Of a stretch of 64,000 nt of DNA, positions 1-64,000 are shown piece by piece. The position numbers and the translations under genes are program-made. The stretch is from Selaginella tamariscina (lineage: Eukaryota; Streptophyta; Lycopodiopsida; Selaginellales; Selaginellaceae). Positions within the stretch are counted from its first letter, which is position 1. Every line of letters starts with the position of its first letter. The notes beneath the pieces are model-generated. The model saw only the letters and a list, made by a program, of their open reading frames with translations, did no database searches and had not been told where the DNA came from. Location of the stretch: positions 186,001 to 250,000 of the forward strand of contig PUQB01000329.1 of NCBI GenBank assembly GCA_003024785.1, in the 5' to 3' direction.

Positions 1-2400
1 TATTCATGATATTTATAATAATTTATTAATTATTAAGATTTATATTATATTGCATATAAATGTTATTACATGAACTATGAATAAATCATAAAAAATTAAT
101 ATCCCATAAAATGAAAATAACTTACAAGTAAACTCATAAAAATCATTTCAATTTATTAATTTCGTGAATATAAATCTTATGTTAAACAAAACTTAAATAA
201 GATCTATTTTATTTAAAATTGAAAATACCATTAATGTTTAGCAAAGTATGTTTAATCATTAATCTTTAAGTATTCACTAAACTGTAATTAAATAACTCTA
301 AGATTCTCTATACATATAGTATTACACATACATAGGTATATATACACTAGTTTAAAATGGATGTGATAATTAAATTAAATTAGCAAAAAAAAGAAAAGTA
401 CAAGAAAATACTACATGCTAACTATATCTTGCTTCCACAATATTTTAAAATAAATAGAATATTTTTTATACCATAGAAGTCTTGGACATGAAGCTTCAGC
501 TCATAAATATTATGTTTCAAATCTTTATTAGTCTCTTCATATGTAGGAAAATTGTTGCATGCCCAACCACAAGCCAATTTAATATAAAGAACAAACCTAA
601 ATGAAATAATAAAAGAAAACCTAATTTTATGTATTTACAATTGCAGTCACAAATCGAACCTCAAGCTCTTGAGATCTGTAAAAGAGGGTGAAATATGTGA
701 AAAAATCATCAAGGACAATGATACCAACTCACACCACCACACTAAAAAACTCCCAAAAAAGTCCACAAGTCCGGCCTCCATAGAGCATTAAAAGGTGTTT
801 AACCCACACCACCACTAAAAACTTAAAACACCATTTAAGTTACCAAAAGCGTGATAAACCCACATGGACCAAGCCAATGGTGAATCATTTAGAACAAAAG
901 AATCACAACAACACTAGAAAGTGCCTAGAATTCATCATGTTAATCTAGCCAAGCCTAACAAAATAGTCACATATCCCAAAACCAAAATCCACTTGGTAAG
1001 TCATTAGAAGTTTGTCTCTCTAATATTTGAATGATGTTAACAAAACAAATCACAAAATGATGATTGCTCACTTGACACTTAATGCAATATGAGTCAATAT
1101 CATGATTCAATGTTTTAACAAATGTGGAAGTCACAACTATCACATCCCCCAATAAAGTACCTAATAATGATTTGTTAAAACCAAGGGATTAAGACAACTA
1201 GGGTAGGAAGATATAATAAGTGAGAAAGCCAAGTAAAAACAGCCACATAGTAGCAAGAAATGTCATTGTTGCACACAACAAAAGGCCATGAAGAACATAT
1301 AGCAAATGCCCAAACTGAGCAAATGCTATAACTATGCAAATCCCTAACACTTAAATGAAAGTACCAACTACAATGGTGTGTAACAACTTAGAGAACAACC
1401 AAAATCTCAAAAATTATAAGAAAAACACTTGAATAAACTTTAAAAACTTTAGAAAAAATCACACATGAATTTCACAATTTGTTATTAAAATTTGGTTTGG
1501 TCCATGCCCACTATCCAAAGATTACACCATATATGCAATTCCATAATTCAAGTTTGGATTGACGAGATGTTTTTTTCAAGAGCAACCTCTAAAAACCCTA
1601 AAAAAACTAGCATTTGAATCTTATAATTTGTTTAAATTTAAAGTTGAAACTTAGTCTGCTGCTATCTAAAGATTATAGTCATGATTGCAATATCTACAAT
1701 TGTGATGTTATAGTTTAATATAAAAACCACATGTATTAAATTACTTAATCACATTGTGTAACATTGTGTAGTATATACTAGGAGTATATTATATTTATAA
1801 TTAATAATAATGATTAAATATGTATTACCTTGAGATATGCGGATGTGTCTGGAGCATTATTATTAACCACAGACCCAACGTCTACAACAAAATAAGTTGC
1901 AAATGCTTTATCACTAAACATAATTGTTCATGGAACCATGTTTTTACGCTCTTTAGAGCTTGTTTCCTATATTGACCAGTAATTATTATTAATATAATAT
2001 TTTTAAATAATACATAACAGATAAATACTAAAACTTTATTAATAATACATATATATTATATACACCTTAGTTGTACACTATGTATATAATATTAATTATA
2101 AATTATATAATTTTATATTAAAATCCTAAGTTACTTATCAAAAATAAGGAGCTGATGTGGATTCTCTTGATTGAACGTGAATAGTGTATTTGGATTAATC
2201 TCTATTCCTGTTGCATCGAGAATATACTTAGTTAATCGTTTTTTATTGGCTAATTTTGTGACAAACCATTCTTCTTATAACTATTTATAAATATATCAAT
2301 GGAAAATATATATTATTAAATAAAACTATAGTAATGTATAATTTCATAAATATTTATATTAAATATATAGTATATATACAATATAATGCTATGTCTAACT
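1..2400. other. AT-rich DNA, no gene recognised
   Basis: Very AT-rich sequence with short runs of simple sequence. A less AT-rich stretch at about 640-1650 holds a 61-codon minus-strand frame (967-1152) containing the peptide CIKCQVSNHH. It matches no family I know and has no visible continuation, so I do not call it a gene. No tRNA-like or rRNA-like structure was noticed. Confidence 0.5.
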
Positions 2401-2403
2401 ATA

Positions 2404-2406
2404 CAT

Positions 2407-2440
<34 letters not shown>
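2404..2440. repeat. (TA)n microsatellite
   Basis: An uninterrupted run of alternating T and A about 35 bases long, just left of a segment that recurs at 7309. Confidence 0.9.
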
Positions 2441-2445
<5 letters not shown>

Positions 2446-2620
2446 CATATACATATTATAAATATTTAAAATGTATAAATATATAAAGAGTTCTATTTTT
2501 TAATTTTCTCACTGTGTAACTCTGCAACCCCATTCACCTATTATTAATAAAATTGTATAAATATAACAGTATTAATAAATAAGGAAAATCGAAAAATATG
2601 TAAATGTATGTATACATAGT
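2446..2620 (+). repeat. Dispersed duplicate of 7309-7465
   Basis: Shares long near-identical stretches with 7309-7465, including the 19-mer ATAAAGAGTTCTATTTTTT and the CTCACTGTGTAACTCT block. The two copies bracket the decayed gypsy element, in the same orientation. The right copy lacks a short piece around GCAACCCCATT. This fits a local duplication or recombination product and is not part of any LTR recognised here. Confidence 0.75.
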
Positions 2621-2661
2621 ATGTTATTGATAACACATATTAACTTAGTTTGAATATTACA

Positions 2662-3145
2662 TTTATACCCCTAAAATTTATCATATTTACATATATATTT
2701 TTAGAAGTTTTATATTTATATAATCTCTTGAAACTTTAATTTAAAACTTCATAAATTTCAAAATTAAAAATTAAAATTATTTTTAAAAAATTAATAAAAA
2801 TTTATAATTAATTTGTATTTTATTATATTTAAGTCCAAAATACAACCTATTAAACATATATATCACAATACAATATAATTATTTTAAATAATATTCCATT
2901 TTTTACTATGATAATTTTTGGACATTTAATGCTTAATAAACTTTCATTAATTCATTTGCAATATATTATGAATTAAAAATATATTTTTAATTAATATTAT
3001 TATTTTAAAAGTTAAAATATTATAATTGAAGTTTTTTCAAGAGTATATATATAAATTTATAATTTTAAAAAAGGTATATGTAAACATAAAACTTCTAAAG
3101 ATATATAATAAATTTCAGAAATATAAATGTAATTTTTTCCTTTAT
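2662..3145. mobile_element. MULE-like MITE, copy 1
   Basis: About 480 bp with long terminal inverted repeats. The left end reads ATTACATTTATACCCCTAAA and the right end is its complement (TATAAATGTAAT near 3120-3136). The interior matches 53802-54297 and 57188-57640 throughout, including the blocks GTCCAAAATACAACC and CCATTTTTTACTATGATAA. It has no coding capacity. The family is assigned from the copy at 53802, where an empty site gives a 9-bp target duplication. Confidence 0.75.
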
Positions 3146-3147
3146 GG

Positions 3148-3525
3148 CTCATTTGCTAGCGTGGGAATGCGTGGCTCCATACATCCAAATCTAGATGTTG
3201 ACGTGTCAACCTATTAAAACGTATAGTATGTTATTTTTATGTAGCTTATTTCTAAAATAAAGGCATGATATATATATATATATATATAAAAGAGGGTGTC
3301 ACGCTTGGAGCCACGCATGTCACACTTGTAAAAAGTGTCGATAAACTGTTAAACTATATCAAACTTTAAACTAAAATGCATTTCCTAAACCACAAAACAA
3401 TCTATTAGGAAACACACAACAATCACAACAACTTCAACTAGTTTCACTCATTTGCCAGCGTCCCATGCGTGGCTCCATACTTTCAAATCTATGATGTTGA
3501 CGTGTCAACCTGTTAAACGTATAAT
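3148..3525. repeat. Direct repeat pair with an inverted segment between
   Basis: Two direct copies of about 80 bp start at 3148 and 3446. They share GCGTGGCTCCATAC and GATGTTGACGTGTCAACCT. Between them, at 3307-3319, GGAGCCACGCATG is the inverse of the same core. The inner TTGACGTGTCAA is itself a palindrome. Origin unknown; it may be the remnant of a small foldback element. Confidence 0.6.
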
Positions 3526-3749
3526 ATATAGCTGATTCTAAAATAAATTAGCTATGTAATCAAGTTTATTTTCCTTTAAAAACATTGTAAGCACTCTTAT
3601 ACAAATCAAAGTAAGTTTAACACAATAACCTGAAATTACAAATTAAAATTATAAAAATTCCATATGTCTTATATATACAGTTCCTTATTACTATGTGAGA
3701 TCGTAATGAATTGCACACATGCCTGTGGTGTTAGGAGGTATCATCATAT

Positions 3750-4888
3750 ACTTTTGTTATGGGTGATGCCGAGTTAAGTCTATGACATCATCTTGGGTGT
3801 CAATTAGCTCTATGTGGTCAAGGCGAAATGTGATTTAGACGTGCATGCTATCTATCTAGGATGCCCTCCATTATGGCTACCAAACATGCACTGCATGCAT
3901 AGTGGCAACATTGCAAGACATCGTGGCACCTAAGGAAGAGCCTTCTTTAGAGCAACGAGCCAAAGACATCAAGGACATGTGGCTAGGTATCCAAACCTAT
4001 TCAAACCCATTGTAGGAGATGTGAATCTCATGTTAACTACTCGGCATCACATCCCGATTGGTACAACTTGCCCAATCAAGATGACATTCTCCAAAGGAGA
4101 AGGATATCCTGAATCTTTGTGTGAGGGAGATGCTGGAGTTGAAGGTGATACATAAGTCTCGAAGTCCGTAGGTGGTAGAACCACACCTAGTTCTGAAGTT
4201 GGATGGGACTACACGTTTCATTATCGACTGAATGATGTTTCTGTTCCAGATTCGTATCTACTGCCGAGGGTGGATGATTTAGTCGATGCATTGGGGAACA
4301 GTCGGTACTTCACTATCCTTGACATGGCTTCTGGCTATTGGTAGATCCCTATGGCTCCTGAAGATATAACAAAGACAATATTCGAACACCATCCAATTTG
4401 TACAATTTACTGTTATGCCATTTGGATTGGTTGGGGCCCTAACAACCTTTCAATGAATGATGGACAAACTATTAGAGAGCTTTGAAGAATTTTCACATGT
4501 GTATATTGATGACCTTTTGATTCACTTTGTTACGTGGAGGAGCACCTTTAGTAGTTAGAACAAGTCTTGTAGCGATTGGTACAATACGAGCTGAAGTTAA
4601 AAGAGCAGAAGTGCAAGTTTGGATGTACGTCCCTAAAGTACCTAGGATTCATCATATGGCGGAGGGTGTGAAGACGGATCCTGAGAAGACCCTGGCTGTA
4701 TGAGAATTTCCTACTCTTGAGTAAGTGGTGAGTTGCAGCGTTTCTTGGGGAAGGCAGTGACATACCTCATGAGGTTTGTTTCGCAGTTGTCATATATGAC
4801 AGCCCCATTGCGAGGACTCTTAAAACAAGGAGCTCGTTTCTTATGGTAAAAGAAGTGTTAGAAGGCGTTTGAGGATGTTAAGGCGCTC
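3750..4888 (+). pseudogene. Decayed Ty3/gypsy polymerase (reverse transcriptase part)
   Basis: Reading + strand frames across 4150-4880 with several shifts gives the core order of a Ty3/gypsy reverse transcriptase. There is a YLLPRVDDLVDALG block, then YFTILDMASGYW, then TVMPFGL, and the catalytic YIDDLLI at about 4502-4522. After it come an FLGKAVTYLMRFVSQ-like segment and the start of RNase H. In-frame stops (for example directly after SGYW) and shifts show it is dead. Sequence from 3750 to 4150 is plausibly upstream pol, but I cannot read it. The pol stops abruptly at 4888, where family A repeat DNA begins. Integrase resumes at about 6560, so roughly 400 codons of RNase H and integrase are missing. 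Confidence 0.8.
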
Positions 4889-6550
4889 TGTCAGAGTTTT
4901 AACTCAAAGGGCCAACATGTGGCAACACGTGGCTACTAAGTGGCCATCCGGCGTCATCACCCTAGGTGAGTAACGTTAAGTCTTCTAAGATGATCCCAAG
5001 AGTCTGACTCAAATGCCTAATTAGGCGGAAGGCTCAAAGTCTTACTGTAATTCCTTTAGACTAACTATCCTTCAAACCCTAGAGGATAACCCAAGTAGAC
5101 TTTAGGATCCTTTCCTAGTAGACCTAAAGAGGCTCATGCCCTAATCTCATCAAGGAGATGTGCATTACACATACCCTGTGACAAAGCTAAGGCATTGCCA
5201 AAATCACCCTCATCCGAGTGTACAACCCCTTTAGGGCGACAAAGGATATCCTAAACCACAACTAACCCTTGAGGATTTGAGTGGCCAAGTTATACCCTAG
5301 ACTTAGGGCTAGTACTTAATGAGGACACGAGTGCGCCATAGGCAAACATGAGTGTTCTGCTAAGTAAACTCCCTAAAGTTAGGTTTGGATAACCCTAAGT
5401 ACATGACTTTGCGAGTGCCTCATGAAAGGGCTTCTGCTAATGGGCTTAGGTTGTTCAACCCTTATACTTAAAATTATTATTAATGCCATAATGAATTGGT
5501 TGCAAGTGATTTGTTCCATAATAAATTTGTTAAATTTATGCTCAAGGCTTAATACCCTAGTGCGAACATAAGCATGCCTATTTGTTAGAGTATCCAACCT
5601 CTTGGCAACAAACCATGACACAAACCCAAAGGCGTGCCTTAGGCATTGTATTGTGTGCCATCTAAACTAATGTCACATGAAGATGTGACACTGTTTCCCA
5701 GATATGGGCTATCATACCATAACCCCTTGGATTTAAGAGCTGCACCAGGTGTCACGAATGTGGCTCTCAATGCCAACTCTAGAACCCCTTTGTTATCCTC
5801 AGGAACTCGATAAGGAAACCCTATCAACTAACAACTCACGACCACAGTTTAGACAAGGACACGAACATGCCCTGCTTAGCTGTGAGTGTTGCTCTTAACT
5901 TGATGTAGAGGAGGAGGTTGGAGACAAGCCTCAACCTCTGACCCTTGGAACGTGCATTCCGACGAGACCTCCTAGGTATGGATTCGCCAACGTCAAGGGT
6001 AAGCTACTTCGAAGGTGGGATGTACCCATGTTATCTGGAAGTTAGGGCGGCACAATAGAGGGTTGTACCTTAATGACACAAACTAAAGCTTGCACCAGCA
6101 TAAGAGCAATGAATTTAGTCATGAACCTACATATACTACTTAATATGTGATAGAGCCCCCCTACTTTCCTATTTTACATAAGTGGGCTGACACGGAATTT
6201 CATTCCCAGAGGGAATATACTTAGTGAGTTAATCAATGACTAATTGACCCCTAAACCCTAACCTGAGGGTTTAGGGCGTGGGGTTAGGGCAACTGTAGGG
6301 GTGTTTCTACACATATTTGACATGCCGAACTCACCGGAACCACCCACAAACCTAATCAGGACATGGAAAACTAAGGTAAGAGTTTTCTAAATGGAAGTGC
6401 TAACTTCACCTAGAGTTTTTTGCAAATACCTAATGACACACCTAGTCGGACCATCATTAGATATCCAACCAAGTGTACTAAGCGGGCCTGTTTCTTCTAC
6501 ACCTAGGGCTTATCAACATAGTTCAGTAGTCAACGTCCAAAGTAAAAAGA
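4889..6550 (+). repeat. Dispersed repeat family A, copy 1
   Basis: Begins TGTCAGAGTTTTAACTCAAA and runs to about AAAGAAGTCATA. It shares blocks along its whole length with 19056-19973 plus 26652-27337 (copy 2) and 42222-43570 (copy 3). Examples are GACTTTAGGATC, GTACAACCCCTTTA and GTTGTACCTTA. There is no long reading frame. The TG start and the 1.65-kb length suggest a solo LTR, but I see no matching CA end and no target duplication, so an LTR origin is only a guess. It sits inside the decayed pol. Its sequence CCCTAAACCCTAACC near 6247 is telomere-like but too short to be a telomere relic. Confidence 0.75.
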
Positions 6551-6559
6551 AGTCATAGT

Positions 6560-7095
6560 AAGGCTTCCATATCTCTAGTTTGCTTATGTTTCAACCCCGC
6601 AAGTCAATGGGGATTTCCCCATTTAAAGATTGTATGGTCATGAACCCGTGTTGCCGCCAGCAGTTGGCATCACTCCTCAAGAGGCAACGATATATGGATG
6701 GGCGTATGTGGTTAGAGCATTTAAACCAAGTCCTTTCTCTGTTATATGCTCGAGGTGGAGAACAATTAGCCTGGGCACAAGACTATTAACATCGGACTTA
6801 TAATCAACAACATCAAATGCCACCTCAATATTAAGTAAAAGATTTGGTTTTCATTAAGTTTTTGAGGTTAGGGAATCAAACACATGTAGAAGGTTTCAGC
6901 GTGATGGGTTGGGCTATGGAGTGTTGAAGAATAGTTGGGGATGCAAGTGTATCACTTGAAGCATCATGATGGCATTCGGCATGTCACTCATTGTGTCAGC
7001 TACTACCATTCCACCATCGAACACTCATCTAGGGAGGAGGACAACCTTGATAGAGATGTTGTGTCTTGAGAGGGGGATGATGTAAAATTCTATGG
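6560..7095 (+). pseudogene. Decayed Ty3/gypsy integrase C-terminal part
   Basis: Across shifting frames the + strand reads SPFKIVYGHEP-like, then LPPAVGITPQEATIYGW, AWAQDY and DLVFIKFLRLGNQTHVE. That is the usual order at the end of a gypsy integrase core and its C-terminal domain. It closes with a Glu/Gly/Asp-rich tail at about 7055-7085, followed by the purine run GAGAGGGGGATGATG, a plausible polypurine tract. It is probably the 3' part of the same element as the RT at 4.2-4.9 kb, in the same orientation. Multiple shifts and stops make it non-functional. No LTR partner for the sequence after 7085 was found. Confidence 0.65.
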
Positions 7096-7308
7096 TATAT
7101 ATGTAATATATACACCACATAGACTCGGCCGCATAGGCACCATGTGGCACTAGGATCCAGGCACACTAATTTTTTGGGCAATAATTAATCTGGGTGCCAG
7201 GATTTACCTAGAGCCAGGTGCGCTAACACTGGCACTGACACTTAGTATAATGCATTATATGAGTCAAACTTAATTAAATCATATTTAATATTCACACCTC
7301 TCTCAATA

Positions 7309-7465
7309 TCATATACATATTATAAATATTTAAAATCTATAAATATATAAAGAGTTCTATTTTTTAATTTTCTCACTGTGTAACTCTTCACCTATTATTA
7401 ATAAAATTGTATATATAACAGTATTAATAAGGAAAATTGATAAATATGTAAATGTGTATGTATCA
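7309..7465 (+). repeat. Second copy of 2446-2620
   Basis: See 2446-2620. Same orientation, with small deletions relative to the left copy. It lies right of the decayed gypsy element. Confidence 0.75.
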
Positions 7466-7616
7466 CGGATTATCTTAGTTTAATATATTACACACACAGA
7501 CAAAATTCTTCAACATATATATAGTTCCTTATTACTATGTGTATGTTTTCAAAGCAAAGGCACAAGAGAAATATTTATATATATACATATCATTATATAT
7601 AAATATATGAAAATAT

Positions 7617-7945
7617 ATATACCCCTGAAATATGTCCTATTTACATGATATTTTTAAAACGGCCACTTGAAACCTGCACTATTTACTGCTGTAATCTTAA
7701 AACTACCTCCAATCTCAATTTAAACTTTATGATATATAATTAAATATAGTTTTTAATTTATAGTTATAAATTATCATAAATACTATAAATAATAAACACT
7801 AATAAGTGTTATATAAATATATATTTATGTTTTGATAAATTAAATATAAATATTTATTGATTTTTATAAATTTATTCTAATAAAGTTTTAAAATTGAAGT
7901 TTCCAAGGATGTATATGTAAATGGGCGACATTTCAGGGTTTAAGG
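7617..7945. mobile_element. Diverged MULE-like MITE
   Basis: The left end ATACCCCTGAAAT and the right end near ACATTTCAGGGTTT (7929-7942) are inverted relative to each other and match the termini of the 53802-54297 MITE. The interior has diverged and is shorter. No target duplication was identified. Confidence 0.5.
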
Positions 7946-8316
7946 TGAAGTTCATTGTTTGATCTACGTGTGAAATTCAACTGGCACCTGAACTGGAATA
8001 ACACCAATGTAATATTATATAATGCAGGTTAGTATGTGTACAATCTGAATTATATTGTTACACGTGTTATATGTATGTGTGTGTCTGTCTTTGTGTGTAT
8101 GTATGTACTTAATGAGAAGCATAGTCAAACAATGGCACGTTGAACTATGAATGAGATCAATGCAAGTATAAACACACACACGCACACACACATATTATGC
8201 ACCTGCAAGTGCGTAATCACATGCACACAAACATACAATTACAAGTCCCTTAATAACCACAAGTTAGGCTATAAACTATTGAATTAAAATAAAATATGTT
8301 AATGTCTTGATTTATT

Positions 8317-8600
8317 TTATTTTTGCAAAAGATACTTCGTTTGAATATCCCTGGCATATTCTTGAATAGTCCTTCCTGCATTTCCCTACAAAAACAAATA
8401 TATATATTTTAATAAATATCTAGCGCGCGCGCGAGCACACACTCACACACATAACATACCTGTAAGCGGCATTTGGATATCTACCGCAAAGCACGTTGTA
8501 AAAACTGGGTTGCTCAGAAAGTTTAGATTTAACGGCGTGTTTCTTAAACGCAGTTATAGTTGCATTATCCTGATCGAGCAAAGTTTAATCTACGTGAAAC
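8317..8600 (-). CDS. 3' end of an unrecognised two-exon gene
   Basis: The minus strand shows an exon of about 8460-8600 that reads well (AFKKHAVKSKLSEQPS, FYNVLCGRYPNAAYR). It ends CTTACAG|GTATG, a good 5' splice site. After a 75-bp AT-rich intron a clear acceptor, TTTTTGTAG, opens a last exon from 8385. With the phase carried by the first exon the last exon reads MQEGLFKNMPGIFK; the alternative frame ends at a TAA at 8317-8319. I recognise no family. A diverged copy of the last exon with the same acceptor lies at about 63880-63955 (-), and pieces with the same acceptor occur near 52905, 56840 and 61480. That shows this segment is repeated in the locus. The upstream start of the gene was not found. 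Confidence 0.4.
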
Positions 8601-8822
8601 ATTCACAGCCTCTGTTAAAAGATATATACTTCTAGCTCCATTATGTATAATACAGGTTACACATCATTAAAGTATATAATGTACCCATTAATATTAATTT
8701 ACACACACACATCCATGTATATGTCTATATACCTTGCAAGTGAAAACCGCCACGAATTGACCCGAATATCCGAAATTACTGGAATACTTAAGGAGACCTA
8801 AGATAATTTAACCTAATTAATT

Positions 8823-9235
8823 ATGGATAAAGGAGAAGGAGAAATGAGAGAGAGAGAGAAAGAAAGGCACAAGAGAGAGGAGAGAGAAATGAGAGAGAGA
8901 GAGAAAAAAAGGCACAAGAGAGAGGAAGGAGAAATGAGAGAGAGAGAGAGAAAGGCACAAGAGAGAGGAAAGAGAAATGAGAGAGAGAGAGAGAAAGGCA
9001 CAAGAGAGAGGAAGGAGATATGAGAGAGAGAGAGAGAGAAGGCACAAGAGAGAGGAAGGAGATATGAGAGAGAGAGAGAGAGAAAGGCACAAGAGAGAGG
9101 AAGGAGAAATGAGAGAGAGAGAGAGAAAGGCACAAGAGAGAGGAAGGAGAAATGAGAGAGAGAGAGAGAGAGGCACAAGAGAGAGGAAGGAGAAATGAGA
9201 GAGAGAGAGAGAAAGGCATAAGAGAGAAGAAAGAG
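8823..9235. repeat. GA-rich minisatellite, possibly coding
   Basis: About eight tandem units of 50-60 bp, each an (AG)n tract followed by a GGCACAAGAGAGAGGAAGG-type spacer. Plus-strand frames encode alternating Arg/Glu peptides (MREREKERHKREE); the complement encodes Leu/Ser repeats. It runs directly into the first recognisable part of deaminase-like copy 1, whose relatives also begin with a charged, repetitive N-terminal half. It may therefore be that protein's N-terminal region. As a plain minisatellite it would also give such frames, so coding status is uncertain. Confidence 0.7.
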
Positions 9236-9244
9236 ACCATGAGA

Positions 9245-10371
9245 ATTGCAAGAGGAAGGCTCAAGATCGACAATCTTGTGAACAACACGAAGAACAACAT
9301 ATACAAGTGAAAGATTTGGCGAATGATTTTATAGATTCAGCGCTATCGTTAGTTGTCTCAAGCATGCGCGACAGAGTGCCTTTCTGGCACAAAGGAGCGA
9401 GGAAACACCTTCGATGTTGAATGCTTACGATGGGTTATCGTCCATCTTACGTTCTCGTCCCCATGATGTGTATGCTGCCGTGGGATGGAACTCATCGGAC
9501 GGTGGTGGTGTTCTCAAATTTCTCTCCAATTCAGAATGGAGAACAACAGATTGCAAATATGTATATGATTTGCTCAAATTGGCGGGCTCTGGCGATGAAA
9601 GGTCTATCAGACAGATGGTAGTTACACGTTGCCGAAAGGAAATTATAAAAAAGACTTGGACGGCAACAGTTGAGGATCATTGACGTTTCAAGGGATAGCG
9701 TTCTATGTAAAGAACTCGTACGAATTGCAAATCAACATTGTTTATCCAAATGGGAAAGGAAGATCGCTGGTTTTGAATATGGAGTTCAAGCCATATCTAA
9801 AATCGCATGGTGGAAGGAGGCTACTGTGACTTTCCTTCCCAACGGTAATCCCTCCACTTTAAAAAGTACTAATTCTAGATATGGATGGGAAAGAAAGTTA
9901 AAAAAGTTAATGGGGGATTACAGACTTTATCAACTGGAAGTTGGACTCCGGGCATTAGAGACCACTGATTACAACCGAGTCCACCAGATGATAAAGAAGG
10001 CATTTCCACAGAGAAGAAGATAAGGAAAATGAAAAGATACGTAAACATTCAGAAATGTATATGGTGGAATGGTTGGTTGAAAGGGAATGGAAAGATGAGG
10101 TGCTTATGTCCAAACTTTGCTGCCATTTATGTTGACCGTTATAGAAGTTTTGAATAAGAAATACGGATTCAAGATAATGGTAAAAGGCACACATGGGAAG
10201 CACTATCACTTGTGGATGCTACCACATTTTCCGGAGCCGTATATGACATCGGTTTTAAGAGCTCTTGCTAATGATTTTGATGGCGTGATTGTTGAAGTGG
10301 TTAAAAACCAGTACATCTCCGTAGATGCGAGTCCGGACTCGATCGGAGCATCACCGATCCGCATGTAAATC
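9245..10371 (+). CDS. Deaminase-like family, copy 1 (frame-shifted)
   Basis: Three successive + strand frames (to 9683, 9670-10023, 10117-10368) align in order with copy 2 at 38.5-40.3 kb. Shared points are LLKLAGSGDE against LLGLAGSGNS, FEYGVQAIS against YERGVQTVA, VIEVLNKKYGFKI against VIRILNEHHGYNI, and a WxxP block followed by hydrophobic helix. The zinc-site signature of the deaminase fold is present. H-S-E is at 10046-10054 (KHSEMYMVEW) and C-C-H-L-C at about 10108-10122, followed by GTHGKHYHLW as in OTT_1508-type deaminases. Shifts occur near 9390, 9680, 10020 and 10125. All look like single-base indels in otherwise conserved text, so they may be consensus errors. A GA minisatellite precedes it. 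Substrate (RNA, DNA or nucleotide) cannot be told. Family assignment is mine, by motif only. Confidence 0.6.
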
Positions 10372-10487
10372 CTATTTACGATCTACTTGCCAAAAAAAAT
10401 GCACATAGATCTTTCTATACAGTAGTACTCTGTGCATTCTTACGTGTATCAGTGTATTAAACTCATTAAAATTAATAGATATCATGC

Positions 10488-10857
10488 TTACGTTCTGTCT
10501 GTCTGTCTCTCTCTGCTTGCGAGAGCACTGTATGGGTGAGGCAGAACCAAACAGTAAACCACAGCAACGATCACCCGCCATATCCAGTGAGACTTCCCAT
10601 AATTCCCGGTTGTCACTTCCTATTACAACTGCGGGATTCATCCCAGTCCCAGGGTACCCCAGATATGAACACGAGGACTCCACAGCTGCAGCTATCGTAG
10701 TTGGTGCAAGTATTGGTCCAACACCTCTTCATTTTGTGTTACAAATACATCTGCGTGTGTATGGGGTGTATATATAGGTGTGTGTACCAGGGAGGCATTC
10801 CTCTGTGTGTGTGTGAGAGAGATGTTGATATTGACCATGTGTGTTCAGATATTCAAG

Positions 10858-10919
<62 letters not shown>

Positions 10920-11722
10920 GTGCACGGTATGGGTCGAGAGCGAGGGAGACAATTAGCATGAGGAAGAAGGTAAAGGTCTCTCCTACAAATGCCGAGGAGT
11001 TTGTTACTCCAGATGAGCTTGAGTTCGGCCTCCCAGTGGAAACTTGTTCATGTGGGAGAAACACCTTCATGACTAGGGCACCAACTGCGTGTAAAAATAT
11101 ATGCATATGTGCATGTGAATGTCCTTTGTGTGTGTCTGAGAGAAAAGAACAAGAACTATAGGCACGTGTTTGTGTGTATGTGTGTTATAGTTATGTACAT
11201 TGAAGAGAGAGAAAGAGGCAGAGGGAGAGAGACGTACCCACGCACTGTGAAATGGTGTACATGAGTACATGAGACGGAAAACGTAACCCAAGATCATGGC
11301 AATGAAAGAGGTGCAGGGATTCAAAATACAAACGCCCCTGTTCCACAAACTCTGCAAAACACGACCTCCACACCTGCAATACAGTTTGTATGCATGTGCA
11401 TGTGGCGTGTGTACAAGCTTGTAATGCACTCTATTTAACTGGACTCGATCTAAATAAATTACTTAAATATTAAAACATGTCAAACAATTAAGATCTAAGT
11501 TTACCTCTGTTCTTGTCCATTCATGGTGTTCATAAAGATAACCTTCAGAATAAAATAAAACGAGATTGATACAATTGAACATCAACATTATAAAAGTTAA
11601 TGTTATTACATGTTAATATTATTGTTAACATGTACGTTACCAGTGCCATTTGTATAACGTCAAAAGGCCCTTTAGGAAGCTCCTTTTCGACATGAAGAGA
11701 ATACGCTGGTGTGGCATTCTTC
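10488..11722 (-). CDS. Aquaporin-like (major intrinsic protein) gene, five exon-like blocks
   Basis: Minus-strand blocks have matching splice sites. Block 11722-11641 ends CTG|GTAACG, block 11542-11505 ends CAGAG|GTAAAC, block 11373-11288 follows TTGCAG and ends TTGG|GTTACG, block 11084-10918 follows ACGCAG and ends ACAG|GTGTG, and the last runs from about 10735 to a stop at 10488. Phases agree across the first four. Block three holds VCILNPCTSFIAMIL (first NPA box as NPC, 11313-11321). Block four ends in a helix TFFLMLIVSLALDPYRAQ, typical before loop D. Block five has ILAPTTIAAAV then GYPGTGMNPA (second NPA, 10630-10638) and, after one shift, HWIWRVIVAVVYCLVL (helix 6). Helix 1 and helix 3 are not clearly seen, and Arg after the second NPA is absent. 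The role would be water or solute transport across a membrane. XIP and SIP-like subgroups are possible; I cannot choose. Confidence 0.6.
10861..10918. repeat. (CT)n(CA)n compound microsatellite
   Basis: About 27 bases of CT followed by about 30 of CA. It lies in the aquaporin-like gene, directly beyond the 5' splice site of its fourth block. Confidence 0.9.
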
Positions 11723-11888
11723 AGGTATAAATTTGTAATATCCTATATATAACTTATTTAATATATTCAATCACATTATATCACAATTATGCACATTTTT
11801 CTTTTCCTTATATTTATTAATTATATAAGTATAGCTTGGGGTTACCTTATAGTCGCACTTCTGATTACTTTACGTGTGTGTGTGTTAC

Positions 11889-12450
11889 CTTGAAGGAGGA
11901 CACCCCAGAATATAAGCTTGAGTGTCCTAATTAAGACTTTCTGTATAGCTGCCAATGGCTTGGGAATTCTCTGAAATCAGGAGCAACTCGGTAAGCTATA
12001 TTAGCGAGAGAGAGACCTTCAAAGCAAGGGCAACGGCAAAACCAACAGTGAAGAGGAAAAAAACAAGGTCGGCAAGTGTACATCCGTTCCCTGCATCATC
12101 AACTAAAACCATCGACGGCGCATAAAAAGTAAGCATCATTCAGAACCAAATAAACTATATATACATGTGTGTGTGTGGACATATTGCAAGAAGCTGTGCC
12201 GTGTCACACCTACCAATTATGAGACACGCACGCACGCACATACAGACACACGAATGCACGCACAGAGAGATATACACATGGTATACTACGCTAAGCACTT
12301 GCAGAGTCTGTGAACCGCAACTGCCACTAATGAGCATGTGCAGCTAAGTTGTAAGACACATATAAACACCAAAAAGAGGCACACGAACACACAGGGAGTG
12401 GTTGGGCATATGCAGAGAATTGTTAAACACATGCATGAATTCAACAAATA

Positions 12451-12485
<35 letters not shown>

Positions 12486-12594
12486 GTGCTCACAGCAATC
12501 GTAAGGCCACAGAAAACATCCAATGATGCAATGCGTCCTGGCTGCTCAACTAATGGGACGCCTCCTGTTTAGAATCCCCTTGAAATGGTTCCAT
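11889..12594 (-). CDS. N-terminal exons of an HGSNAT-like acetyltransferase (probable fragment)
   Basis: Three minus-strand exons. The first, 12594-12494, starts MEPFQGDSKQE. After a one-base shift it reads RIASLDVFCGLTIA and ends GCT|GTGAGC. The second, about 12112-12017, reads MVLVDDAGNGCTLADLV then FFLFTVGFAVALALK and ends AAG|GTCTCT. The third, 11970-11889, follows TTTCAG, reads RIPKPLAAIQKVLIRTLKL and ends CAAG|GTAAC. Exons two and three join in frame. The order RxASLDVFRGL, LVDDAG, WNGxTLADFV, transmembrane helix, LLRxLKL is that of the plant relatives of heparan-alpha-glucosaminide N-acetyltransferase, which are polytopic membrane proteins. Exon two has no AG acceptor just upstream. 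The rest of the protein (about 350 residues) is not seen, and aquaporin-like exons follow 167 bp downstream. It is therefore a truncated copy or a misassembled join. Confidence 0.6.
12450..12482. repeat. (CA)n microsatellite
   Basis: About 32 bases of CA, right after the first HGSNAT-like exon (minus-strand sense), inside its first intron. Confidence 0.9.
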
Positions 12595-12599
12595 TTTGG

Positions 12600-13160
12600 A
12601 TACCTCCTTGATCTTACATATTAATTTTGTGATTATCAGCTTGTTTCTCTGGATCCATAGCCTATGTGAAACCATGTATTAGTTCTATATTCACAATATA
12701 TTATAATACATATCAATAGACACAATATCTTTGTCAATACCAACATGTAATAATATACTTCTATGTTTGTGACATGCTAAGTTAGCATAAAGGTAGGTGA
12801 GAAAATGCAACATAAACCAATCAGTTAAAAGTTTAGCTTAACGCTAAGATGATGTAGGTGTGAAAGAGAAAAGAGTAACAATATGACGAAACAAACATAG
12901 TCCAAAAGAAAGACTATATACGGATGGCAATATCGTTGAGCATACCTTGTTTATAATGTAATTTTACTGTATATGCAACACATATTCTGCTGCTCCATTT
13001 CATAATAATCTTCTATATTGTTACATCTAGTAAAAAAATATTTATATAGTCAGTACAATATTTATTTAGCTTGTACCTAAAAAATTTGATTCTTTATTGA
13101 TGTATAATAATTATAAATATATAAGATATATCAGCTCTTGAATATATTAATCAAGTATTG
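12600..13160. other. AT-rich spacer between two minus-strand genes
   Basis: No coding signal. It separates the 3' end of the PPR gene (13398) from the 5' end of the HGSNAT-like exons (12594). Promoter sequence for the latter would lie here, but no convincing element was noticed. Confidence 0.4.
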
Positions 13161-13161
13161 G

Positions 13162-13162
<1 letters not shown>

Positions 13163-13223
<61 letters not shown>

Positions 13224-13225
13224 AC

Positions 13226-13262
<37 letters not shown>
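13163..13262. repeat. Palindromic compound microsatellite
   Basis: (CT)n, then (CA)n, the centre CACGTG at 13224-13229, then (TG)n and (AG)n. The right half is the reverse complement of the left, so about 80 of the 100 bases can fold into one hairpin or cruciform. It lies about 135 bp beyond the PPR stop. Confidence 0.9.
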
Positions 13263-13397
13263 GAGGGTTACCATTACATTGTATATTACAATATGCTTAC
13301 CTTGAAGGAAAACGGTTTGACAAAATTGTGGATGTTGTAAACATAAACTTAATCGGCCCTCTTTCCTTCATGTATTAAACCCTTTGTTAAACCCTCC

Positions 13398-15787
13398 TCA
13401 TAAAAAAGCCTTAGCCTCTTCAAACCTCTGTACATTGTACAGCCCCTCGATAATAATCCGGTATGTCGTACTATCCGGCTTGCATCCGTACGAGTTTAAC
13501 AGCTTAAATAGCTCCAAAGCATCATCCAACCTGTTGCTAATTTACACAATTAAATATAACTAGAACAACTTTGATTAAACTGTAGTTGTAGCTCTGTAGC
13601 TGTAGCATATATATGCAAATACACGTTAACAGCCTCAAAGTTGTCACCTATACATTTATGATACGTGTGTATATACATATTATGCGTACCTGTTGGTAAT
13701 ATCCGGGAAATTTCCACATTCTACCATCTGAAGAAGCCTACTGTAAAATATGTCTATGCTATACACTATGCATAGTTAATTTACCCATATACAATGTGGA
13801 TTAGTATACGACTTAATCATATCTCATATATGTAAAAATGCAAAATATGTAAGTAAATACATGCTCTCCTAGTACATATATAGTTTATATAAGTAACATG
13901 TATATATACGTACACATATACGAACCTTTTCTTTGTCTCAACGAGTAATTTGTAGCCGATTTCAGGCCAACCAGCCTTACAAATGCCGTGGATAAGTGTT
14001 GTGAATGCTATGACGTCGGTTTTCGATCCGAGAAGTGATCATTTAAACAAAGAAGTCATATGCCTCGTCCAGTTTCTCGATCGCACATAATCTCGCTATG
14101 ATTGTTTGTAGCTCACCACGTTGGGTTCACAGGCCATCAGAAGCATCTCTGTGTAAGCATATACATATGTATATACAATTACATTCATAATTATGCGCAT
14201 GTACGCATAGCTGTGCATACATATCCTCTTTTCCGCATATATCTATCTCTCTTTTTTTCTTGGGGGCCGGAGGGACGGGGGGTATTTTGTGTGTTATGCT
14301 GTACTTAACACAGCAAAGAGATGTATAGAAATATTCAAAGGCTAAAGATGTATATATCTGTGTTTATGTTTATATACATATGGTCTATGTGTATATATAC
14401 CAATTATTTCATGATTATTGCATTGTCTGCTCACTGATACATATACAGCAGAAACCAAGGATACACACACGTACCTTGAAAGAGATCAAGCACCTTGTCG
14501 AGCTTGCCAGATTTGGCAAGAGAGTTCAGCACCATGTTACAGTTGACAACGTTAGGCCGAATGCAGTGTTCTTCATCTCATCAAGGAACTCTCGAGCTCT
14601 TTGTGCCTTACAGAGTCCATCGATCACTGCTCCAAATGTAAACTTGTTCGGTGTACACGTCTTCTTCATTTCCTAATCAGTACCCACACTTATATCAAAC
14701 TGCTCATATCTTCACATGCGTGTTCTGTAAATCCATTCAGTTATCATATTGTGTATCTGTGCATGTATATGTGTATATATATTCTTGATTACCTTGAAAT
14801 ACTCGAGTGCTTCATTGAGTCTCCATGGCGGGGAGAAGGTATTGTGAGCTCGGATATGTGCAGGAATACCCATCTCGGTATCTCCTTGATAAGTAGGATA
14901 GCTTGATCAATCTCCTTAGCCGAACAGAAACCGGAGATTAGTGTAGAATAAGTGAAAGAGTCCGGTGTGCATTGAGCTAGAAACTCGGCCTTGAACATGG
15001 CATATGCTTCGAAACGGACCTATATACTGTCTATTTAGCTTAGACGTCCGCACGCACACACACACACATATACACACTCGTATGCAAACATATCTACCTG
15101 TGTACTCTCTCTCTCTCTCTGCGTGCGTGTGAAATCGTAGTTTAAATCATCATGTCTTATATATATTGATTCACACATATACATACAACTTGATACAAGT
15201 ATGTATACCAATCTATCAACCCATGTATAGTGCATCAATATCCATGTAAGGAGATATCATACACATGCATATCTTCCCTCACTCCCCTGCATGTATTATG
15301 TATATAACCCTTTCACAAAGACAGACATACATGCATGCATGCATCTATCTGCATATACACACATATCCAGTAGTAGTATACATGCGATACATTTACACAT
15401 GGCCACCCACAAATGTATAAACAGACATTTTTAATGTAAAAGCCCTCATTTGTATCCACACACACACTGTATATTCATATATTAGTGCACTCTGATATAT
15501 ACACCATAGTATACCTGTATAATGGTCTTCTCATAAGATACACACGCACACACATAACATTCCATGGAGAAGACTGTATCATGCTGATAATTCGGCTGTG
15601 CAGAAGTCGGCATTTAAAACTCTGTGGCGGGGAACCCAAGGAGGACAACACACAGCTCGGACGTTTTGTTTCAAATAGGTTGACCATTGCATCGACAGAA
15701 CCGTCTTCACGGTGGCCTGGCCGGGATTTCCGTTCTCCGTGTGGCAATGCGCAGAGATCGAGCTCCCCTCCTCCAGAATGCCGCCAT
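13398..15787 (-). CDS. P-class pentatricopeptide repeat (PPR) protein gene with at least six introns
   Basis: The start is ATG at 15787, giving MAAFWRRGARSLRIATRRT, Arg-rich without acidic residues, like a mitochondrial or plastid presequence. PPR repeats then appear in separate blocks, each with good splice sites. Block 15000-14793 contains TPDSFTYSTLISGFCSA. Block about 14670-14475 contains TPNKFTFGAVIDGLCKA and ends CAAG|GTACGTG. Block 14148-13926 contains CEPNVVSYK and IARLCAIEKLDEAYDFF. Block about 13735-13695 contains LLQMVECGNFPDITN. Block about 13538-13398 contains CKPDSTTYRIIIEGLYN. Such proteins bind organellar RNA base by base. One-base shifts fall inside four blocks while motif and splice sites stay intact, so consensus error is as likely as decay. 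No DYW or E domain was seen. Introns hold microsatellites and AT-rich DNA. Confidence 0.75.
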
Positions 15788-15803
15788 ACCTACTTCTTCT
15801 TCA

Positions 15804-15820
15804 TAAACCCTAAACCCTAA
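15804..15820 (-). promoter_or_regulatory. Double telo-box and tiny upstream ORF before the PPR gene
   Basis: In the gene's sense the sequence reads TTAGGGTTTAGGGTTTATG. Two telo-box units (AAACCCTAA on the + strand) sit 17-33 bases before the PPR start. Telo-boxes near the transcription start are known in plant genes for translation and organelle biogenesis. The ATG at 15803 opens a four-codon frame (MKKK, stop TAG) ending two bases before the PPR ATG, which could lower its translation. Confidence 0.55.
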
Positions 15821-15829
15821 GACCAATAA

Positions 15830-16620
15830 GCCCCAACCCTAATTCGACACGTGCAATTTCAGAATCTTTTTATTTTAAAATTATAGGTTATCTAATTTAA
15901 TTTAAAACATTATATTAAATACATTAGAATCACTTTGAAGGCTATATTAAATATTAGATTATATATTTTGTTTTACTAAAATCAATTAAATCTAGAAATA
16001 TTTTATTTTTATCTTTAGAATCAATAATGAGATCCCATAATTTATATGTTAAAATTAAATTATATTAAATTTATAAACTTTTATGTGATATTAATAATCG
16101 TTAATATTGTTACGTAGTTTACGTAGTTACTGTATCTATTTGAAAGATACTTTAAAATTTCGTTTACAGAAACACACACACACACAGTGTGTCATGAGCA
16201 AGGATGTCATGAACGCTTAAGACAAGAAGGTGGTGTGTATACACAAGGTATGACTAAACTGTATAAAAGAATAGAAAATCTTCATATTCCCCTTAGTACA
16301 ATTTCTTTCTCTCTCTCTACTGTAAATAATACAGATGGTTTCTCCCTGAAAGATTATGTTTAGCTTAACTAATATAATGAGTGAGAGCTCCTGCGTGCGT
16401 GTGTAGAAACATTGCATATCTTACAAACACTATTTAACCATTTACACCTTAAAATTTAGTCTTTAAGAATAATGTCCAGGCAAATCACGCTTACTACGCA
16501 CACAGGTGTATATATTAATTATCTCCTGTGTGTCATCAGGTACTTGCTAGCACCTTCTCGCAGAATTTATATATATATATACACCCCACTGTTTATATGT
16601 ACACATACACACACGCACTT
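15830..16620. other. AT-rich intergenic spacer
   Basis: Between the divergent PPR (-) and ARM-repeat (+) genes. It holds a short (CA)n near 16170 and a (TA)n near 16570, but no coding signal. Any shared divergent promoter would be here. Confidence 0.4.
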
Positions 16621-16633
16621 AGCTGTTTCCATA

Positions 16634-17390
16634 ATGGCTGATACAGATGATGATGATCAGGAACTTGCACCACTGACAATAGTCACTCTACGGCTGGCGA
16701 TTCTGGAGAAGGCAGCAAGAGGTGTTGGCATTTGTCTGGGCCACAGTAGGGCAGTTCTTCTACGACGTCTACTCCAGGTGTCTCAAAGGGAGCGTGTTCG
16801 ACGGCCTCCATCTCGACCTGGTTAGCTAAGTCAAACAGCCAGCTCCGCGGTGCTCTCACGCTGTCTAAGTTTGTTCAAGAAGCTTTCTCGAGGACACACT
16901 GAGGAAAGCCGGCACCACACACGGCGTCATGGAGATGTGCACCTGGAGAAGCAAGCATGAGAAGGAAATCAAGAGTGCAGCTGCAAGATACTCGGTATAT
17001 TCTCTCTCTCACACACACACGCACGCACGCATGCCCTTGTGAACCACAACACGAATAGCTTTCGGGTGATGGCGATCGCCCGGGCATTGGAAAGCATAAC
17101 AACGCTCCTGACGGGGAACGAGGAGCTCAAGCTGGACGGGCTGAGAATTCTTAAGAGCCTCGCAAACGACCGGCAAGAACTGCGTCCAGATAGGGAACAC
17201 CAGGGGACTCTTGTCAATCCTCATCACCAGGGGACTCTTGTCACTCCAGCTGCTGGCAAGGCTGGTGTCTACAACAGCGGATCTAAAGCACAGAATCGTT
17301 AAGATTGTCTTCACACTGAGCAACCTGAGAGACAGAGTGGCTCGTACCTGGTTTTCCGAGAACTCTCCATAGATATCTCGCACTGGACGA
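16634..17390 (+). CDS. ARM-repeat family protein (partial model)
   Basis: ATG at 16634 begins MADTDDDDQELAPLTIV then TLRLAILEKAARGVG. This matches from memory the N-terminus of a plant family of large armadillo-repeat proteins (the Arabidopsis At4g14280/At5g18980 type), where an acidic start is followed by LRLAVLEKAA and a hydrophobic stretch. Further coding pieces follow: QFFYDVYSRCLKGSVFDGL (near 16755), then, after a presumed intron with (CA)n near 17010-17030, ALESITTLLTGNEELKLDG and LRILKSLANDRQELR (17060-17190). The latter is a good ARM helix pair. A third piece, IVFTLSNLRDRVARTWFSE, is at about 17300-17360. Stops and shifts interrupt it, and the 3' part normally expected is missing. 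It is either a truncated gene or a model broken by indels. No function is known for the family that I can vouch for. Confidence 0.5.
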
Positions 17391-17399
17391 ATGCATAAT

Positions 17400-17920
17400 G
17401 CATAGACAGCAAATGTATATATACCTGTGTGAGCCTATAAAGACATAGATAATAAAATTGAGTTTTACTATAGTTTTATAAATAAAGAATAGCATGCAAC
17501 GTACATTCCAAGAGGATCCTAAGTATATTTTAAGGAATCTACTCAAATGGTAATTGTTCAGGTTTCAGTGGATAAACTAACGGCATAAAAGAGTATACGC
17601 CGGCAAGTTTGTACGTCCTTTAAACATAGCTCACGTTCAAGTTGAGAACGGGTTGCACTTAGTACTGCCTAATAAATAACAATCGTATTGGACTCCAAAA
17701 TGAAATATTGAAAACCAAAATTAACTTGTAACATATATTTGAATACTAACTTTCTAAGTAGGCACATGTACCAAAACTTCCCATGGTATATTCATTGTTT
17801 CCGGCTCATTATTGTTTTCCAACATAAGTATCAACTTTAACAAGTCTCCTTATTGAATTGATAAGCATAACGAAGACTGCCAATCTCATACCCTTGATCG
17901 AGAGATCCAATTAATCAATT
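17400..17920. other. Intergenic spacer, nothing recognised
   Basis: AT-rich DNA after the ARM-repeat gene and before the first tandem unit. Neither strand shows a credible frame or repeat relation that I could detect. Confidence 0.4.
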
Positions 17921-19055
17921 CTCGAACATAAATAACGTTACAAAAATTTTAAGTTTAAAGAGTTAGTAATCAAATGCATAAATGTGTGCCAAAAAACACC
18001 TTCACTGTGTAAGTCCTTTTATATTTAATAAATAAAAAATGCAAATGTATATTTCGAACACTTTCATTTATGATAAATGCCATTGAAATACTCATCTACC
18101 CTAAGACTACACCTGATAAGAATGTAATATTAAATCTATGTACTGCCGTAGGTTATCATCCCATCTCCTCATGTTCATATATGAAATAACTCTATAATTA
18201 AGTTAGCTGAACTAACTAACTTGAACATAGAGTGCATATTTATAACTGAGGTTTCACATTATATGTATACAAATCAAGGATTTGAATTAATAAACTGTTC
18301 AACCTAACATTACAACTAGCATCATCAAAATCTTGTAAACATCATACAATATTTAAATTACATTATCAACTTTGAACACTTTGATTAACACATTAGTTAT
18401 ATGTTAATACTCAACTTTTTATTGTATTAAAAGTCCAATACCATAGCCTATTTCTTAAATTACACTATAAAACATGTGCTATAGCAAGAATTCATTTTGC
18501 ACTTTATATTAGAATGTAATGTTCATTCTTATGTTTGAATATGCCTTTTTTTCCGAAATCAAAGATGCACATTTAAATATAAGTCTTTCTATTAAATACT
18601 ATTGCCGAAACTGATATTGAATCTTGTCTTAAGTCAAAACTCAACATATGCTGTCATGTTTTTAAATCTAATTTTATACACCTTAAATAAAAAGAAAATT
18701 TTTCATTAATGTGTAAACTTAAAATATCACATGTTCCATTTCACAAAACTTAATTTATAAGCCAAAACAAACTAATTTGCCATGTCTTGTGGAAGTGTAT
18801 GGTAAAATACATAAGCAAACATAAGGTAAAGTAACCTAGATGAATGTGAAATAAAGTAACATGGGCAAATGTAACGTGAAGTAACCCTGACATGTAATAT
18901 GAAAGTTGCCTTTTGCGTGTTACCAACTCTCTTCGCAAAAGTTAGATGTGTTAGCCAAAAGTGATAGAGTATTTTAAAAATTTAGAACTAGTTAAACACT
19001 AAAACACAATACAACTTAAGGCAGTATTGACTGTAGAGAATAGTCTCTAATACCA

Positions 19056-19973
19056 TTGTTAGAGTTTGGGCCAGCACATGGTAATATATCTGACTGTCAA
19101 GTGGTCATCTGGCGTCGACACCCTATGTGAGTAACCCTAAGTCTTTTAAAATAATCTCAAGTGTCAAAATTTTAACTTAGAGGCCTAACACATGGCAACC
19201 GTGGCCGCCAAGTGGCCTTCCGACGTTAATTCCATGTGTGAACAACGTTAAGTCTTCTAAGATGACCCCAAAAGTCTGACTCAGATGCTTAGTTAAACAA
19301 AAGACTTAGAGTCCTAACTAAGTCCCCTATAATGACCATATCTCAAGTAGACTTTAGGATCATATTCCAGTAACCTAGACATGCTCATGCCCTAAACCCA
19401 CAAAGGAGATGTGTCTCACATCATAACTAAGGCATCGTCACTTACCCTTTAAGGAATCACCCTTATTCGGAAGTACAACCCCTTTAGAGCGACAAGGGGT
19501 ACCCTAAACCATGACTAACCCCTAAGGGTTGGCTAAGTCATATCCTAAACCTAGGGCTAGTACTTAGTGAGGACATGAGTGTGCGTCGTATGTGGACATG
19601 AGTGTTCTGCTAAGCAAACTCCCTAAAGCTAGGTTTGGATAACTCTAAGTACATGACATTGCGAGTGCTTCACAAAAGGGTTCATGCTATCAAGCTTAGG
19701 TTGTTCAACCCCTGGTTTCTAAGGAGAACACTCCCCTAGCCAAGTGTGCCAAAACACACCTAGTTACGAGACCTAACCTCCTTGAGCAGATGCCCAAAGC
19801 CTAGCACCCTAGCACGAGCACAAGCATGCATGTTTGCTAGAGTATCCAACCCCTTGGCGATAAACTCATGACACAACCCCAAAGGGTGTGCCTCGAGCAT
19901 TGTATTGTGTGACGTCCAACCCAGTGTCACATCTTCATATGACGCCATAGCCCCTTAGATTCAAGAGTTGCAC
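19056..19973 (+). repeat. Dispersed repeat family A, copy 2 (first part)
   Basis: Starts TGTTAGAGTTTGGGCC and follows copy 1 to AACGTGG at 19973, where foreign DNA begins. It resumes at 26652 after the chromovirus. A short internal duplication of its first 100 bases is visible: two starts, near 19060 and 19167. Confidence 0.7.
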
Positions 19974-20336
19974 CAAGTGCCACAAACGTGGAGGGAATAA
20001 GGGGAAGGAGATTCCCAAGGATATTTCTGAAATAGTTTCGGAGGCAACTGTAGTTTTTGTTGCTACCAACAAGGCAAGCTCAATCACCAAATGAAGGCAT
20101 GGGACGTGTTCCGATGACATGGCAGCCATGGTTCAACCGTGGAGCGGCAAGGCACTCACCATGAGGCAAAGGTATGTTTGCATGAGGAGGATATCCTATG
20201 CATCAAGCAAGTGTGGGAGCGAGTCATTGCTATGAATCTACGATAAAAGAAATGGCAACGGAGTTTATGAAGTCAAGGATATTCACGGATGGTGGTAAGC
20301 GTCGGAAATCCTTCAAATAGGAGGAAGTGCCCATGC
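19974..20336 (+). pseudogene. Fragment of the family B third ORF
   Basis: The + strand of this 363-bp piece matches the minus strand of 28480-28840. Shared text includes NKGKEIP, GKRRKSFRQEEVPM-like sequence and a Gly/Arg-rich middle. Stops and shifts abound. It sits in family A between AACGTGG and CTCCTAAATGCC, with no element ends. It looks like filler DNA, for example from break repair. The chromovirus is inserted at its right edge, and the site CATGC lies within its last codons. Confidence 0.7.
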
Positions 20337-20565
20337 TGTCACGACCCGATACAGAATACAGGATTCCGGATACAGGACATGGGTTGCAGGACTTTCCTAC
20401 AGGATTCCGGATACAGGATATGGGTTGCAGGATTTCCTACAGGATATTCCTACCAGGATTCCGGACACAGGATTCGGTTGCAGGATATTCCTACAGATAT
20501 TCCTACAGGATATGCCACAGGATATGCCTAGAGGATAAGGGACATGTGGACTCATCTTAGCCTCT

Positions 20566-20615
20566 GCATGCATGCAATCACTTTTGCATGCATGCAACCA
20601 CTTTTGCATGCATGC
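20566..20615 (+). promoter_or_regulatory. Three RY-type boxes in the chromovirus promoter
   Basis: GCATGCATGC occurs at 20566-20575, 20586-20595 and 20606-20615, spaced exactly 20 bp (about two helical turns) and 27-75 bp before the TATA box. CATGCA is the RY element bound by plant B3 factors of the ABI3/FUS3/LEC2 type. All three are unchanged in the 3' LTR (26224-26273). Control by such a factor is inference. Confidence 0.7.
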
Positions 20616-20641
20616 CTAGATTAGCTCTTGGAGTTGTGAGC

Positions 20642-20684
20642 ATAAAAGCTCCGACCTAATTGTTGTACAATCAGTTACTATCAA
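20642..20684 (+). promoter_or_regulatory. Chromovirus TATA box and predicted mRNA start
   Basis: ATAAAAG at 20642-20648. A start about 30 bases downstream, at or near C20672, would make the transcript begin CAGTTACTATCAA. That is exactly the sequence complementary to the primer-binding site after the LTR. The coincidence supports both calls. Confidence 0.75.
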
Positions 20685-20985
20685 CACCAGTCTTACTACG
20701 ATCAATCTTGTCTTGTCTTGTTTCTGTCCTGTCCTGTCTCGCTCCTTTTCCTGTCCTGTTCCTGGATCCTGTCCTGCTCCGGATCCTGTCCTGTTCCTGT
20801 TTGCTCCGGATCCTATCCTGTGCTTTCCTGTCTTGCTCCCGGATCCTATCCTGATCCTGTCTTGCTCCTAGATCCGTCCTGTTCCTATTCCTAGTTCCTG
20901 TCCTGCTCTCGGTCCTGTTCCTGAGTCAAGCCTTCATGTCCTTGGAATCCTGTTCTCTTCCTGGTTCCTGGATCGTGGCTTGACA

Positions 20986-21000
20986 GTTTGATAGTAACTG
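20986..21000 (+). other. Self-complementary primer-binding site
   Basis: TTGATAGTAACTG (20988-21000), two bases after the 5' LTR, is the reverse complement of 20672-20684 in the LTR. There is no resemblance to a tRNA 3' end. This is the Tf1/sushi arrangement, in which the folded mRNA 5' end primes minus-strand DNA. Confidence 0.8.
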
Positions 21001-21076
21001 CTTCATAGTTCTCCGTTTTCCAGCTACCTTTTTCTTGATTCTTTCCTTCATTTTCCTCCTTTTTTTTTCCTAGATC

Positions 21077-22060
21077 ATGGCTGATTTTGAGCGTTTCAAC
21101 ACGAGCACCAAATGCTACTTCATGAGCTGGCCACTTTGCGCCAAGTGGTCACCGACCTGCAAGGTTCCACCACTGCGGCACATGCAGCTGCTGATGCATC
21201 CTCCAAGGCTGCTGCGCAGGCTCTCTCCCAGGCATCGGTGGTTCCCTCTTCATCAAACTTTTCTTCGGAGCCGAAGGTTAGCATGCCAGAGAAGTTCAGT
21301 GGTAATCGTGCCGATTTCCAAGGTTTCCTGAATCAGATCCGGCTCTTGATCCGTATGCAACCACGGCGCTACTCGACTGATGCTCAAAAGGTGGGTCTTT
21401 TGGCATCCTTACTAAGTGGATCTCCACGGGCTTGGGTTGCCCCCTTGCTGGAGCGTGACGATCCATTGATGGAAGACTTTGAAGGTTTCGTGGCTGCCTT
21501 TGAAGCCTGTTTTGGAGATCCTGATAAGTACCGTTCTGCATGCACGAAGTTACGGAAGCTCACTCAAGGATCCCGACCAGCTTCCGTCTATGCATCCGAA
21601 TTTCAGCAACTTTGCACGAACATTCCATGGGACGAGACTGCATTGATCGAACACTTCCGTTTTGGGTTGAGGGACGACGTGAAGGACCTTCTCCTTACGT
21701 TACCGGATGCCCAAACATTAGCGGAGATCATGCAACAAGCTGTTCGTTGCGACAACCGTTTGTTCGAGCGTCGTCAGGAAAGATCCCGTCAACAGTTCCT
21801 GCAAACCAATCCTGCAGCTGTGGTACATGTTCCTGCACCACCTTCTGGAGTAGTTCCTATGGAGGTTGAGAAATCCAAGCGTGGCTCTCTTTCCGCTGCT
21901 GAGAAGCAACGTCGTCGCAGTGAGAACCTGTGCTTGTATTGTGGTGGAGCAGGACACAAGGTGGCAGATTGTCCTATTAAAGCCAGGAACTTCAAGACGC
22001 GTGAAGTTGAAGCTGAAGTTCAGTCGGAAAACTCCAATGTCCACTTCGTCTAGGAGCCGC
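21077..22060 (+). CDS. gag: Chromovirus Gag
   Basis: Two ATGs compete. 21077 gives MADFERFNTST and, after one indel at about 21105, runs into the long frame that opens at 21112 (LLHELATLRQVVTDLQG). I take 21077 as the true start because the protein continues smoothly. Middle region: PEKFSGNRADFQGFLNQ, then SLLSGSPRAWVAPLLE, the retrotransposon Gag (capsid-like) domain. C-terminus: a single CCHC zinc knuckle, CLYCGGAGHKVADC (about 21931-21972). Gag packages element RNA into particles. The frame meets a stop at 22051. A one-base shift there would join it directly to protease, so the element probably has one gag-pol frame. Confidence 0.85.
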
Positions 22061-23090
22061 GAAGTTGGACGTAGGTGCAGGCTCCATTGGTGCTGCTCAT
22101 ACCATCCCGTCACTTAAGTTTCCTGTACACATTCATCTTAATAATCGAGAGCTCATGGAGTTTGCCTTGTTAGACACTGGTGCAAATGCATGCTTCATGG
22201 ATGACACGTTTGCAACTCAACATGGCATTTCGGTGGTGAAGTTGAAGCGTGCAGTTCCTGTAGAGGTGGCCGATGGGCGTCTAATTGCTTCTGGTGCAGT
22301 TACCCATGCTACCGAACCTCTCTCCTGCAGGTATGGCACATTCAACTGTTCAATTTCCTTCAACTTGATCAAGACTCGGTCGACTCCCATCATTTTGGGC
22401 ATGCCATGGTTCGTTGTTGCAAATCCGCAGATCGACTGGAGGTCTAGGACGCTCACGTTTTCCTCTCCAACTGCTAGGATCAATCCTGTACCTTCCTGCG
22501 TGCAGGATACATCCTTAGTATCTGAGGCAGTACAAGCTACAGGATTGACCGTGCCTGTTCCTGTACCAGTGTTGAAGACTCCTCCTCGACAGGATTCACC
22601 TCATATCAGTTCCTCAGCACATCCGCAGGCTCTCTCCACTCCTGTAAGTTTGCGGTGTCCTGTACAGGGTTCTTCCAATCCTGTATCAGTGTCGAAGGTT
22701 CCTCCTCAACAGGATCCACCTCCTGTTGATTCGTCAGCACATTCGCAGGCTTCTTCCACTCTTGCGCAACCACGGACTCCTGTACAGGATTCTTCCAATC
22801 CTGTACACTCATCAACACCACACAGGTTTTTTCCAATCCTGCTTCTTTCTGTTACCCTGCTTCTGTTCCATCCCCCAAGATCCTTCCTCTTTTTCAGTCA
22901 CAGCTCCCTCCTTCTCCTCTCCGAGTTCTTACCACTACCATGCATGAACTCGCCACTGATCCTGCTCCCTTCCACCTTTTTGCCTTTCAAGTAACTCCTA
23001 CGTCCTCTTCTACCTTTCCTGTATCCGACTCCCCTGTTTTTTCTCCTTCTCCTTCTCCTTCTCCTCCTTCTTCCCTACCATCCAAGTACC
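22061..23090 (+). CDS. pol: Chromovirus protease and Pro/Ser linker
   Basis: Aspartic protease: [13 protein letters not shown] carries the catalytic DTGA (about 22168-22200), followed by the flap region and the ILGMPWF motif near 22391-22412. Protease cuts the Gag-Pol precursor. From about 22500 to 23080 the chain becomes Pro/Ser/Gln-rich, with direct repeats of about 130 bp (blocks PVQDSSNPV and [19 protein letters not shown]). Such a long linker before reverse transcriptase is unusual in plant chromoviruses known to me. Confidence 0.85.
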
Positions 23091-24400
23091 ACGACTTTAA
23101 GGACGTTTTTGACAAGCACAAGGCTGCAGTTCTTCCTGTTCACAGGTCCTACGACTGTCCTATTGATCTTGCGGAAGGAAAGACTCCACCATTCGGACCG
23201 ATTTATGCATTGTCACCCACAGAGTTGGAGGTTCTTCGTCAGTACATCGAGGACAACTTGGCATCCGGCTTCATTCGTCACTCAAAGTCCCCTGCAGGAG
23301 CTCCTATCTTCTTTGTCAAGAAGAAGGATGGGAGTTTACGTTTGGTTGTGGACTACAGGGGTTTGAATCAAGTCACCATTCGGAATCGGTACCCGTTGCC
23401 ATTGATCCCGGAACTTCTCGATCGGCTGCGAGGAGCAAAGGTGTTCACGAAGATCGACTTACGAGGAGCCTACAACCTTGTACGGATTCGTCCCGGCGAT
23501 GAGTGGAAGACTGCCTTTCGTACAAGGTATGGACATTTTGAGTACACGGTAATGCCTTTCGGCCTTACCAATGCCCCAGCTGTTTCCAACACATGGTGAA
23601 CGACATTTTCCGTGACTTCTTGGACCAGTTTGTGGTGATCTACCTCGACGACATCTTGATTTTCTCCAAGGACCAGGCGGCACATGACAAGCATGTACGA
23701 CTAGTTTTAGAGCGGCTTCGCGAGCAATGGCCTGTACGCGAAGTTGGAGAAGTGTTTTTTCGATAGGGATTCGGTGGAGTTCTTGGGCTACATCGTCTCT
23801 CCTGCTGGCGTTTCCATGGACATGCACAAGGTGAAGACCATCGTGGAGTGGAGAGGCCCAATCGGACTTCTCCAAGCGTGTACTTCCACTCACAGAACTC
23901 ACCAAGCGCACAGGACTTTTCTCTTGGTCCGACAAGGCGGAACACGCGTTCACAACACTCAAGGACGTTTTCACGACAGCTCCGATTTTAGCACATCCTG
24001 ACCCTTCTCATCCTTTCTTCATTGAAGCAGATGCCTCGGATTTTGCAGTAGGATCCGTATCGCAAGTTGGAGAGGACAAGTTGCTTCATCCTGTAGCTTT
24101 CACTCTCGTAAGTTCCTGTCGGCGGAGATCAACTACGAGATTCATGACAAGGAACTCAAGGCCATTGTGGATTCGTTTGAGGAGTGGCGGCATTTCCTGG
24201 AAGGTGCTGCACATCCTGTACAAGTTCTTACGGATCACAAGAACCTGGAGTACTTTCAAACGGCTCGGGTCCTCAGTCGGCGACAGGCTAGGTGGGCAGA
24301 GTTCCTATCACGTTTTGACTTCGTCATCGTCTACAGGCCCGGCTTTCGGAATGGCAAGGCGGACGCATTGTCTAGGCGCTCTTACCTTGCACCAAGCCCG
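23080..24400 (+). CDS. pol: Chromovirus reverse transcriptase and RNase H (frame-shifted)
   Basis: The RT core is clear: [52 protein letters not shown] and the catalytic YLDDILIFS at about 23641-23667. RNase H starts at [13 protein letters not shown] (about 24021-24060) and continues [15 protein letters not shown]. Shifts occur at about 23587 (one T missing), 23720, 23865 (about 40 codons absent) and 24105 (one T missing). All but the 23865 deletion are single-base losses in otherwise perfect text. Confidence 0.85.
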
Positions 24401-25700
24401 GGCGATCCTGCATTTGACGGTCAAAGGCAAGTGTTGTTGGGTCCTGATCGTTTCCGGCTTGCGGCACTGCAGGTTCATCAGGCTCCAGCAAATTCAACAC
24501 TCCTACAGGACGTCGTTCGCAGTTGGCTACAGACGACTTGGCAAAGAATGTGTTCTCACACATTCATCCTGACGTTGCAAGTTCCTCTTCCTCCAGTTCC
24601 CGTCCAGACTACAACCTGTTCACCATACAGGATGGACTCCTGTACCGGGAAGGTCTCCTGTACGTTCCTGTTGGTATTTCCAGGACTCGTGTGGTACAGG
24701 ATTGTCATGATACCCCGGCTACAGGACATTTTGGTGTGGCCAAGACAGTGGAGTTGGTGACTCGCAACTATTGGTGGCCTGGGTTGCGAGGTTTTGTGGA
24801 GAGGTTTGTACGGAGTTGTGACACTTGTAGCAGGTCGAAGATGCCTCATCATGCACCCTCTGGTCTTCTTCGTCCTCTTCCTGTTCCGTCTGCTCCTTGG
24901 AGATCCATTTCTATGGATTTCCTCACAGATCTTCCTCCTTCTCGTGGATTTGATGCAGTTCTTGTGGTGGTTGACCGTTTCACCAAGCAGGCTCATTTCC
25001 TACCCTGCAACAAGACAGCTACAGGTCAGACAACTGCCGAGTTGGTGATCCGCGAGGTGTTCCGACATCATGGTCTTCCTGAGAGCATTGTTTCCGATCG
25101 AGGTCCACAATTCATGTCCAAGTTTTGGCGAGAGCTTCTTCGGAGTCTACAGGTCAAAGCGGATCTTTCTTCAGGATATCACCCACAAACCGATGGGCAG
25201 TCCGAACGCACAATTCAGACCTTAGAACAGTATCTTCGTTGCTTCATCAGTTACCAGCAGGACAACTGGTTGGACCTCCTTCCAATGGCGGAGTTTGCCT
25301 ACAACAACTCCATCCACGCATCTACAGGACAGACACCTTTCTTTGCTCTTACAGGCCACCATCCACGTTTTGACTTTGCTCCTCCCGCTTCTCCTTCTTC
25401 CGCTCCTGCAGTACAGGATCGTCTTCAGCATCTTCGGCAGGTACAGGATGATCTCCAGGTTCATCTTCAACAGGCACAGGAACGATACAAGCATCATGCT
25501 GATGCTCACCGTCACAGCCGGCACCTGCATACAAGATTGGTGATCTCGTGTGGCTTCTTCGTCGACACATTCGCACCAACAGGCCTTCTTCTAAGTTGGA
25601 TTTTCAACGATTGGGCCCTTATAGGATCGTGGCGGAGGTAAATCCTGTAGCTTTCCGACTCGAGTTACCATCCACGGTGAAACTTCATCCTGTGTTTCAC
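24400..25700 (+). CDS. pol: Chromovirus integrase
   Basis: The zinc-binding HHCC region covers about 24700-24850 ([14 protein letters not shown] ... CDTCSRSK). The catalytic core has D in [13 protein letters not shown] (about 24907-24945), D in [11 protein letters not shown] and E in [16 protein letters not shown] (about 25189-25236), the DD35E triad. It then runs to the C-terminal domain [19 protein letters not shown] (from about 25616). The core, 24523-25550, is open in one frame. A shift near 25545 separates the C-terminal part. Integrase joins element DNA to the chromosome. Confidence 0.9.
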
Positions 25701-25762
25701 ACCTCTTTGTTGGAGCCGTATCATCCTTCTTCTCTTCCCGTCGTGTTTCTTCTCCTCCCCCT

Positions 25763-25984
25763 GTGGTCATTGACACGGAACCTGAGTACGAAGTCGCAGC
25801 CATCCTTGACTCTCGTCTTCATCGTCACCAACTCCAATACTTGGTGGATTGGAAAGGGTACCTGCCTACTGATCGCACTTGGGAACCTGCATCCAACTTA
25901 CTCCATGCTTCTTCCAAGGTTGCTGCCTTCCATCGGCATTATCCTGCTAAACCAGGTCCCAAGACTCGTGGAACTCGTCTTTAG
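25763..25984 (+). CDS. pol: Chromovirus integrase chromodomain
   Basis: The frame holds a chromodomain: [31 protein letters not shown], then [17 protein letters not shown]. The aromatic-cage positions Y (in YEV), W (in DWKGY) and W (in TWEP) are present, so binding to methylated histone tails is plausible. It ends at a TAG (25982-25984) directly before the polypurine tract. Confidence 0.9.
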
Positions 25985-25995
25985 GGAGGAGGTGC
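25985..25995 (+). other. Chromovirus polypurine tract
   Basis: GGAGGAGGTGC abuts the 3' LTR. It is the expected primer for plus-strand DNA. Confidence 0.8.
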
Positions 25996-26646
25996 TGTCA
26001 CGACCCGATACAGAATACAGGATTCCGGATACAGGACATGGGTTGCAGGACTTTCCTACAGGATTCCGGATACAGGATATGGGTTGCAGGATTTTCCTAC
26101 AGGATATTCCTACCAGGATTCCGGACACAGGATTCGGTTGCAGGATATTCCTACAGGATATTCCACAGGATGCCAAGGATATGCCTAGAGGATAAGGGAC
26201 ATGTGGACTCATCTTAGCCTCTGCATGCATGCAATCACTTTTGCATGCATGCAACCACTTTTGCATGCATGCCTAGATTAGCTCTTGGAGTTGTGAGCAT
26301 AAAAGCTCCGACCTAATTGTTGTACAATCAGTTACTATCAACACCAGTCTTACTACGATCAATCTTGTCTTGTCTTGTTTCCTGTCCTGTTCCTGTCTCG
26401 CTCCTATTTCCTGTCCTGTTCCTGGATCCTGTCCTGCTCCGGGATCCTGTCCTGTTCCTGTTTTGCTCCCGGATCCTATCCTGTGCTTTCCTGTCTTGCT
26501 CCCGGATCCTATCCTGATCCTGTCTTGCTCCTAGATCCGTCCTGTTCCTATTCCTAGTTCCTGTCCTGCTCTCGGTCCTGTTCCTGAGTCAAGCCTTCAT
26601 GTCCTTGGAATCCTGTCTCTTCCTGTTCCTGGATCGTGGCTTGACA
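25996..26646 (+). repeat. Chromovirus 3' LTR
   Basis: Matches 20337-20985 end to end. All differences I could find are insertions or deletions of one to a few bases (for example GATTTCC/GATTTTCC, CTCCGGATCC/CTCCGGGATCC). No substitution was found. Confidence 0.95.
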
Positions 26647-26651
26647 CATGC

Positions 26652-27337
26652 TCCTAAATGCCAATTCTAGAACCCCTTAGTGAACCTTTAGGAACTGGGT
26701 AACGTAATCTTGTTAAACAAGATCCCATGTCCACAATTGGACAAGGACATAGATGTGCCTTGCTTAACTATGAGTGCCACACCTAGCTTGACATGAAGGA
26801 GGAGGCTGAAGACAAGCCTCAACCTCTGTCTCTTGAAACATGCATTCCAACAAGACTTTTTAAGCATGAATTCGCCAACGTTAAGGGTAAGCTACCCCGA
26901 AGATGGGACATACCCTTGTTATATAGAAGTTAGAGTGGCACAACAGAGGGTTGTACCTTATCGACACAAGTTAAAGCTTCACCAACAGAAAAGTAACGAA
27001 CTCAGTCATGAACCTAGGAACTCTCCTACATGTATTACTTAATATATATTTGGTGAGTTAATTAATGACCCATTAACCCCTAAACCGTAACCTAAGGGGT
27101 TTAGGGCAACCCTAAGGTTAGGTTAACCCTATTCAACATGCTAAATTCACCGAAACCACCCAAAAACCTAATTGGGACATAGAAAACTAGGGTAATAATT
27201 TTTTAAATGGAAGTGCTAACTTTACCTAGAGTTTCTTGAAAATACTAATGAACACCCGGTCGGACATCACTAAGTATCCAGTGCACTAAGCATGTTTTTC
27301 TAAACCCAAGGTTTATCAACATAGTTTGGTAGGTAAC
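26652..27337 (+). repeat. Dispersed repeat family A, copy 2 (second part)
   Basis: Continues family A after the chromovirus (TCCTAAATGCCAATTCTAGAACCCC, as in copy 1 near 5767) up to GGTAAC at 27337, where the family B nest begins. More family A-like sequence, in part overlapping in content, follows the nest at 37880-38050. Confidence 0.7.
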
Positions 27338-27884
27338 TGTTAACATGCAAAACTTTCCTGTGTGCAGAAAACACTGTTCACAATGCAGGAAAAGCTTTGC
27401 AAGTTAAAGTGTATGGATTTATTCCAATAGAGAGCTCTATATATACACTTATCTCGTCTCTAAAGTCAAGGATATGATTTGCTTTGACCATTACTATGTA
27501 TAAGCATTCACAATACACCATAAACATGCACTTACATTACTACATGAATACAAAGAGATAGCAAGTGTGGAGACTTACTTCTCTCCCAAAGATACTCTCT
27601 CTCATTGCTCTCCATAGCCTTCATAGCCTTCATAGTCTCTCTTCCCCCTTCTTGCCCTAGCTTGCCCTAACTTGCCCTAACTGTATCTTGTCCTCCTCCA
27701 ACCGTCATAACTGTCTACTTCCTGCAACCGTAGGATCCTTCCTACCCTGTAGATTTATTCTACTGCTGTAGGATTTTTCCTGTACACAGGATATTCCTAC
27801 TACTACTTTCTTACAAGTTATTCTTCCACCGTAGGAAAGTCTTATGTATGCAGTTCCTACATGCTATATTTTTGGCCTTTAATA
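27338..27884 (-). repeat. LTR of a second, older family B element (B2)
   Basis: 547 bp starting TGTTAACATGC on the + strand and ending GCCTTTAATA. It follows the same plan as the B1 LTRs: GTCTCTAAAGTCAAGG, CATTACTACATGAATAC and GCCCTAACTTGCCCTAACT blocks in the same order. Divergence from B1 is large, so this is a different subfamily. A polypurine-type stretch (complement of CTATTCCCCACCTTG) follows it, so in minus-strand sense this is the 3' LTR. Confidence 0.75.
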
Positions 27885-28886
27885 CTATTCCCCACCTTGA
27901 ATCCTTGCAGTGTCCTCACTGCACCTGTCCTGCACCCTCATTCTCCTGTGGCTCCTCAGGATACTCTGTCTCGTATTCCTCCTTGTACCTCACAAACTCT
28001 GCCTTTATCTTCTCCCATTTCCTGCGCCATGGATGCCACCTGCAGTCGGAGACCGTGGTTCTCCACCTGCAGTCGTTGAAGTTTCCTCCCCCAACACTGT
28101 CAATAGTGGTCCTCCCTGTCGAAGTTCTTCCTGCGTCCTGATTATCTTCTGCGCCATCGGCATAGGTTCTGAAACACTCACAGGCTTGCTCTCCAGAACT
28201 GTAGGACTAGGAGTCCTTGCCTTCACCGGTCGTGCTTCTATTCTGCTAACTGTAGCATGCATGGTGTTGATCTTCGGCATTATCACTGCCTCCACCACTT
28301 CTGCAATCAACCTTCCGAATCTCTGCTCTGTCCTTCACTGTGTACCCATATTCACAAACTAGTTGTACAATGCTGAAGCCAACTGTGGTACATCCTGTGA
28401 TGCTGAACTCACCTTTCCCGATTTGTCCAGTATCTCCTGCTGCATACGAGACAAAACCTGCGCCAGCTGTACCTCAACCTCCATAGGCACTTCCTCCTGT
28501 CTGAAGGATTTCCGACGCTTACCACCATCCGTGAACGTCCCTGGTTCCATAAACTCTGTTGCCATTTCTTCAGCCGCAGCTTCGTAGCAATGAGTCACTC
28601 CCCCACCTGTGTGATGCATAGGATACCCTCCTCGTGCAAACATACCTCTGCCTCTTGGGGAATGCCCTGCCACTCCACGGTTGAACCATGATTGCCGTGT
28701 CATTGGAACACGTCCCATGCCTTCACTTGGTGATTGAGCTTGCCCTGTTGGTAACTGCAACAAAACTGCAGTTGCCTCCTCAACTGTTCCTGGAATATCC
28801 CCAGGAATCTCCTTTCCCTTATTCCCTAACTGCTCCGGTGATTGCTCCACCGATTTCCCTATCTCCATTGTTGGTAGCTCCTCCTT
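27885..28886 (-). pseudogene. B2 internal remnant: end of the family B third ORF
   Basis: Minus-strand frames 28913-28359 and 28310-28005 align with the B1 third ORF. Common text: QLAQVLSRMQQEI against QFAQVLAQLQSEM, GYTVKDRA-like sequence, and VEAVIMPKINTMHATVS against VESVMAPKMTAIQGMMS. Upstream it has a Gly/Arg-rich stretch (RGRGMFARGGYPMHHTGGG). The rest of B2 is cut off by B1, which begins at 28887. No transmembrane segment is visible. Confidence 0.7.
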
Positions 28887-29420
28887 CGTTAAACAGGAAA
28901 CTAGAAACCCCACCTTTTCCTGTTTAACTGGTTTTCTTTCCCCTAGCCTTTAAGGAAGGCTACACACTTTTTTCCTTCAATTCTCTACATAACATATATT
29001 AAAACTCCTTCTCTTAAAGCCACAATGACTGGTCTCCGAAGTCAAGGGCAAAGAATGGATTTTGGCTATTGCCTTATTAGATCCATTCATTGAGGTATAC
29101 ATTCATACACACAAGATCTTATAATATGCACCTTTCATTACTAACATGAATACAATAGACAAAGTGTAGAGAACCTATATCTCTTGCTGGAACTTCAAAT
29201 GGAGACCCTTCCTTTATTGCCCTAACTCCCCTTAACTATCCTTCCTCTCGCCACATCATCCTTTACCTTTCCTTTTCCTTTTCTTTTTTCTTTTTTCTTT
29301 TCCTCTCGGTAAGGATTTTCCTTCTTCATAGCCTTTCCTTCTATGCTTACTACAGACCTTCCTACCCTTATTCTCTCTACAGTAGGAATGTCCTATGCTC
29401 CTAATATTTTACCTTTAACA
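28887..29420 (-). repeat. B1 3' LTR
   Basis: 534 bp, matching 37355-37879. The + strand starts CGTTAAACAGG (first base changed from the TG of the partner) and ends CCTTTAACA. The following CTGCCTCCCTCATTC (complement GAATGAGGGAGGCAG) is the polypurine tract. Confidence 0.85.
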
Positions 29421-31720
29421 CTGCCTCCCTCATTCATTGTTGTGTCCTTACGGCAACACATCCTGCGCATCATCCTGATACTCCACCTCCTCCTGATCCG
29501 TTATACTTCTGAAACTTCGCCTTTTCCTTGTCAAGTTCCTGCTGCACCATTACTACCTGAAGGCGAAACGCCTGCGTCTCCTTCCTAAGCTGCTTGTTCT
29601 CTCCTGAAGACGCTGGAATTCGTCCACCACCACCAATAATATGGTAGCAGTCTGCTGGGTTTCATCTCGTGCTCGCACTAACCTCTAGAACAGTGTCATC
29701 GACTCCTGTGACGTCACCGTGGGCTTAAGCTCCACCACCAGGCTTGGAGTCCTCTGCTTAGCCGGTCGCTGAACGCCCTTACTCATCATCCCTTGAATGG
29801 CGGTCATCTTGGGTGCCATGACGCTCTCCACAGCCTGGACAATCAACCTCTGAATGTCTGCCCTATCCTTAACAGTGTATCCAGCGTTGACCAAATGATT
29901 GAATAGGCTTGCCGCCATCTGAGTTGCGTCCTGCGCCTCATTCCCTCCTCCAACAACCTGTTCTACCATCTCAGACTGAAGCTGCGCCAGAACCTGTGCA
30001 AACTGAATCTGCATGTCCGTAGTCTGCACCTCCTTCCGCGCAAATGCCTCCTGCGCTTGAAGGAGATATCCGCCTGCACATTACCCTCCTGCTGCTGTGT
30101 CATATCCTCCTCATCCAAGCGGAAATCAGGAACTGCCATGCCCTGTGATCCCCCACGATACACACCCCTGCCATACATACCTCCGTGTGACCTTGGTGAT
30201 GACTGGAACGGCAGTGGGTTGAATTGGTGTCTCGGAAACTTCATCCTCGCACCATCTCTTCCACTTCCTTTGCAATTTCCACTACCCCATCATCGGTTAT
30301 ATCCCCGTTGCCGGCGTAACCGTCGAAACTGGAGTATCAGCAGATGACTCGAACCCCTTCCGTTTCCCTTCTTGCTCATCCATCCGTTCATTCGTTGCTG
30401 CCTTATCCTTCTCGCATATCTTCGCTTCGAAGGATCCACCGTCTCTAATGGCACGATCATCATGCTGCTCCTCCTGTAACGACTTCAGGGTGACCTCCTG
30501 ATCTATTATCACCTGCTTCTGAGATTCCGACTTAATCTCCTGCCTCGCTTTCGTCCTCCGCTCCTTATCCACTTCATGCGACTCCTCTTCCTGCTGCTCC
30601 CAGGTTCTTCCTTTCTCCTTGCTCAAATAATTCTTCATCTTCCTGCATCATACCCCCTGACTGTTCATCCTCTTCTTCCTCCAAATCTACCACCAATCTC
30701 TGCTCCGGTCCTTCCTGTGCCCTCACCTTCTACTTTCCAGTCTTGCCTCCCGACCTTGTAGTCCTCTTCACCGGTGCCTGCTTCTCCACCTTAGGCTTCT
30801 TCTTCTTGTGCATCTTTTCTCCCTGTTTCTCTTCTTCCCCTTGCAGGTCCCTTCTAATTCCTTCCCTTTAGCTTCGATCCTTTCCGCTTCCCCTGCTTCT
30901 TCTGAAACAGCTCTGTCTCCTTCCTCACCTGTTTCATCCGAGCCACAATTTCCGGCCCTGCCGGCTCTCCATGCAGGCGCACATAATCTGCAATTACCTG
31001 TACCCACGTAAACGCCATCATTAATGAAGGCTCTCCTTTCTTCTCCAATTCCTGCATGGCGCATAGGTGCTCTCTCAACCTCTTCATCAAATACGAGCCA
31101 CTCCCACCGGCCTCTTTGCCTTCAATCCATCATATAAGGACATCACTGGGTTTGACGCCGTGATGTGTGATGTTCGGAACTCAAAAGCGTTGACAATGAA
31201 ATTCACTGCCAACTGCGTCTCCTCCACGAGATCGGAAAGCTTTAGACCTACCTTACTCACATACTGCTTCCCTTCTTTCAGAAAGTCTGTAAGGTGAGAT
31301 CTATCTGCCTTAACTTCTCCTCTGATCTCGGCAACAGGAAAACCTTTTTAAAGCTTCTCTGTAAAGAGGAGTTTCTCTCCTCGAATACGCTACAAATCCT
31401 ATCTCAGGCTTATCCACCTTTTCCATCAGCATAACCAGTGTGAAACACTGCTCATCATGAGGCTCTCCATCCTTCAAAATCTGCACATACTCCCACAATC
31501 CGAGCTCCCTCAACACCTTCTCCATCTTCCAAGGAGAAATCCCACTTTGTATGTACAGTTGTACCTGACCCAATCTCTCTCCATCGGAGGATTATCAACT
31601 CACGACAATTTTGAGTAGGCAAACATCCTTTCTTTGCCACATCTCTCTCTCGCTGCACACTCTGTAAAACCCTAGATCTACAGCCTCGTTTTGTGCACTG
31701 ACAGATAGAGAATATGCTCC
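29421..31720 (-). CDS. B1 third ORF region, unknown product (broken)
   Basis: After the pol stop (about 31721) a chain of minus-strand frames follows: 31573-31310, a continuing frame with VSKVGLKLSDLVEETQLAV, 31090-30854, 30638-30297, 30244-29963 and 30029-29685. Parts in order: a helical region (MEKVLRELGLWEYVQILKDG), a second helical region (MMKRLREHLCAMQELEKKG), a Lys/Arg tract (KKQGKRKGSKLKG), a highly charged coiled-coil-like stretch (30638-30330), a Gly/Arg patch, and a helix-rich end with GYTVKDRADIQRLIVQAVE. No signal peptide or transmembrane helix, so it does not look like an envelope protein. The C-terminal part is conserved in B2 and in the 19974-20336 fragment. Function unknown. 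Confidence 0.55.
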
Positions 31721-32810
31721 TCAAATCAATAAAAATAACATTTCTGCAACGTTCTCCTGCGATATATACTTCCTTACCTTATTAGCATTCACCATTCCCT
31801 CGATTTCCTCTCCTTCCAACGTTTCTAACTGCATCACTCCTTCTTCCTTTACAGACTTAACCCGAAAAGGGCCTATCCATTTTAAATCAAGCTTTTGACT
31901 CATTTCTCCACCTTACCTCTATACCACAGGACCAAGTCCCCTTCCTTTATCTCCTTTCCTCTTCTCTTCTATCCCCTTCTTCTCCTTTGGATAGCCTGTA
32001 TAGTCCATAAGGCTACCTCCTTAACTCATCCAACTTCTCCAATTCTATTAAACGAGTTGCCATAGAGTCCTTCTCTCCTATATTATATTGTACCGCTATC
32101 CGCAAGGATGGCACAATAAACTCCATTGGGGTTATGGCCTCTAAGCCATAAGCGAGCTTAAAAGGTGTCATACCAGTAGTCACTTTATAAGCTGTCCTAT
32201 AGGCCCAGAGAACTTCTGGTAACCTTTCATCCCAATCCTTTCGATTATCCTGAACTACCTTCCTTAACACGTTCTTAAGGACTTTATTTGTCGACTCAGC
32301 CTGCCCATTACCCTGTGGGTAATATGGTGTCGACTTCTTGTGTTTTATCACAAACTCCTTCATGAGCATTTCTATCGTTTCATTCACGAAATGCTTTCCT
32401 TATCACTCACAATTTCCTTAGGAATGCCATAACGTACTATTATAGTATTGTATATGACCTTTGCTGTATTATATGCATCGCCCTTCTCATAGGCTCTGCC
32501 TCTACCCATTTCATCATATAATCTGTTAAAACCAATATGTATTGATTCCTTTTTGAGCTCAGGATTAATTGGTCCTATAAAATCCATTCCCCATTTCTGG
32601 AAAGGTTCTAGTGGGAGAACTGGATTATAAGGTTGTATTTGTTTCTTTGGAGGCAATTGTGCACGTTGGCATTTATCACATGCCTTACAATAGCTACCTA
32701 CCTCCCTCCATAAAGTAGGCCACCATAATCCTGCCTGAAGGATTTTCCTTCCTGTTATTTCCTCTGCAAAATGGCCTCCTGCAAGGCCTGAATGAGCCTC
32801 TTTTAAAACC
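31721..32810 (-). CDS. pol: B1 integrase (frame-shifted)
   Basis: Zinc-binding part near 32790-32640 (TGRKILQAGLWWPTL, CKACDKCQRAQLPPKKQ). Core: EPFQKWGMDFIGPINP with the first catalytic Asp (about 32616-32570), a VSDK-type second Asp near 32395, and GNGQAESTNKVLKN with the catalytic Glu (about 32320-32280). The C-terminal domain has DLKWIGPFRVKSVKEEG (31893 on) and ends about 31721. One shift lies between the 32656-32384 and 32387-32013 frames. No chromodomain is seen after it. Confidence 0.8.
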
Positions 32811-33109
32811 TCCGGGACCTCTAAAGGGTCTACACATCTTGTAACACCCCATCGGACCCCAATTTGTACAACTGCCCTCCCACGAGAGAAAAGTGTCGTG
32901 TCCTCACGACAAACAACTTCCTTTCATCTGTTGTCCTATAAATAGGTGGTACTGTTCCAGTGGCTAGATACTATTTTATATGATCTAACCACCTTAATGG
33001 AACATCGACACGAAATAAATTCGCATCAGGAAAATCATCCATAGTACATAGGAACTTGCATGTTTTAATGCACTTAAATGGTCAGCCTGTTCATGCTGCC
33101 TTCCTGGTT

Positions 33110-34440
33110 TATGAATTATCTCAAAATTATATTCCTGCAGAAGTAAAAACCACTGGCTAACCTTCCTGTAAGTACAGGTTTATTAAGTAAATATAATAAA
33201 GCTTTATGATCGACAAAAATCTTCACTTTATTAGCCAAAAGATAGTGTCTAAATTTATGGATAGCATATACCATCCCCAAAGCTTCCTTTTCTGTAGTGG
33301 TGTAATTTACTTCCGCAGGTGTTAGCCTACGGCTAGCATAATAGATAGGACGATCCTTTCCATCCTCTTGCATCTGTGTAAGGATGGCTCCTATAGCCAT
33401 ATCAGAGGCATCCACTTGTACATGGAATTCTCGATCCCATTTAGGACTAACTAATATTGGTGCTTTAGTAAGAGCCTTCCGAAGTTGGTCAAAGGCCTCT
33501 TGACACTGTGATGTCCAATCATATGGTACATCTGCCTTTAGCAAATCTGTTAAAGGTTTTGCGATCTCAGCATAATGCTTTATAAACCGCCTATGGTAAC
33601 CTATTTTTCCTAAAAACCTACGTAACTCCTTTATATCTTGTGGTGGTTGTAAACTAAGGATAACCTTAACCTTATCCTGGTCCACCAATATACCTTCCTT
33701 ACAAACAACATGTCCTAAAAGGACTCCTGATTTAACAAAGAAGTTACATTTTTCAGGATTCAAAGCAACTAAATTTTGCCTACATTTCTGGAAACACTTT
33801 TCCAGACAATGCAAATGTTCTTCCTTTGAACTATAAACACTAAAATCGTCCATAAAGACTTTCATAAAGTCTAAAAGGTATTCCCGAAAGGTATCTGTTA
33901 TAATCCTTTGAAAGTAAAGGGTGCATTGCATAAGCAAAAGGCATAACTCTATAAGCATATGCACCCCACGGACTTATAAAAGCTGTTTTATGTTGATCTT
34001 CAGGAGCTACCATCACTTGGTTATACCCCGAAAAGCCATCCATGAAGGAATACATTTCGTGTCCGACATTATCCAGCATTTCCTCTGTAAAAGGTATCGG
34101 AAAGGTATCCTTAGCTGTAACATCATTTAACTTTTTATAGTTTACACATACTCTTAACTTTCCATTTTTCTTAGGAACAATTACAAGTGGTGATAACCAT
34201 TGTGCTCCTTGTATAGGATATATAAAACCAACCTGTAACAGCTTATCAATTTCCTCCTTAACTAACTTTGCATAATTAGGATTCATCCTATATGCATTTT
34301 GTTTAGCTGGTTGGCATCCCGGCAAAAGTTGAATAGTGTGCATACAGAGTTCTGGGGGTATTCCTTTTAGATCCTTATAGGACCATGCAAATACATCCTT
34401 GGCTAACAATGCCAATCCTTTATCCTTAAAATCAGGATCC
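33110..34440 (-). CDS. pol: B1 reverse transcriptase and RNase H
   Basis: Frames 34415-33840 and 33964-33116 overlap at one shift near 33950. RT motifs: VNYKKLNDVTAKDTFPIPF, SFMDGFSGYNQVMVAPEDQ and the catalytic VFMDDFSVYSS (about 33855-33823). Then comes the thumb GVLLGHVVCKEGI and RNase H with VDASDMAIGAILTQ (about 33425-33380) and TTEKEALGMVYAIHKFRHY. Apart from the shift near MPF, where FGLCNAPFTFQ-like text is lost, the domains are well kept. Confidence 0.85.
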
Positions 34441-34746
34441 AGTCTTGAGCTATAGTCAACATCTTAGGTTCCTTCTCTGTTCCTATGTTGACTTGCTCTA
34501 GAGGGTCATTAGTATATATGTATATAATCCGCAGGTTGTTCCTGTAAGTTCATTTCATAAGAAACAGACTTATAAAATTTTTCCTGCAACCCCAACTGAT
34601 CCTCTTCCTGTTCCTTTTGAGAGGCTTTCTTTTTCTCTTTCACGATTGCATATAAATCAATCTCTGCAAGGGCTTTTAGATCAGGGTATGTCTTCAAAAT
34701 TTCCTCTTCTCCTGATCATCCAAGCCCTGCATCCAATCATATCCTT

Positions 34747-35145
34747 CTAATGCAATGGTCTATCCCTTTTTGCTAAATATCTCTTAGCATGAGTATAGAT
34801 ATCCACCTTTATGTCACCTTGTCCTATTGTCATTTTTCCTGAGCCCCAATCTTGCACAACGTAAGCAATCTTAAGCCAAGGTCGGCCCAATAACATAGTA
34901 TAGGTTGCATCCTGTCCTTCCATTCGTAGGACTATTAAGGATATTTTAAATTTAAGTCCTTTAACAGATATAGTAACTGCTCTTACTATACCTAATGGCC
35001 TTACACTTCGTTGATCAGCCATTTTAAGGTTAAATGGAGCAGGCTGGATCGGTCCTAAACCCATCCTTTTACATTCACCTTCTTCAATAAAATTCACACC
35101 TGAACCTCCATCTATTAACACTCGTTTTAACTTATTTCTTCCCAC
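34747..35145 (-). CDS. pol: B1 aspartic protease
   Basis: The frame has RVLIDGGSGVNFIEEGECKR with the active site as D-G-G-S, where most retroelements have D-T/S-G-A. The second motif is ATYTMLLGRPWL. DGGS is a known variant in some plant gypsy elements. Both motifs are about 80 residues apart, as expected. Confidence 0.75.
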   Translation of the reverse strand: MGRNKLKRVLIDGGSGVNFIEEGECKRMGLGPIQPAPFNLKMADQRSVRPLGIVRAVTISVKGLKFKISLIVLRMEGQDATYTMLLGRPWLKIAYVVQDWGSGKMTIGQGDIKVDIYTHAKRYLAKRDRPLH

Positions 35146-35526
35146 ATATTATTGTGCAAGGAACTTGTCCATCATAATCACCTTCATACAGTACTTCCTT
35201 ATCCATTTTACAGACTGTATATCCTTCACTCGAAGGTGGTGTTTCTGAACTAAGCTTAATGCATTTAATATTTGGTTTCTTATATAAGGAGCTACCTTTA
35301 TCAACTGTCCAAGCGTAACTTTTACCTCCTGATTTATAGCTTGGTGATACATGGAGTCCATTGTTTATCATGTAATGGTAATAATGAAAAACTTTGTTCA
35401 CCTTTATCTATATCACCTTTGTCTATACCTTCTGATTTGTTATCAGTCTGACCTTTCTGGTCAGGATCCTGCTCCTGCTCGTTTACCTTTCCTGTAACAA
35501 GCTCTCCTTCTTGTTAGGAATAATAA

Positions 35527-37149
35527 CTACCTCTCCTTCTCCATCATAACAGGATTCCTTCTTCTTTCTTGAAGAGCTATAACTGCCCTTGCAACGGGTG
35601 GATACTCATCCTTTTCCTCCTCTATTTGAATAAGCCGTGTTGTAGGCTGTACATTAGTCATTCTGGTGGAAGTAGGAGGTTGTACATTCCGCCTAGGACA
35701 TTCCCTAGAGATATGTCCTGTTTCACCACATGTATAACAAACCTGGGAAGGAAAATTCCTACCCTGTGGTCCTTGTCTATCATTGACCTGATTATATTGC
35801 TCATTTTGCCTCTTTGACCTTGATAAGGTCTTGCTTCTCCTTATATTGTTTATCATTTCTTTCTGTATAGGTCTATCCTTCTGTCGTCCATGTATGGACC
35901 ATTTTTTTCTCCATAATACCTATCCTCTCTATTTTCGTAAGGAACATCATTCCTCTCTCATAATATCCATTATTCCTATTCTGATAAGGAACTTCATTCC
36001 TTCTCTATATATATTGTTCTGTTCTCATAAGGAATAGCATTATCATTTCTATCATTCCCACGATTCCTATTAGGTGGAACCTTCTAGGAGGTGGACATTC
36101 ATCCATTCTTCTTTCTCTCTCTATACCAGCCACATTCTGGTTCAAGAAATGTCTGCAGTTCCGGGCTACATGTCCTTCCTTTCAGATTTGGCATGTAGGC
36201 AGTTGTAGCCTACATTCCTCCACTGTATAGCCAGGATTGTTACATTTAGTGCACCATACCTTTGCCTTTATCTCTTCCTTAACTGTTATTCCCTTTAAGG
36301 TTTTCATCATTTGAGCTAATGCTTTGTCATTTATTGGATAATTACGAACCTTTACTACATCAGCTTCCTCTTCTTCTTCATCAAAGATATTTTTAATTGA
36401 TTAATGAGATTCTCTCTATCCTTTTCATTGATAGTGAGTGCTAGATCTCTATATAGTTTTAGCAACCCTTGCTTATACCATTGCAATAAGGCATCATCTT
36501 TATATATGCCTTACACTTTTTTTATGTTTCTTAAAACGGTGTGTATATTCATCTATTTTTTTGTTTTGCCTTGAAGGATAGTCCTTAACTTCTTTAAATG
36601 TTCCTCTAACAATTCCTCCTTTATGAAATATTCCTTAAAAGCATCAGTAACCTTCTGATAATCCTCTCTGACTTCCTTTTATAAATCATAATACCAGTCA
36701 AAGGCATTTCCTTTCAATGTATGTGGAAATATAAGCAGCCTTTCTGCATCCGTCACCTTATACAGTTTTACTACCTCTTCAAACTATTATAAGTGCCTTT
36801 TCGGATTTTCTTTCTTTCCTGCAGAGAATGTGGGATACATCACCGTACCCCCAAACATTCCCAAAAAAAGTGCCATATTTGTAATAATCCTTTGCTCTAT
36901 TGTATTTCCTCTTACACCTTCCTCCCTTCCTCTTCGGAAGTTCTCAGGAGATCCTTCTCCTTGCAATCTCGGTCTATGAACTCCTTCCGTTCCTCTCACG
37001 GTCTCCTCTAAACCAGCTATTTGATACTGCCTCCAATTCTCTGGATTAGCCTTAGATTTCTGTATTGTTTCTACAATATCCTCTACTATCTTCCCAATGA
37101 TATTTTGACGTCTATTTTCGTTAGTTTCATGTTGCTGTTGGGCAGCCAC
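35527..37149 (-). CDS. gag: B1 Gag (frame-shifted) with zinc knuckles
   Basis: Start ATG at 37149 (MAAQQQHETNENRRQN). Around 36790-36560 the frames give LLIFPHTLKGNAFDWYYDL then REDYQKVTDAFKEYF, the retrotransposon Gag domain. Two knuckle-like segments lie near 36255-36155 (CTKCNNPGYTVEEC; CQI-stop-KEGHVARNC, where a Cys codon became a stop). A perfect CCHC, CYTCGETGHISREC, is at about 35742-35697. Multiple shifts and stops. Confidence 0.75.
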
Positions 37150-37334
37150 TTTATTGGCCTGCCTTTGGTTCCTTTAATCAGCTAAGGCTGGATCAGGACG
37201 ATGGTTCCTCCAAGGTTCCATTCATTCCTTCTCCTTTACACATCCGGCTTTACACCTTCTGAGCCTTTTTTTCAGAATGAAAATTCTGTCTTTTAGCCTC
37301 TTTTCTCAATGAATGCTAACACTGCAATGGCAAA

Positions 37335-37354
37335 ATCCCTCCATGGTCGCCAAA
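37335..37354 (-). other. B1 primer-binding site
   Basis: In minus sense TGGCGACCATGGAGGGAT begins two bases after the 5' LTR. The TGG start fits pairing with a tRNA CCA end. I cannot name the tRNA from memory. Confidence 0.6.
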
Positions 37355-37879
37355 TGTTAAACAAGAAAAACGGAAACCCCACCTTATCCTGTTTAACCGG
37401 TTTCCTTTCCCCTAGCCTTTAAGGAAGGCTACACACTTTCTTTCCTTCAATTCTCCACATATACATATATTAAAACTCCTTCTTTCAAAGCCACAATGAC
37501 TGGTCTCCGAAGTCAAGGGCAAGAACGGATTTTGGCTATTGCCTTGTTAGATCCATTCATTGAGAGTATACATTCATACACACAAGATCTTATAACATAC
37601 ACCTTTCATTACTAACATGAATACAAGAGACAAAGTGTAAAGAACCTCTATCTCTTACTGGAACTTCAAATGGAGACCCTTCCTCTATTGCCCTAACTCC
37701 CCTTAACTCCCCTTCCTCTCGCCACATCATCCTTTACCTTTTCCTTTTTCTTTTCCTTTTCCTCTCGGTAAGGATTTTCCTTCTTCACAGCCTTTGCTTC
37801 CATACTTATTACAAAACCTTCCTACTCTTATTCTCTTTACAGTAAGATGTCCTATGCTCATAATATTTTACCTTTAACA
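37355..37879 (-). repeat. B1 5' LTR
   Basis: 525 bp, TGTTAAACAAG to CCTTTAACA on the + strand, with the inverted ends TGTTAAA/TTTAACA. Pairs with 28887-29420. Confidence 0.85.
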
Positions 37880-38400
37880 ACATCTATAAATAAGAGAAGG
37901 GTTCTAAACGATAAGTGTCATCTTCATCTAAAGTCTGTTTTTTAGTATATTTAGCGATAATCAATTGAACCAATCCCTAAAGACCTAAGTGTATTAAGCA
38001 ACGTCCATGCCCAGCCAAAAGTAAAAAATAAAGTCATAAAGTCAAAATTATAACAATTGTCTTAAACTCACCGTCTAATGATTGATATTCAATAGTTATC
38101 TTAAGGATAACAAGTTAAAATTAGTAATAAACTCATCAAGTTAAGGATAATAATTATATAGATCATTAAATAATTAAAAGATAAATTCATATGGTTAAGA
38201 ATAAGAATTGGGTTAAGATAATAATTAAATAACAATTAGGTTAATGGTAATTGATTAACTCACCTGGTTAAATATAACAACTAAGTCAATTATTCATTAA
38301 TTAATAAGTCCGTTCGGTCGGCATGTGTATTAGTACACGTTTTTATTATAGTACGCAATAAAAAAGTTTAAATTTAAATAAATTTAATTACTTATTTACT
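37880..38400 (+). other. Unit 1 DNA right of the nest: family A-like tail and AT-rich spacer
   Basis: 37880-38050 matches the end of family A copy 3 (ATTTATAAATAA, AACGATAAGT and AACCAAT blocks near 43440-43560). 38100-38400 matches 43600-43760 (CATTAATTAATAA, ACGCAATAAA blocks). No coding signal. It leads into the promoter region of deaminase-like copy 2. Confidence 0.55.
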
Positions 38401-38403
38401 TAT

Positions 38404-38506
38404 ACGGAATAAAACCTTTTTACCACTAAAGGATATATAGGGAGGCCACATAATTAATAAAACCTTTTTACCACTAAAGGATATATAGGGAGGCCACATA
38501 AATTAG
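38404..38506 (+). repeat. 51-bp tandem duplication upstream of copy 2
   Basis: AATAAAACCTTTTTACCACT through AGGGAGGCCACATAA occurs twice in a row, ending 15 bases before the ATG. Copy 3 has the unit only once and altered. It may change promoter or leader length. Confidence 0.85.
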
Positions 38507-38511
38507 GGTTT
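38502..38511 (+). promoter_or_regulatory. Telo-box-like sequence before copy 2
   Basis: ATTAGGGTTT lies 11 bases before the ATG at 38522. Copy 3 has ATTAGGGTTAGGG in the same place (43851-43863). Such motifs are common near plant transcription starts. Confidence 0.5.
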
Positions 38512-38521
38512 GGATACGAGA

Positions 38522-40255
38522 ATGAAGCGGCAGAGAGCGCATGACCCTAACGAGGAATACGGAGCGTGTAGGAGGCAAAGGATGGATGAGAATCGAGAAA
38601 ACAGGTAATATCGAGGAAATTTTGGCAATTGAGAAAGAAGACATCCCTAATTGGGAAGCGAGGATGCAAATGGGAGATGAGTACAGAGAAAGTTCCCAGG
38701 AAATTGTGGCAAAGGGAAATCCTGATAAAGAAGACATCCTTAACTCTAAAGGAGAAGACATTGAGTGTGATTACAATAATTTAAGTGAAGACAGCAGCCA
38801 CAGAGAAACGTATGCAAAGGATGGATGAGAAGGGTGATGAGAAGGGTTATGAAACAGGTGAGTACGATAATTTAAGTTTAAGTGTTTAAGTGAAGACAGC
38901 GACAAAGAACGTATGCAAAGGATGGATGAGAAGGGTGAGTACGATAATTTAAGTGAATACAGCGATAGAGAATGTATGCAAAGCATGTATGAGAAGGGTC
39001 ATGAAACAGGTGAGACAGAAGGAGAGCAGGAAATGGCAGATTTGGATGATAATTTAAGTGAAGACAGCGACAGAGATCGTAAGCAAAGGATGGATGAGAA
39101 TGGTGATGAAACAGGTGAGACAGAAAGAGAGCAGGAAATGGCAGATGAAGACGATGAGGACGATAATTGTAATTACTTTCGGCCCAAGTTTAAAAGCAAG
39201 GCAGAGGAGGAGAGATTTAGGAGAGCTATGTGTGATGTTCAGGAGGAGACCTATAGGATTGAGGAGGTAGAGCAGGACAAAATCCTTGAGAGGAGGTTCT
39301 ACAACAGGAGCTCTGTATGTGGTATTCTGGAGAATTTTGGAGAGGACATTTTAAAGCCTTTCAAAGAGGGTAAGAACCGAGTGGTGATTGAGGAGGTACC
39401 TTCTGCCCTGGACACTTGCACTGGCTTAGCTCGCATAGCGTCAACCTACCAGTACGAGCAGATAGCAGTGAACTGGAGTGAGTCTAGTCGGACACTCACC
39501 ATTGGGCCGATAGCTGACACGGAGCATATGGAGTACGTCAAGGAGCTGCTGGGTCTTGCCGGGAGCGGTAATTCCGATCTCATCCGGAAGAAGATGATCA
39601 AGTATTGCCTCAGGATCTTGCAGAACCTGACCTGGCCCGATGGCATGCCCTTGTTAAATGAGGCCCAACTAAGAGCACCTTGCTAGAGGTGGCTGCCAGA
39701 GGCAACCTGCGCAAGGGTAGTAGGGAGAGCAAGGTTGCTAGTTACGAGCGGGGTGTGCAGACGGTGGCAGCTTGGAACCTGGGAGATGTAAATGTGAGTT
39801 TCATAGATGACTGCCACTGCCATGGCAACGAAGAGCTTCTCAAAGATATTACAGCGTGGTCCATCCAGGTTCTTACAGCGTTCGATCCACCATTATGTTA
39901 TGAGCTGAACAAGCTGGACTTTGACACTGAAGATCTGTATATGGATTCCGTGCCTATGGCTTTTCTCCATGTGGAGATGGCAGTTGTGGAAGGCATAGTT
40001 CGCCGTGGGGTGGACAAGTCGCTGCAATGCCTGGGGACGGCACGACCGTGCTGTTATCAGTGCTACCAGGTCATCCGCATCCTCAACGAGCATCACGGGT
40101 ATAACATCCGAATCAAAGACTGTGGCATGGAGTTGAGGGGGTTCTGGAAGATACCGGACCTGCCTCCGGATATCAAGACGGATGTCCTGCATCGACTCAA
40201 CCATGCACTTTCCCGAGCCGTTTCCGACGCCTTGCAAATGCACCAATGTGTTTGA
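38522..40255 (+). CDS. Deaminase-like family, copy 2 (best preserved)
   Basis: ATG at 38522 (MKRQRAHDPNEEYGACRRQR), shared with copy 3. The N-terminal half (to about 39170) is acidic and repetitive, with three to four units of about 28 residues built on DNLSEDSDRERMQRMDE and ETGETEGEQEMAD. Then comes a conserved middle (FRPKFKSKAEEERFRRA, VKELLGLAGSGNSD). The C-terminal frame 39680-40255 holds AFLHVEMAVVEG (H-x-E, codons at 39968-39976) and ARPCCYQCYQVIRIL (Cys cluster 40049-40063), then GFWKIPDLPP. This is the zinc site of the cytidine-deaminase fold: His and two Cys bind zinc, Glu shuttles protons. Shifts at about 38595, 38830-38900 and 39655 (an extra A against copy 3) break the frame; each is one or two bases. 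No intron needed, no signal peptide. Substrate unknown. Confidence 0.7.
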
Positions 40256-40710
40256 TATCAAAATATTATAATATGATGTTGTAATTTTATTATATATTAT
40301 TTTAACAATAATTTTATTGATAAATTGTAATACGATATGTTAGATAAATTTTTAAGTTTATTATAGTTTATTTTATTTTAATTATTAATTTCTAAAATTT
40401 TATTATCTTTATTCATATACGGTACATTTTTAAAATATTACAAGTATATACTGTATCTTCATTATTTCCGATTTAAGACAAAATAATGACCTTTAAGAAT
40501 ATCTGGTGTATGTGAGAGAGTGAGGTTTATATATATATATAATATAATATATATATATTTTAAGTGTACAGTTAATGTCTTTACATATGTAAAATATATG
40601 TAAGACCTGTGTGTGTAGACTTAAACAAAACACACACACACACACTAGATCTATATACAACAGAATGTAGAGGTACCTAGTCTACATTATTGCTTTATAT
40701 TTCACTCATA

Positions 40711-40748
<38 letters not shown>

Positions 40749-41110
40749 ATGCCTATTGTTATATCATGTGTGTGCACGTGTGGCAAATAGGATACTTTAA
40801 ACTATTTGCTTGAGTTTTAAAATACATACATACACTTAAAAAAAAAATGTAGTATATTTTAATTAATTTATAAGTTTTTATAATTATTTTTTTATAAAGT
40901 CAATTTAATAAAACATAAAAAGTAAAGTTTTGTTAAAGTTTTGTTAAAGTTATAATTAAATCGAAGAATGTAACCAACTCCTTTCAACATTCTCGGTGTG
41001 TGTAAGAGAGAGAAAAGATTTCATATGTTTGTTACTTTATATCGTATGTCTTATATATAAGTACATACATCCATACGTATTATTGAACTTTTAACACAGC
41101 CTCGAATACG
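40256..41110. other. AT-rich end of tandem unit 1
   Basis: Contains (TA)n near 40525 and 40715 and (CA)n near 40632. It matches 45600-46570 in unit 2. No gene seen. Confidence 0.5.
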
Positions 41111-42221
41111 ATTCGATCGAAAACTCTCATATTATAAACAACATTATAAATTTTAAATTTAAAGAGTAGTAATCAAATGTACAACTATGTACCAAAGGCC
41201 TTCACTATGTAAGTTCTCTTATATTTAATAAATAAAAAGACTTTCATTTATGATAAATGACATTGAAATACTTTCATTTATGATATATCTACCCTAAAAT
41301 TACACCTGATAGAATGCAATATTAAATCCATGTATTACCATATGCTATCATCCCATTTCCTCGTATTCCCTTATGAGATAACTCTATAATAGAGTTAATT
41401 GAGTTAATTAACTTGAACAAAGAATGCATATTTTATAATTAAGATTTTATGTTATATGATTTAAATCAAGTGACTTGAATTAATAAATTGTTCTACCTAA
41501 TGTTACTTGTAACTAGCGTTATCAAATTATCGTGAACATCAAATAGTATTTAGATTACATTATCAATTTGAATAATCTAATTAATATATTGTTATATATT
41601 AATACCCAACTTTTTATTATAATAAAGTGTAACACCATAGCTTATTTCTTAAGTCTTAATAATGCACTTTAAATTAGAATATAATATTCATTCTTATGTT
41701 TAAATATGTCTCTTTTTTCAAAGTCTCTTCATTAAACATGGTTATTGAAATTGCTATTGAATCTTGACATAAGTCAAAATATTACCATGTTTCTAAATTA
41801 TGTGTTATTATAATTTCATACACCTAAAAAAAAGAATTTTTTTTTTTTAATGTGTAGACTTAAAATATCACATGTTCCATATCATAAAATTTAATTTATA
41901 AGCCAGAACAAACTAACTTACTATGTCTTATAGAAATATATGGTGACATGGGCAAACATAAGGTAAAGTAACATGGACAAATGTAAAATAAAGTAGCATG
42001 ATATATATACAAAAGTTGCTTTATGAGTGCTACTTTTAACATTAAAATTCATAACCCACACCCAGTGTTTTTTAAAGAATTATAGATTTCATGACTAACT
42101 CTCCTTACAAAATTTAAATGTATTAGTCAAAATTATATAATACTTTAAGAATTTAAAACTAGTTAAACACTAAACACATTACAACTTTAGGCAATCCTAT
42201 TGCAATGAATAATATGTGATA

Positions 42222-43570
42222 CTATTGTCAGAATTTTAATCCAAAGGGCCAACTTGTGACAATACATGGCTGTCAAGTGGTTATTGCCATCAACACCCTA
42301 TGTGAACAACTTTTAGTCTTCTAAAACAATTTTGAGAGTTTAATTCAAATGCCCAAATAGGTATAAGACTTATAATCTTATTTTAAATCCCTTAAAATAA
42401 CTATTCCTTGAACCTTAAAAGATAACACATATAAACTTTTAGATTCTGTTTTAAGAGACCTAGACAGGCTCATGCCCAAACCCCACCAAAAAGACGTGTC
42501 TCACACATATTCCCATAACAAAGCTAAGGCATTGTCATTACTTATTGAAGAATCATCCTCATTCAGGAGTACAACCCCTTTAAGGCGACAAAAAGTATTT
42601 TATGACAAGTCATATCCTAACCTAGGGTTAGTACTTAGTGAGGACATGAGTGTTTTACTAAGCAAACTCCATAAGGCTAGATTTAAACACATGACCACGT
42701 GAGTGCCTCATGAAAGGACTTATGTAATGAGCTTAAGTTGCTCAACTCTTGAACATGTTCATACACCCACCAAGAAAACACCCCTAACTAAGTGTAGCAC
42801 ATTTAGTTACAAGAGCTAACCTTCTTTATACAGATGTTCAAGGCTTAACACTTTAATATGAGCACAAACACGCTTACTTGCTAGAGTATCCAACCTCTCA
42901 GCATCAAACCCGTGACACAATTCCTAAGGTTGTGCCCTAGGATTATATAACTTAGTACTACATGTTTATGTGACTCTTTCTCAAGACATAGGCTATCTTG
43001 TCATAACCGTTTATATTCAAAAACTACATCTAGTGTTACGAATGTGACTCGTAAATACCAACATTAAAACCTCTCTTTGTGAACCTTCAAGAACATAATA
43101 AAAAGAATTTGTCAACCAAGATACCATTCATAATTGAACAATAACATAATGGTGCTCTTAATTTGATGTGGAAGAGGAAGTTGGAAATAAGCCTTAACCT
43201 TTAATTATTATAATGTGTACTTCAATAGGACTTCTCATGTGTGGATTCATCAATAACAAAGGTAGCCTATCAATTGGAAGTTAGGGTCACAAAATATGAT
43301 TATGCCTTAATGACATAAACTAAACCTTACACCAATAAAAGACAATAACTCTCTTTACATACACCCTATCCTATATTCCTAGTGTTAATAAGGTTTAATA
43401 ACTTAATTTAACTTAACTCTAAACCCAACCCCATAATTACATTTATAAATAATAAAAGGAGGATTTTGAACGATAAGTTTAATTTTCACTTAGAGTTTAT
43501 TTTTGATATATTTAATGACAATTGATTAAACCAATTCGTAAAGACTTAAGTTTATTAAGTAGGGCTGTTT
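42222..43570 (+). repeat. Dispersed repeat family A, copy 3
   Basis: Starts TGTCAGAATTTTAATCC. It tracks copies 1 and 2 throughout but is markedly AT-richer, with many sites where C or G in the others is T or A here (for example CCTAAACCATG in copy 2 against a T/A-rich or deleted counterpart). No coding. Confidence 0.7.
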
Positions 43571-43870
43571 TTATTTCATTACATCGATTCCCCGTGGGTA
43601 AGAAAATAAGGTTAAGAGTAATTAGGTTAACAAAATAACTTAAAAATAAATTTACCAGGTTAAGTATAATAACTAGTCATTAATTAATAAATTTAAAATT
43701 AGCCTGTTATATAGTTTTTATTATTTTACGCAATAAAGGAATTTAAATTTAAATAAATTTAATTACTTATTTATTTATAACGATCGGAATAAAACCTTTT
43801 TAACTCTTAAACACCGCTAAAGAAAAACCTTCAGATCGGGAGGCACATAAATTAGGGTTAGGGTACGAGA

Positions 43871-45530
43871 ATGAAGCGGCAGAGAGCGTATGTCCCTGAC
43901 GAGGAACACGGAGCGTGTAGGAGGCAAAGGATGGATGAGAATCGAGAAAAGACAGGTAATATTGAGGAAATTTTGGCAATTGAGAAAGAAGACATCCCTA
44001 ATTGGGAGAGAGGATGCAAATGGGAGATGAGTACGACAATTTTAGTGCCGATGAATTATCAGAGAAAGTTCCCAGGAAATTGTGGCAAAGGGAGACATCC
44101 GTAACACTAAAGGAGAACAGAAAGAAACATTGAGAAAGAAGACATCCGTAACTCTAAAGGAGAACAGAAAGAAGACGTTGAGCGGATTACGATAATTTAA
44201 GTGAAGACAGCGATAGAGAACGTATGCAAAGGATGGATGAGAAGGGTCATGAAACAGATGAGTACAATAATTTAAGTGAAGACAGCGACAGAAACGTATG
44301 CAAATGGATGAGAATGGTGATGAAACAGGTGAGACAGAAGGAGAGACAGAAGGAGAGCAGGAAATGGCAGATGAGGACGATAATTTAAGTGAAGACAGTG
44401 AAGAGAATGTAAGCAAAGGATGGATGAGAATGGTGATGAAACAGGTGAGACAGAAGGAGAACAGGAAATGGCAGATGAAGACGATGAGGATGATTTGTAA
44501 TTACTTTCGGCCCAAGTTTAAAAGCAAGGCAGAGGAGAGAGATTTAGGAGAGCTATGTGTGATGTTCGGGAGGAACCTATGGGACCGAGGAGGTAGAGCA
44601 GGAAAAAATCCTTGAGAGGAGGTTCTACAATAGGAGCTCTGTATGTGGTGTTCTGGAGGACTTTGGAGAGGACATTTTAAAGCTTTCAAAGAGGGCAAGA
44701 ACCGTGTGGTGATTGAGGAGGTACTTCTGCCCTGGACACTTGCACTGGCTTAGCTCGCATAGCGCCAACCTACAGGTACGAGCAGATTGCGGTGAACTGG
44801 AGTGAGGTCAGTCGGACACTTACCATTGGGCCGATAGCTGACACAGAGCATATGGACGTTAAGGAGCTGCTGCTTCCGGGAGCGGTAATTTCGGATCTCA
44901 TCCGGAAGAAGATGATCAAGTATTGCCTCAGGATCTTGCAGAACCTGACCTGGCCCATGGCATGCCCTTGTTAATGAGGCCCAACTGGAGTGCACCTTGC
45001 TAGAGGTGGCTGCCAGGCAACCTGCGCAAGGGTAGTAGGAGAGCAAGGTTGCTAGTTACGAGCGGGTGTGCAGACGGTGGCAGCTTGAGCCTGGGAGATG
45101 TAAATGTGAGTTTCATAGATGACTGCCACTGCCATGGCAACGAAGAGCTTCTCAAAGATTTTAGAGCGTGGTCCATCCAGGTTCTTACAGCGTTCGATCC
45201 ACCATTATGTTATGAGCTGAACAAGCTGGACTTTGACACTGAAGACTGTAATGGATTCCGTGCTATGGCTTATCTCCATGTGAGATGGCAGTTGTGGAAG
45301 GCATAGTTCGCCGTGGGGACAAGTCGCTGCAATGCCTGGGGACGTCACAACCGTGCTGTTATCAGTGCTACCAGGTCATCCGCATCCTCAACGAGCATCA
45401 CGGGTATAACACCGAATTAAAGACTGTGGCATGGAGTTGAAATGGGTTCTGGAAGATACCGGACCTGCCCGGATATCAACGGATGTCCTGCATCGACTCC
45501 ACCATGCACTTTCCCGAGCCGTTTCCGACG
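43871..45530 (+). pseudogene. Deaminase-like family, copy 3 (broken)
   Basis: Start at 43871 matches copy 2 and stays open to about 44104 (TGNIEEILAIEKEDIPNWE). It is about 90% or more identical to copy 2 at the DNA level by eye, but has more than a dozen small deletions. At the key motif, CATGTGGAGATGG of copy 2 is CATGTGAGATGG here (about 45280), so the H-x-E frame is lost. The Cys cluster text survives (CGTGCTGTTATCAGTGC, 45352-45368). Around 44970-45000 copy 3 keeps the frame (NEAQLECTLLEVAAR) that copy 2 loses, so the two copies correct each other. Decay or consensus error cannot be separated here. Confidence 0.7.
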
Positions 45531-46569
45531 CCTTGCAAATCTCTACTGCTTAGATAGTGTGCTACTGCAAATTCAAATGTTATAAAGTAATGTTATCTAC
45601 GCACCAATGTTTGATATCAAATATTAAATTGAATAATATGATGTTATAATTTTATTATATATTATTTTAAACAATAATTTTATTAATGAATTATAATATA
45701 CACACACGCGCGCACAATCTGATTTATATGTTAGATAAATTTTAAATTTATTATAGTTATTTTTATTTTATTAATTTCTAAAATTTTATTATCTTTATTC
45801 ATAATATATTAACTCAGTAAGTTTTTAAAATATTACAAGGGCATATACTGTATCTTGCTAGATCATTAGACATAAATAGTGACCCTTCAGAATATAACCA
45901 ACAGGTTTATAGATATATTTATAGGTTACAGTTAATGTCTTTACATATGTAAAATATGTAAGCCTGTGTATGTAGACTTAAATAAAACATACACACAGAT
46001 AATACAGCAGAATGTAGAGGTTATATTTCACTCATAATATAGAATTATAATGTAATATATATATATAAGTTTAAATTTCATGCCTATTGTTATATCGTGT
46101 GTACACGTGCGGCAAATAGGATATGTAAACTTATATTTGCTTGAGCTTTAAGTACATATATACATACAATTTAAAAATAAAATGTAGTATATTTAATTAA
46201 TTTATAAGTTTTCATAATTATGTTTTTTATAAAGTTAATTTAATAAAACATAAGAAGTAACGTTTCATTAAAGTTAAATTTAAAATAAAGTAGTTTATAT
46301 TTTAATTAAATTTTAATAAATTAAAATTTACGAGTGAAAAAAAGAAATTAGTTACTCGGAAGATCATTAGAGCAGGAAATAATGACCTTTTTAACTACGT
46401 TTAATCCTCAAGCCTTGTTTTTGAATACACAATCCAAGAATCTAACCAACTCCTTTCAACATTCTCCAGTGTGTGGTGTGTAGAGAGAGAAAATGTTTAT
46501 TGTACATCTTATATAGATACATGCATCCATACTATTATTGAAACACAGGCTGGAATATGATTTATAAAC

Positions 46570-49200
46570 TAATGAATTGTAAGGGAGGCCCACGTGAATA
46601 TATTAATTTATAATATATTTTTGCACATACGACATGACAATTTGTATGCTAGTTGTATTCGTATATTCATACATAAATATGTATATATATATATATATGC
46701 ATGGTAAATATATCTATAGGGACATATATTAACTGCATGACGTTTAAGTCAAAGTTCATATATATATAACATATATATTTAAATTATAAGTACACTTTTT
46801 AGATGTTATTTGAATTGATATGCATAATAATCTATATAATGAATTGATACACAGTGACTTACTATATTCTTATAGTCTATATAAACGGTGAATATATTAT
46901 GGAAATAAATTACACATAACTTTATGATTATATTTTAATTCTTATATCCATGATTATATGCTATAATGAGAATGTTTGTAAATATTAATAATGAAAGTTA
47001 GATGGTATAATTATAATAAGTCTAAAAAACAATTAAAAAAGAGGGATGCAAAGGATAGATGAGTTTAAAATATTTTAATAATATATTTATAAAATAATCG
47101 GAGAACTCTTAAAAAGTTGGTTATTTAATGATCACATTATATTTATCATCAACATTTATAATCGTTTAAAAAAATACACCTGTATATAAATATGTTCTAT
47201 ATTCATGCCTATATGACTTTTGATTTTCAGCAAATGTGTACAATACAAATATACATTATATATATCTGTGCTTGGGCATATGCGTGTACATATTGGTAAT
47301 TTGATTTAATAATTAAATTAGAATGTACTTAGTATTTGACAAACGAATACCTATAGCTTCCGGTTTTACCGTGTTTAGAACTAAGTCTGACTTATATATT
47401 CACCTATTAATTGAATCGTTTATAAATGCTAAGCTTTTCTTTGTAACTTGATAATATATTATTTTTTAATTATATATTTATCTAAATGAAATTAAATATG
47501 AAGCCATATTTTAAATTAATAGTGGTATTCTCAATTTTATCAAATCAAAAGTGAAAGATTTTAAACGCAATATTAATGATATAAATAATAAAAAATTTAC
47601 TGGAAAAAAGAATTATCACACAGATATATATTCTGATGTTGTGTTTTTAATATTAGAATCTTATTTTGCCTACACCTATTAATTACCTTGAGCAAGATGA
47701 ACATGGTTTGACACTTTTTAAGGCATGGATAATTGATTGAGGCACTAAATAAATAGCCATTGTAAGTTTAAATTATTTAATCGATTAAATATTTTTGTGT
47801 TATAAGATCACACGGTCCAATTTAAACAATGCTCCTTTGTTTAATATATAGATACAAACATATACATAGATACACACGTTCCCAATTAGGGATGCCTTTA
47901 GAATCTCCAGTTGTCGAAATTCTCAATATTACCAGTCTTTTAATTTAGTGTCCTCCTAAATTTATATCCCTTTATTTCTTTTATATAACGTGATAGTAGT
48001 GCATAAATATGTAATTAAATTATTTAAATATTATATTCCTTTATGTGCATATAAATTTATTTATTTATTCATATTTTAAGATTTTTTTCAATTTATGTCT
48101 TATTTTCCCCTATTTATTAAATTTAAAATAGTTTAAATTTAAAATAATTCAATACTTTAAATAATTATAAATAATATATTCTTTAAGCTCATGTTTAGTG
48201 AAGAAAGATTTAAGAAATTGAGGAAAGAAATACAATATATACATGTATTAGCTAACCCAAATATATATACGTACATACATACATATATACACACACATTT
48301 ATATAAAAGAATATAATTATTTTCATAATATGTATTGTAGAAGTAAAGTACACTATATGATGAAGAGAATTGTATGCAGATATTTATAAATACATAAAAG
48401 GAATTCATATTATAAATGATAATAAAATGAGATTTTATAATTTAATTAATATATACTAAAATACTGGAACAATTGTATGGCGTCCCATTCATTTTTAAGG
48501 AATTTAATTTTAAATAAGTTTGATTACATATTTACTCATTATGATTTATTTGTTTATTTTATATGACACGTTATTCCTGTAGATGATATATAATCAATTA
48601 TGAAATTAAGCATATTAATATATTATGGATTTAGTAAATGATTTTAAAATTTGAAAGAAAAAGATGCAATCTTAACCATTAATCTCAATTCTTATTTCCT
48701 CACAATTTTTTATTAGTTAAACATTAATTTCAAATACATTTAATTGCATATTATAGAAATACTGGTTTAACACCTAAATGTGAAATAATGGTTCTGTTTG
48801 TATTATTTTATAAGTGATAAACTTAATTGTTTCAGATTTAGAAGTTTCATGTTATTATAATATATTTTAAGAATATATAAATGATTAATGATAAATTTTA
48901 TATTTATAACTGATAAGATTAAATAAAATAAAATTAGGTAATTATAGATACAATGTTGTTTTTTACGTGAAAATGGAATATAAATAATTGCTAATTAATC
49001 TTAAGTTAATTAATTAATTAATTAATTAATTAATATGTAAATTAAGCCTTAAATATTAATTAATTAATAAATTAATCCTTCAATAACCTTACTTAGTAAG
49101 GAATATTTTTAAAATATCTTAGAATATTCATATTATTCTTCGTTTTAAAAATAATTTATAATATTTAAAAAATACTATCAACATAATTACAAATGAAATC
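46570..49200. other. AT-rich DNA, no gene recognised
   Basis: Long AT-rich stretch with short (TA)n tracts (46685, 46760) and a run of TTAA/ATTA units at 49000-49035. An 83-codon minus-strand frame (48408-48157) is low in complexity and rich in Tyr/Ile, as expected of random AT-rich sequence. Nothing else seen. Confidence 0.5.
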
Positions 49201-49209
49201 ATTTCCTTA

Positions 49210-52010
49210 TCAACATGTTAATTTTTTATAAATATCTTCTTCCTAACCATACAAAGAAATCTCCTCATTTTGTCTAAATCATCACTCTCCAGATTAATCA
49301 AATCATTTTGGTCAATATTTAATGTTGTTGCCACACATAACACTCTTACGAATGCAGTTAGGAGTTGCATCCTTGTTAATACATAAGATGTGATAAAGAC
49401 GAGGTCTACATAAAGACTCATTTAAACAATGATGTTCCTTAAGAATAATATTGTAAAGCGCCCGGTTGCTATCTTTCATTTTATAAAACTCAAAATCACG
49501 AGAAAGAAAAGCGTCAGGAAATGTTTAATATGGATATTGTTCACAAAAGTTTTCGAGATTCTTCTTTTTGAGGCACGTATCCAGTAATTCACTAGCTCAT
49601 CTATGATATTGGTATCAGAATATGGGTCGAAAGTGATTGGATGAATACAAACAATGTTTTGGTTAAGCATAACCTTTTGAGGAGTCGTCTACCACTAAGA
49701 TATGTGCGTTCTTCATTATCCTTAATTGATTGATCTCCCCAGGAAGCCAATAATATTCATTCTTAAGTAGGCTTACTTTCCTTTCTTATATTGTGAAATT
49801 CGAGAGGTTTATAATACATTCGCTGGTCAAAAATTCAATCTTTACGAATCACCTCTTCTACAACTACAATGTTTTTAAGCAATTCAGCATCGGTGTCAAG
49901 TTGTGAATCTGCATGCATGACCAAATCCCCACAAGTGCACCCATCTCCTTAAGCTTTTGAAAGAAACGGTTCAACCATGGACGAAAAATTATCATATCAA
50001 AATTTACCATGACAAAGAATGAATCTCCTTATTTAATTCTTTTTTTTCTATCCTCGGCCTTTGTCAATGAAGCAGAACACCATTAACATTTAACAACACA
50101 ATATGGCCATGAGTAACATGGGGGTAGTGTTGCCTCTTGAATGCTTTGTAACTCACTTGTTTGCTCCCTTTCACATTATCTGTTGACATTATATCGTTGC
50201 CTATTCCTTTATCATTTAATTGTATATCATCCTTACAAAATTAAATATACAGGCGCTGAAGAAAGTGATTTAAGAATTGAAGGCAATAGAAAAGTAATGA
50301 AAAAACTGAAGTGGTCCACATGGTAACGATGTTTTGAGCTGCATTATTATCCATTTCCTGCAGAACTCTATCATTTTGACATGTGGCACAAGAAATTTTT
50401 GCCAAACCCCTCTCTTACCTCGTGGCAATGCTAAAATCCATGTTCTCAACTATTTCATTACATCTGCAAAATGATACTGACCTTATAATATCAAGGTAAT
50501 TATTTATATTTTCTGTACAAATATAAACGAATATACAAAATGCCTTATGTTACACTCATTTACAACTATTCGTCACTTTAAGAACTTATTAACAATTCTT
50601 CTTCACTATTACCTTCTGAGTGAGGCGAAGAAGGTTTAAGCCACTGTGAGATGGTTTATCTTTCGTATCTTTTTATTGATGTTTCCATGGGTGGAGTGTG
50701 TGAATGTTCTGTACTCCTTGAGATAACTTCCATCTAATATCTGATTAAAGTTCGTCCTCAGACTCCGACATTGAACCAGATTTATCTTCAGAGCTATTGT
50801 ACTTCTCGGGAAGGAACTTTCCCAAATACTCCTGTATGGGTTTGTTGGGGTAGTCGTCCATCTTGAAGGTTTACCTTCGGGATACATGTGTGTTTGCCGT
50901 TGAAAAGGATAAGACCAAATAATTTAAACTCCAAATGACTGGCCAGGCATCTGTTTACACTCCAACGGGCCTAAACCTCCATCCGATACACCGTAGCTGA
51001 AAAGGACGTATTCGGTAATGTACATTATCCAAACATCACAAGCAACACGGAGCATCGTCAATTTGATCAGGGGTCCTCACAGTGATGCATGGGTTTTTTA
51101 TTACTGCACTAGGGTGGCGCATTCCTAACAACCAAAGTGAACAACCATATAACACTTAGGATCAGCATCATTCATATAAAATCCTATCCAATGATGTTTA
51201 TTCTTCTTAACGAAGGCGAAGGCAAAAGTATCGGTGACATGAGCAAGAATCAAGAAATAAATACCTGAAAACATAGGTATCAGTGAAGAGTGTAAGCATG
51301 AATTCAATAATAAATACCTTCTTTGTACATGCTTGCACAGCTAAGTTTCTCCACTAAATCCTCTAGTGTCTTATCTGTTGAAGGATTTTTTAACAACCCG
51401 TCGATCCATCACGAACAATTGAAACGGTTTCCTACAAGTAGTGATGTTACCCCATAAAGTCCTGAATCCAACAAAAACATCTATAGGGCTTATAGTGATT
51501 CGTAACATCCTTTTTATAAGGTTCAACTGGTTCTCTGCTGAAGGACTGCCATAAGAGAGGCGTCATCGCAATGTTCTCCTTTTTGGCGTTGGCGTGCAAT
51601 AGATTCTTGCCCAGATCTTCCAATTGATTCACCTATTCGACAAGCATCATCGTTTGTCACATGCAAATATTACTAACCTCTTCGTATGTTGAGCCAAGGT
51701 TCAACCCAGTTGTGACAGTGTATTCCTAACCACACCTTGAAGTGCCTGACCATCTTCAACTCCATTGCCTTGACATGAAAGAGAGGTGGGGCTACTGTTG
51801 TAATATGTAATTTGCCATCAATCACCAAATCAGCCAAGACTTCCATCTTTTCCATCGTTTTCTATTTAAAAGCTTCAACCATGTGAGCTTAAAATCGTTG
51901 TTTACATCTTTTGTAAATTGAACAGACTTAGCCTTCGGCGTCTTACTGGTTTCTTTGCAGACTTCTATGAGGGCTCCCCTTCACTTATCTACTTCTTCTT
52001 CAGTGTTCCT
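49210..52010 (-). pseudogene. Unrecognised coding region, broken, possibly intron-containing
   Basis: Less AT-rich than its flanks. Minus-strand frames give protein-like, varied text: ALIEVCKETSKTPKAK (about 51960), DLVIDGKLHITTVAPPLFHV then WLGIHCHNWVEPWLNIRR (51855-51680, ending at CGAAGAG|GTTAGT, a good 5' splice site). Further ones are NQLEDLGKNLLHANAKKEN (about 51630), FVKKNKHHWIGFYMNDADP (about 51210), RVACDVWIMYITEYVLFSYG (about 51050) and DDYPNKPIQEYLGKFLPEKY (about 50860), followed by an acidic SEDKSGSMSESEDE. A last piece, NIDQNDLINLESDDLDKMRR, lies at about 49310. Frames change between pieces. I know no family with these motifs. It could be one multi-exon gene or a decayed virus- or transposon-derived ORF. 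Confidence 0.4.
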
Positions 52011-53801
52011 TTTAATATTAATTAATTAATTTAAGTTTAGAATATTTATTTTAGAATTATAATTAACTTGAAGGTTATTGATATTTTACACGTTATTTTA
52101 ATATGTATACAGCACAAAAAGTGATTTACATATTATATTGTATATATGTGAGAGCTCGGATGTAATAAAAATTTCTAGATTAGAATAGTAGATGATTAAA
52201 AAGAATCACAAAGACGATGATCTCTTTTAATTTATTATGTTTATAGTTCTTCCTTTGTTTGAATTGTTTTTAAAACTCAACCACCTACTGAATACACGTT
52301 TCATGTTTCAACAAGACTATTCATATATAAATTTATCATTTCCCTACCATTGTTGAAGGTCTCAAGACCTCATATATAAACAAATGTACAGAAGCAACCC
52401 AATAATATGCAAATCGTTTGTTTAAAACAATATTAGATTCACCCATTACATCAAGCAAGCACTAATGCTCCCCTCTCTCTCATATACACAATCAAATGTT
52501 GTGTGTGTGTGTATAGAAAAGCATATACAAAGTAAGTTATTATATATATGTGTGTGTGTGTGTGTGATCTATAATATATTTTATGTATATATGTGTGTGT
52601 ATATATCCTACATTATAAATCATTAAACTTATAAAATTAATTCGTATGTTTTAATTTATATATTAGAAAGAAGACCATTTAAATTGTATCATTTAAACTA
52701 AATTATTTCATTTTAATCTGGCATTTATATCCAGCTAAACTATGGAATGAAAAATATAAAATATGTCAATGTGATTTGTTTTGTTTTTAATAATTTAGCT
52801 TTTTATCGTTCTGGCTTCATGCTTGAATATGCCATAAATCCTGGAATGTTTTCATATGTATATTTATATTTTGAAATTTATTTAAAATATATAATTGTTT
52901 TTGTAGGGAAAGTGGATTATATTCCATTCTAAGCACACAAATTAGCATTCAAGAATATACTAATGTTTTAGTTAATAAAAAAATATACATTAATAATTCA
53001 TATAAATAAACTAATTAAGAAATTAAACTAAATAGTTATGTTATATGTAAGTCTCATCTCTCTTAGAATTTAATATTAATAGCCATTTGAAGGCTTTGCA
53101 TCCCAATAAATTCATTGGCCTTGTTAAATGTTTTTATAATAATAAAAATATATTAATCTTTGCATACAGATCCAACAAAAACATATACAAATGTCATGTT
53201 TGTACATACAATATACACGTATAAATGGTGTCTATCTGATTTTCATATATAAAAAGATAAAGCTATAAAAACACGAAGGTAAATATATATAATTCATTTG
53301 TTAAAATATTTGAAGAACATTATTAGAATCTGTCTCTTGCAAGAAATTTATAAATTTTCTAAATATAGTTTTTAACATATTCAATATATAAAATAATGTT
53401 AAAATATTAATGAACTATTAAACTATATCAAATTTCATATATATACATGTACGGTGTATGGTTTATACATACTCAATCATGCGTCGTCAAAGCCCTCTCT
53501 CACGTAGTAGGATGGATATGTGTACCGATGATCAGATTTCGTTAAAAAAAAGTCACAGGAATACACGTGTGTGAGACAGTGTAAATTAAATTTTAAATGA
53601 AAATTTGACGTGTGCATACGTTTTAACTAGAATCTCATGTAACGCCACACACACACGTGTACATACAGGCATGACTCCGTTCACTAATTTGAATCTTCTT
53701 TAAACTAGTTTATTATGAAACTTCTTATTGTATGTGGCTCCATTAGATTTATTTTATTTTAAATTTTGATATAAGCTGAAAAATATAAATAGTTAAATTA
53801 A

Positions 53802-54297
53802 GGAAAATTACATTTATACCCTAGAAATTTATCATATTTACATGGAAATTTTATTTTTACATATATACCTCTTTAAAAGTTGTAAATTTACATATATAAC
53901 CTTAGAAAACTTTAATCATAATATTTTGACTTTCAAAATAATAATATTAACTAAAAATGTATTTTCAATTCATAATATATTGCAAATGAAATAATTGAAG
54001 TTTATTAAGTATTAAATATTAAAAATTATCATAGTAAAAAATAGAATATTTTTAAAAATAATTATATTATATTGTGTTAGATATGTTTAATAGGTTGTAT
54101 TTTCGACTTAAATATAATAAAATATAAATTAATTATAAATTTTTATTGATTTTTTAAAAATGTTTTTTAATTTTTCATTTTGAAAATTTATAAAATTTAA
54201 AATTGAAGTTTCAAGGGTATATATATAAATATAAAACTTCTAGGAGGTATATATCTATAAATATGATAAATTTCAAGAGTATAAATGTAATTTTCTC
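53802..54297. mobile_element. MULE-like MITE with 9-bp target duplication and an empty site
   Basis: 496 bp, ends GGAAAATTACATTTATACCC and (inverse) TATAAATGTAATTTTCTC, with terminal inverted repeats of about 100 bp. It is flanked by TTAAATTAA at 53793-53801 and 54298-54306. The right arm of the inverted repeat (complement at about 60425-60455) has the same DNA with a single TTAAATTAA and no element, a clean empty site. A 9-bp duplication with long inverted ends is the Mutator-like pattern. Confidence 0.8.
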
Positions 54298-54415
54298 TTA
54301 AATTAATTAATGATATTAAACCCAATTAAATTTTAAAAGTGATAAATAATATGTTTAAATCGTAAGCTTCAATACCATCTTTTTGGTTTACTTTATAACA
54401 TGCATATAAATTAAA

Positions 54416-54418
<3 letters not shown>

Positions 54419-54467
<49 letters not shown>

Positions 54468-54486
54468 ACACACACACACACACACA
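54419..54486. repeat. (CT)n(CA)n compound microsatellite
   Basis: About 44 bases CT then CA. The right arm of the inverted repeat has only a short GAGAGA at the matching place (60317-60323), so it expanded after the arms parted. Confidence 0.9.
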
Positions 54487-55387
54487 TGTATACACAATTG
54501 GAGACCAATATAACACATGTCACTTTAGATGTGTGTGTCCATCTCTTTCTGTCTCTAATATAGCCAAATTATATATATATTTAGATTTCTAGAGATTTTA
54601 AATTAGTCATAAATATATAAAATTAGTCATATATAAAATCCATATATAAAACTAGTCATAAACATAAGTTAAAGTTTTCAACTTGCATTATAATAAATAT
54701 TATTAAATATGGACATGTTAATATTCAAATTACAACAAAGATGTTTAAAATATTCATTCTTTCCGTACTTAAATTTTAATCATGTTCTAATTTATTTTTT
54801 CTTCTTCTATAAGAATTTCGTCTTCCAATTATTATGTAAATTAACACATTTATATCTTTTATAAGTTCCTTTAACATTCCATATTAACCTATAAAATTAT
54901 TGATTTGATAAATCTTAGTTACTTTTTTAAATTTGTTAAAGAATTATGAAAAATAAAACAATCGAAGTGTTAATCTTAATGATTAAATTGTAAAATTGAT
55001 GTTTCAAATGTTTAAATAGGTAGAAGAGATTATTTTTTAGTTGCATATATATTTAGATTGATCAAAAAAATATGAAAAAATGAAAAATCGAAATGGAAAA
55101 GAATATACTAGAGATCTCTTCTTAATTGCCCATTTTCTTAGATTTTGCAAAAAAAAAAAAAGCATAAATAATACAAAATGACCAATTTTTACAAAAACAG
55201 TTCAAAAATGAAAAATTCTCTTCATCAATTCGCAAATTAAAGAAATAAAAAAGCGCAAAACACTATAATGGTTTTAAATTTTATTTAGTTACTTCTAAGC
55301 ACCAAAGCACAAGGGGTCAAGACAATTAAGTTTTACAATTGTGTTGATATGTTGATATGTTGAAATGTTAATTTAATTAATTATAAA

Positions 55388-56520
55388 TAAAAGAGAAATG
55401 ACATAAGATAAAAGAAAGAAGATCGATAAGCTTATAAAGAGCATGAAGAATAACACATACAAGTAAAAGATTTGAGAAATAATTTTTATAAATTCAACAC
55501 TATCATTAATTGGTTTAAACATGTACAACACAGTGCCTTTTTAACATAAAGAAATGAGGAGACACCTCCGATGCTGAATGTTTATGATAGGTTATCGTCT
55601 GTCTTATGTTCGCATTCGCATGATGTGTATGTTACCATGGAATGAAACTCATCCGAAGGTATTCTTAAATTTCTCTTCAATTTTAAGTGGAAAACAACAA
55701 ATTGCAAGTACATATACGATTTGTTCAAATTCGTGGGTTTGAACAACGGAAGGTCTATACACAAATGGTAGTTACACACTGTCAAGAGGAAATTATGAAA
55801 AGATTTAAACGGGGGATGGTCAAGGGTCATTGACGTTTTAAGGAACAACGTTCTGTACAAATAACTTATATAAGTCGCAAATTAACATTTTGTATCCAAA
55901 CGAAAGAGAAAGATCGCTAGTTTTAAATGTGGAGTTCAAGCTGTATTAAAAATCACATGGTAAAGGGAGGTTACAATGACTTTCCTTCTCAACGGTAATC
56001 TCATCATTTTAAAAAGTACGAATTCTAGATATGAATAGAAAAAAACAGTGAAAAAGTTAATGAAGAATCGCAAACTTTATTAATTGAAAAATTGAATTTC
56101 AAACATTAAAAATCACCGATTACAATTGAGTTCACTATATAATAAAGAAGGCATTCCGTAAGGAAGAAAATAAAGAAAATTGAAAAGATACGGAAACATT
56201 TAGAAATGTATACAATAGAATGGTTAATTAAAAAGGAATGTAAAGATTAAATATTCATGGGAGTGTCCAAACTTTACTACCATTTATGTTGAATTATTAT
56301 AAAAGTTCTCAATAAGAAATACGACTTCAAGATAATGGTAAAAGGCACACATGGGAAGCACTATCACTTGTAAAGGTTACCGCATGTTCTAGAGTTGTAT
56401 ATAACATCTATTTTAAGAGCTCTTGCAAATGATTTAAATAACGCGATTGTTGAAATGGTTAAAAAATAATACATCTTCGTAAATGCGAGTTCCAACTCAA
56501 TTTAAATCCTATTTATATAT
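55388..56520 (+). pseudogene. Deaminase-like family, copy 4 (decayed)
   Basis: Aligns base for base with 9240-10380 (for example CCGATGCTGAATGTTTATGATAGGTT against the copy 1 text at 9409, and AAAGGCACACATGGGAAGCACTA at 56340). The frame has many stops. Differences are largely C to T and G to A: GCGCTATCG of copy 1 is ACACTATCA here, and the codons of C-C-H-L-C now read Y-Y-H-L-C (about 56275). The H-x-E triplet survives as H-L-E (56198-56206). Unlike the other copies, the damage here is by base substitution, so this is a true pseudogene. Confidence 0.8.
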
Positions 56521-57187
56521 TAATAATGATTTACTTGCAAAAAAACACATGTAAATCTCTTTCTATATAGTAGTACTTTGTGCATTCTTATGCATATCAA
56601 TGTATTAATTCCTTTAAAAATTAATAAAGAGATGAGACTTATATATAACATAAATAATTTAGTTTAATTATGTATTAACTATTTTATTAATTATATAAAT
56701 TATTGATGTCATATATTCTTTTTTAACTAAAGTGTATACTTATATACTATTAACTAAAACATGGAATGTGTATAGCTATTTTCATATGTATATCTATATT
56801 TTTGAAATTTATTTAAAATATGTAGTTGTTTTTGTAGGGAAAGTGGATTATATGTCCATTCTAAACACAGTAGGATCCGGCAAATTTAGCATTCAAGAAT
56901 ATAAAGCATGAATGCTAAATTATTAAAAATAAAATAAATCACATTGACATATTTTATATTTTTCATTCCATAGTTTAGCTAGATATACCAGACTAAAATG
57001 AAATAATTTAGTTTAAATGATACAAAATGGTCTCTCTTTCAAATATAAAATTAGAAAACTTAATTTTATAAGTTTAATGATTTATAATGTAGGAATATAT
57101 ATGCACACATATACATATACATAGATATACTATAGATACCCACACACACACACACACATATATATAACTTACTTTGTATATATGCTT

Positions 57188-57640
57188 TTTAAAAATTATA
57201 TTTATACCCCTGAAATTTACTATATTTACATATATACATTTTTAAAAGTTTTAAGTTTACATATATACTCTTTAAAAACTTCAATTGTAATATTTTAACT
57301 TTTAAAATAATAATATTAATTAATATATTACAAATGAAATAATTAAAGTTTTTTAAGTGTTAAACAAAAATTGTCATAGTAAAAAATGAAATATTTTTAA
57401 AAATAATTATATTATATTGTGATATATATGTTTAATAGGTTGTATTTTGAACTTAAATATAATAAAATACATATTAATTATAAATTTTTATTGATTTTAA
57501 AAAAATATTTTTTAATTTTTAATTTTGAAATTTATGAAGTTTTAAATTGAAGTTCTAAGGGTATATATATAAATATAAAACTTCTAAAGGTATATATGTA
57601 AATATGATAAATTTTAGGGGTATAAATGTAATTTTCCTTA
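57188..57640. mobile_element. MULE-like MITE, third well-kept copy
   Basis: The same family as 53802-54297, with the right end GGGGTATAAATGTAATTTTCC. The sister segment at 61875-61910 has no element. The right flank TTATATTTA matches the sister, but the left flank here has lost about 20 bases, so the target duplication is incomplete. Confidence 0.75.
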
Positions 57641-58991
57641 TATTTAATTTTAATATATAAATATTAATTTGTATATATATATATATATATAAACACACAC
57701 ATACATATGTGTATGAGAGAGAGGGAGAGCACTAGTGCTTGCTTGATGTAAATGGGTGATATCTAGTATTGTTTAAACAAACGATTTTCACATATTTTTG
57801 ACGTTCTTAAAGGGTTGCTTCTATACATTTGTTTATAATAAATGATAAATTTATATATGAATAGTCTTGTTGAAAACATGAAACCTGTATTCAAGTAGGT
57901 GGTTGAGTTTTAAAAACATTCAAACAAAATAAAGAACTAGAGATCATCGCATTCGTGATCTCTTTTTAATCATACTACTATTCTAATCTAGAAATTTTTA
58001 ATAAATAAGAAATAAGTAAATCTCTGAAATAAATAAATATTTTTATTTGAAGGTAAAAGTTTGCTAAATTAATTTACTTTTTGTTTAAGTCAAGGTTTCA
58101 GTTGGTACATCTCACCTCTCAATCCTTAAATAAAAAAACAGAAGTTGATAAACACACAATAACTAATCCTTCAACAGAGCTACTCTTGGGTTCTAAAGAG
58201 ACTTAATTTAATTAGTTTTAAGTTAAAAGAACTTATTTATGTGCCAAACTCATTTCCACGTGTAGTAGATGCATAGAAGTGGAATAACAATATGTAAGCT
58301 TTGGATCCCCTGTTTTATACATATGTTATATTACATATATATACAATATAAATATGTAAATCACTTTTTGTGCTGTATACATATTAAAATAACTTGTAAA
58401 ATATCAATAACCTGTCAAGTTAATATTATAATCTAAAATAAACATTCTAAACTTGTATATACAAATTAATTAATTAATATTGATGCATGCATGTGTGTAT
58501 ATAATGTTATTATTTATTCAGTTTTTGTTCATACTATACATACAGCACCGTATTCAGGCACATATCTGTATACACTGCATGTGTAAAATCACATACATAT
58601 ACTTATTTATTGTGTGTGTGAGAGAAAGAGCTTTAATAATGCAGGACATTGATTTAAATTTTCTTTTGATTATGTAAGTATGTGTTTTTAAGGGGAGTTA
58701 TAAATATTGTAAACGATTTATTATTTCTTAAAAAAAAAAAACATATAAAAGCAAACCATTTAAAATTGGTTCCGGTGAAGACTATTAGATAATATCAAAA
58801 TATATTAGATTAAAAATAAAATATTTTCTATAACACAATTCCAAACTATATGTACAATAAACATACAATGCTCAACATTTCAATAACCAAATGTATTTTA
58901 TATTTAAATTAACTACCCTCACACGCACACGTATATATATCTGGTGGCCACATACACAGAATATTATAGTCACAGTTATTGTTATATATTA

Positions 58992-59041
<50 letters not shown>
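58992..59041. repeat. (CA)n(TA)n microsatellite
   Basis: About 22 bases CA then about 27 bases TA. The duplicate at 63195-63220 has only the TA part. Confidence 0.9.
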
Positions 59042-59044
<3 letters not shown>

Positions 59045-59449
59045 TCCAGCTGCTGGACTTTCTCAACACCTAACCACAGCAGGTACATATATATTACGAC
59101 AAGTAACACACGCATACACACATATAAACAATACAACATCTTACTGTATAAAATATTAATGTATTATATTATATGGATTAAAATCTCCACAGAAACACTA
59201 ATATGTCGTATAGCAGTAACATGAGTATGAATACACAATACACCGTACATGTGTATATAATGCATATATGATCTTCTCTAAATTCTCCATATAGTTTACC
59301 TTTTAAAACTTAAAAAATTATATGCTCCAGCTAATGTGTATTCTCTCTCACATACACAGGCAATTCTCGAACATATGCAGTATGCACTACTTGCTTTGTC
59401 AAACTCCTTTGGTTATTATTAAAAAGTTATAATTCTATTATTAATTGCG

Positions 59450-61915
59450 AATATGACATGTTGTCTTGGTGATTAAAAGTAATTAGACAATTTTTTAAAT
59501 CATTATAGTGCTTTACGTTTTTTTATTTATCTAATTCACGAATTGATGAGGAAAAATTTTCATTTTTGAAATATCTTTATAAAAATCAGTCATTTCTTAT
59601 TTGTTATGCTTTTTTTTTTTGTGAAATCTAAAAAGATGGGCAGTTTGGGAGAGATGTCTAATACCTATCCTGAACTTTCAATAGTCAGTTTTACGATTTG
59701 ATAAGGATAACGAAGTGTATTTTTGTATTAAGATTTATATTTAGATTTCTCTCTTTTTTTTTTTTTATCAACCTAAGCACAGGGCAGATAGAGAATAATC
59801 TCTTCTACATCAATTTTATAATTTAATCATTTAAGATTTGTATTTGAATTATTTTATTTTTCGTGACTTTTTAATAAATTTGAGGAGATGAGCAACTAAA
59901 ACATATAAAGTCAGTAATCTTTTAGATTAACATAAGATGTTAAGGAAACTTGTGAAGAATATAAGTGTATTAATTTGCATAATAATTAAAAATAGAATTC
60001 TTATAAAGAGGAAGAGACATGACTAAAACTTAATTACAAGAGAATGAATATTTCAAGCATCTTTATTGTAATTTGAACATTAATATGTTCATATTTAATA
60101 ATATTTAATATAATGCAAGTTGAAAACTTAAATACCTATATATGCTTTAACTTATGTTTATGATTAGTTTTGCATATGGATTTTATATAATTTTTTATAT
60201 ATTTATGATTAATTTAAAATCTAGAAATCTGGCTATGCTAGAGACAGAAGGAGATGGACACACATTTAAGTTTGACATGTGTTATATTGGTCTCCAGTTA
60301 TATTGGTCTCCAGTACGAGAGAGATAAAAAGGAATTTAATTTATATGCATACCAAAAAGTCAGTATTGAAAGCTTATGATTTGAGCATATTATCTACCAC
60401 TTTTAAAATCTAATTGGGTTTGATATCATTAGTTAATTTAACTATTTATATTTTTCAACTAGGAAAATAACTACAAAACTTCAATAACGTTCAAAAACAG
60501 ATAAACTATCAAGCTATATCAAAATTTAAAATAAAATAAATCTAATGGAGCACCTTACAATAAGTAGTTTCATAATAAACTAGTTTAAATTAGTGAATAC
60601 TTATATACAAGAAGTAGGTGTCGGAGTCATGCCTGTATGTACACGTGTGTGTGTGGTGTTGCCTTTCAAACAGACATGTAGCTGAATGTCAATATGTATA
60701 GACCACATGTATATATATGATGCATATATATACGTCACATATAAATATATATCTTCTCCAAATTCTCTATATGCCTCCATGTATCTTCTTCAAGAGTGAT
60801 ACTGGTTTAGTTATTAAAATAAGGAGTTATCTGTGGCATTATTTTGAAATATGATATAGTTTGATAGTTCATTAATATTTTAACATTATTTTATATATTG
60901 AATATGTTAAAAACTATATTTAGAAAATTTATAAATTTTTGCAAGAGATTTTATAATGATGTTCTTCAAATATTTTAACAAATGAAATATATATATTTGC
61001 CTCCGTGTTTTTATAGCTTTTATCTTTTTTTTATATATGAAAATCAGATAGACACCATTTATACATGTATATTGTATGTACAAATATGACATTTGTATAT
61101 GTTTTTGTTGCACTGTAAGTAAAATATTAACGATGGCTTTCATATCACTAACAGTAATAATAATAATGATCTTGATAGAGATATATTTATATTTATATTT
61201 TTATTATAAAAAAACTTTAACAAGGAGCCAATGAATTTCTTGGAATTTACAGGATGCAAAACCTTCAAATGGTTATTAATATTAAATTTTAAGAGAGCTG
61301 AGACTTACATATAACATAAATAATTTAATTTAATTACGTATTAGTTAGTTTATTAATTATATAAATTATTGATGTCATATATTCTTTATATTATTAGCTA
61401 AAACATTAGTATATTAATTAAAATTTGCCGTATCCTATGCTTAGAATGGACATATAATCCACTTTCCCTACAAAAACAACTATATATTTTAAATAAATTT
61501 CAAAAATATAATATACATATGAAACTAACTATATACACATTCCAGGATTTATGGCATATTCACGCATAAAGTCAGAACGATAACAAGTTAAATTATTAAA
61601 AATAAAATAAATCAAATTGACATATTTTATATTTTTCATTCCATAGTTTAGCTGGATATAAATGCCAGATTAAAATGAAATAATTTAGTTTAAATAATAC
61701 AATTTAAATGGTCTCTCTTTTTAATATATAGTTAGAAAACGTACGGACTTAATTTTATAAGTTTAATAATGATTTATAATGTAGGAATATACACACACAC
61801 ATATACAAATACATATATATACTATACACACACACACACACACACACATATAAATAACTTACTTTGTATATATGCTTTTTCTAAAACATATTATATTTAA
61901 TTCCAATATAAAGTA

Positions 61916-61953
<38 letters not shown>

Positions 61954-62660
61954 CACACACACACATTTGCTTGTGTATATGAGAGAGAGGGAGAGCATTA
62001 GTGCTTGCTTGATGTAAATGGGTGATATCTAGTATTGTTTAAATAAACGATTTGCACATAACTTTGAGGTTCTTAAAGGGTTGCTGCTGTACATTTGTTT
62101 ATAATAAATGATAAAATTTATATATGAATAGTCTTGTTGAAAACATGATACGTGTATTCAAGCAAGTGGTTGAGTTTTAAGACATAAATAAATTAAAAGA
62201 GAACATCATTTGTGATCTCTTTTTAATCATACTACTATTCTACTAGAAATGTTTAATAAATAAGAAATAAGTAAATCTCTGAAATAAATAAATATTTTAT
62301 TTTGAGGGTAAAAGTTTGCTAAATTAATTTACTTTTTGTTTAAGTCAAGGTTTCAGTTGATACATCTCACCTCTCAATCCTTAAATTAAAAAAAAAAACA
62401 GAATTTGATAAACACACTATAACTATCTTTCAACACATCTTTTGAAAGTATACTCTTGGGTTCTAAAGAGATTTAATTTAGTTAATTTTAAGTTAAAAGC
62501 GCTAAACCCATTTCCACGTGTAGTAGATGCATAGAAGTGCTGTTTTATACATATGTTATATTACATATATATACAATATAATATGTAAATAACGTGTAAA
62601 ATATCAATAACCTGTCAAGTTAATATTATATTTCTAAAATAAAAATTCTAAACTTGTATA
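59450..62660. repeat. Right arm of the large inverted repeat
   Basis: Complement of 52030-55330; see that entry. AT-rich, no gene. Contains (TA)n at 61921-61952 and (CA)n at 61825-61850. Confidence 0.75.
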
Positions 62661-63429
62661 TACAAATTAATTAATTAATATTGATGCATGCATGTGTGTA
62701 TATAATGTCATTATTTATTACAAATTTTGTTCACACTATACATACAGCACCGTATTCAGCACATATATGTATATACTGCATGTGTAATATCACATACATA
62801 TACCTTATCGTGTGTGTGAGAGAAAGAGCTTTGGTAATGCATGACCTAATAGTCTTCATTTAAATGGTTTGCTTTTTTATGTTTTGTTTTTTAAGAAATA
62901 ATAAAATTATTTACAATATTTATAACTCTCCCCTCAAAAATACATACTTACACTTAGGAGGGTAAGATATTTTAAAAGAAAAGTTTCCAAAATCTAAAAA
63001 AAAAATTCAATCAATGTAATATCAAAATATATTAGAGTAAAAATAAAATATAACACAATTTGAAGCTATTTGTACAATAAACATACAATGTTCAACACTT
63101 TAATAACAAATGTATTTTATATTTAAATTAGCTACCCACACGCACACGTATATATATAGTCTGGTGGCCACATCATATTATAGTCATAGTTATTGTATAT
63201 ATATATATATATATATATGAAATCCCAGCTGCAGGACTTTCTCAACACCTAATCACAACTACGACAATTAACACACGCGCACACACACATATAAACAATA
63301 CAACATCTTACTGTATAAAATATTAATGTATTATATATATACGTACCAAAAATTAATCTTAATACATATTACATGTTTATTAAATTGATTCATATGTATT
63401 CCATTACATACGTGGATTAAAATCTCCAC

Positions 63430-64000
63430 AGAAGCATATTTATGCATCTACTTAAATGAGAAGCATATTTAGACAATGGCACGTTGACCAGACAGCCTCT
63501 ATGAATGAGATCAATGCAAGTATAACAACACACACACACATCTTATGCATCTGCAAAGTGTGTCACCACACACGCACGTGCACAAAACAACACACACACT
63601 CACATTTGTATGCATGTGTGTGCGTGTGCGTTGTGCGTGTGTGTGTGAGAGAGGGACGTGATTGTAGCCGAGCAGATTCGAAACGGTATGCTCCAGGCTA
63701 TATTCAAATTAAATAAATGTTTCTTTAAGTCCGTATATTTCTAAATATTCTCTGCTTCTATAAACAAATATCCTTTTGATTATTAGATTATTTCATTTTT
63801 GCTTATATAAATGCTCCAAGTCTATATCTAAAAATATAAATATGTCAATTGTCTTCATTTCTTACCACATTCTTGAATATGCCATATATCCTTGGCATAT
63901 TCATACTGTGCTTATAAATCCACTCTGATCTTTCCTACAAAAACAAATATATATTTTAAATAAATATCACACACACACACACACGCACACATATATATAT
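63430..64000 (+). repeat. Duplicate of the DNA upstream of deaminase-like copy 1
   Basis: 63455-63560 matches 8110-8225 (AATGAGAAGCATA, ACAATGGCACGTTGA, GAATGAGATCAATGCAAGTA). 63830-63990 matches 8290-8450, including the minus-strand acceptor CCTACAAAAACAAATATATAT. In copy 1 the deaminase-like gene starts about 450-950 bp further on, beyond the end of this window. Confidence 0.75.

Follow-up and report, generated by a model that had tools for sequence, protein, structure and literature searches.

Positions 38522-40255 of the window, that is, of the whole stretch of 64,000 nucleotides of Selaginella tamariscina DNA analysed here (bases 186001-250000 of the 281,223-base contig C648), raise two questions: do they and their paralogues encode a deaminase, and if so, is any copy still a working gene?

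Layout of the four copies in the window

The sequence-only reading of this DNA had described a four-copy gene family. Four copies are present and all lie on the + strand, but none is a single open frame as assembled, because frame breaks are found in every one of them (Table 1). Copy 2 in particular, given as 38522 to 40255, is read in several pieces rather than as one open frame, and the deaminase piece is 39662-40255. The N-terminal open frame of copy 2 is 271 residues long from stop to stop and the C-terminal frame is 197 residues long; in the 191-residue version of the latter, begun at 39680, the PF14441 domain occupies residues 96-160. The deaminase domain lies C-terminally, past the 271-residue frame, which is a statement of order only as the two frames are separate in the assembly. 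The domain of OTT_1508-like deaminases (PF14441) usually sits toward the C-terminal end of a larger protein. The acidic repeats proposed for the N-terminal half of copy 2 are real, with a 105-bp unit in 1.9 codon-phased copies and with 31 Asp and Glu against 9 Lys and Arg in 80 residues. When the N-terminal frame was scanned (38913-39683) no Pfam family was found at E values up to 1. One might explain the mid-gene break in copy 2 by a spliced intron, but this is unlikely because the paralogue L015 reads open across that point. A perfect 48-bp tandem duplication (38408-38501) immediately precedes the copy 2 start codon.

The Arg/Glu repeats described for the N-terminal half of copy 1 did not hold up. 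Their source is the 43-bp array that precedes the gene, and this array has 3-4 stops in each + frame. A similar array is found at the paralogue L013, and translation of the arrays into protein is not supported for either locus. Copy 3 is 91.9% identical to copy 2 over ungapped columns, and one piece of it scored 26.0 bits against PF14441, just under the curated Pfam cut-off of 27 bits. Copy 4 has 11 stop codons in the 287 codons aligned with copy 1 and has lost the first Cys of C-x-x-C, and it is clearly a plain pseudogene.

Table 1. Coordinates of the copies and their parts, numbered from the first base of the window
Feature	Position	Strand	Remarks
GA-rich 43-bp tandem array	8835..9244	.	5' of copy 1; stops in all three + frames
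Copy 1	9263..10477	+	Extent is that of the match to copy 4; at least four frame pieces
Copy 1, deaminase piece	10016..10132	+	PF14441 profile 2-35, 18.1 bits, below cut-off alone
Copy 1, deaminase piece	10135..10365	+	PF14441 profile 44-64, 15.5 bits, below cut-off alone
Copy 2, duplicated stretch	37880..41113	+	Piecewise match to 43439-46562; 3' flank 74% identical
Copy 2, whole	38522..40255	+	Starts at the ATG shared with paralogue L015 and ends at the stop past the deaminase domain; frame broken several times
Copy 2, N-terminal open frame	38871..39686	+	Acidic repeats and middle region with LAGSG
Copy 2, acidic tandem repeat	38943..39146	+	35-codon unit
Copy 2, C-terminal open frame	39662..40255	+	Carries the deaminase domain
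Copy 2, PF14441 match	39965..40159	+	Profile 1-64 of 64, 29.5 bits, E 7.1e-07
Copy 2, H-x-E (HVE)	39968..39976	+	Predicted zinc ligand and catalytic Glu; role from family knowledge
Copy 2, C-x-x-C (CYQC)	40052..40063	+	Predicted zinc ligands; role from family knowledge
Copy 3	43849..45541	+	Tandem duplicate of copy 2; many one-base gaps; frame break inside H-x-E
Copy 4	55419..56626	+	Decayed relative of copy 1 (76%)

A Ty3-type retroelement is present at 20334-26646, with direct terminal repeats that are 97.9% identical and with matches to gag, protease, reverse transcriptase, and integrase in several frames. Another retroelement lies on the minus strand (28888-37879); the direct repeats at its ends are 90.3% identical and matches to reverse transcriptase and RNase H lie at 33116-34415. 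AT-rich repeats of 0.3-1.6 kb, both direct and inverted, form an unclassified nest around copy 4 (52000-63400). A plant tRNA-Met primer site was not found for the window retroelements, the 64-kb window gave neither a tRNA nor an Rfam match, and 10 further window frames outside the genes and transposons had no Pfam match above a cut-off.

Membership in the OTT_1508-like deaminase family

Copies 1 and 2 are only 29% identical over 328 aligned codons, and their likeness is nevertheless far above chance. The Smith-Waterman score was 202 and shuffled sequences (n=200) reached at most 65; the N half alone scored 108 against 48 in shuffles and the C half alone 109 against 58. Identity by codon position over the same 328 codons was 0.41/0.56/0.30, which is the pattern of constrained coding sequence. 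The motifs noted earlier, LAGSG, HVEM/HSEM, PCCYQC/LCCHLC, VI-x-x-LN, and W-x-x-P, do occur in the same order in copies 2 and 1. The order of H-x-E and C-x-x-C was also as claimed, but the first Cys comes 28 residues after the His in copy 2 and 25 after it in copy 1, slightly more than the 20-25 that had been given.

The proposal that these are OTT_1508-type deaminases was borne out by the Pfam profile. Copy 2 (29.5 bits) and the read-through protein of copy 1 (31.3 bits) both exceed the cut-off, and so do single frames of L009 (42.6 bits), L010 (38.3), L014 (31.2), L017 (28.4), L018 (28.2), and L015 (28.1), while L016 alone scored 26.5 bits, just under it. Both H-x-E-M and C-x-x-C are legible in 12 of the 15 loci described below, the exceptions being copy 3, where a break falls within H-x-E, copy 4, where the Cys is lost, and L019, where H-x-E is absent. 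Could this nevertheless be a zinc-binding domain that merely resembles PF14441? The scores are modest (28-43 bits), and a single-sequence structure model of the deaminase had a mean pLDDT of 35.8 and gave no usable fold. Against this, several diverged subfamilies pass the curated cut-off independently and the two zinc motifs are kept together in most loci. We therefore regard a non-deaminase as very improbable, and membership in the OTT_1508-like deaminase family is well supported by profile and motifs.

Other searches did not add relatives. In Pfam scans copy 1 (E up to 10) and copy 2 (E up to 1) matched PF14441 only, and not the DYW profile (PF14432). There was no match in an NCBIfam scan and no relative among PDB sequences. 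The copy 1 and 2 alignment gave 52 pattern matches in prokaryote contigs (one genome for each of 84,980 species) and 47 in viral contigs, and no relative was found among either at the sensitivity of the scan. In a collection of 5.8 billion proteins, joined copy 2 had 5022 candidates, none at E 1e-3, the copy 1 and 2 alignment had 7995, none at E 1, and the copy 1 core had 6, none at E 10; these negatives say little since the search requires shared five-residue words and the collection is perhaps poor in plant proteins.

The family in the whole assembly

The assembly that was searched has 300,702,823 bases in 1391 contigs. PF14441 had at least 13 matches in it, all above the cut-off in that search and distributed over seven contigs. 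Four of the 13 have stops within the match; of the nine that are free of stops, four match almost the full length of the model and five are partial. Together with copies 1 and 4 the genome matches make up 15 loci, which were sorted into subfamilies by tblastn and by eye. Subfamily A consists of copies 2 and 3, L010, L011, and L015; B of copies 1 and 4 and L013; C of L012 and L014; D of L017 and L018; E of L016; and F of L009. L019 is doubtful and stands outside A-F. Subfamilies C and D and L019 had no tblastn match to copy 1 or 2 and are tied to them by PF14441 only, while a profile made from the C-terminal parts of copies 1 and 2 finds E (E value 1.6e-06) and F (E value 5.8e-24). A profile built on the middle region of A and B had no match in any other subfamily. 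Six of the 15 loci are on contig C648, on one strand, spread over about 145 kb. PF14441 was absent from all 14 members of a control set, which is a weak control because DYW is likewise absent there, seemingly for want of a land plant in the set.

The two loci of subfamily C are about 150 kb apart on contig C481 and have Copia-type gag/pol frames beside them on the opposite strand, as seen from Pfam matches at L012 and a weak gag match at L014. Matching pieces with 91-94% identity extend over 957 to 8378 of L012, and this deaminase gene may have been copied along with a Copia-type element or by segmental duplication. An in-frame TAG after VEFVD is common to L012 (4102-4119) and L014 (3856-3873). 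The simpler reading is that it is an inherited lesion; TAG is also the stop that fungal OLD reportedly recodes. The subfamily D loci are inverted copies about 32 kb apart on contig C1137. Where one of them reads through, the other is broken, and vice versa, a pattern suggestive of errors in the assembly or of very recent decay.

Broken or working genes

These interruptions raise the question whether a formerly active deaminase survives only as pseudogenes that multiplied through tandem duplication and together with DNA rich in transposons. The breaks in all four window copies, the stops in copy 4 and in some of the genome matches, and the state of subfamily C, where L012 and L014 each have further stops besides the common TAG and show no constraint as a pair, all speak for it. 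On the other hand, dN/dS is clearly below 1 in most pairs (Table 2), and purifying selection is thus seen in most paralogue comparisons. Moreover, no stop by substitution is present in the aligned codons of copy 2-copy 3, copy 2-L010, copy 2-L015, copy 1-L013, or L017-L018. Earlier dN/dS values from protein-aligned pieces (0.18-0.86, and one of 2.36 on 9 changes) were superseded since out-of-frame stretches inflate them.

Table 2. dN/dS of paralogue pairs from nucleotide alignments (p values are uncorrected and the pairs are not independent)
Pair	dN/dS	p	Stop codons
Copy 2-L010	0.41	1.3e-5	0
Copy 2-L015	0.41	0.02	0
Copy 2-copy 3	0.36	0.007	0
Copy 2-L011	0.62	0.02	2
Copy 1-L013	0.29	7.6e-5	0
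Copy 1-copy 4	0.49	8.2e-5	11
L010-L011	0.42	0.0002	2
L010-L015	0.49	0.0009	0
L017-L018	0.26	0.04	0
L014-L012	0.78 (not different from 1)	0.41	2

The breaks that were checked are also private to single copies, because L015 is open across the mid-gene break of copy 2 and L013 is open across the break between CHLC and VIEV in copy 1; L015 and L013 have frame breaks of their own. Some breaks may be assembly errors. The main piece of the L017-L018 match (6.2 kb) has 54 gap openings and 53 mismatches, to which simple repeats contribute, whereas L012 and L014 differ by 27 gap openings and 388 mismatches, and such an excess of gaps in the former pair hints that errors of the assembly were left uncorrected. 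A family made up of pseudogenes is a somewhat unlikely explanation, and copies 2 and 3 cannot be called pseudogenes with confidence. No intact member was found among the window copies, which are damaged as assembled; working members may be elsewhere, may be masked by assembly errors, or may be absent.

Constraint is not uniform along subfamily A. Between copy 2 and L010 dN/dS was 0.66 in the deaminase part and 0.21 in the middle part, and between copy 2 and L011 it was 0.99 and 0.34, respectively. In the deaminase part there were 7 nonsynonymous changes and no synonymous change between copy 2 and L015, and 9 and 1 between copies 2 and 3. This weaker constraint could be due to relaxed or diversifying selection or to gene conversion. 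For copies 2 and 3 gene conversion is favoured, because only 2 of 179 third codon positions differ within the deaminase part while the 3' flanks are 74% identical.

Decay of copy 4 and the host

Changes of C to T from copy 1 to copy 4 were found at 37 of 64 CHG sites, 33 of 87 CG sites, and 110 of 333 CHH sites. The excess in CHG is significant against CHH (p 0.0003) and against CG (p 0.02), and it points to plant-type DNA methylation. Fungal RIP targets CpA. As the cause of this decay it was rejected, since CpA is the least affected dinucleotide (51 of 162).

The same figures bear on the suspicion that the genes come from fungal DNA that contaminates the assembly or was inserted very recently, which arises because the family has been described mainly from fungi (PMC12754623, PMC13327615). 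The CHG bias and the spared CpA argue against it, as do the scatter of PF14441 matches over several contigs and contig C671, which carries, among the matches listed, one PF14441 match and two DYW matches. DYW had at least 150 scored matches in the same assembly (282 candidates), and these together with the CHG-biased decay support a plant host. Such a contamination or insertion is extremely improbable.

Another possibility is an active enzyme that deaminates DNA or changes C to U, for example a mutator of transposons or viruses, instead of an A-to-I RNA editor. It would fit with copies that stand among retroelements and with the heavy C-to-T and G-to-A change in copy 4, and one type of zinc site serves both cytidine and adenosine deaminases. 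However, the peak of C-to-T change in CHG is what cytosine methylation predicts, and those relatives for which an activity has been reported are editors of mRNA adenosine (PMC12754623). We consider such an enzyme quite unlikely.

Proposed function

Based on these findings we propose that the loci very probably form a land-plant branch of the OTT_1508-like deaminases that has expanded in its lineage, is presumably RNA-directed, and is related to the fungal OLD editors. Copy 2 and its paralogues would encode three regions, a charged one at the N-terminus, a conserved one in the middle, and a zinc deaminase domain at the C-terminus. In the predicted mechanism, H-x-E and C-x-x-C would hold one zinc, activate water, and deaminate a base, and the remaining regions would select the RNA or a partner. 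Catalysis by those members whose motifs are intact is likely, given the family to which they are assigned. By homology to fungal OLD the likeliest substrate would be adenosine in RNA. We put RNA as the substrate at roughly even chances by this analogy, and A-to-I rather than C-to-U editing is a tentative suggestion on the same ground. A role against viruses or transposons is doubtful, and the most specific version of the proposal, a nuclear A-to-I mRNA editing family of spikemosses that is related to OLD and changes fast through conflict with viruses or transposons, is distinctly improbable.

A multi-copy branch in land plants that has kept its active-site motifs and seems to be under purifying selection would extend the range known for the family, and the loci would be a concrete list of genes for probing A-to-I mRNA editing in plants. 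If that most specific version is true, it would mean a kind of mRNA editing that is not known in plants, besides C-to-U editing in organelles, and an OLD-type editor beyond fungi; the genes may be a lead to an enzyme for RNA editing or defence of which plants have so far provided no description.

Comparison with known deaminases

A search of the open-access literature found no report of the OTT_1508-like family in plants, the papers found being by title on fungi, on Leishmania, and commentary on RNA editing. The closest comparison is with fungal OLD proteins, which carry the PF14441 domain and reportedly recode UAG as UIG in zao transcripts upon virus infection (PMC12754623). Sites edited by fungal OLD are reported to lie in hairpin loops with U at -1. 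The loci described here resemble them in the family of the deaminase domain, in the H-x-E...C-x-x-C centre, and in the presence of several copies per genome; they differ in being from a plant and known from genes alone, the comparison being with the published description of the fungal proteins. A zao-like zinc-finger partner was not found in 10 selected frames of the loci, which covered about 4 kb of flank without intron-aware gene finding; these frames gave a sub-threshold B-box at L009 and a Myb/SANT-like match at L011.

The founding members of PF14441 are bacterial OTT_1508-type deaminases. A bacterial-toxin origin of such deaminases is cited in PMC13327615. Another non-fungal eukaryote shares the family name, namely, Leishmania mexicana, whose LmxM.32.1760 is listed as an OTT_1508-like deaminase in PMC12315365, and here the comparison is by annotation only. 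The DYW deaminase of plant PPR editing factors is likewise a zinc deaminase and is encoded in this same genome, but it constitutes a separate Pfam family. The deaminase family itself is known, and these plant copies would be further members of it.
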